Shown piece after piece: positions 1 through 64,000 of a stretch of DNA of 64,000 nt. The number at the start of each line of letters is the position of its first letter. Position 1 is the first letter of the stretch. Location of the stretch: NCBI GenBank assembly GCA_037501455.1, contig CM074856.1:101773001-101837000 (forward strand), written 5' to 3'. Source of the stretch: Lantana camara. Lineage: Eukaryota > Streptophyta > Magnoliopsida > Lamiales > Verbenaceae. The notes beneath the pieces were generated by a model that had not been told where the DNA came from, searched no databases, and was given only the letters and a program-made list of their open reading frames with translations. Made by a program: the position numbers and the translations under genes.

Positions 1-602
1 AACCTGTCCTAACCTATCCCGAATAACATACAACAAAGACGGGTTCAACTAATCCAAGCCCTGTCCTAACCTGTTCCGAAAATTCATATATTCGAAGCAT
101 AATCATAATCCTATACAAAACATACCATATACAAAATTTTCATACATAATTCGGAAAAAAACACTTAACAAAATCAAACAGACTGACACCGACTCAACAA
201 ACACCACACAAAGCCGCCTAGCTCGAACTCCAAGAATCAGAACCTGCAACTAAAACATAAAGAGTGAGGGGTCAGTCCAAAGACCGAGTGAGGGTCTACA
301 CACGCACGCGTACATATGTATACGGAGCACAACACATATCAAGTTGTGAGTTCAGGAATCGGGGCGTGGTTTTTGCATTCTAAATCATTTTCACACGTGA
401 TAATATATATGGGGAGTAAACGAGTTAGGCCGAAGGCCAAAACAACCAAATTTAATTAATTAAGAATCCACTCCCGTTTCACGAATGATTACATAACAAA
501 CTAGCCTAACGGGAACAAACACATAAAGTAAACCTTGAAATAAAAAGGGGAAATGTGCTCAGGAGTAATACTCGGTACCCCGAGGCTCCTTACCCATATC
601 CC
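1..602 (-). mobile_element. Element B LTR, segment 1 (gypsy-type)
   Basis: This is the left visible part of a large gypsy-type LTR read on the minus strand; its outer end lies an estimated 280 bases before the window, judged by alignment with the LTR of element C near 13780. It carries the repeated CGGGTTCAACT / CCTGTCC block (1-115), the R-region hairpin (271-286, CAGTC-CAAA-GACCG) and one copy of a hairpin repeat (560-595). Element A interrupts it at 603. The LTR continues at 10773 and ends at 50462. Whether B is a solo LTR or part of a full element cannot be decided here. Confidence 0.85.
598..602. repeat. TSD of element A, left copy (ATCCC)
   Basis: The five bases ATCCC before TGTAACACCC are repeated at 10773-10777 directly after the other end of element A. 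This proves a single integration event into element B. Confidence 0.92.
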
Positions 603-1919
603 TGTAACACCCGGGATGATAGGCGCCACATCCCCCGCACTATAAGTCTAGTCCACACATGAAATGGATAGTTCAGCATGAACCGGACCCATATCGAATG
701 GGTGACAAAACAAAAGCAACCTTGCTAGGCGGAAACTAACCCCGTACCATATAATCAAAAGGCTGTGCGGAAGCATTAATGTGCAATTAATAGATTTCAA
801 CAAAGGCTACAAGCCTGAATTTCCAATACATAAAATTAAATCCATCATGCATCCTAACAACGGGTTCAACTAAGCACACAACCTGTCCCGAATCAATATC
901 CAATAATTTCATAACTAGCACAAAGGCCCAATTACATAGCAATATCCAATTAAAACATTATAATGTAAGATGTGACTCGAGTGTACAAGTGATCTAACAA
1001 AAGAAGTAAAACTTGACCTCCGCCTAGCAAAACCTACAAGAAACTGAGAAGTGGGAAAGAGGGGTCAGTCTCTAGAAGACTGAGTGAGCAGGAGCAATAC
1101 ATATACTATAGAAACATGCGCATGCAAGCCATAAATCCCGAGCAAGATTTTATTCAAAGTTAGTTCCCACGAAGGGCAAGAAATTAACAAGCAATGCTCG
1201 GACTTTATGACTAATTCATATTAAATTTGTTATGTTCATAATTCATACACAATCATGAAGGCTCGGCGAGTGAGCGTGCATAATCTCCAACCAAACTCCG
1301 ACCGTGTACGACAAATATCAATAATATATTGAATACATGATCATGCAATATCTTATAATACATGCAAGCCATATAACATAAGATATAGGCGTTTGGGCGA
1401 TCTGTGTACCGGCGTTCCCGCACGGTGCATAACAATCATAACATAAACATTGACATAAAATAAGTTCCAACCTTCTTCCTCCGGGTGGTGGACGGGCTTG
1501 CAAGACCCGGCCACCTCATGCATTGACCCAGGGGGGTACATGAATCCCCCAAGGGCGCTCAGCTACCATTCCACGCTAATCTCCTAGCGAGGTCCGGTCT
1601 CTGTTAAATGGTTGGGACTAGCACATGGGATCACCGTCGGCCCTTGCCTCCTCGGGTAGCCACATGTGCTAGATCCCGGGCCCGTGCATTCATTCATGTT
1701 CTCGCCAAAACGTTCCCATTCATGAAAACATAACATATTTCATAATTTATTAGAAAAGGGTTTACTCGATCAAAGTTTACTCGATGACTCTACTTTAAAA
1801 GTAACATATATATATACATAAGGTTTTGGCCAAAGCTTGTCACATAAGGTTGTAGGGTTTAATATGTAACTAGAACGAAAACACCCTCACCTGGAACATG
1901 ACGATATAAGGATACAAAC

Positions 1920-3031
1920 TAGGTCGTATGCCTATTGATCACGCTATCTCCTCCCTGGAGATGAACTGTATAAGAGAAAGATATAATGTGTACTCGTGAG
2001 AAACGACTCAATATGAAACCAATTAGAACGCACGGCATTAACAGGAGGTGTTCGTGAAATGCTATGTCATGATTCAATATGCAATGGATCATAAATGTCA
2101 TGAGTTGATGTGATCATGTTCATACACACCAATAAAGCCATTTAAACACATAAATGATTCAATCATTCAATTCACAATATATTACAATACATGTTAACAA
2201 TGCATATGAATCAATTAGACATGTCTATAATGCATATAAGTCACATAAGGAGTCGAGGAGGTGCAAGGAAGGCGATAGAACGAGTTTAGGCAAAGTTTAG
2301 CAAAAGTTAGGAAAAGTTGACAATTTACGAAAATGCGCAAGCTATAGAAAATTGGGTATAACATGAGTTTGAGAAATTGGAATTAAGTTTTGCTTGTTGG
2401 AGGTGAAACTAGACACATAGATGTTTCCAAGGATATGTGGCACGAATCATGGTTCAAAGCGAAGTGAAAATGGCGTAGGCCGTGTGCTTATTGATCACGC
2501 TATCTCCTCCCTGGAGATGAACTGTATAAGAGAAAGATATAATGTGTACTCGTGAGAAACGACTCAATATGAAACCAATTAGAATGCACGGCATTAACAG
2601 GAGGTGTTCATGAAATGCTATGTCATGATTCAATATGCAATGGATCATAAATGTCATGAGTTGATGTGATCATGTTCATACACACCAATAAAGCCATTTA
2701 AACACATAAATGATTCAATCATTCAATTCACAATATATTACAATACATGTTAACAATGCATATGAATCAATTAGACATGTCTATAATGCATATAAGTTAC
2801 ACAAGGAGTTGAGGAGGTGCAAGGAAGGCGATAGAACGAGTTTTGGCAAAGTTTAGCAAAAGTTAGGAAAAGTTGACAATTTACGAAAATACGCAAGCTA
2901 TAGAAAATTGGGTATAACTTGAGTTTGAGAAATTGGAATTAAGTTTTTCTTGTTGGAGGTGAAGCTAGACACATAGGTGTTTCCAACGATATGTGGCATG
3001 AATCATGGTTCAAAGTGAGGTGAAAATGGCG
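1920..3031. repeat. 556-bp tandem duplication inside the A 3' LTR
   Basis: Units 1920-2475 and 2476-3031 each begin at a TAGG and repeat the same sequence; the partner LTR has it once. At several distinguishing sites near the unit end, the first copy matches the other LTR and the second does not. The second copy may therefore derive from a diverged relative rather than from simple slippage. Confidence 0.88.
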
Positions 3032-3276
3032 TAGGTTCGAAGTTTGGGCCAAGGCAGAAGTTCGGCGAAGTGGCGACACAATTTTCAAACAATCATAACA
3101 CACAATTGAAGATATATATCGAGTTGATTCCAATTGGAGGATGTTCTAGACTTCAAGGGGTTTCTGTGGGTTTAAAAATCAGGTTAATCCGAGTTTGTAT
3201 AAGGGAGAACGAAGCAAAACAATCTCAGGCCGAAACAGGGGAGGGTCCAAAGTTTCTGCCTCAAATCCACCCCCCT

Positions 3277-3302
3277 TGGATTTTTCCAAAAGGAAAAATC
3301 CA
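3277..3302. repeat. Inverted repeat with AAAA loop
   Basis: TGGATTTTTCC and its complement flank an AAAA loop. The partner LTR has the same hairpin with a longer stem and a TTTT loop at 9782-9811. Confidence 0.85.
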
Positions 3303-4273
3303 CCCTCGCGGACTTAGAACGGAGGCAAAAAAAAAACGCAGAAACAGGGCACAAACGCGGGAGAAGACCAAAATCACCAAAACACCTCAAAACTCAACCC
3401 AAATCACTTAAAACGTTTAGTATACCACGTAGGAACATCAAACGCAAGTTTAGGGCAATTAAGAACACATTAATTCACAAACCCAACAAATATAAATACA
3501 TAAATACATATACATACACCTATGTACACATATATACATACACATACCCTTGCTCCAAGAATTGAAACAACCAAACATAAAACTCATGGATTGAAGTATT
3601 AGAGCAACAAATACATACAAATTCATGCTTCAAACTCAAAGAAATTTAAACCCTATCTTAACTAACATATATACAAAATCCACATAATACCTTGGAGAAA
3701 TGGAAGGAGAGGAGGAAGATAAGAGCTTGAGTTATTGTCTTGAATGGAGAGGAATGAGTTTGAATCCCTTGCCTTCCTTGTCTTTGCTTGGGTTCGATTT
3801 GGGGAAGAAGGGAGAAAGGGTTTGGAGTTTCTCTTGGAAAAGAAAGGGGAAAAAGAATGAATGAAATGTGAGGGGAGGGGGGAAAGGATCATGTAATGTA
3901 GGGAAGGAAAAGGGGAGAATTGCACTTTGCTCCCTCAACAAATTAAGTGCTCGATTTGGGTCCCAAGGTTCGGATAAGTGAGCAATCGGGGTCTAATTAA
4001 AAGTTCGATTGAGTCCAAGGATTTCATATAATTTCAAATAAGTGCATAAGTGAAATAAAACTTTTAATTAGCAAGAAAACATGTTATAAACGAATTTAAA
4101 TAGCATAATCAAGGTTCATATAAATCATCTAGGTCACGTAATGGAAATTAATTCACGAAAGTAGAATATATTAAAAGTCCACTTAGCATATAAAACACAT
4201 ATAAGTCACATAACTCTCGGTCTAACCCACTCGTGACGTCATACCTGTACGGCCGAAAAGTCGGGGCGTTACA

Positions 4274-4291
4274 ACCTCTCCCCCTTAAGAA
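4274..4291 (-). promoter_or_regulatory. Polypurine tract of A
   Basis: On the minus strand this reads CTTAAGGGGGAGAGGT directly before the 3' LTR start TGTAACGCCCC. It is the expected plus-strand primer of reverse transcription. Confidence 0.85.
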
Positions 4292-4309
4292 GGACCTGTC
4301 CCCAGGTCC
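4292..4309 (-). other. Polypurine-proximal hairpin of A
   Basis: In the sense strand GGACCTG-GGGA-CAGGTCC forms a 7-bp stem with a GNRA-type tetraloop. The equivalent sits at the same place in C, D, G and H with compensating base changes. Confidence 0.75.
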
Positions 4310-4494
4310 ACTGCCTTGATTCTGAACTTTGTGTAAACTTTCCCGTGTTTATCCCACGCGGGTTAGCAACTCCCCGTCAGGAATTAGTTCGGAAAAGGTC
4401 TTCAAGCAATAAGGGGTCTTCAATTACTGTTAAGTCATGACCCTCAGCTCACCAAAACCTAAGCACTCGAAAGTCTAAGCAGGTAACAGGCAAT

Positions 4495-4568
4495 GAAAGA
4501 ACCCCGTCTTTCGGGCAAGAAGGAGAGAACCCCATCCCTCAAACAACAATGAGAGAACCCCGTCTCTC
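4495..4568 (-). repeat. Hairpin array of A (3 clear units)
   Basis: Three hairpins with a 6-nt loop: 4495-4512 (GAAAGA/TCTTTC), 4523-4540 (GAGAGA/TCCCTC, a G-U pair in the sense strand) and 4551-4568 (GAGAGA/TCTCTC). A degenerate fourth lies near 4580-4600. The stems differ but remain complementary, and the loop stays ACCCCG/ACCCCA on the plus strand. This is the shortest of the five arrays. Confidence 0.8.
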
Positions 4569-6143
4569 GAACACAAAGAAAGAGAAACTCTCAAGCTCTC
4601 AAAACAACAATTAAATAAATAATCACACAACAACCACACAAGAAACAAGTAGGAGATATCAAATACGTCAAGTATCAATCCTGCAAAAGCAGTTAATACA
4701 ACAAGCAATCAAAGCACTTAGCGTCATAAAATTATTCAAACTAAAAGTCACATGTATGCATATGCCACGGATGCTTGATGTACCGTTCACCGTTGTTTGG
4801 GAATATTCCATTATAGTGATTCGATTCAAAGCAGGATTTTTGTTAGAGATTCCTTTTTATCCCTAGTGCCACGGCTTAAAATGCACGATGTGCTCAAGGC
4901 TTCAATGATCACCCGGTTTTCGATCCACAGTCGATCCTCTAATCTTGAGTGTGTGCTTGAACTCAACACAATTAATTCAACATTCTCTACGAATTAAACT
5001 CAACCCTTATTGAATGCCCGAGCTAGGTTTTAGCAGTTCGAATTTCTATTTCCATTCTAGTAGCATCCCCGGATTATTGTGGAAAAATGACTGACGAGCC
5101 AGAATTCCCATGGTGTTTAAGTTGTGGTCTATCCTAGACCTTTCATTTCCAACGCCCTACTGAATTGACTTTCACTTTTCCCATCATAGAATACGATGAC
5201 CTGATCTGATTTTTTTTCTTTACCCAATACTCTCTTTGCCAAATTTATGAAATTCCTTCACGGCCCCATATTCCTAAACATGAAACACGTTATACCAGAT
5301 ATGATCTTTTCCAACCTATGGAGATTTAGCTTGTACTTCTCATGTTAAGAAACCAACAAGGTTACTTCTTCAACCGCAGTTACCCTCAATCATTCCTTTG
5401 CCTTGTCTTATCACTTCAATTCCCATTATTTCTCGCATACCCATTTTCAACCCTTGAAACACTTACCCTTTTCAAAACTATTCTCGAAATTTCCTAATGA
5501 CGGTCTTGAAGTTTTCCACTTTGATCTTAAAATTCGTCAATTGTCATAATCTTCTACTTCATCTCTTATCATTCCTTGTAGAATCTTGTTGCTTGGGATC
5601 TTGAATTACCATTGTCCCTATTAAAAGTAACTCATCCGAGCGCAACCGTGAATTCAATTTATTTCCCGGTTGGCTCTCTCCCTTAAAAGTTTCTATCCCA
5701 AACTTTTAAACTTGCTCTATCACTCCTGGAATATGAGACTCCCAACTTCTTCATCTTAGCTTCCTTGATATGAAGGTCCTAGTCAAGCCACGTGTCCGTA
5801 GATATTGCTCACACTTACGTTGAAATGATTTGGCAGGGATAACCACCTCTTTCATCTATTCTAACCTCCAGTTCTACTTTCCAAGCCTCCAAATTTCTTT
5901 CCTTCCTTCAATCCACACTTTACCACCCAAAATTCTTCCTTAGCTCGATTCGAATATGGCTTGGTTGAAGTAGCATTTGATAAACGGAGAGGAAGAAAAT
6001 TCCCTATCAAATAAACACTAAACCATGCATGTTGGATTAAGATGCCAATGAACATAGCCAACAATTAGAGGTGCAACACATTAAGGCAAGCATGTCAAGT
6101 AGAGATGCACACACATATATATAAATATAGAAGATTAAATAAT

Positions 6144-6332
6144 TTAATACAGTGTATGATGCACGTTCCATGAATGTGTCGAACCTGTCACCGTGGTGGT
6201 AAGCTTTAGCCCAAAAATTTTGTTCTCCATTTTCTTAATTACGGCTTTGGTTTGAGCTTGTTGATCATCTCTCGTTTTCCCACGGTCTTCTAAATCCTTA
6301 AAGTGTTCTTGTATCAAATTGTGTGTTGCCAT
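6144..6332 (-). pseudogene. Possible gag N-terminal remnant in A
   Basis: A 62-residue frame beginning MATHNLIQEHFKDLEDRGKT, rich in charged residues with a coiled-coil look (many K, E, Q, D). It lies about 1.3 kb into the internal domain, on the element's sense strand. The N-termini of plant Ty3/gypsy Gag proteins often look like this, but no capsid or zinc-knuckle motif follows and the frame soon stops. It may be chance; the assignment is tentative. Confidence 0.25.
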
Positions 6333-7580
6333 GGCTCGATATCACAATTCTTGATTCCAAAGTCTTCTACAGTCACAGAATTAGGTATTTCGATCCTTTC
6401 CCAATTGTTATCTAGAATCTTCCACCTGGTTGTTACTCTGTTTGAAATTCCCTTGACTTATACTTTATGAGTTCAGATTGGTAGAATGAACTCATCCTCC
6501 CACTTGCTTAAACTTGATTTCACAATTTCCTCCAAAAGCTCTTTGCCTTTCTTTACCGTTTCCATTTGCTATTCCATATCTTCCAATTCAACCTCACAAC
6601 ACGACAATTCATCTTGGATCTGGAAGTTAAACTCCAATCTGGCGGAAGATAAAACCCGTCAGCACTGTCACCTCCCATAGGTTTGCATTCACCGTGTTGA
6701 ATTGATTTTCTTTAACTCTTTTCAAATTCAGCTTCTTTCCAAACTCGGCTTCCGGAGCTTGATTTATTCGGAAGTTCAACTTCGCCGATTTGCCTCGGTC
6801 GCCATTCACAAATCCTAATATATCCCGAATCTTCTACCTCGAACTTGAAACCAATTAGCTTGATTCACTTGGAAACTCATCTTCGATGGCCTTTGTTGCT
6901 TATCTTTCGGCATTCAATTTTACTTTGATTCCTCTTAACTATCATCACCTCTTTGTTGATCCGAACCCCAAACTAAAGCACCTTCAAGGTTTCCTTTACT
7001 TCTTTCGTGAATTAGATGATCCCATTGAATCCGGTCATATAAGCTTCCTATAGTAGGTGGGCATGTGGATGCTATGAATTTGCAAACATCACACGCCCCT
7101 CCATCGTCTCATCAAGTATATGCCAACTACAATAAAATCCATAAATTGTAGCCACACATCGAGTCTTCTACCGGATCCTAACTTTCTTGTACGATTTAAT
7201 TCCCCCATCTCGAGCTTGAACTCCCAACCTATCACCTTGTCATAAGGAGCACAAATTACCCGAGTTCTTCTAAATCTCCGAAGTTTTCTTCAATCACCCA
7301 CACTTGAAAGAAAGCCCATAGCAATTTGTTGTGGTTGTGAGAATTTGGCCGTGGTTTGATGTTGTAAGAATATCCTAAAATTACAACTCATCTCAATTAT
7401 AAATGCATGCCGGTTAGTAAGTGCATATGACACGTAGTTAGCATCAAAAGCACGTATTAATGCAAAATACAACACTTCAATTAACAAAATTTAAGTTAAA
7501 CACAGTTAATAATAAATTTTCCATGTCAAATTTCAATAACAATGCTCATGATCAATGCGGTGCACACGTTGACATGTTGT

Positions 7581-7600
7581 TCCTAAGCCGTTCGACCTAT
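7581..7600 (-). promoter_or_regulatory. Conserved post-PBS leader motif (A)
   Basis: The sense reading is TAGGTCGAACGGCTTAGGA. Equivalents lie at the same distance from the primer-binding site in C (45991-46010), D (55182-55200 and 60586-60604), G (42374-42392) and H (34278-34296). Position and conservation suit a packaging or dimerisation signal, which is inference. Confidence 0.6.
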
Positions 7601-7643
7601 ACTTGACATGACACGACACAAAGAACCCTGGTTTTGCAACCGG

Positions 7644-7655
7644 GCTCTGATACCA
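7644..7655 (-). promoter_or_regulatory. Primer-binding site of A (tRNA-iMet)
   Basis: The minus strand reads TGGTATCAGAGC, complementary to the 3' end of plant initiator tRNA-Met, eight bases inside the 5' LTR. It fixes the element's orientation. Confidence 0.93.
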
Positions 7656-7663
7656 CTTAAAGA

Positions 7664-10600
7664 TGTAACACCCGGGACGATAGGCACCACTCCCCAGCAC
7701 TATAAGTCTAGTCCACCCATGAAATGGTTAGTTCAGCAAGAACCGGACACATAACGAACGGGTGACAAAATAAAAGCAACCTTGCTAGGCTGAAACTAAC
7801 CCCATACCATATAATCAAAAGGCTGTGCGGAAGCATTAATGTGCAATTCATAGATTTCAACAAAGGCTACAAGCCCGAATTTCTAATACATAAAATTAAA
7901 TCCATCATGCATCCTAACAACGGGTTCAACTAAGCACACAACCTGTCCCGAATCAATATCCAATAATTTCATAACTAGCACAAAGGCCCAATTACATAGG
8001 AATATCTAATTAGAACATAATAATGTAAGATGTGACTCGAGTGTACAAGTGATCTAACAAAAGAAGTAAAACTTGACCACCGCCTAACAAAACTTGCAAG
8101 AAACTGAGAAGTGGGAAAGAGGGGTCAGTCTCTAGAAGACTGAGTGAGCAGGAGCGATATATATACTATAGAAACATGCGCATGCAAGCCATAAATCCTG
8201 AGCAAGATTTTATTCAAAGTTAGTTCCCACGAAGGGCAAGAAATTAACAAGCAATGCTCGGACTTTATGACTAATTCATATTAAATTCGTTATGTTCATA
8301 ATTCATACATAATCATAAAGGCTCGGCGAGTGAGCGTGCATAATCTCCAACCAAACTCCGACCGTGTACGACAAATATCAATAATATATTGAATACATGA
8401 TCATGCAATATCTTATAATACATGCAAGCCATATAACATAAGATATAGGCGTTTGGGCGATCCGTGTACCGGCCTTCCCGCACGGTGCATAACAATCATA
8501 ACATAAACATTGACATAAAATAAGTTCCAACCTTCTTCCTCAGGGTGGTGGACGGGCTTACAAGACCCGGCCACCTCATGCATTGACCCAGGGGGGTACA
8601 TGAATCCCCCAAGGGTGCTCAGCTACCATTCTACGCTAATCTCCTAGCGAGGTCCGGTCTCTGTCAAATGGTTGGGACTAGCACATGGGATCACCGTCGG
8701 CCCTTGCCTCCCCAGGTAGCCACATGTGCTAGATCCCGGGCCCGTGCATTCATTCATGTTCTCGCCAAAACGTTCCCATTCATGAAAACATAACATATTT
8801 CATAATTTATTAGAAAAGGGTTTACTCGATCAAAGTTTACTCGATGACTCTACTTTAAAAGTAACATATATATATATACATAAGGTTTTGGCCAAAGCTT
8901 TTCACATAACGTTGTAGGGTTTAATATGTAACTAGAACGAAAACACCCTCACCTGGAACATGACGATATAAGGATACAAACTAGGTCGTGTGCCTATTGA
9001 TCACGCTATCTCCTCCCTGGAGATGAACTGTATAAGAGAAAGACATAATGTGTACTCGTGAGAAACAACTCAATATGAAACCAATTAGAACGCACGGCAT
9101 TAACATGAGGTGTTCGTGAAATTCTATGTCATGATTCAATATGCAATGGATCATAAATGTCATGAGTTGATGTGATCATGTTCATACACACCAATAAAGC
9201 CATTTAAACACATAAATGATTCAATCATTCAATTCACAATATATTACAATACATGTTAACAATGAATATGAATCCATTAGACATGTCTATAATGCATATA
9301 AGTCAAATAAGGAGTCGAGGAGGTGCAAGGAAGGCGATAGAACGAGTTTTGGCAAAGTTTAGCAAAAGTTAGGAAAAGTTGACAATTTACGAAAATGCGC
9401 AAGCTGTAGAAAATTGGGTATAACTTGAGTTTGAGAAATTGGAATTAAGTTTTTCTTGTTGGAAGTGAAACTAGACACATAGATGTTTCCAAGGATATGT
9501 GGCACGAATCATGGTTCAAAGCGAGGTGAAAATGGCGTAGCTTCGAAGCTTGGGCCAATGCAGAAGTTCGGTGAAGTGGTGACAAAATTTTCAAACAATC
9601 ATAACTCACAATTGAAGAAATATATCGAGTTTATTCCAATTTTAGGATGTTCTAGACTTCAAGGGGTTTCCGTGGGTTCAAAAATTAGGTCAATCCGAGT
9701 TCATATGAGGGAGAACGAAGCAAAACAATCTCAGGCCGAAACAGGGGAGGGTCCAAAGTTTCTGCCTCAAATCCACCCCCCGGTGGATTTTTCCTTTTGG
9801 AAAAATCCACCCTCGCGGATTCAGAACAGAGGCAAAAAAAAAACGCAGAAACAGGGCACAAACGCGGGAGAAGACCAAAATCACCAAAACACCTCAAAAC
9901 TCAACCCAAATCACTTAAAACATTTAGTATACTACGTAGGAACATCAAACGGAAGTTTAGGGCAATTAAGAACACATTAATTCACAAACCCAACAAATAT
10001 AAATACATATACATACACCTATGTGCACATATATACATACACATACCCTTGCTCCAAGAATTGAAACAACCAAACATAAAACTCATGGATTCAAGTATTA
10101 GAGCAACAAATACATACAAATTCATGCTTCAAACTCAAAGAAATTCAAACCCTATCTTAATTAACATATATACAAAATCCACATAATACCTTGGAGAAAT
10201 GGAAGGAGAGGAGGAAGATAAGAGCTTGAGTTCTTGTCTTGAATGGAGAGGAATGAGTTTAAATCCCTTGCCTTCCTGATCTTTGCTTGGGTTCGATTTG
10301 GGGAAGAAGGGAGAAAGGGTTTGGAGTTTCTCTTGGAAGGGAAAGGGGAAAAAGAATGAATGAAATGTGAGGGGAGGGGGAAAAGGATCATGTAATGTAG
10401 GGAAGGAAAAGGGGAGAATTGCACTTTGCTCCCTCAACAAATTAAGTACTCGATTTGGGTCCCAAGGTTCGGATAAGTGAGCAATCGGGGTCTAATAAAA
10501 AGTTCGATTGAGTCCAAGGATTTCATATAATTTCAAATAAGTGCATAAGTGAAATAAAACTTTTAATTAGCAAGAAAACATGTTATAAACGAATTTAAAT

Positions 10601-10772
10601 AGCATAATCAAGGTTCATATAAATCATCTAGGTCACGTAATGGAAATTAATTCACGAAAGTAGAATATATTAAAAGTCCACTTAGCATATAAAACACATA
10701 TAAGTCACATAACTCTCGGTCTAACCCACTCGTGACTTCATACCTGTACGGCCGAAAAGTCGGGGCGTTACA
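7664..10772 (-). repeat. Element A 5' LTR (3109 bp)
   Basis: Right LTR of A, with single-copy structure. It contains the R-region hairpin at 8125-8143, a splice-donor-like AGGTGAGG (sense) near 8945-8955 and the TTTT-loop inverted repeat at 9782-9811. Open frames within it, including 9483-9980, are not taken as genes because they lack homologous conservation and lie in LTR sequence. Confidence 0.92.
9782..9811. repeat. Inverted repeat with TTTT loop
   Basis: GGTGGATTTTTCC and its complement form a perfect 13-bp stem around TTTT. The partner LTR has AAAA in the loop (3277-3302), so the hairpin centre is inverted between two LTRs that should have been identical at insertion. Confidence 0.85.
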
Positions 10773-10777
10773 ATCCC
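10773..10777. repeat. TSD of element A, right copy (ATCCC)
   Basis: Matches 598-602. After it, the sequence of B resumes within its hairpin-repeat block. Confidence 0.92.
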
Positions 10778-10789
10778 GATGATCATGCA

Positions 10790-11031
10790 CAGGAGTAATA
10801 CTCGGTGCCCCGAGGCTCCTTACCCATAATCACCGGGCCTCAAGCAAAGCAAAGTCAAACCTTCAAACAAGAGGGGAAATGTGCACAGGAGTAATACTCG
10901 GTGCCCCGAGGCTCCTTACACACATCACGATGATCATGCACAGGAGTAATACCCGGTGCCCCGAGGCTCCTTACCTACATCAAGATGATCTTGCACAGGA
11001 GTAATACTCGGTCCCCCGAGGCTCCTTACCC
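10790..11031 (-). repeat. Tandem hairpin repeats in the B LTR
   Basis: Copies of CAGGAGTAATACTCGGTGCC followed by CCGAGGCTCCTTACC start at 10790, 10886, 10941 and 10996; a fifth at 560 was split off by element A. Each can fold as CTCGG-loop-CCGAG inside GGAG/CTCC. Spacing is 96, 55 and 55 bp. C has one diverged equivalent near 14625-14680 and H one near 19605-19645. Confidence 0.75.
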
Positions 11032-13492
11032 ATAATCACCGCCCCCCCAAGGAAAGCAGATTCGGAAACATACCAGAATCCAAGGCATAACAAGGTCCAG
11101 GACCAAGTGAAAATCATATCCGGAGGCATATCAAAGGCATATCATATCAGACATAATCATATCAGCAATCATAGCATAGGCATAACCATAACATATTGAT
11201 GATCCTATCATATCAGATCCTAGCATAATCAGATTCTACAACATAAATCGTATCAGGCATATCCATTGGGCTTATATTCACATACATATCGGCACATATC
11301 ATTAGGGTTTAACTATAACCTAACCTCACCTGGTACCAAACAAAGCCGAACAGAAAGCGAATGGTCTACCCCGGAGCCAGCACGACCACAAGTCACCACC
11401 CTGGGTGCACATGTACCAACTGAGCGCACAAAACACAACACAGAGCTCAGACTCAGACTCAAACAACCATACAGAGATGCACGACAATGCTCTTGAATGC
11501 ACAAAACAAAATACATATGGTACACATTAGCAAAACAATGATTTATAGTCATATACCATGCTTCATACGCAATTCACACATTACAAGGTCAAATGGGTCA
11601 TGTACCTAACCAATTATCCCAAAAAATCAAGCTATATCTTACAACATTTCCCAAGAGATGAAATTAGTCAAAGAAACATGTAACGAATCTTATTCAAGTC
11701 ATGAAATGGATAAACAAAGGATAGCGTAATCATTCAACCCTACAAAGTCCCATATAATTCATACAATGCATAACAAATTCATATTTATACGAATAAATCA
11801 TTTCTTACTTCAAAGAGTGGCCAATTAATTGATACATAGCACGGTAAATTATTTCTAAGTTATCAAGAGTAGCATGCTCGTTTTCAAAGGACAGGGATCA
11901 GGTAAATCAAAACAAATAATTTCATATAATTCATACATCGCACAATAGACTCACTTAATTAAGTAATTAAACTTTAAATTACAAAAGTTTCAAGTTTAAT
12001 TATCTACGGCATATTACCCATTTCTACGTTGCTATGAATAGCATATTTGTTTATCAAGTAGCGAGGTTTAATTAATTCAAGTCATATAAATTTCATATTA
12101 TTAAAAAATTACACTAACACCTCTTCAAAGTTAATCAAGTAGCATGAATTCAACAAACCGGGACTCAAATCACAAACCAAAGCAGCAATTCATATCACAA
12201 TTTATTTAGTACATGATTTCATAGACATCGGGATACAATTCGATCGACAATTCAAGCATAAACCATTTATTTACAATTATGTCAAATAATCCCCAAATAT
12301 AAAAATAAATTCATAGAAGATAAACCGAGTGTCCGATTAACGAACGGAAAGTGGCGTTGGACTCACCACAACGAAACGGACCTACTGTCCGAAAGTCACC
12401 AGAATGCCGCCACCGTAGCCTGCCGAACAGCCACTGGCCGCCACCGAAACACTACCTCCGGTGGTCGACAAAAGCCCTCAAATAATTTTAGAAAATACCA
12501 AACACACCGGATTTCGTTGGTGAAAAAATGAACTAAATCCCTGAATGAAAATTGAAATTAAACGCTAACCGTAAAACGAAAACAAAATCCGAACATACCG
12601 TTGGAAAGCCCGTAATGAGGCCTTCGAAAGCCTCTAGCCAAAAGCAGGAAAAAGTCACCGAAAAATCAACCGCGGTTCACAGCTGGCCCGCCACCGGTCC
12701 GCCGCCGACGGACGATTCTTAGGCCGCCACCTACATGAAAAGTTCGGCCTCGTTGAGTTGAGCAACTTCTCAAAAGGGCCCGATACCAAAAACTCATCGG
12801 AAAAGCCCAAAATTACTGCCAATAGCCGTGTCTCTACTACCTTGCCGGAACCACCATCTACGGCCAAAAATAGCTCAAATTGATACTGGAAATGAACTCA
12901 GGGGGTCGAAAAGGGTAGGAACCACATTGAACCGTCGAAAAAAGTCACCGGAGCGTGGCCTTTGGTGGCGCTACAATAACACGTGCCACCGCCGCCACCT
13001 TCAATCGGCGCGTGCACCACCACCTCCGCCTCAATGGCGGTGCCACCTACACAGAATTGAACTTTGGGAAGTTGCCGACATGACCCCAGTGGTCGTGTCG
13101 AAGAAAAACCGTCGGAAGCCGTCGCGAGAAGGCGGCGAAGTTGCGGTGGTTCCACCTCCACTCGCCGCGACTGAAAATGGCAGAAAAGGTCTGCCTCCGC
13201 TTGTCGTCGGCCCAAGATCTTGGTACGATTGTATTCGTGTCGTCGAGCTCTTCGAAATAGACTACTCATTCGTTGAATTCTGTCAAGAAATGGCTGCCTT
13301 CCTATTGTGCATTTTTCGTTTGTGTGTTTGTGGTGTTTTGTCGAAGAAGAGAGAGAGAAGAGAGAGAGCTGCTGATTGGTCTGGTACAAATAACGAGGAT
13401 CCTGGTGTTTTGTCCAGGGTCCTAACATACGAGAACGGTCAGTAGGAAGGGCAAATAAGTCAGAATTGGGCAAACTCAGAGTCTATGGACTC

Positions 13493-13497
13493 ATTTC
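13493..13497. repeat. TSD of element C, left copy (ATTTC)
   Basis: Five bases before the C 3' LTR, repeated at 50244-50248 after its 5' LTR, 36.7 kb away. This joins the two C LTRs into one element despite the nested insertions. Confidence 0.92.
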
Positions 13498-16400
13498 TGT
13501 AACACCCCAAACGGTGGGGCATCACACCCCCGCACTATGACCCGACACGTGTACGAAATGGAGAGTCCGTACACGTACTAAGTCACAGCGAACGGGTGAC
13601 AGATGAAAAGCACACCCACTGGCTAGGCGGTATCTAACCCTGTACAGGTGAAAGAATGCAAAACATGACAACAGAAGCAATACAAAATGGCAACTTTCAA
13701 AAACTTAAATCAGCAATTATAAATTCATATATCCAGAAAGTGAAACAACATCAACCTAAACGGGTTCAACTAAACAAGGCAACCTGTCCTAGCCTGTCTC
13801 GAATAACTATACAACAAAACGGGTTCAACTGGCCCTAGAAACCTGTCCCGATCAAACATATAATCAAACGGGTTCGACTAATCCAAGTACCTGTCCTAAC
13901 CTGTCCCGAATTCTAAACATTTAAATCATAAATGCAACATGCACAAAACACATCTTATACAAAATTTACAAACATATTTCAAAACAAATTGCTTAAAAAA
14001 CTAAACGAACAGACACAAACATGACAGACATGACACACTGCCACCTAGCACGAACTCCAATGTGAACCCAAACCAAAACCTGCACACTAGAAACATAAAC
14101 GGGTTGGGGTCAATCCAAAGACTGAGCGAGGGGATAACACACGCACGCTATACATATATATAGGGCACAGCACAAGGTAGAAGCAATGTTCCTGAACCCA
14201 GGGGTTAGTTTTTGCACGCCAAAATATTTTTCCGTGATAGTATACTTATAGGGGCTTAAAATCAAACAAACAAATCTTAACTCAAACGTTCTTAAAACAT
14301 AAGTTCAGATTCATGCAGACTTAACACACATATCAGAGCATATCGTATTAGTTTAAAAGTATATCAATTTTTATCTTAATTTAAGAATCTACCCCCGTTT
14401 CATGAACTTATAACAGACGGACAGAAAGAACACACTTACTCATATCAGAACAAAACTCATAAAACAATCCCACCTGCACACCATTGGGGAAGAGAGGTGC
14501 CCCTCTCAACCCACCACAGAATGAAACATGTGAACCGGAGGATCCCGCCCGGTTCCTTCGACGGCCAGCCAAAATGCGCTCCGTCGGCATAAGAGAACTA
14601 AGTCTCCCGTTGGTGGAGAAGTGCACAGGGGTCGTAACCGGCGACCCCAATGGTCGTCCCGGGTCTCCCTTACCCACAATCTCTGGGGCCCATCACACAG
14701 ATAAACAGACATATATCGGAAACTTAACTTGCCACACACAGACAGACAGACATCTCTTATGCATATCGTGCTTATCATATCACATGTACATATCACACAC
14801 ACTGACCTCGGAATCATAATAGAACTGAAACAAAGCATACATAGGCTCATACATAGCGTTTCGTATTTTCAAATCAAATCATATGACAAAACTAGAAAAA
14901 TACGTACTTCGCACATATCTACATATATATAAGGCTTATAAACTGCATGTATTCGAAAACGAGCACGTTGTAATAGGGTATAACTATATCCTAACCTCAT
15001 CTGGCACTAAACACAGCCGAAGACACAACAAATGGTCCACCCCGGAACCTGCACGACTCACTTGTCACCACCCCGGGTGCACCTGTACCAACTGAACACA
15101 CAAACACAGACTCAGACTCCAAAACCAACCAAAAAGACGCACGGCCATGCTCACGGATACAAATGATGCAACATATGACCCATATTGATTCAATCAAGTC
15201 ATTCAGAGCATATTACAATCCAAAATACATATCAAAAGATGCATAGCTTATAAAATTCCTAACGTTAATTACATACAATAAATTAGGACATTAAGAATTC
15301 CATTCATATCAAGTACCAATTCTCGAATAAATAAACGCAATTTACATAACAATTTATATACAAATTATACATTGACAATTTTCACGATATTCTAACAATT
15401 AGCATACTTAAGCAATTCATTCAAATTAAATATAACTTAGCCTATCATAATTCATTTCTTATATTTCATAACATTTCATAATCAATTAGTTTTCTAAAAT
15501 TACACTAACACCCCTTAAACAAGAATTATTCTCAAATAAGTAGGCAAATAACGAGGCAATTAAATTCACTAAATCACGAATTAAGCTTTCATACAACATA
15601 ATATATTTTCATATATCATACAATTCAAAATTTTCATTTCATAGTTCATACAAGGCCGAAATTACAATTAAAACAATTAACGAAGATAAATACAACAACT
15701 TCAAAAATTCACATAAAATCAACCGGACATCCGATGACGAACGGAAACTGGCGTTGGACTCACCAAGACGAAAGGAACCCGCTGATCGAAAGTCACCAGA
15801 ATGCCGCCACCGTAGCCGGCCGAACCGCCACGTGCAGCCGCCGAACCACCACCTCCGATGGTCGGAAAATTCCCCGGAAGGACAAAAACATGCGTCTCGG
15901 CCTACTCAACAAAAGCCCTCAATCAATTTCAGAAAATACCAAACACGCCGGACTTCGTTGACGAAAAACCGAACTAAATTCCAAGGACGAAAACTGAAAT
16001 TAAACGCAAACCGTAAAACGAAAACGAAATCCGAACATACCGTTGGAAAGCCCGTAACGAGCCCTTCGAAAGCCCCTAGCGAAAACCTGAAAAAAGTCGC
16101 CGGAAAAATCGAACGCCGGTCCAGACCTGTCCACCGCCGCCGGCCGGTTCTTGAGCCACCACCACCACGAATAACTCAAACTCGTCGTCAGGAACAACCT
16201 TTGAAAAGGGATCACCACCAAAACCAGCCGAAAAAAGGCCGAACCGCCGCCTCAAAGTTCCGCCGATGCTTCTCGCTGGAAAACGCCATTTTCGGTCACT
16301 TTCTCGCCAAACCATTGCCGGAAATGAAATCAGGAGGTCGAAAATGATCGGAAACCATCAAGCCCCGTCGAAAAACGCCACTACAGTAGCGCCGCCGCCT

Positions 16401-17128
16401 GTCGCGATCTTCGGGCGGCGCGTGCGGCGCCGTCACAGCCCGGATGGCCGCGCCGCCAACGCCATACGCTGCGTCGGGGAGTCTTCTTACTGGGTCCGTG
16501 GCGCGTGTCTCGAGATCACCGCCGAAAACCGCCGCGAATGGGCGGCGAAGCGGCGGCTCCGCCACCCCCCCGCCTGTACATTTGAAAATCGGCGAAAAGG
16601 GCCACCTCCGGTTGTCGTCGGGCCATGATCTTGGTACGGTTGAGACCGCATCGTCGAGCTCATCGAAAAACACTATTAGTTCGTCGAAATCCGTCGAGAA
16701 ACGAGCAAGTTTGGATTGTATGTGAAATTACACCTTCGAGTGTGTGTGTACAGTGTTTGAATCGCTGGTGGGGGGGGAGAGAGAGCTGAAGCTGAGGTTA
16801 TGGCACGAATAACGATGAAGAAGATATTTATCCCAGTCCTCGCGTGAAGAAACGATTGGTAGAAAGGGCTAACGACGTCAGAATTGGGCAAACTTAGAGT
16901 CTACGGACTCGTTTCGCTGCCCTGAACGTAATAAAGGGGTCAAAGAGGTCGAAATCTCGATCGAACGAGGAATGACCGAAAAACCCCTAAAAAGAGAAAA
17001 TTGCAAACAAGCCCCTAAACTCTTAAAGAGTTCAAAATAGGGCCGTGCAAAGCATAAAATCACATAATTACACACATAAAAGGTTGAAACATGGCGTACC
17101 TTATTTATAGGATGAGCGGGATGTTACA
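13498..17128 (-). repeat. Element C 3' LTR (3631 bp)
   Basis: Left LTR. It contains three tandem CGGGTTCRACT...CCTGTCC repeats (13757-13915), the R-region hairpin at 14110-14125 with one sense-strand G-U pair, a GC-rich block (16080-16620) and a GA-rich run near 16770-16786 (CTCTCT in the sense strand). Apparent frames at 15754-16347 and neighbours fall in GC-rich LTR sequence and are not called. Confidence 0.92.
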
Positions 17129-17145
17129 AACTTCCCTCCTTTAAA
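17129..17145 (-). promoter_or_regulatory. Polypurine tract of C
   Basis: The sense reading is TTTAAAGGAGGGAAGTT, directly before the LTR start TGTAACATCCC. Confidence 0.82.
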
Positions 17146-17165
17146 AGGACCTGTCCTCAGGTCCT
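17146..17165 (-). other. Polypurine-proximal hairpin of C
   Basis: The sense reading AGGACCTG-AGGA-CAGGTCCT forms an 8-bp stem. It is identical in form to D (57603-57622) and compensated relative to H. Confidence 0.75.
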
Positions 17166-17416
17166 ACTGCTGAGTCGAAGAGCTTCGATCTGGACTACTT
17201 CAATCAATCTCCCAAAAATCGTATAGTCATAGCCCTGGCTGTGAAGTTTACCCCTTTGATGGCATCATCTCCCTTCAGGGTTTGGTAGCCATAGAGATCT
17301 GTCTGAACACTTCATTCCATCACCCCTAGGTCACTGCATTCCAAGCTCGCCACCGTCACATCCTCATCGCTTAATGGCTGAAGTTAGGCCACCCACAACG
17401 CAACGGCAACAAATAA

Positions 17417-17780
17417 GAGAGAATCCCATCTCTCAACACTCAAGTGAGAGCACCCCGTCTCTCGACACACAAAAGAGAAAACCCCGTTCCTCAGCACACA
17501 AGGGAGAGAACCCCGTCTCTCCGGCACAGAATTGAGAGAACCCCATCTCTCAACCACATAATCGAGAGAGCCCCGTCTCTCAACCTAAGTCTGGCAGATT
17601 CCACACCTCCCAGACATTCTAGTTTGAGAAAATCCAGCACTTCTCAAACCCCTAAATTCGAAAGAATCCAACATCTTCGAATATCTAGCTCCAAGAGAAT
17701 CCAACATCTCTCGCACACGAATAGGGAGAATCCCGCTTCTCCCTAACACATAAATAGAGAGAGATCTCAACAACTCTCTA
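17417..17780 (-). repeat. Hairpin array of C (12 units)
   Basis: Twelve consecutive hairpins at: 17417-17434, 17446-17463, 17475-17492, 17503-17522, 17532-17553, 17564-17581, 17589-17615, 17622-17649, 17656-17682, 17694-17711, 17722-17745 and 17755-17780. Stems differ (for example GAGAGA, GGAGAGA, TTGAGAGA, GTCTGG, GTTTGAGAA, TAGGGAGAA) yet each is matched by its own complement. The first six have a CGGGGT-type 6-nt loop in the sense strand; most of the rest have a longer TGTTGGAT-type loop. Unit 3 (GAGAAA/TTCCTC) pairs fully only on the sense strand through G-U. This is the clearest array in the window. Confidence 0.85.
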
Positions 17781-18221
17781 GCACACAAGTCCACTTACTC
17801 AGCAATCAAACAAACACACATTGGAGCAAACACTGGACGCAAAACATGTGATGTATCGGTGTCCCTGGAGTATAGACTCGTCATCCATGCTCAACTCAAG
17901 GGGGATATCGCGATGGAATCTCTGTAAAATAAGATTACAATATATGTATATGCATGAAAGGGGTAATGAGCAATCAAGAACATTAAACATAGAGGCACAA
18001 ATAATTTACACAAGCATGCAATCCAATCAGCTTGGCAAGTGTTCACAAACAATAGAAAACTTTAAGTTACGAAATTAAATCAATTAGCCACGTTATTACA
18101 CACGTTGTCACACACGTCAAACAAAATAAAATATAATTACTTATGCAATGCATGTGTGCAAATGCCATGAATGTTTAATGTACCGTTGACCGTGGCAATG
18201 AAGTCGTGGTTGACAATTTCT

Positions 18222-18377
18222 TCAACTTGAAAGGATAATCAAATCCTTAACTGGCCGTAGTTCCAACTTCCCATTTTGTATTCTTTGGTATTTCCTCGCA
18301 TCCTCTGGTTCAAAAGGGTCTCGAACCGTTTCAATTAGTTTTCGGAGCCAAGTGATCCGTAGGGTTTCCCGAAATCC
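18222..18377 (-). pseudogene. Decayed C-terminal piece of an unknown protein (C)
   Basis: A 51-codon open stretch beginning GFRETLRITWLRK and ending RPVKDLIILSS then TGA. The same place in D (56330-56500) reads GFQETLRITLLRE...LPIKDSIILPN and stop. Matching reading frame, stop position and conservative changes suggest a once-coding sequence. The family is unknown to me. It lies on the element's sense strand, upstream of the hairpin array. Confidence 0.5.
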
Positions 18378-18521
18378 CGATAAAATTCGCGAGAAATAGA
18401 ATTTGCTGCCTTCATCATCGGTAAGGTTTCTTATAACGTGCGTGAAGGGATCAATGGAGAATCCTTAATCAGTCCCACTTTGCTACCTTCATTATAACTG
18501 ATGCTCCCGTCCTGGTAATTT

Positions 18522-18594
18522 TGTAGCACCCCTATACGTAGAGATACCACACCCCCGCACTATAGGCCGATCCACATACGAAATGGACAATCCG
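18522..18594 (-). repeat. Element G 3' LTR, outer piece (73 bp)
   Basis: Matches 42455-42527 of the G 5' LTR and ends in ATCCG, where H begins. The remaining LTR reappears only at 40123. Confidence 0.88.
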
Positions 18595-20437
18595 TGTAAC
18601 ACCCCAAACGGAGAAGTGCCACATCCCCCGTACTATGACCCAGACCCGGGGTATGAAATGAAAGTCCATGCCCGAATCTGAATCAGAGCGAACGGGAGAC
18701 CAACTCACACACTAGGCTAGGCGGATCTAACTTGACCAAACCTCAGAGTGCGGAAGCAATTAAAACCAACAACAATAGATAGCGGAAGCATTTATAACAA
18801 AACATGCAAAGCAGATGACGGGTTCAACTAGCATAGATTCCTAATCCCGAATAGTAGATCAACAAACATAACAAGTGACGGGTTCAACTAGCATAAATCC
18901 CTAGTCCCGAATATCAACATAAAGTAATAATCATCAAGTGCCACAAGGGGCCGAATGAGAGTGCCACGCAGGGCTACCGAATAATAAAATATAATCTCAA
19001 GTCTACAAGACAAAGCATAAGTAAAGTGTATGAAAAGACAAATGCAAATAGAAAGACTAAACCGACGAAGTGCAACTCAAAGGACTCACTTCCGCCTAGC
19101 AAACGCCAACAATCCTGCAACTAAAAGTGTAAAATGAGGTGTCAGTCAACTGACTGAGTGAGGGGGCTAACGCACACCCACTGTATATATATAGAGCATA
19201 GCACATATCAGAAGGGTGGACTCATGAACCGGAGATAGGTGTTGCATACCAAAACATTTCCAAAAGTACCCAAAAGATAGTTATAAGTATAAGCTTTAGA
19301 AAACATTTCAGAAACTCTATCTCGATTCATGATTCCCAGACAGAACAGAACACATGCTCGGCGAGTACGAGCTTCCAACCTTTACTCCTCAGAATCATAT
19401 CATAAAATACAAAATCAATCCAACCGTCACACCAATGATGGAGGAGATGTACCGTCCCCAAACCATCCATAACAGACATACCCTCAAGGGGTAGCGAACC
19501 CACAAGAGTCCTCCCCGGCCTTAGCCGAAGGCTCAAGATACCACACCTTCCCTACAACACGGGTCGCGTGAAGATATCTCAAATGGAACTACGCACAGGT
19601 ATTTCCCCGACGGCCCTAACCGTCCCGGGGGCTCCTTACCCATAGCTCCTCGGATCCACATACATACATACATACATACAGATGCCAATATTTCATGGCC
19701 AACTCGCTACATAATCACAACACACTGTTTTTCCCAAAATAGCTTACATATGCTTCACAAACTGGTTTTTATATATATTCCTACGCTGCAGGGATAGCCC
19801 GCCCACGCAAGACTCACAGACTTACATTCCCACGCTGTAGGGATAGCCCGCCCACGGAGAAGTGCAAGCATAAGGTCATAAAAATATCATATTCAACACA
19901 TACATAACTATTATAAGGTATACTCGCATGCAGGGGTAGAAATCAACATGTAAAGGCCATAGGACGCATAACTATACAAAATCCTAAACCTCACCTCGTG
20001 AAAGTAGAGTCTGAGAGTGTGAAGGGCCAAACACTCTAAACCTCGGGCCCACCGGCACCACCAAACTCTGTGACAAGACATACAGAAGCCCAGACTTAGA
20101 CTCTATATGAACCAAACAAGACGCACGGCATTGCTCAACATGATCGTGGTTATGCATAAGTGTTCATGTTGTGCTTGGATAAGGTGTCGTGGTCATTCAA
20201 GGCATATCAATGCTCAACAAGGTCATATTTACAAGCAACCATCATGCAATTCCATATCCAAAGATGCAAGATCAATTTAGGAAGTCAATGTATTCACGAA
20301 ATGCATATTAAATCATCCAATGTCACAGGGTTCAATTATAATATTAGAATTAAGCATCAAGTTCATGTCGAGTTATAAAGTGCATAAGTAAGAGCAACTT
20401 GATCATATAAACATACAAAGTTGTTGTACGTAGATGG
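18595..20437 (-). repeat. Element H LTR1, part a
   Basis: Left part of LTR1 up to the copia insertion. It includes two CGGGTTCAACT repeats, the R-region hairpin at 19142-19157 (TCAGTC-AACT-GACTGA), a (CATA)n microsatellite at about 19658-19681, and a duplicated CCCACGCTG-AGGGATAGCCC segment near 19783-19857. No gene is seen. Confidence 0.9.
20433..20437. repeat. TSD of copia I, left copy (GATGG)
   Basis: GATGG precedes TGTTGGGAAT and is repeated at 29782-29786. The undisturbed H LTR2 has a single GATGG at the same place (about 36198-36202). Confidence 0.94.
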
Positions 20438-21564
20438 TGTTGGGAATAGTGCCCTGAAAATTCAATTTGTTGAATTAATTAAAACTGAATTTGCAACAAG
20501 TTGTGAGTATTTCACATATTAATAATTAATAACGTGTGATGGTATTCTTATATGAAATGTGTTTCGTAGGAAAAGACTTTGAATACCGAAATCACGTGTT
20601 ATTAAAGTTCTAGTCGGTAAGATAAGAATATGTTCTTATCAAGACTATAACGTGGTTATATAAGATGATTAGTCTTTCGTCATAGGGAATGGTGATTTCA
20701 ATTATAACACGTTGATGATTTTCAATAAGATTGGAAACATCGAACTGGACCAATGAGATTATTTATTTTATACTGCTATCTAAAATAAATAAAATCTCAG
20801 GAAGCATTGTACTCTTAATCCTGATAATATTTCGGCTTTAGGCATGTAGTGTTAGTTACTGTAACATACTCGAAGTGAGGTCTCGGTAACGGGTGGCCAA
20901 AATACTTTGTATGATTCGGTGACAACATGAAATGCGTTAAAGAATTATATTAATCAAGGAATCTGTGGCCTTGCTGGAAGGTAAGAGATATCCTTGAAAT
21001 AGATTTGTAAAAGTTCGAATTAAGACTTTGGCCAAAGCACTTCGCGTGATAACGTCACCGAAGTTGTATGATGAATGTGTTTCACATACAGAGAATTTGA
21101 ACTTAAGGCGAATCAATAAATTTCAAATTGGAGATGAAAAATAAATGATAGTAGTTATAATTTATTTTTCATGGATATCTACACGGAGGAGTAAAATGCG
21201 AAATTATTCTAGATCGAGAAATTCGTGAATAATTTAATTAATTTTAGAGTGCAACAATATTTATATAGTGGAATTAAATATTGTTAAACGGTAATTAATT
21301 ATTGTCATGAGATAATAATATATTAATCCGTTTGGAGCTAAAATTAATTAGTCCTGCAGGTCCCCCTGCAAGCCCCAAATCAAAAACCCAAAGAGAAATT
21401 ATTAAAAGGAGAAAGAGAAGTGAATTTTTCAAAGTGTTTGAAAATAGCCAAGGGATTTATTTTAAGAAAATAAATCAATTTCCAAAGAGTTGGAAATGCC
21501 CGAAATTTTATTTTGGAGAAAATAAAATTTAAAATTTAAAAAAAAAAAAAAAAAAAAAGGTGCT

Positions 21565-21690
21565 GACGTGACAGCTGACGTGGCATGCCACGTCAGCAAA
21601 TGGGCCCAGGTGGCGCTGACTGGGCAGCCGCGTGGCATGCCACGTGTGAGACACGTGGACATCCCAGATCGCGCCACGTCAGCGCGGAAA
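21565..21690 (+). promoter_or_regulatory. ACGT-core palindrome cluster (possible bZIP sites)
   Basis: TGACGTGG, CCACGTCA, CCACGTGT and ACACGTGG occur within about 120 bp, including a perfect 24-bp palindrome at 21574-21597 centred on GGCATGCC. Plant bZIP factors bind ACGT cores, so this may be a stress-responsive enhancer about 0.4-0.5 kb upstream of the TATA box. It is repeated in the 3' LTR at about 28684-28806 (palindrome 28697-28720). Confidence 0.55.
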
Positions 21691-22069
21691 CAACGGTCCA
21701 GATTTGATCGGACCGGGTCGGTCAAACGGGTCAGGGTGTCGGGTCAACGGGCCGGGTGTCGGATAGGGTCGGACCGGGTCCGGTTCCGGGCCGGACCGAC
21801 CCGGACACGTGGCCGCTTCAGAAGAGGCCACGTCAGCCCTAAGCCCTAGCCGAGAGTGAAAGACACGCGCCGCCTTGTGGCGGCGCGTGAGGGCGCGTCC
21901 GGCAGCGGATTGGCGCGTTCTCGGCGGCGTTGGACTCGTGGTGACAAGGGCTACGACGTGGTCACCTCGGTTTTCGTGTCCAAGTTGGCTACGCAAGTGG
22001 GGGTGTGAAATGACCATTTTACCCTTGCTTTTGTATCCAAAATGACCAAAATGCCCTCGGTTTTTCCCC

Positions 22070-22077
22070 TATAAATA
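22070..22077 (+). promoter_or_regulatory. TATA box of copia I 5' LTR
   Basis: TATAAATA in the context CCCCTATAAATAGGGG. It is repeated at 29193-29200 in the 3' LTR. Transcription would start about 25-35 bases downstream. Confidence 0.8.
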
Positions 22078-22165
22078 GGGGCCTTGGGTCCTCATTTCTC
22101 CCATTCAGTTTTGGGAGAGGTTTTGGCTAGAGAATAGCTTTGAAACCATATCCCATTTCTCCTAG

Positions 22166-22230
22166 TTAATTTCGATTTATTTCGAAATTAATTTTAATTA
22201 GGTGTTTATATATAACGCCTAATTTCGGGA
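22166..22230 (+). other. Structured leader hairpins in the copia LTR
   Basis: Hairpin 1 (22166-22191) is TTAATTTCG/CGAAATTAA with an 8-nt loop. Hairpin 2 follows as AATTAGGTGTT pairing with AACGCCTAATT through one G-U. In the 3' LTR, hairpin 1 (29289-29314) reads TTAATTCCG/CGGAATTAA, a paired change that preserves the stem. Confidence 0.65.
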
Positions 22231-22660
22231 GAATAAACCCTGAAAAGGGTTTTTAGTTTAAATTTTATTTTCTCTAAGTATTTAGAGAAATACTTTCGGA
22301 GCCCACGCTCCGAGGGTGTCCCTGGGGTCATTGCAGGGAAGCTCTGCCGGTCTCACGAGTGGGCAAGGAGCTGGAAAAATGCCGTTAGATAGCCATGTTT
22401 GCAGTACGGTAATAGTTTTCAGTTATTTTATTTTAAGCATGATAAATTATGTGCTCTTAAGTGTTAATTGCATGTTAGATATTTATCTGCTTAAGTGATT
22501 TAAAATTTATTATCAATTGCATGTATATACTTGAGTAGATCCGGCTAAGTCTTCCGCTTTGTATTAAAATGTTTTAGAAATATTTTAATACTTGTATTAT
22601 AATAAAAATTTTAAAATGTGGTCCCGGACTGCTACTGTTCTGGGCCCGCATCCCAGCAAC

Positions 22661-22672
22661 TGGTATCAGAGC
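22661..22672 (+). promoter_or_regulatory. Primer-binding site of copia I (tRNA-iMet)
   Basis: TGGTATCAGAGC two bases after the 5' LTR. Confidence 0.94.
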
Positions 22673-24229
22673 CGTGCTCTAGATATATACATGCATTGAT
22701 ATGATGCATGTGATGCATAATTTTAAATCTGATACTGTGCACGTAAATTCTGTCAAAGAAGACTGGTTTTTAAGTGGGACCGTTTGTGACCCCTCCAGTG
22801 TTTCTGGGAATTTACGTGGAATGGTAATTTTTTGGGAATCGATTTCAATAATCTTCCTGGTTAATTACCGAATCAGTAAACATGATTTAAATTATGAGAT
22901 AATTTATTTATAACATGTTTACTTTATGCCATTTTTTTAAGCATGATAATTATGTGATAATTATAATAGCATGCTTAATTGATTTAATTTATGGCATATT
23001 TATTTTGTGTCATTTAAAATTTTAAGCATGATAATTATGTGATAATTATATGATAACATGCTTAATTATTTTATTTTATGGCATGATCATGATAATATGA
23101 GATATTATGTTATTTACAATTATGCGTATTTTATTTAATGTGATTAAATAAATAATGTTTCATAGAGATTGAACGAGATGCATAATTGGACTAATATTTT
23201 TCGGCCTAATTAATAAATTGTTATTATTGCCTTAAAATATTATTATTGGGATTTTAAATATGATTTAGTAATCCCAGTGGGAGGGTATTAATTAGATTAA
23301 ATTACTTCCAACAGTAAGACGCCAAAAGTGATTATTAAATAATCAACAGATAATCCACACCTTTTAAAAAATTCAAGTGGGAGCGAGATGAAAAGAGTTG
23401 GATTCTCACGGCCTCCATTACCCGTCTATAGTATAGTGGATGTATACTACTCCCTTCGGCGGGTATATATTCGCGGTATACAAGATTAGACTTCTACGGA
23501 TAGAATGAAATACGGGGAAGTCAGCTCGACCACGCCTCCGTGGAGTGTCTTGACCTACTCGTACGGACTTCTAGGTAATGGCACACACTTGACTAAGTAA
23601 TGTATTAACCTCCCTTCGGAGCTATGTTACATTTACTTAGAGGCCAAGGGTTGACATGGTGGATTGATATTGTTTGGTAAGAGTTACCTAGATGACATGT
23701 TAATTAAGAATAGTTCTTGCTTTTCTAAGCGGTTTTCGACCTCGCCTCCGGGGAGTCAACTGCAGTTAGTTAAGTCACCATTGCGTAAACCAAAATGCTT
23801 ACGTGGATTTCATTTATTGGTTGGACGTAGAAGAAAGTGAAATACATAATCATAACTTGCATTTATTTATTTATTTCAGTTTTATAATTACGATCTCTCT
23901 TAGCCCACTCCAAACTGTATGTCTATAAGGAAATAGGCTAGTAAGGGTTCAACTACGCTGACTAAGTAATGAATCTTGACATCGTATTGAGACACGAAAG
24001 TTTACGTACTCACTGAACCTTATCCGAAAATTTCGGAAGCTACAACCAGTCAGGATTAGAAAGACGTTTATTCTAAATAGATCAAGTGTGATGATCTGGC
24101 TAGTCTTATATCCTGATATCTGTTTTAAATGTTCTTGAGCATCAAACACATGAGATGTCTACTGATAAGAACATGTGTTGAAGACAGAGTCGTACGTAGG
24201 TACGAGCCATGAAAACGGTTGTCAGTTAA
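22673..24229 (+). mobile_element. Copia I leader and decayed early gag region
   Basis: AT-rich leader (22673-23330) containing repeated AAGCATGATAATTATGTGAT-like segments, then sequence with many stops in all frames. No Gag motif is clear before about 24230. Confidence 0.6.
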
Positions 24230-24640
24230 AGATGTTTGAAGGATCACTGTTTCATAATCATATTATGAATATGATAACTAATCTGAATGAGATTGAAAGC
24301 CTCTGTGCTTAAAGAGACAATCTTAACAGATAGGATACGATCCTATACTCTCTGCCTAAGTCGTTTGAACGTTCAAGATTATTTTAAATAATTTTTTTAC
24401 AAAACCAATGAACGACCTCAATGTGGCAGAAAGGGTGATATAGACTAAGGGAAAAGTTCTCTTTAATCAGACATCAATATCCACGGGCTAGAAAGCCAGT
24501 AAGTGGAAGAAAGAAAAGGAAAAGTTCCCAATCGAAGGTTCAGAAATAGAAAGTCAAATTCGACAATGGAAAAGTGTTTCTATTTCGGTGGTAACGGGTA
24601 TTGGAAAAGGAAATTATCCAAAATACTTAGTCTGTCTATT
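24230..24640 (+). pseudogene. Copia gag remnant with ruined zinc knuckle
   Basis: Around 24250-24400, broken frames resemble the C-terminal half of copia Gag (NLNEIES...). At about 24568-24630 the frame reads GKCFYFGGNGYWKRKLSKIL, clearly a former CX2CX4HX4C knuckle: the first Cys remains, the second is Phe, the His is Tyr and the last Cys is Leu. Nucleic-acid binding by this product would be lost. Confidence 0.75.
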
Positions 24641-24710
24641 TGTTACGCCGTTTAGATAAGATATAAAGATATCTTACTCGTTGAAAAATATGTTTAGTTG
24701 GAAATTCACC

Positions 24711-24776
24711 GGAATCCTGGTATGTGAATTTGAGATCAACTAATCATATTTGCAAGTTGTTGCGAAGATTCAAACC
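24711..24776 (+). pseudogene. Copia protease remnant, catalytic Asp lost
   Basis: The frame reads SPESWYVNLRSTNHICKLL. Copia proteases have a D-S-G-A-T motif at this position followed by NH and a Cys; here the DSGA part is NLRS, so the catalytic aspartate is gone while the flanking W, TNH and C remain. Confidence 0.75.
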
Positions 24777-25179
24777 AACCAGAAAGGTTGAAAAACGGCT
24801 AACACATAACTACTGCTCGGGGATAATACAAGTGTAATTGTATTAGCAGTAAAGACTATAAAGTCGTATTTTGGCAAAAGGGTTTTAATATTATACGTGC
24901 CATATAAACAGAAATTTAATTTCAGTGGGTTATTTAATAACTAATAGTTTAATTGTTCGTTTTGAACAAAAGTTTACCACTAAGCAAAATAAAAGGTTTA
25001 TTTGCTCTGGCACAATAAAAGATGGTCTTTTATACCTTAATGAAAACCCGAATTCAAGTTTAACAGTAAGAAGTTTGACTTACCATCTAAGAAGAAAAAC
25101 TTCTTCGTGGCACCTTTCTATTGGTCAATTGAATCTGAATAGGATCCAATGACTGATTGTTGAGTCCTATTGACTTGAA

Positions 25180-25520
25180 AATAGTATCAATCTGCGAATC
25201 CTATTTAGAAGGTTAAAATGACCAAGAAACCTTTTTGAGACAAAAGGTATTTAAGCCATGAAGTTGCTTGTGTCAGTTCATACGGATATGTGATCCTATG
25301 ATTATTCAAGCAAGAGGAAGTTTTGGATATTTCATCATTCGTTTAAATGATTACTCTAGATAATATATGTGTATTTGATGAGACTTAAGTCTGTAATTGT
25401 TGAAGAGTTCAAAGAATATAAGACTTAAGTCAAAGAATCAAATTAGAAAACATATCAAGGCACTTCGATTAGGTCGAAGTAGTGATAAGTATCTAAGTTC
25501 AGAGTTAAACAGAATTTCTC
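25180..25520 (+). pseudogene. Copia integrase core remnant
   Basis: Broken frames contain VHTDM at about 25275-25290 (first catalytic Asp region), YVYLM near 25365-25380 and IKALRLGRSSDKYLSSE near 25455-25507, the last replacing the usual S-D-R-G-G-E-Y integrase motif. Stops and frameshifts separate them. It is not functional. Confidence 0.75.
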
Positions 25521-26289
25521 AAATGAGATTGGATCTCAACTATATATATGAGATACGTCTTAGCAAAGATGTATTGCAGAAAGGAGAAATAGAACTCTGA
25601 TAATGATGGTAAGATTCATGAAGAGTCATGCTACCCTATGAATTTCGTTTTGGGGTCTTGCACACAAAACGACAAACCTAGTTCTATCTAAGTCAGTTCC
25701 TAAAACACTGATGGATCTGTAGCTAGGGTGAAAACCCTGTATCTTTTATCTTCGGATTTAAGGTAGCCTGGTCCACGAGTTAAGGATGGATCCTGACAAG
25801 TTAGAATAAAGAACAAAGGTTTACTTGTTCTAAGGTTATCCTAAGAAAAACAAGAGGTGGTATATTTTGTAATTTGAGAAATCACAAAAGATGTTTGTGA
25901 ATATTTCAAAGATAATTACATTGATAACCGCAAAGGGTAGAAGCAAAGTAGTGTTAAAAGAAATAACAGTATTAGATACTGATTTCCATAAACCCGTGAT
26001 GACTGAAAATATATTGGATACATGTGATGTACCAAATACAACATGTGATGTAGAGACGTGTACACGAGAGCATCATTATAGTGGGAGGATTGTCAGGACA
26101 CCTGACAAGATACCTAAGATTAACCCAAGTGGTTGAATCTAACATATCTGATCCCATCACGTGTAATGAAGCTGTAAAAGATATAGACGCTGACCGCTTG
26201 GTCAATATCCATGAAATCTAAGTTAGAATATCTGTATTCTAACAAAGTCTTGAACTTGTAGAGGCGCCTGAAGGCATTAAACCCTATTA

Positions 26290-27150
26290 GATAAAATTGG
26301 GTTCTACAAGACGATAAAAGGAGAAATGGACGAAAAAGTAGAGACTTTAGAGCAAACTTTTGGCAAGGGATTTTACCCAGAAAGAAGAAATCATTTATGA
26401 GGTCTTCTCGCCTATAGAAATGCTTAAGTCCATTATCCTCTCCATTTTATCTCATTATCGATTATGAGAATAGATAAATGGATGTAAAGACTATATTCTT
26501 GAACGGGCAACTTCAAGAAAAAGATATACATGGCATAACCTGAAGGCTTCACAGCCAGAAATCAGGTACATATAATGCAAGCTTAATAGATTGATTTATG
26601 ATCTTAAGCAAGCGTCTAGATTATGGAGCATCAGAATTATAAGGCAATTTAGATTCTTTGGATTTGTATAATTGCCCGATGAACCATGAAGTGTACAAAA
26701 TGACATCATGATAAGCGTTGTAATGTTTTCACTTTGTACGTAATTAATATTCTGCTCATTGGGAATGATGCAAGAATTTTGTCAATGGTAAAGATTCGGA
26801 CGTCAAATCATTTTGACAAGAAAAGACCTATGTGAGACCAATGTTATTCCAAGGATCAGACTTTTGTCGTGATCATAGGAATAAGGAGATTGGCTTATCA
26901 CAAGAAGCATATATGGATAAGATGCTGGCAAGGTATAATATGACAAATTCCAAGAAAGGTTCATTAGCTTTTAGATATGGAATTTATCTATCTCGGGGTC
27001 AGTGTCCTAAGACAACTGAAGAGATAGAAAGCTTGATTAGAGTTCCGCAGCGGAAGCTTTATGTATGTCATATTATGTACAGGGTCAGATGTCTATTAAA
27101 TAGGTCTAAGTCAGCAGATATTAGTCAAACCCTAGAATCTGACACTGGGT
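26290..27150 (+). pseudogene. Copia reverse transcriptase remnant, YVDD lost
   Basis: Recognisable pieces in order: ARDFTQKEE then a frameshifted VFSPIEMLKSI (about 26365-26435), MDVKTIFLNGQLQEK (about 26476-26520), LIYDLKQASRLW (about 26590-26625), YVINILLIGND (26737-26769) and IGLSQEAYMDKMLARYN (about 26888-26938). The catalytic YVDD box is YVIN, so both Asp residues are missing. The last open frame is 26832-27152. Order and spacing are those of copia RT. Confidence 0.85.
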
Positions 27151-27159
27151 AGTAGTGAA

Positions 27160-27540
27160 AGTATATATTGGAGTACTTGAGAAGGACTTGAGATTATATG
27201 CTTGTCTACCATAGTGGTGAGCTCATTTCAATAGAGTATAAAGATTCGAATTTACAATCTGATTTGTATTCTAGATGTTTGACATTAGAATACGAGTATA
27301 CTCTAGAAAGAGCAATCGTTAATTGGAGAATGTTAAGCAGACTTGTATTCCTTACACTGACATGGAAGTCAAATACATGGTAGCTTGAGAAGCAACCAGT
27401 TAGATGTATTGGATTCATGATTTCCTAGTTGTTGGCTCAGAGAAACGTCTAAAAGATTCCTTCACTAAAGTATTGGCGTAAAAGAGTGCAAAACGAGTTT
27501 TGACGCTCATGTGGAAGGAATAAGACTTAGATGTATAGCC
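27160..27540 (+). pseudogene. Copia RNase H remnant
   Basis: A frame with TDMEVKYMVA and DFLVVGSEK near 27355-27450 and DSFTKVLA near 27455-27480 matches the C-terminal RNase H and end-of-polyprotein pattern of copia elements (the T-E-A-E-Y motif is changed to TDMEVKY). Several stops interrupt it. Confidence 0.65.
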
Positions 27541-27556
27541 AAATTGAATTTAGGGC

Positions 27557-27567
27557 AAGTGGGAGAT
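27557..27567 (+). promoter_or_regulatory. Polypurine tract of copia I
   Basis: AAGTGGGAGAT directly before the 3' LTR start TGTTGGG, typical of plant copia elements. Confidence 0.9.
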
Positions 27568-29781
27568 TGTTGGGAATAGTGCCCTGAAAATTCAATTTGT
27601 TGAATTAATTAAAACTGAATTTGCAACAAGTTGTGAGTATTTCACATATTAATAATTAATAACGTGTGATGGTATTCTTATATGAAATGTGTTTCGTAGG
27701 AAAAGACTTTGAATACCGAAATCACGTGTTATTAAAGTTCTAGTCGGTAAGATAAGAATATGTTCTTATCAAGACTATAACGTGGTTATATAAGATGATT
27801 AGTCTTTCGTCATAGGGAATGGTGATTCCAATTATAACACGTTGATGATTTTCAATAAGATTGGAAACATCGAACTGGACCAATGAGATTATTTATTTTA
27901 TACTGCTATCTAAAATAAATAAAATCTCAAGAAGCATTGTACTCTTAATCCTGATAATATTTCGGCTTTAGGCATGTAGTGTTAGTTACTGTAACATACT
28001 CGAAGTGAGGTCTCGGTAACGGGTGGCCAAAATACTTTGTATGATTCGGTGACAACATGAAATGCGTTAAAGAGTTATATTAATCAAGGAATCTGTGGCC
28101 TTGCTGGAAGGTAAGAGATATCCTTGAAATAGATTTGTAAAAGTTCGAATTAAGACTTTGGCCAAAGCACTTCGCGTGATAACGTCACCGAAGTTGTATG
28201 ATGAATGTGTTTCACATACAGAGAATTTGAACTTAAGGCGAATCAATAAATTTCAAATTGGAGATGAAAAATAAATGATAGTAGTTATAATTTATTTTTC
28301 ATGGATATCTACACGGAGGAGTAAAATGCGAAATTATTCTAGATCGAGAAATTCGTGAATAATTTAATTAATTTTAGAGTGCAACAATATTTATATAGTG
28401 GAATTAAATATTGTTAAACGGTAATTAATTATTGTCATGAGATGATAATATATTAATCCGTTTGGAGCTAAAATTAATTAGTCCTGCAGGTCCCCCTGCA
28501 AGCCCCAAATCAAAAACCCAAAGAGAAAATATTAAAAGGAGAAAGAGAAGTGAATTTTTCAAAGTGTTTGAAAATAGCCAAGGGATTTATTTTAAGAAAA
28601 TAAATCAATTTCCAAAGAGTTGGAAATGCCCGAAATTTTATTTTGGAGAAAATAAAATTTAAAATTTAAAAAAAAAAAAAAGGTGCTGACGTGGCAGCTG
28701 ACGTGGCATGCCACGTCAGCAAATGGGCCCAGGTGGCGCTGATTGGGCAGCCGCGTGGCATGCCACGTGTGAGACACGTGGACGTCCCAGATCGCGCCAC
28801 GTCAGCGCGGAAACAACGGTCCAGATTTGATCGGACCGGGTCGGTCAAACGGGTCAGGGTGTCGGGTCAACGGGCCGGGTGTCGGATAGGGTCGGACCGG
28901 GTCCGGTTCCGGGCCGGACCGACCCGGACACGTGGCCGCTTCAGAAGAGGCCACGTCAGCCCTAAGCCCTAGCCGAGAGTGAAAGACACGCGCCGCCTTG
29001 TGGCGGCGCGTGAGGGCGCGTCCGGCAGCGGATTGGCGCGTTCTCGGCGGCGTTGGACTCGTGGTGACAAGGGCTACGACGTGGTCACCTCGGTTTTCGT
29101 GTCCAAGTTGGCTACGCAAGTGGGGGTGTGAAATGACCATTTTACCCTTGCTTTTGTATCCAAAATGACCAAAATGCCCTCGGTTTTTCCCCTATAAATA
29201 GGGGCCTTGGGTCCTCATTTCTCCCATTCAGTTTTGGGAGAGGTTTTGGCTAGAGAATAGCTTTGAAACCATATCCCATTTCTCGTAGTTAATTCCGATT
29301 TATTTCGGAATTAATTTTAATTAGGTGTTTATATATAACGCCTAATTTCGGGAGAATAAACCCTGAAAAGGGTTTTTAGTTTAAATTTTATTTTCTCTAA
29401 GTATTTAGAGAAATACTTTCGGAGCCCACGCTCCGAGGGTGTCCCTGGGGTCATTGCAGGGAAGCTCTGCCGGTCTCACGAGTGGGCAAGGAGCTGGAAA
29501 AATGCCGTTAGATAGCCATGTTTGCAGTACGGTAATAGTTTTCAGTTATTTTATTTTAAGCATGATAAATTATGTGCTCTTAAGTGTTAATTGCATGTTA
29601 GATATTTATCTGCTTAAGTGATTTAAAATTTATTATCAATTGCATGTATATACTTGAGTAGATCCGGCTAAGTCTTCCGCTTTGTATTAAAATGTTTTAG
29701 AAATATTTTAATACTTGTATTATAATAAAAATTTTAAAATGTGGTCCCGGACTGCTACTGTTCTGGGCCCGCATCCCAGCA
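27568..29781 (+). repeat. Copia I 3' LTR (2214 bp)
   Basis: Partner of 20438-22658. Length differs mainly by the A-run near 28670-28680. Visible differences number about a dozen, three of them clustered at 29284-29308 where the leader hairpin lies. Confidence 0.94.
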
Positions 29782-29786
29782 GATGG
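29782..29786. repeat. TSD of copia I, right copy (GATGG)
   Basis: Identical to 20433-20437. Confidence 0.94.
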
Positions 29787-32057
29787 CATGCTTGATACAA
29801 ATAAAGAGTGCATTTAATTCACTTAAGATCATACTTTACAACTTCACAACATGTTTGGTACACAAGCTCAAGTCACATTCAAGTTTCATAAATATTTCAC
29901 TTACATCCCCTAAGTTATTTATAAAAGTTTAGAATTATTACACATACATCCCCTTAGTTGATTACTAAGCATAATTGTTCGTTTAAAGTGTTTATATAAT
30001 TATTCAGCTAGGAATTAATTACTTACAAGCATGACAATTATCAATTTATCATAATTCATAATATACCATTTTCAAGTAGTAAGAGTAAAACAAGATATTA
30101 CAATTCTAACTCCTATCATGCATCAAGTCTTAAGTTGTTCAAGCATCCTTCATGTATCTAAATTTTATATTTGAAACACAATTTACAATAAACATAATAT
30201 TGAGAACGTCTCAAATTCATATAGAGAAATCACAACATTTTCGTTCTTCCAAAATATCATTCAAGTTCATTTAGTCATATAAAAGATTAGTTTCTAAATA
30301 TTACACTAACACCCCTTCATATCTAAACACATAGCATAAATTCATCACATCGGGATTCAAATTGTAAATCGAAACATTCATGCATATCACAATCCATTCA
30401 ATACATGTTTTCATATACGATTGGAATACATCTCGATCAACGAACCAACAATAACCAATTTATTTGCACTTAAAACAATTAATTCAAATAATCACAATTA
30501 CGCAAAATAATTCGTAATAAATAGATCGAGTGTCCGATTAATGAACGGAAAGTGGCGTTGAACTTACCACAACGAGACGAACATTCTGTCCGAAATTCGC
30601 CGGAGTGCCGCCACCGGAGCCGCCGGAAAGTCGCCGGGCCGCCACCGGGCCGCCGTCAACAGTCGCCGGAAAAATCCCACAAAAATCAGTCCTGAATGAA
30701 GTCTTCGTGCCCGTTCCGAATCCTCGATCAATTTCTAGAAATTCCAAGCCGATTGTCCTAGATCTGAAATCTAAGAACACGAAAACCCTAAATCTTCAAA
30801 CTCAAATTACTTCCAAACCGGTGAACCAAAATGCGGTCCGAAAGAGGTGTTGTCTTACCCATGACGAGCTCTTCGAAAGCCCTAAGGTAGCTTTCCGGAA
30901 AAATCCTCGGAGCTAGTGCCGCCATTGGCCCGCCACTTTGCCGCCACCGATCCGCCGCCAAACCACCGAATCTGGAGTCGCCTGATCACAGGTCACTAGT
31001 TCTCGTCGTTCCGAACAACTTTCATGAAGAGCCCGAGACCAAAAGATGGCCGAAAAAGGCCCCCGTTGGCCGTTGAAGTTTCTGCCGCTGCCGCTACAGT
31101 AACTCGCGCCGCCGCCTCGAGTTTGGGCGGCGCGTGCAGAGCCGTCGCTGATCCGATGGCCTCGCCGCTGAAGTCAAACGAAGCGCCTGGAAGTCCTCTG
31201 TCTGGGAATGGGGCGCGTGCATCAAGGAGGTGGCCGGAAAACACCGCGAAACGCCGGCGAAGTGGCGGCGGTCTGACAGCTCCGCCGCTGCTACTGAAAT
31301 CCGGCCATAACTCCACCACCGTTTGTCATTAGGCCGTGAAATTGGTATTCTTACGTCGGTCTCGCCGAGATAATCGAAATGGACTATTCGTTTGTTGAAT
31401 TCCGTCGATAAACGATCGAGTTATGGGCTCGTAACCGAAGCCGCGATAGTAACCCGCGGGAGAGAGAAAGTGGGAGAGGAGAGAGAGAGAGAGAAAAAGG
31501 GATTGGGAGAAATGTGTCTTGTGCACAAGCTATATACAACCGGGTATCCTTATCGCGTAGCAAGTAATAGCGCGTACAAATAGTACAAATAATCGTAAAT
31601 AAAATTGGTAAAGTTACGAATAAACATTCAAGCTCCGAATTAATTTTACAAATTAAAATGAAAGAGATAGATTTACCCATTAGAGTTTAATTCAATTTAA
31701 TTTTAGAAACCTTTCGTACAATTTAACGACATTTCGTAAACACATGATTGACAATTAATCTCAAGGAATTCAAGTAAACCGAAATTAAACAAGTTAAGCA
31801 ACATGATGGATTTAAAATCAACTTGACAATTATTTCATGTAATAAATTTGAATTAAATCAAATTAAAAGGTTAGGGTTAAATATGCGCGTAATTAATCAA
31901 GTTGGCAATTAATCTTAGAATAATTCGAATGAACACATATTAAATTGGATTTACATTAAATCACATAATTCAAGAACTCTTAAATTAAACACGCACAAGT
32001 GTAGAGACTTACTTGTAAATGTCATCAGGATGCCTTTCGAGAATACGGGGCGTCACA
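29782..32057 (-). repeat. Element H LTR1, part b
   Basis: Resumes at the second GATGG and ends GGGGCGTCACA. It is AT-rich to 30540, then GC-rich (30600-31300) with a GA-rich run at about 31478-31500 (CT-rich in the sense strand, near the probable promoter region). It matches 36198-38474 of LTR2. Frames in the GC-rich part are not called. Confidence 0.9.
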
Positions 32058-32074
32058 AACTTCCCCCCTTAAGA
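32058..32074 (-). promoter_or_regulatory. Polypurine tract of H, unit 1
   Basis: The sense reading is CTTAAGGGGGGAAGTT before TGTGACGCCCC. Confidence 0.82.
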
Positions 32075-32093
32075 GAACCTGGTCCCCAGGTTC
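32075..32093 (-). other. Polypurine-proximal hairpin of H, unit 1
   Basis: GAACCTGG-GGA-CCAGGTTC in the sense strand. Compared with G (GGACCTGG/CCAGGTCC) the second base pair changes from G-C to A-T on both arms. A second copy is at 38492-38510. Confidence 0.75.
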
Positions 32094-32383
32094 CACTGCA
32101 AAAATGTAGATCCTCGTGTAGTAGTGCTCCAACTCTTCTCCGGAACTCACGTAAGAACATAACTCTAATGGTGAGGCTTACTCCTGTCATCTACACCGAA
32201 CCTCCTTTAGGATGTCTTGTTACCGTCGAGGTCCGTGCGAGTACTTGATCCGCTAGTTGTTCGAACTCGATCGGTCATTCCCATGATCGGATAGCTGCAA
32301 CTGCACCCAACCTCGATGTCGTCTCAGATGCACCACTTGCTACCCGTAGTCAGATCAGCGCGTAACGCAACCACAACAAACAA

Positions 32384-32722
32384 GAGAGAATCCCATCTCC
32401 CAGTACGTAAGTGAGAGAGCCCCGTCCCTCAGCACCCACAAGAGAGAGAACCCCGTCTCTCGAGCACACACAAAAGAGAGAACCCCGTCTCTCAAGCACA
32501 TAATTGAGAGAACCCCATCTCTCAACCTAAGTCGGACAGATTCCAGCATCTGCCAACATTCTAGTTTGAGAAAATCCAGCATTCCTCAAACTCTTAGATT
32601 CAAGAGAATCCAGCATCTCCGAATATCTAAATACAAGAGAATCCAACATCTCTTGCGCACAAAACTTAGAAAGATTCCAACATCTTTCTACCACATAAAT
32701 AGAGAGTATCCTACATCTCTCC
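32384..32722 (-). repeat. Hairpin array of H, unit 1 (11 units)
   Basis: Hairpins at 32384-32401, 32413-32430, 32444-32461, 32476-32493, 32504-32525, 32535-32554, 32564-32591, 32598-32624, 32634-32655, 32667-32690 and 32701-32722. The sense-strand loop is CGGGGT or similar in the first five; longer loops follow. Units 1, 2, 6 and 7 contain positions that pair only as G-U on the sense strand. Unit 10 is a perfect 9-bp stem TAGAAAGAT/ATCTTTCTA. Confidence 0.83.
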
Positions 32723-34339
32723 AACACGTAAAAAAAAAGGAACCTAAGGTCTCTCTTGCACATAAATCCACTGATCAGTTATTCATACATACACACATTA
32801 TAGTAACACTTGACGAAAAGTATGCGATGCATGTTTGGTGTACCTTATACAACTGATATCGGTGTCCCTTGAGTATAGATTCAACGCTCATACCTCAACT
32901 CAAGGGGGATATCGCGATGGAATCCCTATAAAACAAGGTTACAGTATGTATGTATGTTGTATGGGAAGTTAGTGAGCAATCAAGAGAGTTTTAAATCACA
33001 TAGGCATGAATGGTTCACATAAATACATAACTCATTCATTCCAGCACGGTTCATAACAAGTAGAAATTTCAAGTTACAATTACTAGATCAGGTATCCAAG
33101 TTATCACAATTAAAATAGCAATAGCCATCACCCACATCAAGCAAAACAAGGTAAGAGTATTTAACAATGCATGTATGCAAATGCCATGAATGCTTGGCGT
33201 ACCTTTAACCGAAGCGTAACAATCTTTACAAGAAAGTCGAGATGAAGCAGTAGGAGTTGATTAAGCCGGTAATGATGCAACCTTCGTCATCTGAACTTCT
33301 TTGTCTTGAGTCTTCTCATAAAGTGGTAACTCAGCAAAGCTCGTTTATCACCAAACCCCTTACTAGACCGTAATCCTTGCTCAACTAGAATCATCCTCAG
33401 TTTCTCCTAAGAATTCTCATTTATGTGTTAAATCTTAGTCTGCTCATCTTCAAGGAGTTGTCCATGATTCATTTGTCAATTAGATATTTACCTCAGAGTT
33501 TCGTTGGATGATCGTGGTGCTAAGTACTTCCCAAAGCAATCCATGGTATATAATGCTAAAACTTGAATAAAGTCTTTCAGCATCTAAGTGTTATATTCCC
33601 GCATCAACAATGTCTTCCATCTCATCTTAGAGAAACACCCAAAGAGCTAACAACCAATCTTATCTTGTCGTTCGTTAACTCTAAATGGCACCAAAACCTT
33701 CAACACTCACCGATGGTTTGTAGCTCGTTGCTTAAGTAACATGGTTACCTATCCACATCCCTTGAACTTGATCGGATCGTATTTGATCGGATTCTTCTAC
33801 ATTAACTCGTTTCCATCAACAAGGTGACTACTTCCGAATAAACGAATCATCAAGGTGAAAATTCATCAAACTCCATCTTTCAATTGACTTTAAGATAGTA
33901 AGTCAACATAGCAAATCTCAGTCCTTCAACTCTGAACCTTTTCATGACCATTGATCTTGGTAAAGAATCCTTTCATCTTCGAATTATGGCGTGTTTCCGT
34001 TGTAGTACCAATAGGTAGTGTTGACGGAGGGAAATCTTAGTGTTGACTCATAGGGTACCCTGAAATTCGAACACTAAATTCGATGCATGGGAGTTAAAGT
34101 GCAAATGAAATGTAACACGTATATCACGTAAATGCAACAATTAGTTGTAATTTATAAAGCACATAAAATAAGATGTGGCATAATCAAAGTCACAATGTGC
34201 ACACAATCATATAATCACAAAACAATTCATGCTGAAGGGTCAAAATATCAAGTCAAATAAATGCAATGCGCAGTTATTCCTATGCCGTACGACCTAGACA
34301 GACTCAACACGACTCAAGAGCTCGGTTTTGCAACCTAGA

Positions 34340-34351
34340 GCTCTGATACCA
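34340..34351 (-). promoter_or_regulatory. Primer-binding site of H (tRNA-iMet)
   Basis: The minus strand reads TGGTATCAGAGC next to LTR2. Downstream, AGAGCTC and GAGCTCT can pair around an inner GGTT-GCAA-AACC stem. Confidence 0.92.
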
Positions 34352-34359
34352 CTTAAGGA

Positions 34360-37300
34360 TGTAACACCCCAAACGGAGAAGTGCCACATCCCCCGTACTA
34401 TGACCCAGACCCGGGGCATGAAATGAAAGTCCATGCCCGAATCCGAATCAGAGCGAACGGGAGACCAACTCACACACTAGGCTAGGCGGATCTAACTTGA
34501 CCAAAACTCAGAGTGCGGAAGCAATTAAAACCAACAACAATAGATAGCGGAAGCATTTATAACAAAACATGCAAAGCAGATGACGGGTTCAACTAGCATA
34601 GATTCCTAATCCCGAATAGTAGATCAACAAACATAACAAGTGACGGGTTCAACTAGCATAAATCCCTAGTCCCGAATATCAACATAAAGTAATAATCATC
34701 AAGTGCCACAAGGGGCCGAATGAGAGTGCCACGCAGGGCTACCGAATAGTAAAATATAATCTCAAGTCTACAAGACAAAGCATAAGTAAAGTGTATGAAA
34801 AGACAAATGCAAATAGAAAGACTAAACCGACGAAGTGCAACTCAAAGGACTCACTTCCGCCTAGCAAATGCCAACAATCCTGCAACTAAAAGTGTAAAAT
34901 GAGGTGTCAGTCAACTGACTGAGTGAGGGGGCTAACGCACACCCACTGTATATATATAGAGCATAGCACATATCAGAAGGGTGGACTCATGAACCGGAGA
35001 TAGGTGTTGCATACCAAAACATTTCCAAAAGTACCCAAAAGATAGTTATAAGTATAAGCTTTAGAAAACATTTCAGAAACTCTATCTCGATTCATGATTC
35101 CCAGACAGAACAGAACACATGCTCGGCGAGTACGAGCTTCCAACCTTTACTCCTCAGAATCATATCATAAAATACAAAATCAATCCAACCGTCACACCAA
35201 TGATGGAGGAGATGTACCGTCCCCAAACCATCTATAACAGACATACCCTCAAGGGGTAGCGAACCCACAAGAGTCCTCCCCGGCCTTAGCCGAAGGCTCA
35301 AGATACCACACCTTCCCTACAGCACGGGTCGCGTGAAGATATCTCAAATGGAACTACGCACAGGTATATCCCCGACGGCCCTAACCGTCCCGGGGGCTCC
35401 TTACCCATAGCTCCTCGGATCCACATACATACATACATACATACAGATGCCAATATTTCATGGCCAACTCGCTACATAATCACAACACACTGTTTTTCCC
35501 AAAATAGCTTACATATGCTTCAAAAACTGGTTTTTATATATATTCCTACGCTACAGGGATAGCCCGCCCACGCAAGACTCACACACTTACATTCCCACGC
35601 TGCAGGGATAGCCCGCCCACGGAGAAGTGCAAGCATAAGGTCATAAAAATATCATATTCAACACATACATAACTATTATAAGGTATACTCGCATGCAGGG
35701 GTAGAAATCAACATGTAAAGGCCATAGGTCGCATAACTATACAAAATCCTAAACCTCACCTCGTGAAAGTAGAGTCTGAGAGTGTGAAGGGCCAAACACT
35801 CTAAACCTCGGGCCCACCGGCACCACCAAACTCTGTGACAAGACATACAGAAGCCCAGACTTAGACTCTATATGAACCAAACAAGACGCACGACATTGCT
35901 CAACATGATCGTGGTTATGCATAAGTGTTCATGTTGTGCTTGGATAAGGTGTCGTGGTCATTCAAGGCATATCAATGCTCAACAAGGTCATATTTACAAG
36001 CAACCATCATGCAATTCCTTATCCAAAGATGCAAGATCAATTTAGGAAGTCAATGTATTCACGAAATGCATATTAAATCATCCAATGTCACAGGGTTCAA
36101 TTATAATATTAGAATTAAGCATCAAGTTCATGTCGAGTTATAAAGTGCATAAGTAAGAGCAACTTGATCATATAAACATACAAAGTTGTTGTACGTAGAT
36201 GGCATGCTTGATACAAATAAAGAGTGCATTTAATTCACTTAAGATCATACTTTACAACTTCACAACATGTTTGGTACACAAGCTCAAGTCACATTCAAGT
36301 TTCATAAATATTTCACTTACATCCCCTAAGTTATTTATAAAAGTTTAGAATTATTACACATACATCCCCTTAGTTGATTACTAAGCATAATTGTTCGTTT
36401 AAAGTGTTTATATAATTATTCAGCTAGGAATTAATTACTTACAAGCATGACAATTATCAATTTATCATAATTCATAATATACCATTTTCAAGTAGTAAGA
36501 GTAAAACAAGATATTAAAATTCTAACTCCTATCATGCATCAAGTCTTAAGTTGTTCAAGCATCCTTCATGCATCTAAATTTTATATTTGAAACACAATTT
36601 ACAATAAACATAATATTGAGAACGTCTCAAATTCATATAGAGAAATCACAACATTTTCGTTCTTCTAAAATATCATTCAAGTTCATTTAGTCATATAAAA
36701 GATTAGTTTCTAAATATTACACTAACACCCCTTCATATCTAAACACATAGCATAAATTCATCACATCGGGATTCAAATTGTAAATCGAAACATTCATGCA
36801 TATCACAATCCATTCAATACATGTTTTCATATACGATTGGAATACATCTCGATCAACAAACCAACAATAACCAATTTATTTGCACTTAAAACAATTAATT
36901 CAAATAATCACAATTACGCAAAATAATTCGTAATAAATAGATCGAGTGTCCGATTAATGAACGGAAAATGGCGTTGAACTCACCACAACGAGACGAACAT
37001 TCTGTCCGAAATTCGCCGGAGTGCCGCCACCGGAGCCGCCGGAAAGTCGTCGGGCCGCCACCGGGCCGCCGTCAAGAGTCGCCGGAAAAATCCCAAAAAA
37101 ATCAGTCCTAAATGAAGTCTTCGTGCCCGTTCCGAATCCTCGATCAATTTCTAGAAATTCCAAGCCGATTGTCCTAGATCTGAAATCTAAGAACACGAAA
37201 ACCTTAAATCTTCAAACTCAAATTACTTCCAAACCGGTGAACCAAAATGCGATCCGAAAGAGGTGTTGTCTTACCCATGACGAGCTCTTCGAAAACCCAA

Positions 37301-38474
37301 AGGTAGCTTTCCGGAAAAATCCTCGGAGCTAGTGCCGCCGTTGCACCACCACTTTACCGCCGCCGATCCACCGCCAAACCACCGAATCTGGAGTCGCCTG
37401 ATCACAGGTCACTAGTTCTCGTCGTTCCGAACAACTTTCGTGAAGAGCCCGAGACCAAAAGATGGCCGGAAAAGGCCCCCGTTGGCCGTTGAAGTTTCTG
37501 CCGCCGCTGCTACAGTAACTCGCGCCGCCGCCGCGAGCTTTGGGCGGCGCGTGCGGAGCCGTCGCTGATCCGATGGCCTCGCCGCTGAAGTCAAACGAAG
37601 CGCCTGGAAGTCCTCTGTCTTGGCATGGGGCGCGTGCATCAAGGAGGTGGTCGGAAAACGCCGCGAAACGCCGGCGAAGTGGCGGCGGTCTGACAGCTCC
37701 GCCGCTGCTACTGAAATCCGGCCATAACTCTGTCACCGTTCGTTGTTAGGCCGTGAAATTGGTACTCTTACGTTGGTCTAGCTGAGATAATCGAAATGGA
37801 CTATTCGTTTGTTGAATTCCGTCGAGAAACGATCGAGTTATGGGCTCGTAACCGAAGCCGCGATAGTAACCCGCGGGAGAGAGAAAGTGGGAGAGGAGAG
37901 AGAGAGAGAGAAAAAGGGATTGGGAGAAATGTGTCTTGTGCAAAAGCTATATACAACCGGGTATCCTTATCGCGTAGCAAGTAATAGCGCGTACAAATAG
38001 TACAAATAATCGTAAATAAAATTGGTAAAGTTACGAATAAACATTCAAGCTCCGAATTAATTTTACAAATTAAAATGAAAGAGATAGATTTACCCATTAG
38101 AGTTTAATTCAATTTAATTTTAGAAACCTTTCGTACAATTTAACGACATTTCGTAAACACATGATTGACAATTAATCTCAAGGAATTCAAGTAAACCGAA
38201 ATTAAACAAGTTAAGCAACATGATGGATTTAAAATCAACTTGACAATTATTTCATGTAATAAATTTGAATTAAATCAAATTAAAAGGTTAGGGTTAAATA
38301 TGCGCGTAATTAATCAAGTTGGCAATTAATCTTAGAATAATTCAAATGAACACATATTAAATTGGATTTACATTAAATCACATAATTCAAGAACTCTTAA
38401 ATTAAACACGCACAAGTGTAGAGATTTACTTGTAAATGTCATCAGGATGCCTTTCGAGAATACGGGGCGTCACA
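34360..38474 (-). repeat. Element H LTR2 (4115 bp)
   Basis: Complete LTR that serves both internal domains of H. R-region hairpin at 34907-34922; GA-rich run near 37893-37912; ends GGGGCGTCACA. It is the uninterrupted version of LTR1. Confidence 0.92.
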
Positions 38475-40122
38475 ACCTTCCCCCCTTAAGAGAACCTGGT
38501 CCCCAGGTTCCACTACAAAAATGTAGATCCTCGTGTAGTAGTGCTCCAACTCTTCTCCGGAACTCACGTAAGAACATAACTCTAATGGTGAGGCTTACTC
38601 CTGTCATCTACACCGAACCTCCTTTAGGATGTCTTGTTATCGTCGAGGTCCGTGCGAGTACTTGATCCGCTAGTTGTTCGAACTCGATCGGTCATTCCCA
38701 TGATCGGATAGCTGCAACTGCACCCAACCTCGATGTCGTCTCAGATGCACCACTTGCTACCCGTAGTCAGATCAGCGCGTAACGCAACCACAACAAACAA
38801 GAGAGAATCCCATCTCCCAGTACGTCAGTGAGAGAGCCCCGTCCCTCAGCACCCACAAGAGAGAGAACCCCGTCTCTCGAGCACACACAAAAGAGAGAAC
38901 CCCGTCTCTCAAGCACATAATTGAGAGAACCCCGTCTCTCAACCTAAGTCGGACAGATTCCAGCATCTGCCAACATTCTAGTTTGAGAAAATCCAGCATT
39001 CCTCAAACTCTTAGATTCAAGAGAATCCAACATCTCCGAATATCTAAATACAAGAGAATCCAACATCTCTTGCGCACAAAACTTAGAAAGATTCCAACAT
39101 CTTTCTACCACATAAATAGAGAGTATCCTACATCTCTCCAACACGTAAAAAAAAGGGAACCTAAGGTCTCTCTTGCACATAAATCCACTGATCAGTTATT
39201 CATACATACACACATTATAGTAACACTTGACGAAAAGTATGCGATGCATGTTTGGTGTACCTTATACAACTGATATCGGTGTCCCTTGAGTATAGATTCA
39301 ACGCTCATACCTCAACTCAAGGGGGATATCGCGATGGAATCCCTATAAAACAAGGTTACAGTATGTATGTATGTTGTATGGGAAGTTAGTGAGCAATCAA
39401 GAGAGTTTTAAATCACATAGGCATGAATGGTTCACATAAATACATAACTCATTCATTCCAGCACGGTTCATAACAAGTAGAAATTTCAAGTTACAATTAC
39501 TAGATCAGGTATCCAAGTTATCACAATTAAAATAGCAATAGCCATCACCCAAATCAAGCAAAACAAGGTAAGAGTATTTAACAATGCATGTATGCAAATG
39601 CCATGAATGCTTGGCGTACCTTTAACCGAAGCGTAACAATCTTTACAAGAAAGTCGAGATGAAGCAGTAGGAGTTGATTAAGCCGGTAATGATGCAACCT
39701 TCGTCATCTGAACTTCTTTGTCTTGAGTCTTCTCATAAAGTGGTAACTCAGCAAAGCTCGTTTATCACCAAACCCCTTACTAGACCGTAATCCTTGCTCA
39801 ACTAGAATCATCCTCAGTTTCTCCCAAGAATTCTCATTTATGTGTTAAATCTTAGTCTGCTCATCTTCAAGGAGTTGTCCATGATTCATTTGTCAATTAG
39901 ATATTTACCTCAGAGTTTCGTTGGATGATCGTGGTGCTAAGTACTTCCCAAAGCAATCCATGGTATATAATTCTAAAACTTGAATAAAGTCTTTCAGCAT
40001 CTAACTGTTATATTCCCGCATCAACAATGTCTTCCATCTCATCTTAGAGAAACACCCAAAGAGCTAACAACCAATCTTGTCTTGTCGTTCGTTAACTCTA
40101 AATGGCACCAAAACCTTCAACC
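38475..40122 (-). mobile_element. Element H internal domain 2, truncated
   Basis: Repeats internal 1 with few differences from its polypurine tract up to about 40120 (matching 33703 of internal 1), then changes within two bases to G LTR sequence at 40123. It lacks the primer-binding half and the third LTR expected beyond it. It includes its own polypurine-proximal hairpin at 38492-38510. Confidence 0.87.
38801..39139 (-). repeat. Hairpin array of H, unit 2
   Basis: Copy of 32384-32722 offset by 6417 bp. Differences include a loop change CCCCAT to CCCCGT (plus strand) in unit 5 and CCAGCATC to CCAACATC in unit 8; both lie in loops and leave the stems intact. Confidence 0.83.
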
Positions 40123-40872
40123 AATCATGAAGTTTCATCAAGAATCCAAGGTTTCAAGTTCAAGCTCATATTGATCATTCAAGCTCAAATTCTCAAGAAT
40201 TCCATGAATAAATCATGCCATCTTTCAAGAAATGATCTCCTAATCATGCTTCCATCTACAATTAATCCATCTAGCATATAAATCCCAAACCCTAGCTCAA
40301 TCAAATATGCTCAAGAATCAAGAATTCATGCACAACCAACCTTGAATGAGAAAGAAATGAAGTTGGTGGATGAAGATGATGATCAAGTCCCCAAACTTGG
40401 ATTAATACTTGGAATTCTTGATGAAATGGATGAAAATCACTTCTTTCCTTTTTCTTCTTAATACCGAGAGAGAGAGAATGAGGATGTTGGTAACTTTTGA
40501 TGATAAAATGATCAAGGAAGTATATGGAAGCAATATACCGTGATTCATTCCTTGGAAATGTGTGAAATGATCAAATTGCTAATTAATCCTCCAAGAACTC
40601 GAGTCATGCAATTAAGTATGCATAGCTTTGAAATTTGATCAATTAAATCCTTGAAAATGTTATGCGATTTGGTCCCTAAATTTTAAAAGAAAGAACATAT
40701 AGGGGCAAGTTGACAATTAAATCATATTCGATAATTATTTTACTTCGTAATTATTTTCAAGTTATAAGATAAATTATAAGTTTAATATGAATTTCATGAA
40801 ATTTTGATAAAATATAATTTATAAAATTATAATGAACACAAGAATGTAATTAATAAAATTCGGGGCGTTACA
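40123..40872 (-). repeat. Element G 3' LTR, inner piece (750 bp)
   Basis: Matches 44342-45091 of the G 5' LTR, ending GGGGCGTTACA. It contains a GA-rich run near 40465-40478. The 1814 bp between it and the outer piece (18522-18594), including the palindrome array, is missing. Confidence 0.9.
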
Positions 40873-40902
40873 ACTCTCCCCCCCCCCCCCCCCCCCCTAA
40901 AA
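40873..40902 (-). promoter_or_regulatory. Polypurine tract of G with a 20-base G run
   Basis: Plus-strand positions 40878-40897 are 20 consecutive C, so the sense strand has 20 G followed by AGAGT before the LTR. The run is unusually long and may reflect slippage or a sequencing or assembly uncertainty. Confidence 0.75.
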
Positions 40903-40921
40903 GGACCTGGTCCCCAGGTCC
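40903..40921 (-). other. Polypurine-proximal hairpin of G
   Basis: GGACCTGG-GGA-CCAGGTCC in the sense strand, an 8-bp stem. Confidence 0.75.
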
Positions 40922-40952
40922 ACTGTCAAGTTTCAGATGATACACAAGTCAT

Positions 40953-41081
40953 AAGAGAACCCCGTCTCTTGAACATGAATGAAAGAACCCCGTCTTTCAC
41001 AAGAAATGAGAAAACCCCGTTTCTCAGCAAGGAGTGAGAGAGCCCCGTCTCTCAACAGAAAAGGAGAGAGCCCCGTCTCTC
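40953..41081 (-). repeat. Hairpin array of G (5 units)
   Basis: 40953-40970 AAGAGA/TCTCTT, 40980-40999 TGAAAGA/TCTTTCA, 41007-41026 TGAGAAA/TTTCTCA, 41036-41053 GAGAGA/TCTCTC, 41064-41081 GAGAGA/TCTCTC. All have the 6-nt ACCCCG/GCCCCG loop on the plus strand. Three different stems with a constant loop in neighbouring units is direct evidence of compensatory change. The long-loop class seen in C, D and H is absent. Confidence 0.85.
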
Positions 41082-41500
41082 ACATGCACTGAAGTCGTTC
41101 AAGGAGTAGATGGCGAAAATAAGGGCATGAATGTTACATAGGCAAATAGAATCATATTAATTTCATAATATCACACAGACAAGTAAAACCATTTAATCAC
41201 ATACTTATCACTCATAATTAACTAGTTTGCAATGCCCAAGAAATTAAATACAATAACAATAAGATCAGTGATGCACGTGGTATGCATGGTTAAATGTACC
41301 GTTCACCGATGGTTGTATCGTACATATAATTGGTACCTCAATCTCCTTCACCTTATCCTCGAATGAAATAGACTTCCTTGCCCGCTTGATGCTCTCATTT
41401 GGTAACATGATCTCCCTTAACTGATTTTCTCACTCCAAATTTCATTCTTTGGAATCATAACCCGGTGAACTTGTCTTCGAACCTTTTCCGTACTTGATCC

Positions 41501-41737
41501 TTAGTCTAAAATTCCTTGGTAGCACTTTTTGTGAATTGATAATCCAAGTTGGTAATTCTCAAATTTAAGTGCTTCTACTTGTTGCTCCATATCTTCCAAT
41601 TCAACGACATCATATTCAACAATCTTTAAAACCCTTTCCCGAGAATACCCCTTTTCCTTATTATTAAACTCCCGGTTTAGGCATCTCCGGAACCCCTTTC
41701 TTTTTTTTTTTTTTTCCGAATCCATCGCTAACGGCAA
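41501..41737 (-). CDS. Hypothetical ORF in the G internal domain
   Basis: A 78-codon frame on the sense strand, lysine- and glutamate-rich, with a possible coiled coil in the second half (VVELEDMEQQVEALKFENYQ). A matching but stop-containing segment lies in A near 6570-6600. Part of its N-terminus is encoded by a poly-T/poly-A run (41700-41715), which makes the start unreliable. It could be a gag or accessory-ORF remnant; no family is recognised. Confidence 0.25.
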   Translation of the reverse strand: MPLAMDSEKKKKRKGFRRCLNREFNNKEKGYSRERVLKIVEYDVVELEDMEQQVEALKFENYQLGLSIHKKCYQGILD

Positions 41738-42435
41738 TCCGGTTATTCTCCCTAGTCTAGTACTTTGCCTCTCTTGAGTGCTTTCATTTACCGTTCCCCA
41801 TATCCTTCAATGTATTCCCTCAACATGACAATTTAACTTGAATCGGAAAATAGACTCGTCTTACCCGAATGTAGAATCCTGAACATGTTGGTTTTCCATA
41901 ACTGGTTATTTGCTCTTCCTGGCTATCGTGTTAAGAATTTTGAATCCAATTGATCTGAACCCAAATGTAATTCCCAAGCTTGTGCTTCGATCAGAGGTAC
42001 TTAATTGACTCTCCTTCTCAAATCCTATAGTAGCCCCAAGATTACCGAGCAATTGGCCGTGGTTTGATATCATTTCCACAACCTGTAACTCACAACCTCC
42101 TTTGAAATAAATGCATGTGGGTAAGGCGTGCTTATGTCACATAATGATCACATAATTAATGCTCACGACTAAGATTTAATATAAATACAGCAGGCAATTT
42201 ATCAGTATTTAAAGTAAAACACGTTAAGCACATAATTTCAATTAATTCAATACCAATTAATTAACAATAAATAGCAGAAATCAATGCAAAGTACAAGTTG
42301 TCAAGTAATCGAATTAATCCAGAGAATTCAAACCAATTCAAATAATATGCAAGACTCTCAATTAACAATTAATTCCTACGCCGTTCGACCTAGACTTGAC
42401 ACGACACGACACTAGAACCTCGGTTTTACAACCGG

Positions 42436-42447
42436 GCTCTGATACCA
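42436..42447 (-). promoter_or_regulatory. Primer-binding site of G (tRNA-iMet)
   Basis: The minus strand reads TGGTATCAGAGC next to the 5' LTR; the conserved leader motif follows at 42374-42392. Confidence 0.92.
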
Positions 42448-42454
42448 CCTTAGA

Positions 42455-45091
42455 TGTAGCACCCATATACGTAGAGATACCACACCCCCGCACTATAGGC
42501 CGATCCACATACGAAATAGACAATCCGTACATGAACTAACCTATAGTGAACGGGTGACAAATAAAAGAAAAGACGAGCTAGGGGGGACTATACCCCAAAG
42601 CAGTACAAAACCACGATATAAAAGTTAAAAGCGGAAGCATTAATTCATAAATACATATAGGTACCATATTTACATCAAAAGTATAAATACTAATAGGTAC
42701 CAACAGATATTAATACATTATCATCTCCTATATATTATACAAGCAAAAGTCCCCAAATATACCAAGAACTATAACGTACTAACTCAGGACATGACAAAAG
42801 CAAGATCATGGAAGTATGTGCAATGCTAGACCCGGCTGGACGACAAGACATGACTCCGACTCCCGCTTAGCACACGACCGCGACAACCTGAAAGGTGGGG
42901 CGTCAGTCCATGGAAGACTGAGTGAGGGGCAATACATATATATTAACGCAGTTATCATGCAAGTTATATTCTCGGGTAAAGGTTTATAAAAGATAAATAT
43001 ATGATTTCAAGACTAAGGTATTCTTCGCCCGAGAGTACAACAGTCAATATTAATTACTGGTTCGTTTCATGCAATCAATCAATACATGGCCCCGGCGAGT
43101 GAGGCCGGTCTCCAACCGAACTCCAAATGAACATGTACATGCTTGCTTGATTATCAATAATTAGGTGATCATGCAATTCCATTATCGTGCAATCGTGCAA
43201 TAGTGTAGTCATATAACACGTTCATGGTATGGAAATCATGCAATAACCCGAGGCGCATCCGTGGTGCCGGACTCGTCCCCAGTCTCCTTCTTCCTCCGGT
43301 TTGATGATGGGATTGCAAGGCCCCAACATCCAATCACATTGAGCAGAGGGTACATGAATCCCTAAGCCCGGAGCTCCTTCCTCCACTAACCTCCTAGCGG
43401 ATTCAGGGGTGACCCCAAACATGGTGAGGATAGCGCCAGAGTTACCCGTCAGCCCTTGCTTTCCCGGTTGGCTCTAGTCACTACCCTCGGGCCCAAACGT
43501 AAACGGTCACGCTACTCGCCTAAACGTGCACGAAACAATACATGGCTTGCTTGAACACGACTTGAAATGATCAATGATTTATAGAGATTATAAATATAAA
43601 TACCTTTTTGGCCGAAATATCACATAAGGGATATACCGGTTCTATATAACTAACAATTAAACCTCACCTTTACCGACAAAAGACAAGCAGGCCACGGCCT
43701 ACGGGGCTTGCTCCTCGTCCCTACGACGCTGGTCTGTGCAAAATAGACGTGTACACGTGAGACTTGACTCTAAAATGGACCAAATATGACGAACGACGGA
43801 AACGCAACGAGATGACATGCAAACCATAATGTGGCATGAAAACATCATGTTTCAGTACATATGGGATCATATAAAAGCAATTCGGGGTCAAAGAAGTCAT
43901 TGGATCGAGGGGCTAAAAATGTAATTTTATGCAGAATATTTTGTTCTGCAATCCAGGTGGGAACGGCCGTTCCGGACCCCTTTGTAAAATGGGAATGGTC
44001 GTTCCCGTAATCCCCAAAAGCGCGCCAACGATTTCCTAGTTTAAAAATGCGCTGAAGCTGGGAACGGCCCTTCCGGTACAAGGACAAAATGGGAACGGCC
44101 GTTCCCATGCTCGGCCGCCCAATTCATTTGAAAAGGTGGGAACGCCCGTTCCCACAATGCCTTGAGGCTGGGAACGGTCGTTCCCAGTTTCTGAAACTGG
44201 AAGAACAGAGAAAACAGTGCATGGCTACGGGAATGATCAACAAGGCAACCAAAATTCCATTTTCAATCAACCAAGTCATGATTTTCTGGAAATATGATGC
44301 ATACAGCCTTAAAAGACAATGATATATCATCTAACCACATAAATCATGAAGTTTCATCAAGAATCCAAGGTTTCAAGTTCAAGCTCATATTGATCATTCA
44401 AGCTCAAATTCTCAAGAATTCCATGAATAAATCATGCCATCTTTCAAGAAATGATCTCCTAATCATGCTTCCATCTACAATTAATCCATCTAGCATATAA
44501 ATCCCAAACCCTAGCTCAATCAAATATGCTCAAGAATCAAGAATTCATGCACAACCAACCTTGAATGAGAAAGAAATGAAGTTGGTGGATCAAGATGATG
44601 ATCAAGTCCCCAAACTTGGATTAATAATTGGAATTCTTGATGAAATGGATGAAAATCACTTCTTTCCTTTTTCTTCTTAATACCGAGAGAGAGAGGATGA
44701 GGATGTTGGTAACTTTTGATGATAAAATGATCAAGGAAGTATATGGAAGCAATATACCGTGATTCATTCCTTGGAAATGTGTGAAATGATCAAATTGCTA
44801 ATTAATCCTCCAAGAACTCGAGTCATGCAATTAAGTATGCATAACTTTGAAATTTGATCAATTAAATCCTTGAAAATGTTATGCGATTTGGTCCCTAAAT
44901 TTTAAAAGAAAGAACATATAGGGGCAAGTTGACAATTAAATCATATTCGGTAATTATTTTACTTCGTAATTATTTTCAAGTTATAAGATAAATTATAAGT
45001 TTAATATGAATTTCATGAAATTTTGATAAAATATAATTTATAAAATTATAATGAACACAAGAATCTAATTAATAAAATTCGAGGCGTTACA
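42455..45091 (-). repeat. Element G 5' LTR (2637 bp)
   Basis: Complete LTR. R-region hairpin at 42903-42921; splice-donor-like AGGTGAGG (sense) near 43664-43674; palindrome array at 43960-44187; GA-rich run near 44683-44696. The layout resembles F. Frames such as 44089-44322 merely read through the palindromes. Confidence 0.9.
43960..44187 (-). repeat. GGGAACG palindrome array in the G LTR (6 units)
   Basis: Palindromes at 43960-43973, 43991-44006, 44060-44074 (degenerate), 44089-44108, 44136-44155 and 44168-44187, built on GGGAACGGCCGTTCCC. In the last three the outer pair of bases covaries: AT..AT, GT..AC, CT..AG around the same core. They lie about 0.9-1.1 kb from the sense start of the LTR, like the hairpins of F. 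Confidence 0.8.
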
Positions 45092-45139
45092 ACTTTGGTG
45101 AAGTTGGCTTTCAAAAACATTGCCACGAAATTCCTTATT

Positions 45140-45352
45140 TTAAAGTTTTCCCTTTTTCCATAGTACAAGTGTAACTACTCTTGTTGATGTTTTAAAATAG
45201 TCTGACCCTCCCTTGAATGACTCTGAAAGGTACAAATGCTTCAATTTCTTTGTTGCTACCTCACGCCATCCAGAGTTAGAAATCCTGGTGTCCTTGTAAA
45301 ACGTGTTACTCCCGAGCACCTCCAAGTAGTTAGGTACAAATCCCAAAGGCAC
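45140..45352 (-). pseudogene. Unknown protein piece conserved with D (C copy)
   Basis: A 70-codon open frame reading NEVPLGFVPNYLEVLG...FYKDTRISNSGW at its start. D encodes NEVPSGYILNYLEVLG...FYKEVRISKSEW in the same place (61281-61502). Codons for the conserved residues often differ at the third base, which suggests past selection on protein. There is no upstream ATG in frame (the frame opens after a stop), so it may be an internal exon or a decayed gene. A later segment (VFESQLHQITRTGAS) also matches D, across the G insertion. Function unknown. Confidence 0.5.
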
Positions 45353-46054
45353 CTCGTTAATTAAAAGATCTATCTTCTTTTATCCACCCAATATCCTGAC
45401 TGTGCTAGCTCGATCATTCACTATCTGGTCAACCCCTGTTCGAATTCCAATGAGGCTTTAACTAAGACAGCACTTGGTGAATCAGATAGATGACCACCTA
45501 AAATACAATCACGATTCTAATGCATGTGGGGTTAGGGATGTGAATGGTATATACTCATTAATCAGCAAGGAAAACAATCAAGCACGTAAAGCAAATGTTC
45601 AAAATAATTATAATTTAATCCAATGCATGATGCACGTGCTATGAATGCATGATACCTGTTTCCATTTTATTAGCATCGAGGCCTGACTGAATTCTTGTAG
45701 AGATTCGTTTGCTCCAACTAGTCAGAAGATGGAAGTCTCAAATCCTCTTTCATAGATTTGTAGAAGTGGGAAGTGTTGTCACGATCAATTACAATTTTGG
45801 CGCCAAGTAATGAAAACAATTAAGAGCACCTACTAAATGCAGATGCAACACATAATTTACAAAAATTTAAAGCATAACAATGATAATTTTATAAAAATCG
45901 TAATCATAGTGTACACATAATCACATAAGCTCAGACAAATTCATACAGAGAAGTCAATATTTCACATTAAACGAATGCAATGCCCAAGTACTCCTATGCC
46001 GTACGACCTAAACTGACACGACACGACTCTAGAGCACCGGTTTTGAACCTGGTA

Positions 46055-46066
46055 GCTCTGATACCA
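46055..46066 (-). promoter_or_regulatory. Primer-binding site of C (tRNA-iMet)
   Basis: The minus strand reads TGGTATCAGAGC, seven bases from the 5' LTR. Confidence 0.93.
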
Positions 46067-46073
46067 CTCAAGA

Positions 46074-49000
46074 TGTAACACCCCAACCGGTGGGGCATCA
46101 CACCCCCGCACTATGACCCGACACGTGTACGAAATGGAGAGTCCGTACACGTACTAAGTCACAGCGAACGGGTGACGGACGAAAAACACACCCACTGGCT
46201 AGGCGGTATCTAACCCTGTACAGGTGAAAGAATGCAAAACATGACAGCGGAAGCAATACAAAATGGCAACTTTCAAAAACTTAAATCAGCAATCATAAAT
46301 TCATATATCTAGAAAGTGAAACAACATCAACCTAAACGGGTTCAACTAAACAAGGCAACCTGTCCTAGCCTGTCCCGAATAACTATACAACAAAACGGGT
46401 TCAACTGGCCCTAGAAACCTGTCCCGATCAAACATATAATCAAACGGGTTCGACTAATCCAAGTACCTGTCCTAACCTGTCCCGAATTCTAAACATTTAA
46501 ATCATAAATGCAACCTGCACAAAATACATCTTATACAAAATTTACAAACATATTTCAAAACAAATTGCTTAACAAACTAAACGAACAGACACAAACATGA
46601 CATACATGACACACTGCCGCCTAGCACGAACTCCAATGCGAACACAAACCAAAACCTGCACACTAGAAACATAAACGGGGAGGGGTCAGTCCAAAGACTG
46701 AGCGAGGGGTTAACACACGCACGCTATACATATATATAGGGCACAACACAAGGTAAAAGCAATGTTCGTGAACCCAGGGGTTAGTTTTTGTACGCCAAAA
46801 TATTTTCCAGTGATAGTATACTTATAGGGGCTTAAAATCAAACAAACAAATCTTAACTCCAACGTTCTTAAAACATAAGTTCAGATTCATGCAGACTTAA
46901 CACACATATCAGAGCATATCGTATTAGTTTAAAAGTATATCAATTTTTATCTTAATTTAAGAATCTACCCCCGTTTCACGAACTTATAACAGACGGACAG
47001 ACAGAACACACTTACTCATATCAGAACAAAACTCATAAAACAATCCCACCTGCACACCATTGGGGAAGAGAGGTGCCCCTCTCAACCCACCACAGAACGA
47101 AACATGTGAACCAGAGGACCCCGCCCGGTTCCTTCGACGGCCAGCCAAAATGCGCTCCGTCGGCATAGGAGAACTAAGTCTCCCGTCCCGGGTCTCCCTT
47201 ACCCACAATCTCCGGGGCCCATCACACAGATAAACAGACATATATCGGAAACTTAACTTGCCACACACAGACAGACATACATCTCTCATGCATATCGTGC
47301 TTATCATATCACACGTACATATCACACACACTGACCTTGGAATCATAACAGAACTGAAACAAAGCATACATAGGCTCATACATAGCGTTTCGTATTTTCA
47401 AATCAAATCATATGACAAAACCAGCAAAATACGTACTTCGCACATATCTACATATACATAAGGCTTATAAACCGCATGCATTCGAAAACGAGCACGTTGC
47501 AATAGGGTATAACTATATCCTAACCTCACCTGGCACTAAACACAGCCGAAGACACAGCAAATGGTCCACCCCGGAACCTGCACGACTCACTTGTCACCAC
47601 CCCGGGTGCACCTGTACCAACTGAACACACAAACACAGACTCAGACTCCAAAACCAACCAAAAAGACACACGGCCATGCTCACGGATACAAATGATGCAA
47701 CATATGACCCATATTGATTCAATCAAGTCATTCAGAGCATATTACAATCCATAATACATATCAAAAGATGCATAGCTTATAAAATTCCTAACGTTAATTA
47801 CATACATAAATTAGGACATTAAGAATTCCATTCATATCAAGTACCAATTCTCGAATAAATAAACGCAATTTACATAACAATTTATATACAAATTATACAT
47901 TGATAATTTTCACGATATTCTAACAATTAGCATACTTAAGCAATTCATTCAAATTAAATATAACTTAGCCTATCATAATTCATTTCTTATATTTCATAAC
48001 ATTTCATAATCAATTAGTTTTCTAATATTACACTAACACCCCTTAAACAAGAATTATTCTCAAATAAGTAGGCAAATAACGAGGCAATTAAATTCACTAA
48101 ATCACGAATTAAGCTTTCATACAACATAATATATTTTCATATATCATACAATTCACAATTTCCATTTCATAGTTCATACAAGGCCGAAATTACAATTAAA
48201 ACAATTAACGAAGATAAATACAACAACTTCAAAAATTCACATAAAATCAACCGGACATCCGATTGACGAACGGAAAGTGGCGTTGGACTCACCACGACAA
48301 AAGGAATCCGCTGACCGAAAGTCACCGGAATGCCGCCACCGTAGCCGGCCAAACCGCCACGTGCAGCCGTCGAACCACCACCTCCGGTGGTCGGAAAATT
48401 CCCCGGAAGGACAGAAACGTGCGTCTCGGCCTACTCAACAAAAGCCCTCAATCAATTTCAGAAAATACCAAACACGTCGGACTTCGTTGACGAAAAACTG
48501 AACTAAATTCCAAGGACGAAAACTGAAATTAAATGCAAACCGTAAAATGAAAACGAAATCCGAACATACCGTTGGAAAGCCCGTAACGAGCCCTTCGAAA
48601 GCCCCTAGTCAAAACCCGGAAAAAGTCACCGAAAAATCGAACCGCCGGTCCAGACCGGTCCGCCGCCGGCCGGTTCTTGAGCCACCACCACCACGAATAA
48701 CTCGAACTCGCCGTCAGGAACAACCTTTGAAAAGGGATCACCACCAAAATCGGCCGAAAAAAGGCCGAACCGCTGCCTCAAAGTTCCGCCGCTGCTTCTC
48801 GCCGGAAAACACCATTTCCGGTCACTTTCTCGCCAAACCACTGCCGGAAATGAACTAAGGAGGTCAAAAATGATCGGAAACCATCAAGCCCCGTCGAAAA
48901 ATACCGCCGGAAGGCGGCGCAACTCGCCGCTACAGTAGCGCCGCCGCATGTCGCGATCTTTGGGCGGCGCGTGCGGCGCCGTCACGGCCCGGATGGCCAC

Positions 49001-50243
49001 GCCGCCAACGCCATACGCTGCATCGGGGAGTCTTCCTACTGGGTCCGTAGCGCGTGTCTCGAGATCGACGCCGAAAAACACCGCGAATGGGCGGCGAAGC
49101 TGCGGCTCCGCCACCTCCCGCCTGTGCGTCTAAAAATCGGCGAAAAAGGCCACCTCCGGTTGTCGTCGGGCCATGATCTTGGTACGGTTGAGACCGCGTC
49201 GTCGAGCTCGTCGAAAAGCACTATTGGTTCATCGAAATCCATCGAGAAACGAGCAAGTTTGGATTGTAAGTGAAATTATACCTTCGAGTGTGTGTGTACA
49301 GTGTTTGAATCGCTGGAGGGGGGAGAGAGCTGGCGCGTGTCTCGAGATCGCCGCCGAAAACCGCCGCGAATGGGCGGCGAAGCGACGGCTCCGCCACCCC
49401 CCGCCTGTGCGTCTGAAAATCGGCGAAAAGAGCCGCCTCCGGTTGTCGTCGGGCCATGATCTTGGTACGGTTGAGACCGTGTCGTCGAGCTCATCGAAAA
49501 GGACTATTGGTTCATCGAAATCCGTCGAGAAACGAGCAAGTTTGGATTATATGTGAAATTACACCTTCGAGTGTGTGTGTACAGTGTTTGAATCGCTGGA
49601 GGGGGGGGAGAGAGCTGGCGCGTGTCTCGAGATCGCCGCCGGAAACCGCCGCGAATGGGCGGCGAAGCGGCGGCTCCGCCACCCCCCGCCTGTACATCTT
49701 AAAATCGGTGAAAAGGGCTGCCTCCGGTTGTCGTCGGGCCATGATCTTGGTACGGTTGAGACCGCGTCGTCGAGCTCGTCGAAAAGCACTATTGGTTCAT
49801 CGAAATCCGTCGAGAAACGAGCAAGTTTGGATTGTATGTGAAATTACACCTTCGAGTGTGTGTGTACAGTGTTTGAATCGCTGGAGGGGGGGAGAGAGAG
49901 CTGAAGTTGAGGTTATGGCACGAATAACAATGAAGAAGATATTTATCCCGGTCCTCGCGCGAAGAAACGATTGGTAGAAAGGGCTAACGACGTCAGAATT
50001 GGGCAAACTTAGAGTCTATGGACTCGTTTCGCTGCCCTGAACGTAATAAAGGGGTCAAAGAGGTCGAAATCTCAATCGAACGAGGAATGACCGAAAAACC
50101 CCTAAAAAGAGAAAATTACAAACAAGCCCCTAAACTCTTAAAGAGTTCAAAATAGGGCCGTGCAAAGCACAAAATCACATAATTACACACATAAAAGGTT
50201 GAAACATGGCGTACCTTATTTATAGGACGAGCGGGATGTTACA
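46074..50243 (-). repeat. Element C 5' LTR (4170 bp)
   Basis: Right LTR of C. R-region hairpin at 46686-46701. Putative sense-strand intron signals: donor AGGTGAGG at about 47530 and acceptor TGCAGG at about 46656. The GC-rich part contains the triplication at 49050-49903. Frames such as 49456-49977 and 49173-49556 come from the tandem GC-rich units and are not genes. Confidence 0.92.
49050..49903. repeat. Tandem triplication (about 285-bp unit) in the C 5' LTR
   Basis: Units start at 49050, 49333 and 49618, each with GCGCGTGTCTCGAGATCG and ending at a GA-rich AGAGAGCTG; the 3' LTR has one (from about 16500). The unit spans the GC-rich block and the CT-rich (sense) tract, so it may triple part of the promoter region. 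Confidence 0.88.
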
Positions 50244-50248
50244 ATTTC
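50244..50248. repeat. TSD of element C, right copy (ATTTC)
   Basis: Matches 13493-13497. Confidence 0.92.
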
Positions 50249-50462
50249 GGTGCCCCAAACTCGTTGAACGGGTCAAAAAGGTCAAAATCTCGATCGAATG
50301 AGCAGTGACCGAAAAACCCCAAAGAAGAGAAAATTACAAACAAGCCCCTAAACTCTAAAAGAGTTCAAAATAGGGTCGTGCAAAGCACAAACTCACATAA
50401 TTAAACACATAATAAAGTTGAAACGTGGCGTACCTTATACGTCGGACGAGCAGGATGTTACA
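50244..50462 (-). mobile_element. Element B LTR, segment 3
   Basis: After the second ATTTC the B LTR resumes and ends GCAGGATGTTACA. In the sense strand this is the LTR start TGTAACATCCTGC. What follows (GAGACCC...) is not a polypurine tract, so this is the outer end of B and GAGAC (50463-50467) is its candidate TSD. Confidence 0.88.
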
Positions 50463-51445
50463 GAGACCCAATCTCCTTAAATAGCGAACCGGACACAAAG
50501 TCCTAGTCGTTCGCCCCCACTTCCCAAATAAAGATTAGGGAGTAGTTGGAGAACTCTCAGCCGTCGGCATATAAACATTACTACACAAAGTCCATAACGT
50601 CTTTCTTATACTGATGGGTCTGAATATGGGGTACAGAGCTCAATCACTTTAGAATTTGTTTAAAGGTGGGGAGACCAATGGTGATCACCGTAAAAGATGG
50701 TAGGTTCAAACTGCTAGGACAAACACCAAAGAAACAGAGGTCAAACGGCCAAGCTGGGGGAACTGGGGGTTATTCCCAGCTTGGCTCTCCGACGCTCAAG
50801 TCAGATGATGATCCGAAAAAGAGTATATACGAAATGTGAAGTTGCAGTAATGGAGATTGTTATAGTGAAGGAGATAAACTAGCTTATTTATAGTTGAGGG
50901 TCAGGGACCCTTTGGTCATTTGCACCGTGTGCTCCTGGCCACATGTTGCCCTAACACATGGCGTTACGAGAGAAACCTAGGAGGAATCTTCCTGCAAAAG
51001 CCGGTGGAAGTTAGTGTTGGCGACAGTGGCAGGTGCGCGGGCATGTACGGGGTGTCAGAGAGCCATTTTAGAGGGTTGGTAACAAGGGCTTAAGAGCACG
51101 CTCGTGTCAACCAAGGGCCTTGCAGGCCAGAGAATCCACTACAGGATGACGGCCAAGGCTTATGCAACGAGGGGGAGTGGAAAACTTTCCTAAGGGAGTT
51201 TAGCGCTCGAAGAGAACTTTCTTGATAAATTGGAGCTTAGCCTGGTGTTACGAAGTGCGCTCGTTAGAGAGCGGCAATGTTAATCACGCAGGTACATAGC
51301 AGAGATGGCACGTGTCCTTGAGAAACTTTGACGCTCGAGGGGTTTGGGCGCTCGTGTATGACTGCCTTAATCACAGGAGGACATGTGTTACTATCTTGAG
51401 TTGCCACGTGTCCAAACGTAGGACGAGCATATTTTGGCCCTATCA
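50463..51445 (-). repeat. Element E LTR, partial (Tat-like gypsy)
   Basis: On the minus strand the LTR starts TGATAGGGCCAAAATATGC at 51445, directly after a polypurine tract, and contains a TATA box (50885-50892) and the motif TGACTTGAGCGTCGGAG (about 50787-50803) characteristic of the R/U5 region of plant Tat/Athila-type gypsy LTRs. Its other end is not seen; B is joined at 50462. Confidence 0.7.
50885..50892 (-). promoter_or_regulatory. TATA box of E LTR
   Basis: TATAAATA on the minus strand, about 85 bases upstream of the GCGTCGG motif. Confidence 0.6.
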
Positions 51446-51461
51446 TTTTTGCCCCCCAATT
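51446..51461 (-). promoter_or_regulatory. Polypurine tract of E
   Basis: The minus strand reads AATTGGGGGGCAAAAA then TGATAGGG. It places the E internal region to the right and fixes E on the minus strand. Confidence 0.75.
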
Positions 51462-52041
51462 CTGTAGTTCTTAGGGTAGGGACTGCCGAATTCAAATATC
51501 TCAATTCTTTACGAGGGTGACGCTTGTTAATAGAGTGTTGAGCACCTTTGTTCCTGACCATGCATTAAATGCGGTCATATCAGGCAACCGCTCAAAACAC
51601 CTTTGCATTAAATGCTGATGCGCTTGTAGGCGCGTGGCTTTGGGAATACACGTGACGGTTCACTAAAGTGAATGGTTTCCTAGGAGGAAAATGATTGTCT
51701 TTTGAATCACTTGCCAGAAACGTACCAACTCCCATCCCTATAAATAAGGGATTCTGCATCTATATCGTCCTTTACGCGAACAAATCTTCAGAGCACAAAT
51801 TTGCGGAAAACTCTTTGCAAAACAAATTTCAGAGCATTCACAACTTTTCTTCAAGTTTTTCCAGAAAACTCAAGGTAACCTTCTGGTGGAATCTTTTAAC
51901 TTTGCTAACCTTAGAACATATTAGGATTTAGTTCTCAGTACATCTCCCTTATTTCCCAGAGTCCCTGAATCTCGCATCTCCTCCCGATTCTTAAAAAAAA
52001 AAAAAAAACTCTTCCCATCCTTGAAAAATCTTTCTCAAACT
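51462..52041 (+). promoter_or_regulatory. Opposite-strand promoter and leader in E
   Basis: TATAAATA at 51739-51746 in the context CCCTATAAATAAGGG, then an A/C-rich leader with a possible 5'UTR intron (donor CTCAAGGTAACC near 51870, acceptor TTTCCCAG near 51955) before the ATG at 52042. It points against the direction of E. Some Tat-lineage elements are known to carry antisense ORFs between pol and the 3' LTR, which fits. Confidence 0.55.
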
Positions 52042-52222
52042 ATGTCTGGGGATCACATCGAAGAATTTGCCCGGCAAGTCGAGGATATGGCAAGCCAAAA
52101 TTCATCTCCAAGGGATGAGGAATTACATGCTGCCGTTTCTTCCATGGAGGAGAGGAACCCAGGTGGGGTTGAGCATCTATTTGAAGAGATGGACATGGTG
52201 ATGGAAGAGGAGAGGCAAGGGG
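52042..52222 (+). pseudogene. Start of an antisense ORF in E, cut by element D
   Basis: Sixty codons beginning MSGDHIEEFARQVEDMASQN, acidic and Met/Glu-rich, open up to the exact point where D inserts (stop arises from the D LTR TGTAAC). It is downstream of a TATA box and leader on the same strand. By position it is the N-terminus of an antisense accessory ORF of a Tat-like element; the rest is not in the window. It could instead be an unrelated gene start. Confidence 0.5.
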
Positions 52223-55118
52223 TGTAACACCCCGCTCGTCCTGCAAATAAGGTACGCCACATTCCAACTTTATTATGTGTCTAATTATATTATTTTGTGT
52301 TTTGCCTGGCCCTATTTTGAACACTTTTAGAGTTTAGGGGCCTGTTTGTAATTTTCTCTTTTTAGGGGTTATTCAGTAATTTCTCGTTCGGTCGAGAGTT
52401 GGACCTCTTTAACCCCTCTTTTACGTTCGGGCCATCGAGACGAGTCCATAGACTCTAAGTTTGCCCTATTCTGACTTCGTTAGCCCGTTCTTCCGATCGT
52501 TTTTGAGTAAGAGGACCCGAGATATATACCCTGGATCCTCGTAATTCGTGCCAAAAGATCAGACCTCAGCCTTCATCGTCTTCTCCAGCGATCCGTCACT
52601 ATTCATGCACTCGAAGGTGTAATTACACACACATGTCCGTTCTCATTCGTTTCTCGATGGAATTCGACGTTTGAGTAGTGGAAATTTATCAGCTCGACGA
52701 GCCCGTCACGATGGTACAAGAATCACGGCCCGAAAACCAACGGTGGTAGTGCTACGGCAGAGCAGCGGCGGCGGAACGAACACCCGCCACTTCGCCGCCA
52801 CTTCGCGGTGGTCTTCGACGTTTTTCTTCAGGTACGCGCCACCCCATCTGGACAAGGAGCTTCCGGCGTAACTCCAGTTTTAACGGCGCGGCCATCCGGG
52901 CCGCGGTTGGGCCGCACGCGCCGCCCGTAGTGGTGGTGGCGGACGCCCGGCACTGTAGCACGACGGCTTCGCTATGTTCCAGTGAGTTTCACGGGCGGAG
53001 CTTGACCCTATTCGACCTGTTTTGGCCTCCTGAGTCCGATTCCGGGGTCAATTCAAGCAAACGGTGGCCGTAGGTGGTGGAAACCTGCGGTGACGCTGCG
53101 GCGGACTTTGGCCGGCGGTTTGGGACCTTTTTCGGCCGGTTTTGGTGGTGCTCCCTTTACAAAAGTTGCTTGGAATGACGAAACTTAGCGGATGGCATCG
53201 GCGGCGTTCCAGGAACCGGTCGTTGGCGGCGGACCGGTGGTGGATCGGTGGCTAAACCCTAAACCCTAAACCGGCCTGGACTGGCGCTTCTCTCTCCGGC
53301 GATTTTTCCGGCGATTTGACTTGGGTCTTTTGTAGGGCTCGTTACGGGCTTTCCAACGGTATGCTCGGATTTCATTTTCGTTTTACGGTTTGTATTTAAT
53401 TTCAGTTTTCGTCCTTGGAATTTGGTTTGGTTTTTCGTCAACAAAGTCCCACGTGTTTGCTATTTTCTGAAATTGGTTGAGCGCTTTTGTCAAGCAGGCC
53501 GAGGCGCACGTTTCTGCCCTTCCGGGGATTTTTTCGACCACCGGAGGCGGTGTTCCGGTGGCGGCCGGTGACTGTTCGGTCGGCTGCAGTAGCGGCATTC
53601 CGGTGACCTCCGGACAGTGTGTTCCTTTCGTCGTGTTGGTACAGGTGCACCCGGGGTGGTGACTTGTGGTCGTGCAGGTTCCGGGGTGGACCATTTGCTT
53701 TTGGGTTGGCTTTGTCTGGTACCAGGTGAGGGTGTTTTTGTATTAGCTACGTAACAAACCCTACAACCCTTATGTGAAAAGCTTTGGCCAAAACCTTATG
53801 ATTATATATATATTACTTTTAAAGTAGAGTCATCGAGTAAATATTGATCGAGTAAACCCTTTTCAAATGAATTATGAAATATGTTATGTTCTTATGAATT
53901 GAAATGTTTTGGCGAGATTATGCATGTATGTATTTATGTTCACGGGCCCAGGGACTTAGTGCAAGTGGCTATCCGGGGAGGCAAGGGCCGACGGTGATCC
54001 CTTGTACTAGTCCCAATTTATGTACGGTGATACCGACCCTCGCTAGGAGGTTTAGCGGGGAATGGGAGCTGAGTGCCCTTGGGGGAGTCATGAAACCCCA
54101 TTGGCCTATGTATGAGGTGGTTGGGTCTTGCTAACCTGTCCACCACCCGGAGGAAGAAGGTTGGAACTTATTTATGATTTATGGTTATGATTATGATTAT
54201 GTTTATGATTGATAGGCACCGTGCGGGAAGGCTGGGACACGGATTGCCCAAACGAATATGTTTAGGATATGATATATGATTTGTGTGTATTATGATATAA
54301 TGCATGATCACCTATTTAATGTATCAATGATATTTGTCATACACGGTCAGAGTTTGGTTGGAGATGATGCACGCTCACTCGCCGAGCCTTTATGTTTATG
54401 TATGAATTATGAACTTAATGAATTTAATATGATTAGTCGTAAAGGCCGAGCATTGCTGAGTTATTCTCTTGCCCTTTTGGGAACTAACTTTAAATAAAAC
54501 CTTGCTCGGGATTTATGACTTGCATGCGCATGTTTTTATATATATTTATCGCTCCTGCTCACTCAGTCTTCTAGAGGCTAACCCTCCCCCTTCTTTTCCA
54601 CTTTTCAGTTCTTGCAGGTTTGAGCTAGGCGGCTTTGAGTCGGGTCTGTTGAGTCTGTGTCAGTCTGTTTGATTTGTTATATACCCTGTTTTGATGTGTG
54701 AAGGAAACTATGTATATGATATGTATATGTTATGCAGGTTGGTACTCATGATTTGGATTTATGATTTTCGGGACAGTTTAGGACAGGTGCTCGGTTTAGA
54801 TGAACCCGTTTTGATTATATATTTGATCGGGACAGGTTTCTAGGGCAGTTGAACCCGTTTAATTGATGTTAAGTTACCTTTTGAAATATATGAATTATGA
54901 TTGCTGACTAAGGTTTTTGAGAATTCATACTTTGTATCGCTTCCGTATTCAGTTCTTACATATTTACGCTTGTACAGGGTTTAGGTACCGCCTAGCTTAG
55001 ATTGGTTTTTTGTTTGTCACCCGTTCGCTGTGACTTGGTGCGTGTGCGGACTTTCCATTTCGTATACGTGTCGGGTCATAGTGCGGGGGTGTGGTGCCCC
55101 ACCGCTTGGGGTGCTACA
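52223..55118 (+). repeat. Element D LTR1 (2896 bp)
   Basis: Starts TGTAACACCCCGCTCG and ends GGGGTGCTACA. GC-rich part 52680-53330, including CCGCCCGTAGTGG; putative intron 53726-54617; R-region hairpin 54563-54581 (one mismatch); CGGGACAG...GAACCCG repeats at 54768-54860. No gene. Confidence 0.92.
53726..54617 (+). other. Putative intron within the LTR
   Basis: Donor CCAG|GTGAGG at 53725/53726 and acceptor TTCTTGCAG|G at 54617, about 890 bp apart. Equivalent donor and acceptor motifs occur at the same LTR positions in A, B, C, G and H. In LTR2 the donor is at 59130. Splicing is not shown by the sequence; this is inference from conserved motifs. Confidence 0.4.
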
Positions 55119-55125
55119 TCTTAAG

Positions 55126-55137
55126 TGGTATCAGAGC
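55126..55137 (+). promoter_or_regulatory. Primer-binding site of D, unit 1
   Basis: TGGTATCAGAGC, seven bases after LTR1; followed by GGTT-CAG-AACC inside CAGAGC/GCTCTG, a hairpin that would include the PBS end. Confidence 0.93.
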
Positions 55138-55878
55138 TACCAGGTTCAGAACCAGTGCTCTGGAGTCGTGTCGTGTCAGTTTAGGTCGGACGGCATAGGA
55201 ATACTTATGCATTGCATTCGTTTGAAGTGAAATTTTGACTTCTTTGCATGAATTTGTTTGAGCTTATGTGATTGTGTGCACACTATGATTACGATTCTTG
55301 CAAAATTATCACTGTTATGCTTTACATTTTATTAAATAACGTCTTGCATGTGCATTACTTAAGTGTTCGTAATTATTTTATTACTTGACATATCCATGTA
55401 CTAACCCGCATGCATAAATATTTAGTCAATTTGTGAATTACAGGGAGTTGGCTTGATGACAAAATTTTTAATTGATCGTGACAACATTTCCCGCTTCTAT
55501 AAATTGATGATAGAAGATTCAAAATTACCATGCCTTGATTACTTGAATAAAGGATAAATGGAATTCTGAAAGAATTCGACAATATCTAGATGCTAACCTT
55601 ATGGAAACAGGTATTATGCATTCATAGCACGTGCATCATGCATTGGATTAAATCATAATTATTTTGAACATTTGTTCTACGTGCTTGATTGCCTTCTTTG
55701 CTGGAAATGAGTGCCTGCCATTTACATCCCTAATCCCGCATGCATTAGTTTTGTGGTTATATTTAGGTGATTTTGTTACCTGTTTCGACGAGTACTGATT
55801 TTAGTGGAAGCTGCATTGGGATCTGAATAGGAGTGGATCAGAAAGTGGATAGTTGACTTAACAAACTCGGGGAATAGG

Positions 55879-56037
55879 GTGGATAAAAGAAGATGTCTGT
55901 ATACAAGGGAAACAAGAGACCTTTTAACTAACGAGGTACCTTCAGGATATATACTTAACTACTTGGAGGTACTCGGGGTTAGTAAATTTTATAAGGAAGT
56001 CAGAATTTCTAAATCTGAATGGCATGAGGGACAATGA
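55879..56037 (+). pseudogene. Unknown protein piece, D unit 1 (frameshifted)
   Basis: Same frame as 61281-61502, but one G is missing near 56030 (GAGGGAC against GAGGGGAC), which brings in a TGA at 56035-56037. It contains NEVPSGYILNYLEVLG. There is no ATG in frame at its start. Confidence 0.5.
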
Positions 56038-56179
56038 ACGAATCAAGGCACTTGTACAATTCAGAAAATTCCAAAGAAGGAATCGGATTACTATTATAGA
56101 GACACCACCAGTTACTCTTATACAAAGAAAAAAGGGGGAAAATTTTGTAAGCTATGGGATTTAGTGCTGAGGTCATTGA

Positions 56180-56500
56180 AGATCAACTCCACCAAATATT
56201 GAGGATAGGGGCATCATTTACAACGACGGTGTACTAAGTAAGATCGTTTACAGATTCTTCATTTATTTCCCGACGATGGTCCTGAGAGATTTTACCGTTG
56301 GAAGAAATAACAATTCCCAATTACTAAGGATTTTACTGGGATTTCAAGAGACCCTACGGATCACTTTACTCCGAGAATCAAGTGAGGCGGTCCAAGAATA
56401 TTTGGGTACCCGAGAATATGAGGGAATATTGAAGAATGCAAGTTTGAATGAAGGATTGGAACCACTGCCAATCAAGGATTCGATTATCCTTCCAAATTAA
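56180..56500 (+). pseudogene. Unknown protein piece, C-terminal part (D)
   Basis: 107-codon open stretch ending LPIKDSIILPN then TAA; the first ATG is at 56276 (MVLRDFTVGRNNN). The last 50 codons match C at 18222-18377. An overlapping frame, 56154-56237, includes VIEDQLHQILRIGAS, which also matches C, so the region is probably a decayed gene with frame changes. No family recognised. Confidence 0.45.
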
Positions 56501-56989
56501 AGAATTGCCAACCTGGACTTGAATTCCACGGTGAACGGTACCTTAAGCATTCATGGCATTTCCACCCATGTATTTTATAAGCAATTATATTTTATTTTGC
56601 TTGATGTATGTGACAACGTGTAATGTTTGGTATTGCTCGATTGTAATAACGTGACTAACTGCTTTCATTTTTCATAACTTAAAATTTATTGTTTTTGCTG
56701 TTAATTCTTGTGAATTGAATGGAATACTGTGTGAATTGTTCGTGTCTCTATGTTTATAATTTCTTTGGTTACTCACTAACCCTTCATGCACATACAAGCA
56801 TATTGTGGTGTTATTTTTCAGAGGTTCCATCACGATATCCCCCTTGAGTTGAAGCATGGATGTTGAATCAATACTCTAGGGACACCGATATCAGTAGTGT
56901 TAAGGTACACTAAACATGCATCACATGTTTTACATCAGTGCTACTTTAATGTGTGTATGTATCAATGCTGAGTAAGTGAACTTGTGTGC

Positions 56990-57332
56990 TAGAGAGTTGT
57001 TGAGATCTCTCTATTTGCGTGTTAGGGAGATGTGGGATTCTCCCTATTTATGTGATAGAAAGATGTTGGATTCTTTCTAAATTATGTGAGCAAGAGATAG
57101 TGGATTCTCTTGGAGTTAGATGTTTGGGAGATGTTGGATTCTCTCGAATTTAGGGGTTTGAGAAATGCTGGATTTTCTCAAACTAGAATGTTTGGAAGAT
57201 GTGGAAGTCTGCCAGACTTAGGTTGAGAGACGGGGCTCTCTCGGTTACGTGGTTGAGAGACGGGGTTCTCTCAATTCTGTGTCTGAGGGACGGGGTTCTC
57301 TCTTTTGATGTGCTGAGAGATGGGATTCTCTC
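56990..57332 (+). repeat. Hairpin array of D (11 units, plus strand)
   Basis: Hairpins at 56990-57013, 57023-57046, 57056-57079, 57091-57112, 57123-57148, 57156-57183, 57190-57217, 57223-57244, 57253-57274, 57285-57302 and 57315-57332. The first five or six have a TGTTGGAT-type loop, the last four a CGGGGT/TGGGAT loop. Irregular pairs (in units 5, 7, 8 and 10) are G-U on the plus strand, the sense strand here, as expected for RNA. Order and loop classes mirror C and H. Confidence 0.85.
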
Positions 57333-57602
57333 TTGTTTGTTACGGCTTAGATACGGGTGGCCCGACAGCAGCTAATAAGCGATGAGGGTGCGACGGTATT
57401 GAGCTTTGGTTGCAGTGGCCTAGTGGAGATTGAACGAGTTTGAAGCGACCGACAGTCAAGTGTTGAACAAACCTCTGTGGCTACGGAACTCTGAGGGGAG
57501 TTGATGCAAGTGGGAGTAAACTCCACAGCCAGGGCTTTGACTCTACATGATTGCAGGAGATGGATTGAAGTATTTCAACTCGAAGCTTTATGACTCAGTA
57601 TT

Positions 57603-57622
57603 AGGACCTGAGGACAGGTCCT
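57603..57622 (+). other. Polypurine-proximal hairpin of D
   Basis: AGGACCTG-AGGA-CAGGTCCT. Confidence 0.75.
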
Positions 57623-57639
57623 TTTGAAGGAGGGAAGAT
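57623..57639 (+). promoter_or_regulatory. Polypurine tract of D
   Basis: TTTGAAGGAGGGAAGAT directly before LTR2. Confidence 0.85.
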
Positions 57640-60522
57640 TGTAACACCCCGCTCGTCCTGCAAATAAGGTACGCCACATTCCAACTTTATTATGTGTCTA
57701 ATTATATTATTTTGTGTTTTTCCTGGCCCTGTTTTGAATTCTTTTAGAGTTTAGGGGCCTGTTTGTAATTTTCACTTTTTAGGGGTTATTCGGTCATTTC
57801 TCGTTCGGTCGAGAGTTCGACCTCTTTAACCCCTCTTTTACGTTCGGGGCATCGAAACGAGTCCATAGACTCTAAGTTTGCCCTATTCTGACTTCGTTAG
57901 CCCGTTCTTCCGATCGTTTTTGAGTAAGAGGACCCAAGATATATACCCCGGATCCTCGTAATTCGTGCCAAAAGATCAGACCTCAGCCTTCATCGTCTTG
58001 TCCAGCGATCCGTCACTATTCATGCACTCGAAGGTGTAATTACACATACATGTCCGTTCTCGTTCGTTCTCAATGGAATTCGACGTTTGATTAGTGGAAA
58101 TTTATCAGCTCGATGAGCCCTTCACGATGGTACAAGAATCACGGCCCGAAAACCAACGGTGGTGGCGGTACGGCAGAGTAGCGGCGGCGGAACGAACACC
58201 CGCCACTTCGCCGCCACTTCGCGGTGGTCTTCGACATTTTTCTTCAGGCACGCGCCACCCCATCTGGACAAGGAGCTTCCGGCGCAACTCCAGTTTTAAC
58301 GGCGTGGCCATCCGGGCCGCGGTTGGGCCGCACGCGCCGCCCGTAGTGGTGGTGGCGGACGCCCGGCACTGTAGCACGACGGCTTCGCTGTGCTCCGGCG
58401 AGTTTCGCGGGCGGAGCTTGACCCTATTCGACCTGTTTTGGCCTCCTGAGTCTGATTCCGGGGTCAATTCAAGCAACCGGTGGCCGTAGGTGGCGAAAAC
58501 CGGCGGTGACGCAGCGGCGCGACTTTGGCCGGCGGTTTGGGACCTTTTCCGGCCGGTTTTGGTGGTGCTCCCTTTACAAAAGTTGCTTGGAATGACGAAA
58601 CTTAACGGATGGCATCGGCGGCGTTCCAGGAACCGACCGTTGGCGGCGGACCGGTGGTGGATCAGTGGTGAACCGGCCCGGACCGGCGGCTTCTCTCTCC
58701 GGCGATTTTTTTTGACGATTTGACTTGGGGCTTTTGTAGGGCTCGTTACGGGCTTTCCAACGGTATGCTCGGATTTCATTTTCGTTTTACGGTTTGTATT
58801 TAATTTCAGTTTTCATCCTTGGAATTTAGTTTGGTTTTTCGTCAACAAAGTCCCACGTGTTTGCTATTTTCTGAAATTGGTTGAGGGCTTTTGTCAAGCA
58901 GGCCGAGCCGCACGTTTCTGCCCTTCCGGGGATTTTTTCGACCACCGGAGGCGGTGTTCCGGTGGCGGCCGGTGACTGTTCGGCCGGCTGCGGTAGCGGC
59001 ATTCCGGCGACCTCCGGACAGTGTGTTCCTTTCGTCATGTTGGTACAGGTGCACCCGGGGTGGTGACTTGTGGTCGTGCAGGTTCCGGGGTGGACCATTT
59101 GCTTTTGGGTTGGCTTTGTCTGGTACCAGGTGAGGGTGTTTTTGTTTTAGCTATGTAACAAACCTTACAACCCTTATGTGAAAAGCTTTGGCCAAAACCT
59201 TATGATTATATATATATTACTTTTAAAGTAGAGTCATCGAGTAAATATTGATCGAGTAAACCCTTTTCAAATGAATTATGAAATATGTTATGTTCTTATG
59301 AATTGAAATGTTTTGGCGAGATTATGCATGTATGTATTTATGTTCACGTGCCCAGGGACTTATTGCAAGTGGCTATCCGGGGAGGCAAGGGCCGACGGTG
59401 ATCCTTTGTACTAGTCCCAATTTATGTACGGTGATACCGGCCCTCGCTAGGAGGTTTAGCGGGGAATGGGTGCTGAGTGCCCCTGGGGGAGTCATGAAAC
59501 CCCATTGGCCTATGTATGAGGTGGTCGGGCCTTGCTAACCTGTCCACCACCCAGAGGAAGAAGGTTGGAACTTATTTATGATTTATGATTATGATTATGA
59601 TTATGTTTATGATTGACATGCACCGTGCGGGAAGGCCGGGAGACGGATTGCCCAAACGAATATGTTTAGGATATGATATATGATTTGTGTGTATTATGAT
59701 ATATTGCATGATCACCTATTTAATGTATCAATGATATTTGTCGTACACGGTCGGAGTTTGGTTGGAGATGATGCACGCTCACTCGCCGAGCCTTTATGTT
59801 TATGTATGAATTATGAACTTAATGAATTTAATATGATTAGTCGTAAAGGCCGAGCATTGCTGAGTTATTCTCTTGCCCTTTTGGGAACTAACTTTAAATA
59901 AAACCTTGCTCGGGATTTATGACTTGCATGCGCATGTTTTTATATATATTTATCGCTCCTGCTCACTCAGTCTTCTAGAGACTGACCCTCCCCCTTCTTT
60001 TCCACTTTTCAGTTCTTGCAGGTTTGAGCTAGGCGGCTTTGAGTCGAGTCTGTTGAGTCTGTGTCAGTCTGTTTGATTTGTTATATACCCTGTTTTGATG
60101 TGTGAAGGAAACTATGTATATGATATGTATATGTTATGCAGGTTGGTACTCATGATTTGGATTTATGATTTTCGGGACAGGTTAGGACAGGTGCTCGGTT
60201 TAGATGAACCCGTTTTGATTATATGTTTGATCGGGACAACTTTCTAGGGCAGTTGAACCCGTTTAATTGATGTTAAGTTACCTTTTGAAATATATGAATT
60301 ATGATTGCTGACTAAGGTTTTTGAGAATTCATATTTTGTATCGCTTCCGTATTCAGTTCTTGCATATTTACGCTTGTACAGGGTTTAGGTACCGCCTAGC
60401 TTAGATTGGTTTTTTGTTTGTCACCCGTTCGTTGTGACTTGGTGCGTGTGCGGAATTTCCATTTCGTATACGTGTCGGGTCATAGTGCGGGGGTGTGGTG
60501 CCCCACCGCTTGGGGTGCTACA
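57640..60522 (+). repeat. Element D LTR2 (2883 bp)
   Basis: Second LTR, closely similar to LTR1. R-region hairpin 59967-59985 is perfect (TCAGTCT-TCTAG-AGACTGA). It is followed not by flanking DNA but by another primer-binding site. Opposed frames at 58094-58489 (+) and 58105-58779 (-) in its GC-rich part are not called. Confidence 0.92.
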
Positions 60523-60529
60523 TCTTAAG

Positions 60530-60541
60530 TGGTATCAGAGC
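60530..60541 (+). promoter_or_regulatory. Primer-binding site of D, unit 2
   Basis: TGGTATCAGAGC after LTR2; this second PBS proves that another internal domain follows. Confidence 0.93.
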
Positions 60542-61280
60542 TACCAGGTTCAGAACCAGTGCTCTGGAGTCGTGTCGTGTCAGTTTAGGTCGGACGGCAT
60601 AGGAATACTTGTGCATTGCATTCGTTTGAAGTGAAATTTTGACTTCTTTGCATGAATTTGTTTGAGCTTATGTGATTGTGTGCACACTATGATTACGATT
60701 CTTGCAAAATTATCACTGTTATGCTTTACATTTTATTAAATAACGTCTTGCATGTGCTACTTAAGTGTTCGTAATTGTTTTACTACTTGACATATCCATG
60801 TACTAACCCGCATGCATAAATATTTAGTCAATTTGTGAATTATAGGGAGTTGGCTTGATGACAAAATTTTTAATTGATCGTGACAACATTTCCCGCTTCT
60901 ATAAATTGATGACAGAAGATTCAAAATTACCATGCCTTGATTACTTGAATAAAGGATAAATGGAATTCTGAAAGAATTCGACAATATCTAGATGCTAACC
61001 TTATGGAAACAGGTATTATGCATTCATAGCACGTGCATCATGCATTGGATTAAATCATAATTATTTTGAACATTTGTTCTACGTGCTTGATTGCCTTCTT
61101 TGCTGGAAATGAGTGCCTGCCATTTACATCCCTAATCCCGCATGCATTAGTTTTGTGGTTATATTTAGGTGATTTTGTTACCTGTTTCGACGAGTACTGA
61201 TTTTAGTGGAAGCTGCATTGGGATCTGAATAGGAGTGGATCATAAAGTGGATAGTTGACTTAACAAACTCGGGGAATAGG

Positions 61281-61502
61281 GTGGATAAAAGAAGATGTCT
61301 GTATACAAGGGAAACAAGAGACCTTTTAACTAACGAGGTGCCTTCAGGATATATACTTAACTACTTGGAGGTACTCGGGGTTAGCAAATTTTATAAGGAA
61401 GTCAGAATTTCTAAATCTGAATGGCATGAGGGGACAATGAAGGAATCAAGGCACTTGTACAATTCAGAAAATTCCAAAGAAGGAATCGGATTACTATTAT
61501 AG
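61281..61502 (+). pseudogene. Unknown protein piece, D unit 2
   Basis: 73-codon open frame (starts at GTG, no ATG) containing NEVPSGYILNYLEVLG, RISKSEWHE and HLYNSE. It matches C at 45140-45352 residue by residue with many silent codon differences, and is the frame-intact version of 55879-56037. A splice-acceptor-like TTTTAG lies about 80 bases upstream (near 61205), so it may be an exon. Unknown function. Confidence 0.5.
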
Positions 61503-61636
61503 AGACACCACCAGTTACTCTTATACAAAGGAAAAAGGGGGAAAATTTTGTAAGCTATGGGATTTAGTGCTGAGGTCATTGAAGATCAACTCCACTAAAT
61601 ATTGAGGATAGGGGCATCATTTACAACGACGGTGTA

Positions 61637-64000
61637 TGTAACGCCCCAATTTCCGGAAGTTCAGGTAAGCACTCCACGAGCGGGTCTTCGGGAGTTGGGA
61701 GGTTAAAATTACCTGTTTGTTCATTTAATTACAAGTTTCATCATATTACTTGCCATATGTTTCCATACATTTATATGAAATATCATTTATATGAATTATA
61801 TGAAATAAGTGAAATAAGTGCCATATTTGTATTATATGATCCTTAATTGTTCCCTTATGTGAAATTGTGTAATGAGTGTATACCATGACTTGAAGTTAAT
61901 TGCATCATTTGTTATAAATTATACTTATGTGCATCAATTTAAATAAGCAAGGGACTTTTATGCAAATAAGGGTGAATCACATATTTCCATACAAGACTTA
62001 GGATATATCATGATTTCCACATTATTCCATTCATTTCTTCTATATTCCAAGAACAAAAATCCCACACACACACACCTAGTGGATTACGGTTTTTACACCA
62101 ACAAGAGAAGGAGATTTCATTTCAATTTCAAGCTAGATTCTTGAAGGATTCTTGAAGATAGAAGCATCATTAACCTCATATCATCATCTCATCCACCATC
62201 TCTTTGATTCAAGGTAGAACTTGATGGTTTTGTAAAATTCTTGAATATGTGATCAAGCATGAATTTAGGGATTTGTTGAGGAATTCTTGCATGATTGGAG
62301 TAGAGGACATGATGATGATGAACTAGAGTGAAAATTGCATGAAAATATTGGAATTCTTGAAGGTTGGAAGCATGTGTATAAGATGGGGTTTTCATGAGAA
62401 ATTCTTCATGTTGGGATGTTTATTTCTTGGTTGAATTGATGAATATTGGAAGTATGATGCATATATGAGGTGTTTGAAGCATAAGTTATGGTTGGAGTTT
62501 GGTATATTTTGGTTTGGGGTTGGTTTTGCATGGAAACCCCTGTTTCTCCCCTGTTTTTTCGGTCACGCACAGTTGACATGGGGGTGTCAACTTTGATTTG
62601 GGCTGGCGACACGGGGGTGCACGTTGGTTTGATTTTCTGTACCGTGACACGGGGGTGTCACGGTTTGCCTTGTATTGACGACAGGGGCGTGTCACTTTCC
62701 TGCATTTTGCCCAACTTCGGACGAACGCCATTTTCACCTCGGTTTGAATTAGAAAGCGTGCCATATAGCGTTGGAAAGGTCTATGTGTCTACTTTCATTT
62801 CCAACAAGCAAAACTCAATTCCCACTTCTAGAATTTAAGATATTACAGTTTTCCCACAACATGTGCATTTTCCCAAAATTGTCAAGTGTTCCTAAACTTC
62901 ACCAAAATCTTTCCTATTGCATTTCTTTCACTTTCTTGGTTCCCATATGTGAATTATATGACTTTTATGCCCTATTTGATCATTATTGATTGAAATTGTA
63001 TAATTAACATTATTGGAACATGCCGTTCGTCTTCGTTGGTTCATAAGGGTAGAGTCTTATGTACACTTGTCCCTTTGTTACACAGATCACGGTCCGGGAG
63101 ACAAGGAACACGCTCCATAAGGTGTATCCTTTCTTCTTGTGTTGGTAAAGATGAGGTTATTTCTAATTATATTGAACCCTACAACCCTATGTGGCTTTGG
63201 ACCAAAATAAATAATTATATCTATAGTTTTCCAAAAAAATTGAATTATTCCTTTATGGTTTGATTGGTATTGTACCGAGTTATTGAATTGATATTGAATT
63301 GGATTGATTGATTGTTTTGGCGAGTAAAACATGTTCACAGAGGGCCCGAGGGTAGTGTATTGAGCCAACCGGGAAGGCAAGGACCGACGGGCAACTCTTG
63401 CACTATCCTCACCAAATTGCGGGATGACCCCTGAATCCACTAGGAGATTACTGGAGGAAGGAGTTCCGGGTATAGAGAATCATGAACCCTATACTCAATG
63501 AGATTGGATGGCGGGGCCTTGCAATCCCCCATCACCCGGAGGAAGAAGGATGGATTGATTGAAACAGTCTATTTGTGCACTGAATTGATTGCCTAATCAC
63601 TTAATTGATAAAATGGAATTAATGTACACTGTCGGAGATTGGTTGGAGATTTGCCCTCACTCGCCGGGCCACTGATTATTGAATTGTATTGAAATAACTG
63701 AATTGAAAATGGAATGATTGTAACCTCGGGCGAGCCTTGTTTATTTATTAAACTAATATTGTTTATGAAAATCTTACCCGAGTTTACAATTTGCATGGTA
63801 TTTGCGCTTTTAAATTATAACCCCTCACTCAGTCTTTCATAGGCTGACACCTCACAACTTTCAGGTCATGAAGATCGAGTGCTAGGCGGGATTTGAGTCC
63901 ATTTTACGCTTTTGGGAGTCTAGCGTTGGTCTTTTGTATTTTGGTACATGTTATGAGCACTTGGAACTTTTGGTGAACTTGACTAATATCTATATATCAT
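61637..64000 (+). mobile_element. Element F LTR, partial (gypsy-type, plus strand)
   Basis: Starts TGTAACGCCCC and runs off the window. Related in layout to G: AT-rich start, hairpin cluster about 0.93-1.06 kb in, conserved GGTTGGAGA...CTCACTCGCCG tract (63640-63670), R-region hairpin (63829-63847, TCAGTCT/AGGCTGA with one G-U) followed by TTTCAG|G. No primer-binding site is reached, so only LTR sequence is present. No gene. Confidence 0.85.
62571..62693 (+). repeat. Hairpin cluster with CGGGGG loops in the F LTR
   Basis: 62571-62592 AGTTGACA-TGGGGG-TGTCAACT; about 62606-62622 imperfect; 62641-62664 ACCGTGACA-CGGGGG-TGTCACGGT; 62680-62693 GACA-GGGGCG-TGTC. Stems vary, the G-rich loop stays, resembling the CGGGGT loops of the internal arrays. 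Confidence 0.75.

What the first reader, a model, noticed from the sequence alone, without database searches (positions are those of the whole stretch)
17417..17780. Tandem array of 12 hairpins with variable, self-complementary stems and constant loops
Seen directly: twelve consecutive hairpins at about 30-nt spacing. Neighbouring stems differ (GAGAGA, GGAGAGA, TTGAGAGA, GTCTGG, GTTTGAGAA, TAGGGAGAA, TAGAGAG) but each is matched by its own complement, while loops keep CGGGGT-type or TGTTGGAT-type sequence. Related arrays occur at the same place in A (4495), D (56990), G (40953) and H (32384, 38801), with 3 to 12 units. Ordinary tandem duplication would not change both arms together, so pairing seems selected. 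Tandem repeats in the 3' untranslated region are known from Ogre-type elements; a compensating hairpin array is not something I know to be described. Possible roles are a Gag-binding or packaging platform, dimerisation by loop contacts, RNA stability or localisation, or capture of a helper's machinery.
Basis: partly seen in the sequence, partly recalled or inferred. Interest (0 to 1): 0.88.

Follow-up and report, generated by a model that had tools for sequence, protein, structure and literature searches.

The report
Plant retroelement hairpin array for packaging
The 3' ends of a very abundant family of plant jumping genes carry a row of 3 to 12 short units, predicted to fold as RNA hairpins, whose two arms change together; the row is likely a docking strip for the Gag coat protein, which would let even copies without a gag gene get packaged and copied.

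Summary
At 17417-17779 (sense strand minus) there are 12 hairpins; arrays of 3 to 11 lie at the same place in the window's other four elements, 5' of a separate hairpin, the polypurine tract and the 3'LTR. Pairing is maintained: 36 of 40 six-pair cores are fully paired (20.8 after shuffling arms). In three orthologous arrays, one-sided changes gave G-U in 16 columns and A-C in none. Genome-wide, a core changed on both arms outnumbers either single change (1307 against 286 and 137; 932 against 195 and 171). New here: a sister subfamily carries an open Ty3-type gag under purifying selection, with the same array about 0.5 kb after it in 8 of 8 loci fetched. The window's gag-less elements match it only 3' of gag; the two most divergent match only in the array and polypurine-tract hairpin. 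Best explanation: a multivalent Gag-binding packaging platform, predicted to act in cis for gag-bearing elements and to be exploited by gag-less ones. Structure is well supported by sequence; Gag binding is inferred and untested. Against: energy folding does not favour every hairpin and favours the antisense strand, and wobble bias is slight or absent at two of the sites counted.

The parts
17417..17779 (-). Hairpin array of element B, 12 units (the finding)
17758..17779 (-). unit 1, AGAGAG/CTCTCT, loop TTGTTGAGAT
17722..17745 (-). unit 2, TAGGGAGA/TCTCCCTA; H has TGGAGAG/CTCTCTA (one double change, one G-U)
17692..17713 (-). unit 3, CGAGAGA/TCTCTTG (one G-U)
17656..17682 (-). unit 4, ATTCGAAGA/TCTTTCGAAT with a bulge
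17622..17649 (-). unit 5, GTTTGAGAAG/TTTCTCAAAC
17589..17615 (-). unit 6, GTCTGGGAG/CTGCCAGAC with one mismatch
17562..17583 (-). unit 7, loop CGGGGC
17532..17553 (-). unit 8, loop TGGGGT
17503..17522 (-). unit 9, GGAGAGA/TCTCTCC, loop CGGGGT
17475..17492 (-). unit 10, GAGGAA/TTTCTC, loop CGGGGT
17446..17463 (-). unit 11, loop CGGGGT, closing pair broken (A-G)
17417..17434 (-). unit 12, GAGAGA/TCTCTC, loop TGGGAT
17146..17165 (-). polypurine-tract hairpin AGGACCTG-AGGA-CAGGTCCT
17130..17142 (-). polypurine tract of B (predicted from position and sequence)
13498..17128 (-). 3'LTR of B; target site duplication ATTTC at 13493-13497 and 50244-50248
46055..46066 (-). primer binding site of B, TGGTATCAGAGC
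46074..50243 (-). 5'LTR of B
17854..17909 (-). conserved larger stem-loop upstream of the array in B (GATATC...CCTTGAGT/ACTC.AGGG...)
4495..4568 (-). array of element A, 3 units
4292..4309 (-). polypurine-tract hairpin of A
40953..41081 (-). array of element G, 5 units
40903..40921 (-). polypurine-tract hairpin of G
32384..32723 (-). array of element H, first copy, 11 units
32074..32094 (-). polypurine-tract hairpin of H, compensated form GAACCTG/CAGGTTC
38801..39140 (-). array of element H, second copy, 11 units
56990..57332 (+). array of element D, 11 units
57603..57622 (+). polypurine-tract hairpin of D

Best explanation
The array is a row of predicted RNA hairpins in the 3' untranslated region of a gag-less, apparently Ty3-type LTR retrotransposon family, and it likely works as a multivalent docking platform for Gag that selects the element's RNA for packaging and reverse transcription. 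Shown by sequence: arms vary but stay complementary on the sense strand, while loops keep a GG core (GGGG or GGA) in both main unit types. Shown: the array sits 5' of a separate conserved hairpin, the polypurine tract and the 3'LTR. Shown: a sister subfamily encodes a Ty3-type Gag and carries the same array shortly after gag. Shown: the window has no match to that gag but its elements keep the array. Inferred: the Gag zinc knuckles bind the loop guanosines, and several hairpins in a row give avidity. Inferred: gag-bearing copies use the array in cis, gag-less copies use it to take Gag in trans, and pol must come from a third, autonomous element. Inferred: the polypurine-tract hairpin is a separate part, likely helping to set the plus-strand primer.
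For: (1) Covariation. Type-1 units: 99.2% of cells paired, 3 of 6 pairs with double changes; type-2 units: 95.0%, 6 of 8 pairs, 21 double-changed cells; 0 of 500 shuffles reached the paired percentage, the covariation score or the double-changed cells in either set. RNAalifold, given no structure, recovers the array hairpins shared by at least two of B, D, H. (2) Genome-wide exact counts: unchanged core GAGAGA-CGGGGT-TCTCTC 20,669. Site 4: both arms changed 1307, G-U single 286, A-C single 137. Site 2: 932, 195, 171. Reversed-pattern controls were 0 in each. Independence would predict about 2 doubles at each site (my arithmetic). (3) The strand: in B/D/H 16 pair columns show WC in one element and G-U in another, none A-C; 10 to 0 if columns where D, the structure's source, is or shares the wobble are dropped. 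On a 30-copy tree WC>GU 32, WC>AC 13; internal branches 8 to 1, terminal 24 to 12, as expected if selection acts in active lineages and stops after insertion. (4) Gag link: three gag frames scanned hit Retrotrans_gag (1e-17 to 2e-17) and Ty3_capsid (7e-11 to 8e-14), median dN/dS 0.24 over 28 pairs; array in 8 of 8 loci fetched, polypurine-tract hairpin in 7 of 8. (5) Gag-bearing L111 matches H, D and B from 10-12 bases past its gag frame and not in gag, and A and G only in array and polypurine-tract hairpin (blastn, E<=1e-3). (6) Retroviral zinc knuckles bind exposed guanosines in hairpin loops (PMC7599994, passages); MMTV Gag needs unpaired GGAG purines (PMC8096270, passages).
Against: No binding, probing or transcript data. 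Energy folding is weak: 29 of 40 local stems exceed probability 0.5 with span<=30 (23 of 40 unrestricted); the antisense strand does slightly better (32 and 23 of 40), has the more extreme z-score in all six arrays, and arrays A and G show no sense-strand excess at all (z 0.5 and 0.4). For type-1 units the covariation score with the partner slid by 2 columns is nearly as high (0.208 against 0.213), though with no double changes. The covariation term of the B/D/H fold is small (-3.8 of -181.5 kcal/mol). G-U over A-C is slight at site 2 (195 to 171), and in the polypurine-tract hairpin sample it is 0 to 2 of 100. Copy counts are not independent events. In the 30-copy set overall transition direction in stems is balanced (41 to 38). 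MoMuLV NC did not bind isolated hairpins, and replacing HIV-1's GGAG loop hardly changed packaging (PMC7599994, passages). Ty1's known packaging sequences are at its 5' end. B, D and H share much of the post-gag region, so only A and G isolate the array, and a short motif near gag's end may also be shared (seen by eye). Pol-bearing members were not sought.
Confidence: 0.55

Rival explanations
1. The array is selected RNA structure, but for reverse transcription or RNA dimerisation rather than packaging: for example pausing the polymerase or shielding the polypurine tract from RNase H, or letting two genomes pair through exchangeable GAGAGA/TCTCTC arms.
For: The array lies about 30 to 290 nt from the polypurine-tract hairpin in all five window elements. 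Arms are similar enough that folding predicts cross-pairing between units. Ty1 dimerisation uses kissing loops and palindromes (PMC5454406, passages).
Against: Loops are not self-complementary, so simple kissing is unlikely. Loop GG is constant while arms vary, which points to a loop-binding partner. The distance to the tract varies about tenfold, which argues against a precise primer role.
Confidence: 0.2
2. The two arms match because of a mutational process, not selection: template switching during DNA replication or reverse transcription turns imperfect inverted repeats into perfect ones.
For: Such quasi-palindrome correction is established (recalled). It would also give changes in both arms at once.
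Against: It is blind to strand and leaves perfect pairs, yet surviving imperfections lean to G-U on the sense strand (16 to 0; 58 to 1 of the first 100 places at a type-2 pair; weaker or absent at other sites). At that type-2 pair G-U is the commonest state. Stems change less than linkers (0.84 against 0.68 identical columns).
Confidence: 0.08
3. The hairpins serve RNA stability, export, localisation or evasion of silencing through a host RNA-binding protein, with no role for Gag.
For: Constant loop, multivalent array and 3'UTR position fit any RNA-binding protein.
Against: It does not explain why the array follows gag and is what the most divergent gag-less elements still share with gag-bearing ones, though a host factor could be shared too.
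Confidence: 0.15
4. Ordinary 3'UTR tandem repeats of Ogre/Tat type with chance inverted symmetry.
For: Tandem repeats in this position are common in plant Ty3/gypsy elements (PMC7004042, PMC11963269, passages).
Against: Those of Ogre/Tat are described as hypervariable; here order and unit-specific stems are conserved between B, D and H and over 30 G-family loci, and covariation is strong.
Confidence: 0.02

Closest known systems
[quoted passage not shown]
   Same: The sister elements have an open gag frame with no room for pol between gag and the 3'LTR. TR-GAGs with a single ORF for GAG are described and can transpose (PMC8704663, passages).
   Different: No hairpin array is mentioned in the passages I read; the defining paper (PMC4350172) was not held. 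The window's elements have no match to that gag.
BARE1/BARE2 of barley
   Same: A Gag-less element is packaged in another's particles, with conserved dimerisation and packaging signals (PMC3735527, passages).
   Different: Ty1/copia (recalled); no tandem 3' hairpin array in the passages read.
Dispersed packaging signals of single-stranded RNA viruses (MS2, hepatitis B virus and others)
   Same: Several stem-loops with a shared loop recognition motif and varying sequence around it (PMC6281560, passages; RGAG loops of hepatitis B virus, abstract start in listing).
   Different: Those are spread over the genome; here they are a compact tandem row in the 3'UTR of a retroelement.
3'UTR tandem repeats of Ogre and Retand elements
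   Same: Tandem array between coding region and 3'LTR.
   Different: Hypervariable (Ogre) or family-specific (Retand), and not reported as paired; the words hairpin and secondary structure did not occur in either paper's main text.
Sirevirus polypurine-tract inverted repeat and repeated motifs
   Same: Palindromic repeated boxes and an inverted repeat at the polypurine tract (PMC2829016, passages).
   Different: Ty1/copia; one arm of the inverted repeat lies in the 3'LTR, and the boxes sit in the LTR (some near env).

Membership tests
LTR retrotransposon | paired LTRs with 5-bp target site duplication | tested here: met
   A: ATCCC/ATCCC, B: ATTTC/ATTTC; LTR pairs for A, B, D, G (3'LTR partial), H. 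Duplications were not established for D, G, H.
LTR retrotransposon | primer binding site after the 5'LTR and polypurine tract before the 3'LTR | tested here: met
   TGGTATCAGAGC in A, B, D, G, H; purine run before each 3'LTR start
Ty3/gypsy | Ty3-type Gag/Pol | tested here: inconclusive
   Gag of sister elements hits Retrotrans_gag and Ty3_capsid. The window has no match to that gag; 8 short frames from A, B, D, G gave no Pfam hit at cut-off, one weak DUF1759 and one weak AEP-like in A. Pol not searched genome-wide.
TR-GAG | single gag ORF between LTRs, no pol | tested here: inconclusive
   Sister loci: gag stop to 3'LTR about 1.1 kb in the 4 loci where both were seen; 5' side not fully checked. 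Window elements: not met, no gag match
LARD (large retrotransposon derivative) | long LTRs and a conserved non-coding interior (definition recalled) | tested here: inconclusive
   LTRs about 2.6-4.2 kb, interiors about 1.6-3.4 kb, no coding domain found in the frames scanned
Ogre/Tat hypervariable 3'UTR repeats | repeats hypervariable between elements | tested here: not met
   unit order and stems conserved in B, D, H and in 30 G-family loci
Packaging-signal arrays | shared loop motif with variable complementary stems | tested here: met
Packaging-signal arrays | binding by capsid or Gag protein | not testable with these tools
   no binding data
Any Rfam family | match at gathering score | tested here: not met
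   0 matches in the window

The most novel reading that the evidence does not exclude
A plant genome hosts a three-layer parasite chain held together by one RNA module: a tandem, multivalent 3' hairpin strip recruits Gag made by gag-only elements, themselves dependent on pol from full elements. Gag-less elements that share with them little besides this strip, the polypurine-tract hairpin and LTR ends ride on that Gag. The strip would be a new class of retroelement packaging signal: 3', modular, variable in unit number, and present in more than twenty thousand units.
Probability: 0.4. Interest if true: 0.9.

Novelty: new variant of a known kind. Interest (0 to 1): 0.8.

Why it matters
[quoted passage not shown] Here a defined, repeated RNA unit (20,669 exact copies of one core form alone) and a matching Gag lie in the same genome, so a direct binding test is possible. 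The unit can also serve as a marker to find helper, gag-only and gag-less members in other plants.

Tried and rejected
Coding in either strand: H's arrays lie in a 168-aa antisense frame, but unit spacing is not a constant multiple of three, no frame of 130 aa or more covers the arrays of B or D in that listing, and Pfam gives nothing at cut-off for the H frame. G-quadruplex of GGGG loops: A has three loops only, type-2 loops have GG only; not pursued. DNA-level palindrome for a dimeric DNA-binding protein: argued against by the strand-specific wobble. Raw minimum-energy evidence: mixed, reported as such. Searches outside the genome: viral contigs had 0 matches for three patterns; genome contigs gave three scattered bacterial matches, taken as chance and not followed. 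Homologues of the 183-aa L104 frame in the large protein set: 17 candidates, none at E<=0.001; a frame cut short can miss longer relatives there. Literature: ten paper searches listed no paper that I recognised, from title and abstract start, as describing a compensating hairpin array in an LTR element; subscription papers are mostly not held.

Rows dropped: H2 (near-copy of H1) from the 40-unit counts; the one unit each of B and D that the loop pattern missed is not in those counts either; 37 units used to choose loci dropped; in that call anchors were not filtered for pairing, so its 159 units include some that are not true units (782 WC, 59 G-U, 16 A-C, 97 other cells). The first-100 tallies were counted by eye from the listed rows.

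Full report
What is there. The window is a nest of plant LTR retroelements. Primer binding sites place A, B, G and H on the minus strand and D on the plus strand. A and B are flanked by 5-bp target site duplications, ATCCC and ATTTC. In sense orientation each of the five elements ends its interior with the hairpin array, then about 30 nt (G) to 290 nt (H) of spacer, then a perfect or near-perfect hairpin GGACCTG...CAGGTCC (GAACCTG...CAGGTTC in H), then the polypurine tract and the 3'LTR. The reported interval holds 12 hairpins; A has 3, G 5, D 11, H 11 and 11.

Is pairing maintained? Forty units (A, B, D, G, H1; H2 left out as a near-copy) were anchored on their loops. Of 240 core cells, 224 are Watson-Crick, 12 G-U, 0 A-C, 4 other. 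Shuffling right arms gives 177 Watson-Crick and 22 A-C on average; 36 of 40 units are fully paired against a shuffled mean of 20.8, maximum 27. The structure counter agrees for both loop types; for type-1 units the score with the partner slid by two columns is almost as high (0.208 against 0.213) but has no double changes, as expected of alternating GA/TC arms. The alignment folder, given no structure, finds the array hairpins shared by at least two of B, D and H. On my structure the counter finds 5 pairs with changes on both sides, 3 in the array and 2 in the polypurine-tract hairpin; that hairpin also has 3 cells counted as unpaired, where the alignment is off by one base. Two unit models have their strong hits only inside the six arrays on the sense strand.

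Which strand, and selection or mutation? From a Watson-Crick pair, a transition on one side gives G-U or A-C with equal chance if strand does not matter. In B/D/H, 16 columns show G-U and none A-C. The structure was drawn from D, so columns where D itself wobbles are biased; without them it is 10 to 0. Outside stems the two transition classes are balanced, 79 to 72, inside stems 15 to 3, Fisher p=0.013. On a tree of 30 copies, G-U-making changes outnumber A-C-making ones 32 to 13, 8 to 1 on internal branches and 24 to 12 on terminal ones, although the overall direction of transitions in stems is balanced there, 41 to 38. That is the pattern of selection in replicating lineages and decay after insertion. 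A mutational origin of paired arms does not predict it. B, D and H are identical in 0.84 of stem, 0.74 of loop and 0.68 of linker columns, 0.49 in the region between array and 3'LTR.

Genome scale. The genome holding the window has 1.27 Gb. The core GAGAGA-CGGGGT-TCTCTC occurs 20,669 times. Changing one arm at site 4 gives 137 (A-C) or 286 (G-U), changing both gives 1307. At site 2 the numbers are 171, 195 and 932. Reversed patterns occur 0 times in each search. At a type-2 pair, the first 100 of 4013 places are 25 A-U, 16 G-C, 58 G-U and 1 A-C. For the polypurine-tract hairpin, the first 100 of 5367 are 76 G-C, 22 A-U, 2 A-C and 0 G-U. These are copies, not events. The G-U excess is thus strong at one site, twofold at one, slight at one, and absent in the hairpin sample. 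In 30 G-family loci the compensated unit AAGAGA/TCTCTT is seen in 29, GAAAGA/TCTTTC in 26 and GAGAAA/TTTCTC in 8; single broken or wobble changes occur in L039, L040, L045, L052 and L053.

The gag link. Following one array-bearing locus (L104) upstream showed an open frame whose relatives number 25,811 first-look candidates, of which 150 were scored and 151 matches reported. Seven loci with frames open as found (276-296 aa in the fetched pieces) and one broken locus were fetched. Three of the frames were scanned and all three hit Retrotrans_gag and Ty3_capsid. Two CCHC knuckles are seen in 6 of 7 and one in the seventh, by pattern; Pfam's knuckle model was below cut-off in L104 and silent in the three scanned. 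Median pairwise dN/dS is 0.24 over 28 pairs of 8 frames. All 8 loci carry array units about 0.5 kb 3' of gag (in the broken one, at the same place); L110 shows only 4 units and no polypurine-tract hairpin, the other 7 have the hairpin. In the 4 loci where the gag stop and the 3'LTR start were both seen, they are about 1.1 kb apart, too short for pol. The loci were chosen mostly for open frames, so this is not a random sample. The window has no match to this gag. A gag-bearing copy matches H, D and B from 10-12 bases past its gag frame onward, and A and G only in the array and the polypurine-tract hairpin; by eye a short motif near gag's end also recurs in A, B, D and G. Among seven gag-bearing copies mean pairwise identity is 0.933 in gag, 0.855 between gag and array, 0.896 in the array, 0.792 between array and hairpin, and 0.979 in hairpin plus tract.

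How it likely works. Shown by sequence: complementary arms, constant loop GG, sense-strand wobble bias, 3' position, shared by gag-bearing and gag-less relatives. Inferred: Gag zinc knuckles bind loop guanosines, as retroviral knuckles do (PMC7599994; MMTV purine loop, PMC8096270), and a row of hairpins gives avidity, as dispersed packaging signals do in other viruses (PMC6281560). The same review tells that MoMuLV NC did not bind isolated hairpins and that replacing HIV-1's GGAG loop did not much affect packaging, so the analogy is not proof. Gag-less elements would then be packaged in trans, as BARE2 is by BARE1 (PMC3735527). I hold this at 0.55; selected RNA structure of some kind I hold at about 0.9.

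Weak points. Energy models do not make every local hairpin the winner: 29 of 40 with short span, 23 of 40 without; the antisense strand scores as well or better, and A and G show no sense-strand excess stability. No transcript, probing or binding data were at hand. Pol-bearing members were not sought. The host plant is unnamed and no other plant genome could be searched.

Novelty. 3'UTR tandem repeats, gag-only elements and gag-less passengers are each known. A compensating, order-conserved hairpin array shared by gag-bearing and gag-less elements did not appear in the ten paper searches made (listed in Tried and rejected), and no Rfam family matches the window. I file it as a new variant of a known kind: a retroelement packaging-type RNA structure in an unusual place and form.

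Noticed in passing
17854-17909 (-), 56834-56892 (+), 32855-32913 (-): A larger, nearly invariant stem-loop (GATATCcCCCTTGAGT...ACTC.AGGGacaccGATATC) lies upstream of the array in B, D and H.
   Followed up: partly
52223-61636 and 18595-40121: D and H look like tandem LTR-interior-LTR-interior forms; array places about 6 kb apart in the same direction recur in the genome (for example C1:110764653, 110770730, 110776802).
   Followed up: no
20438-29789 (+): A nested element with near-identical LTRs, its own TGGTATCAGAGC site and decayed, copia-like frames (my reading; Pfam found nothing in the two scanned); no strong array hit inside it.
   Followed up: partly
49050-49903: Threefold tandem of a GC-rich 285-bp unit inside the 5'LTR of B; apparently one such unit in the 3'LTR.
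   Followed up: no
40878-40897: G's polypurine tract contains a run of 20 G on the sense strand.
   Followed up: no
4740-4800, 18170-18200, 41270-41310, 56530-56560: A motif close to CGGTGAACGGTACAT (sense) recurs in A, B, D and G, near where the match to gag-bearing copies begins in B and D; meaning unknown.
   Followed up: no
32350-32856 and 38767-39273 (+): Antisense 168-aa frames run through H's arrays; likely from low stop content.
   Followed up: partly
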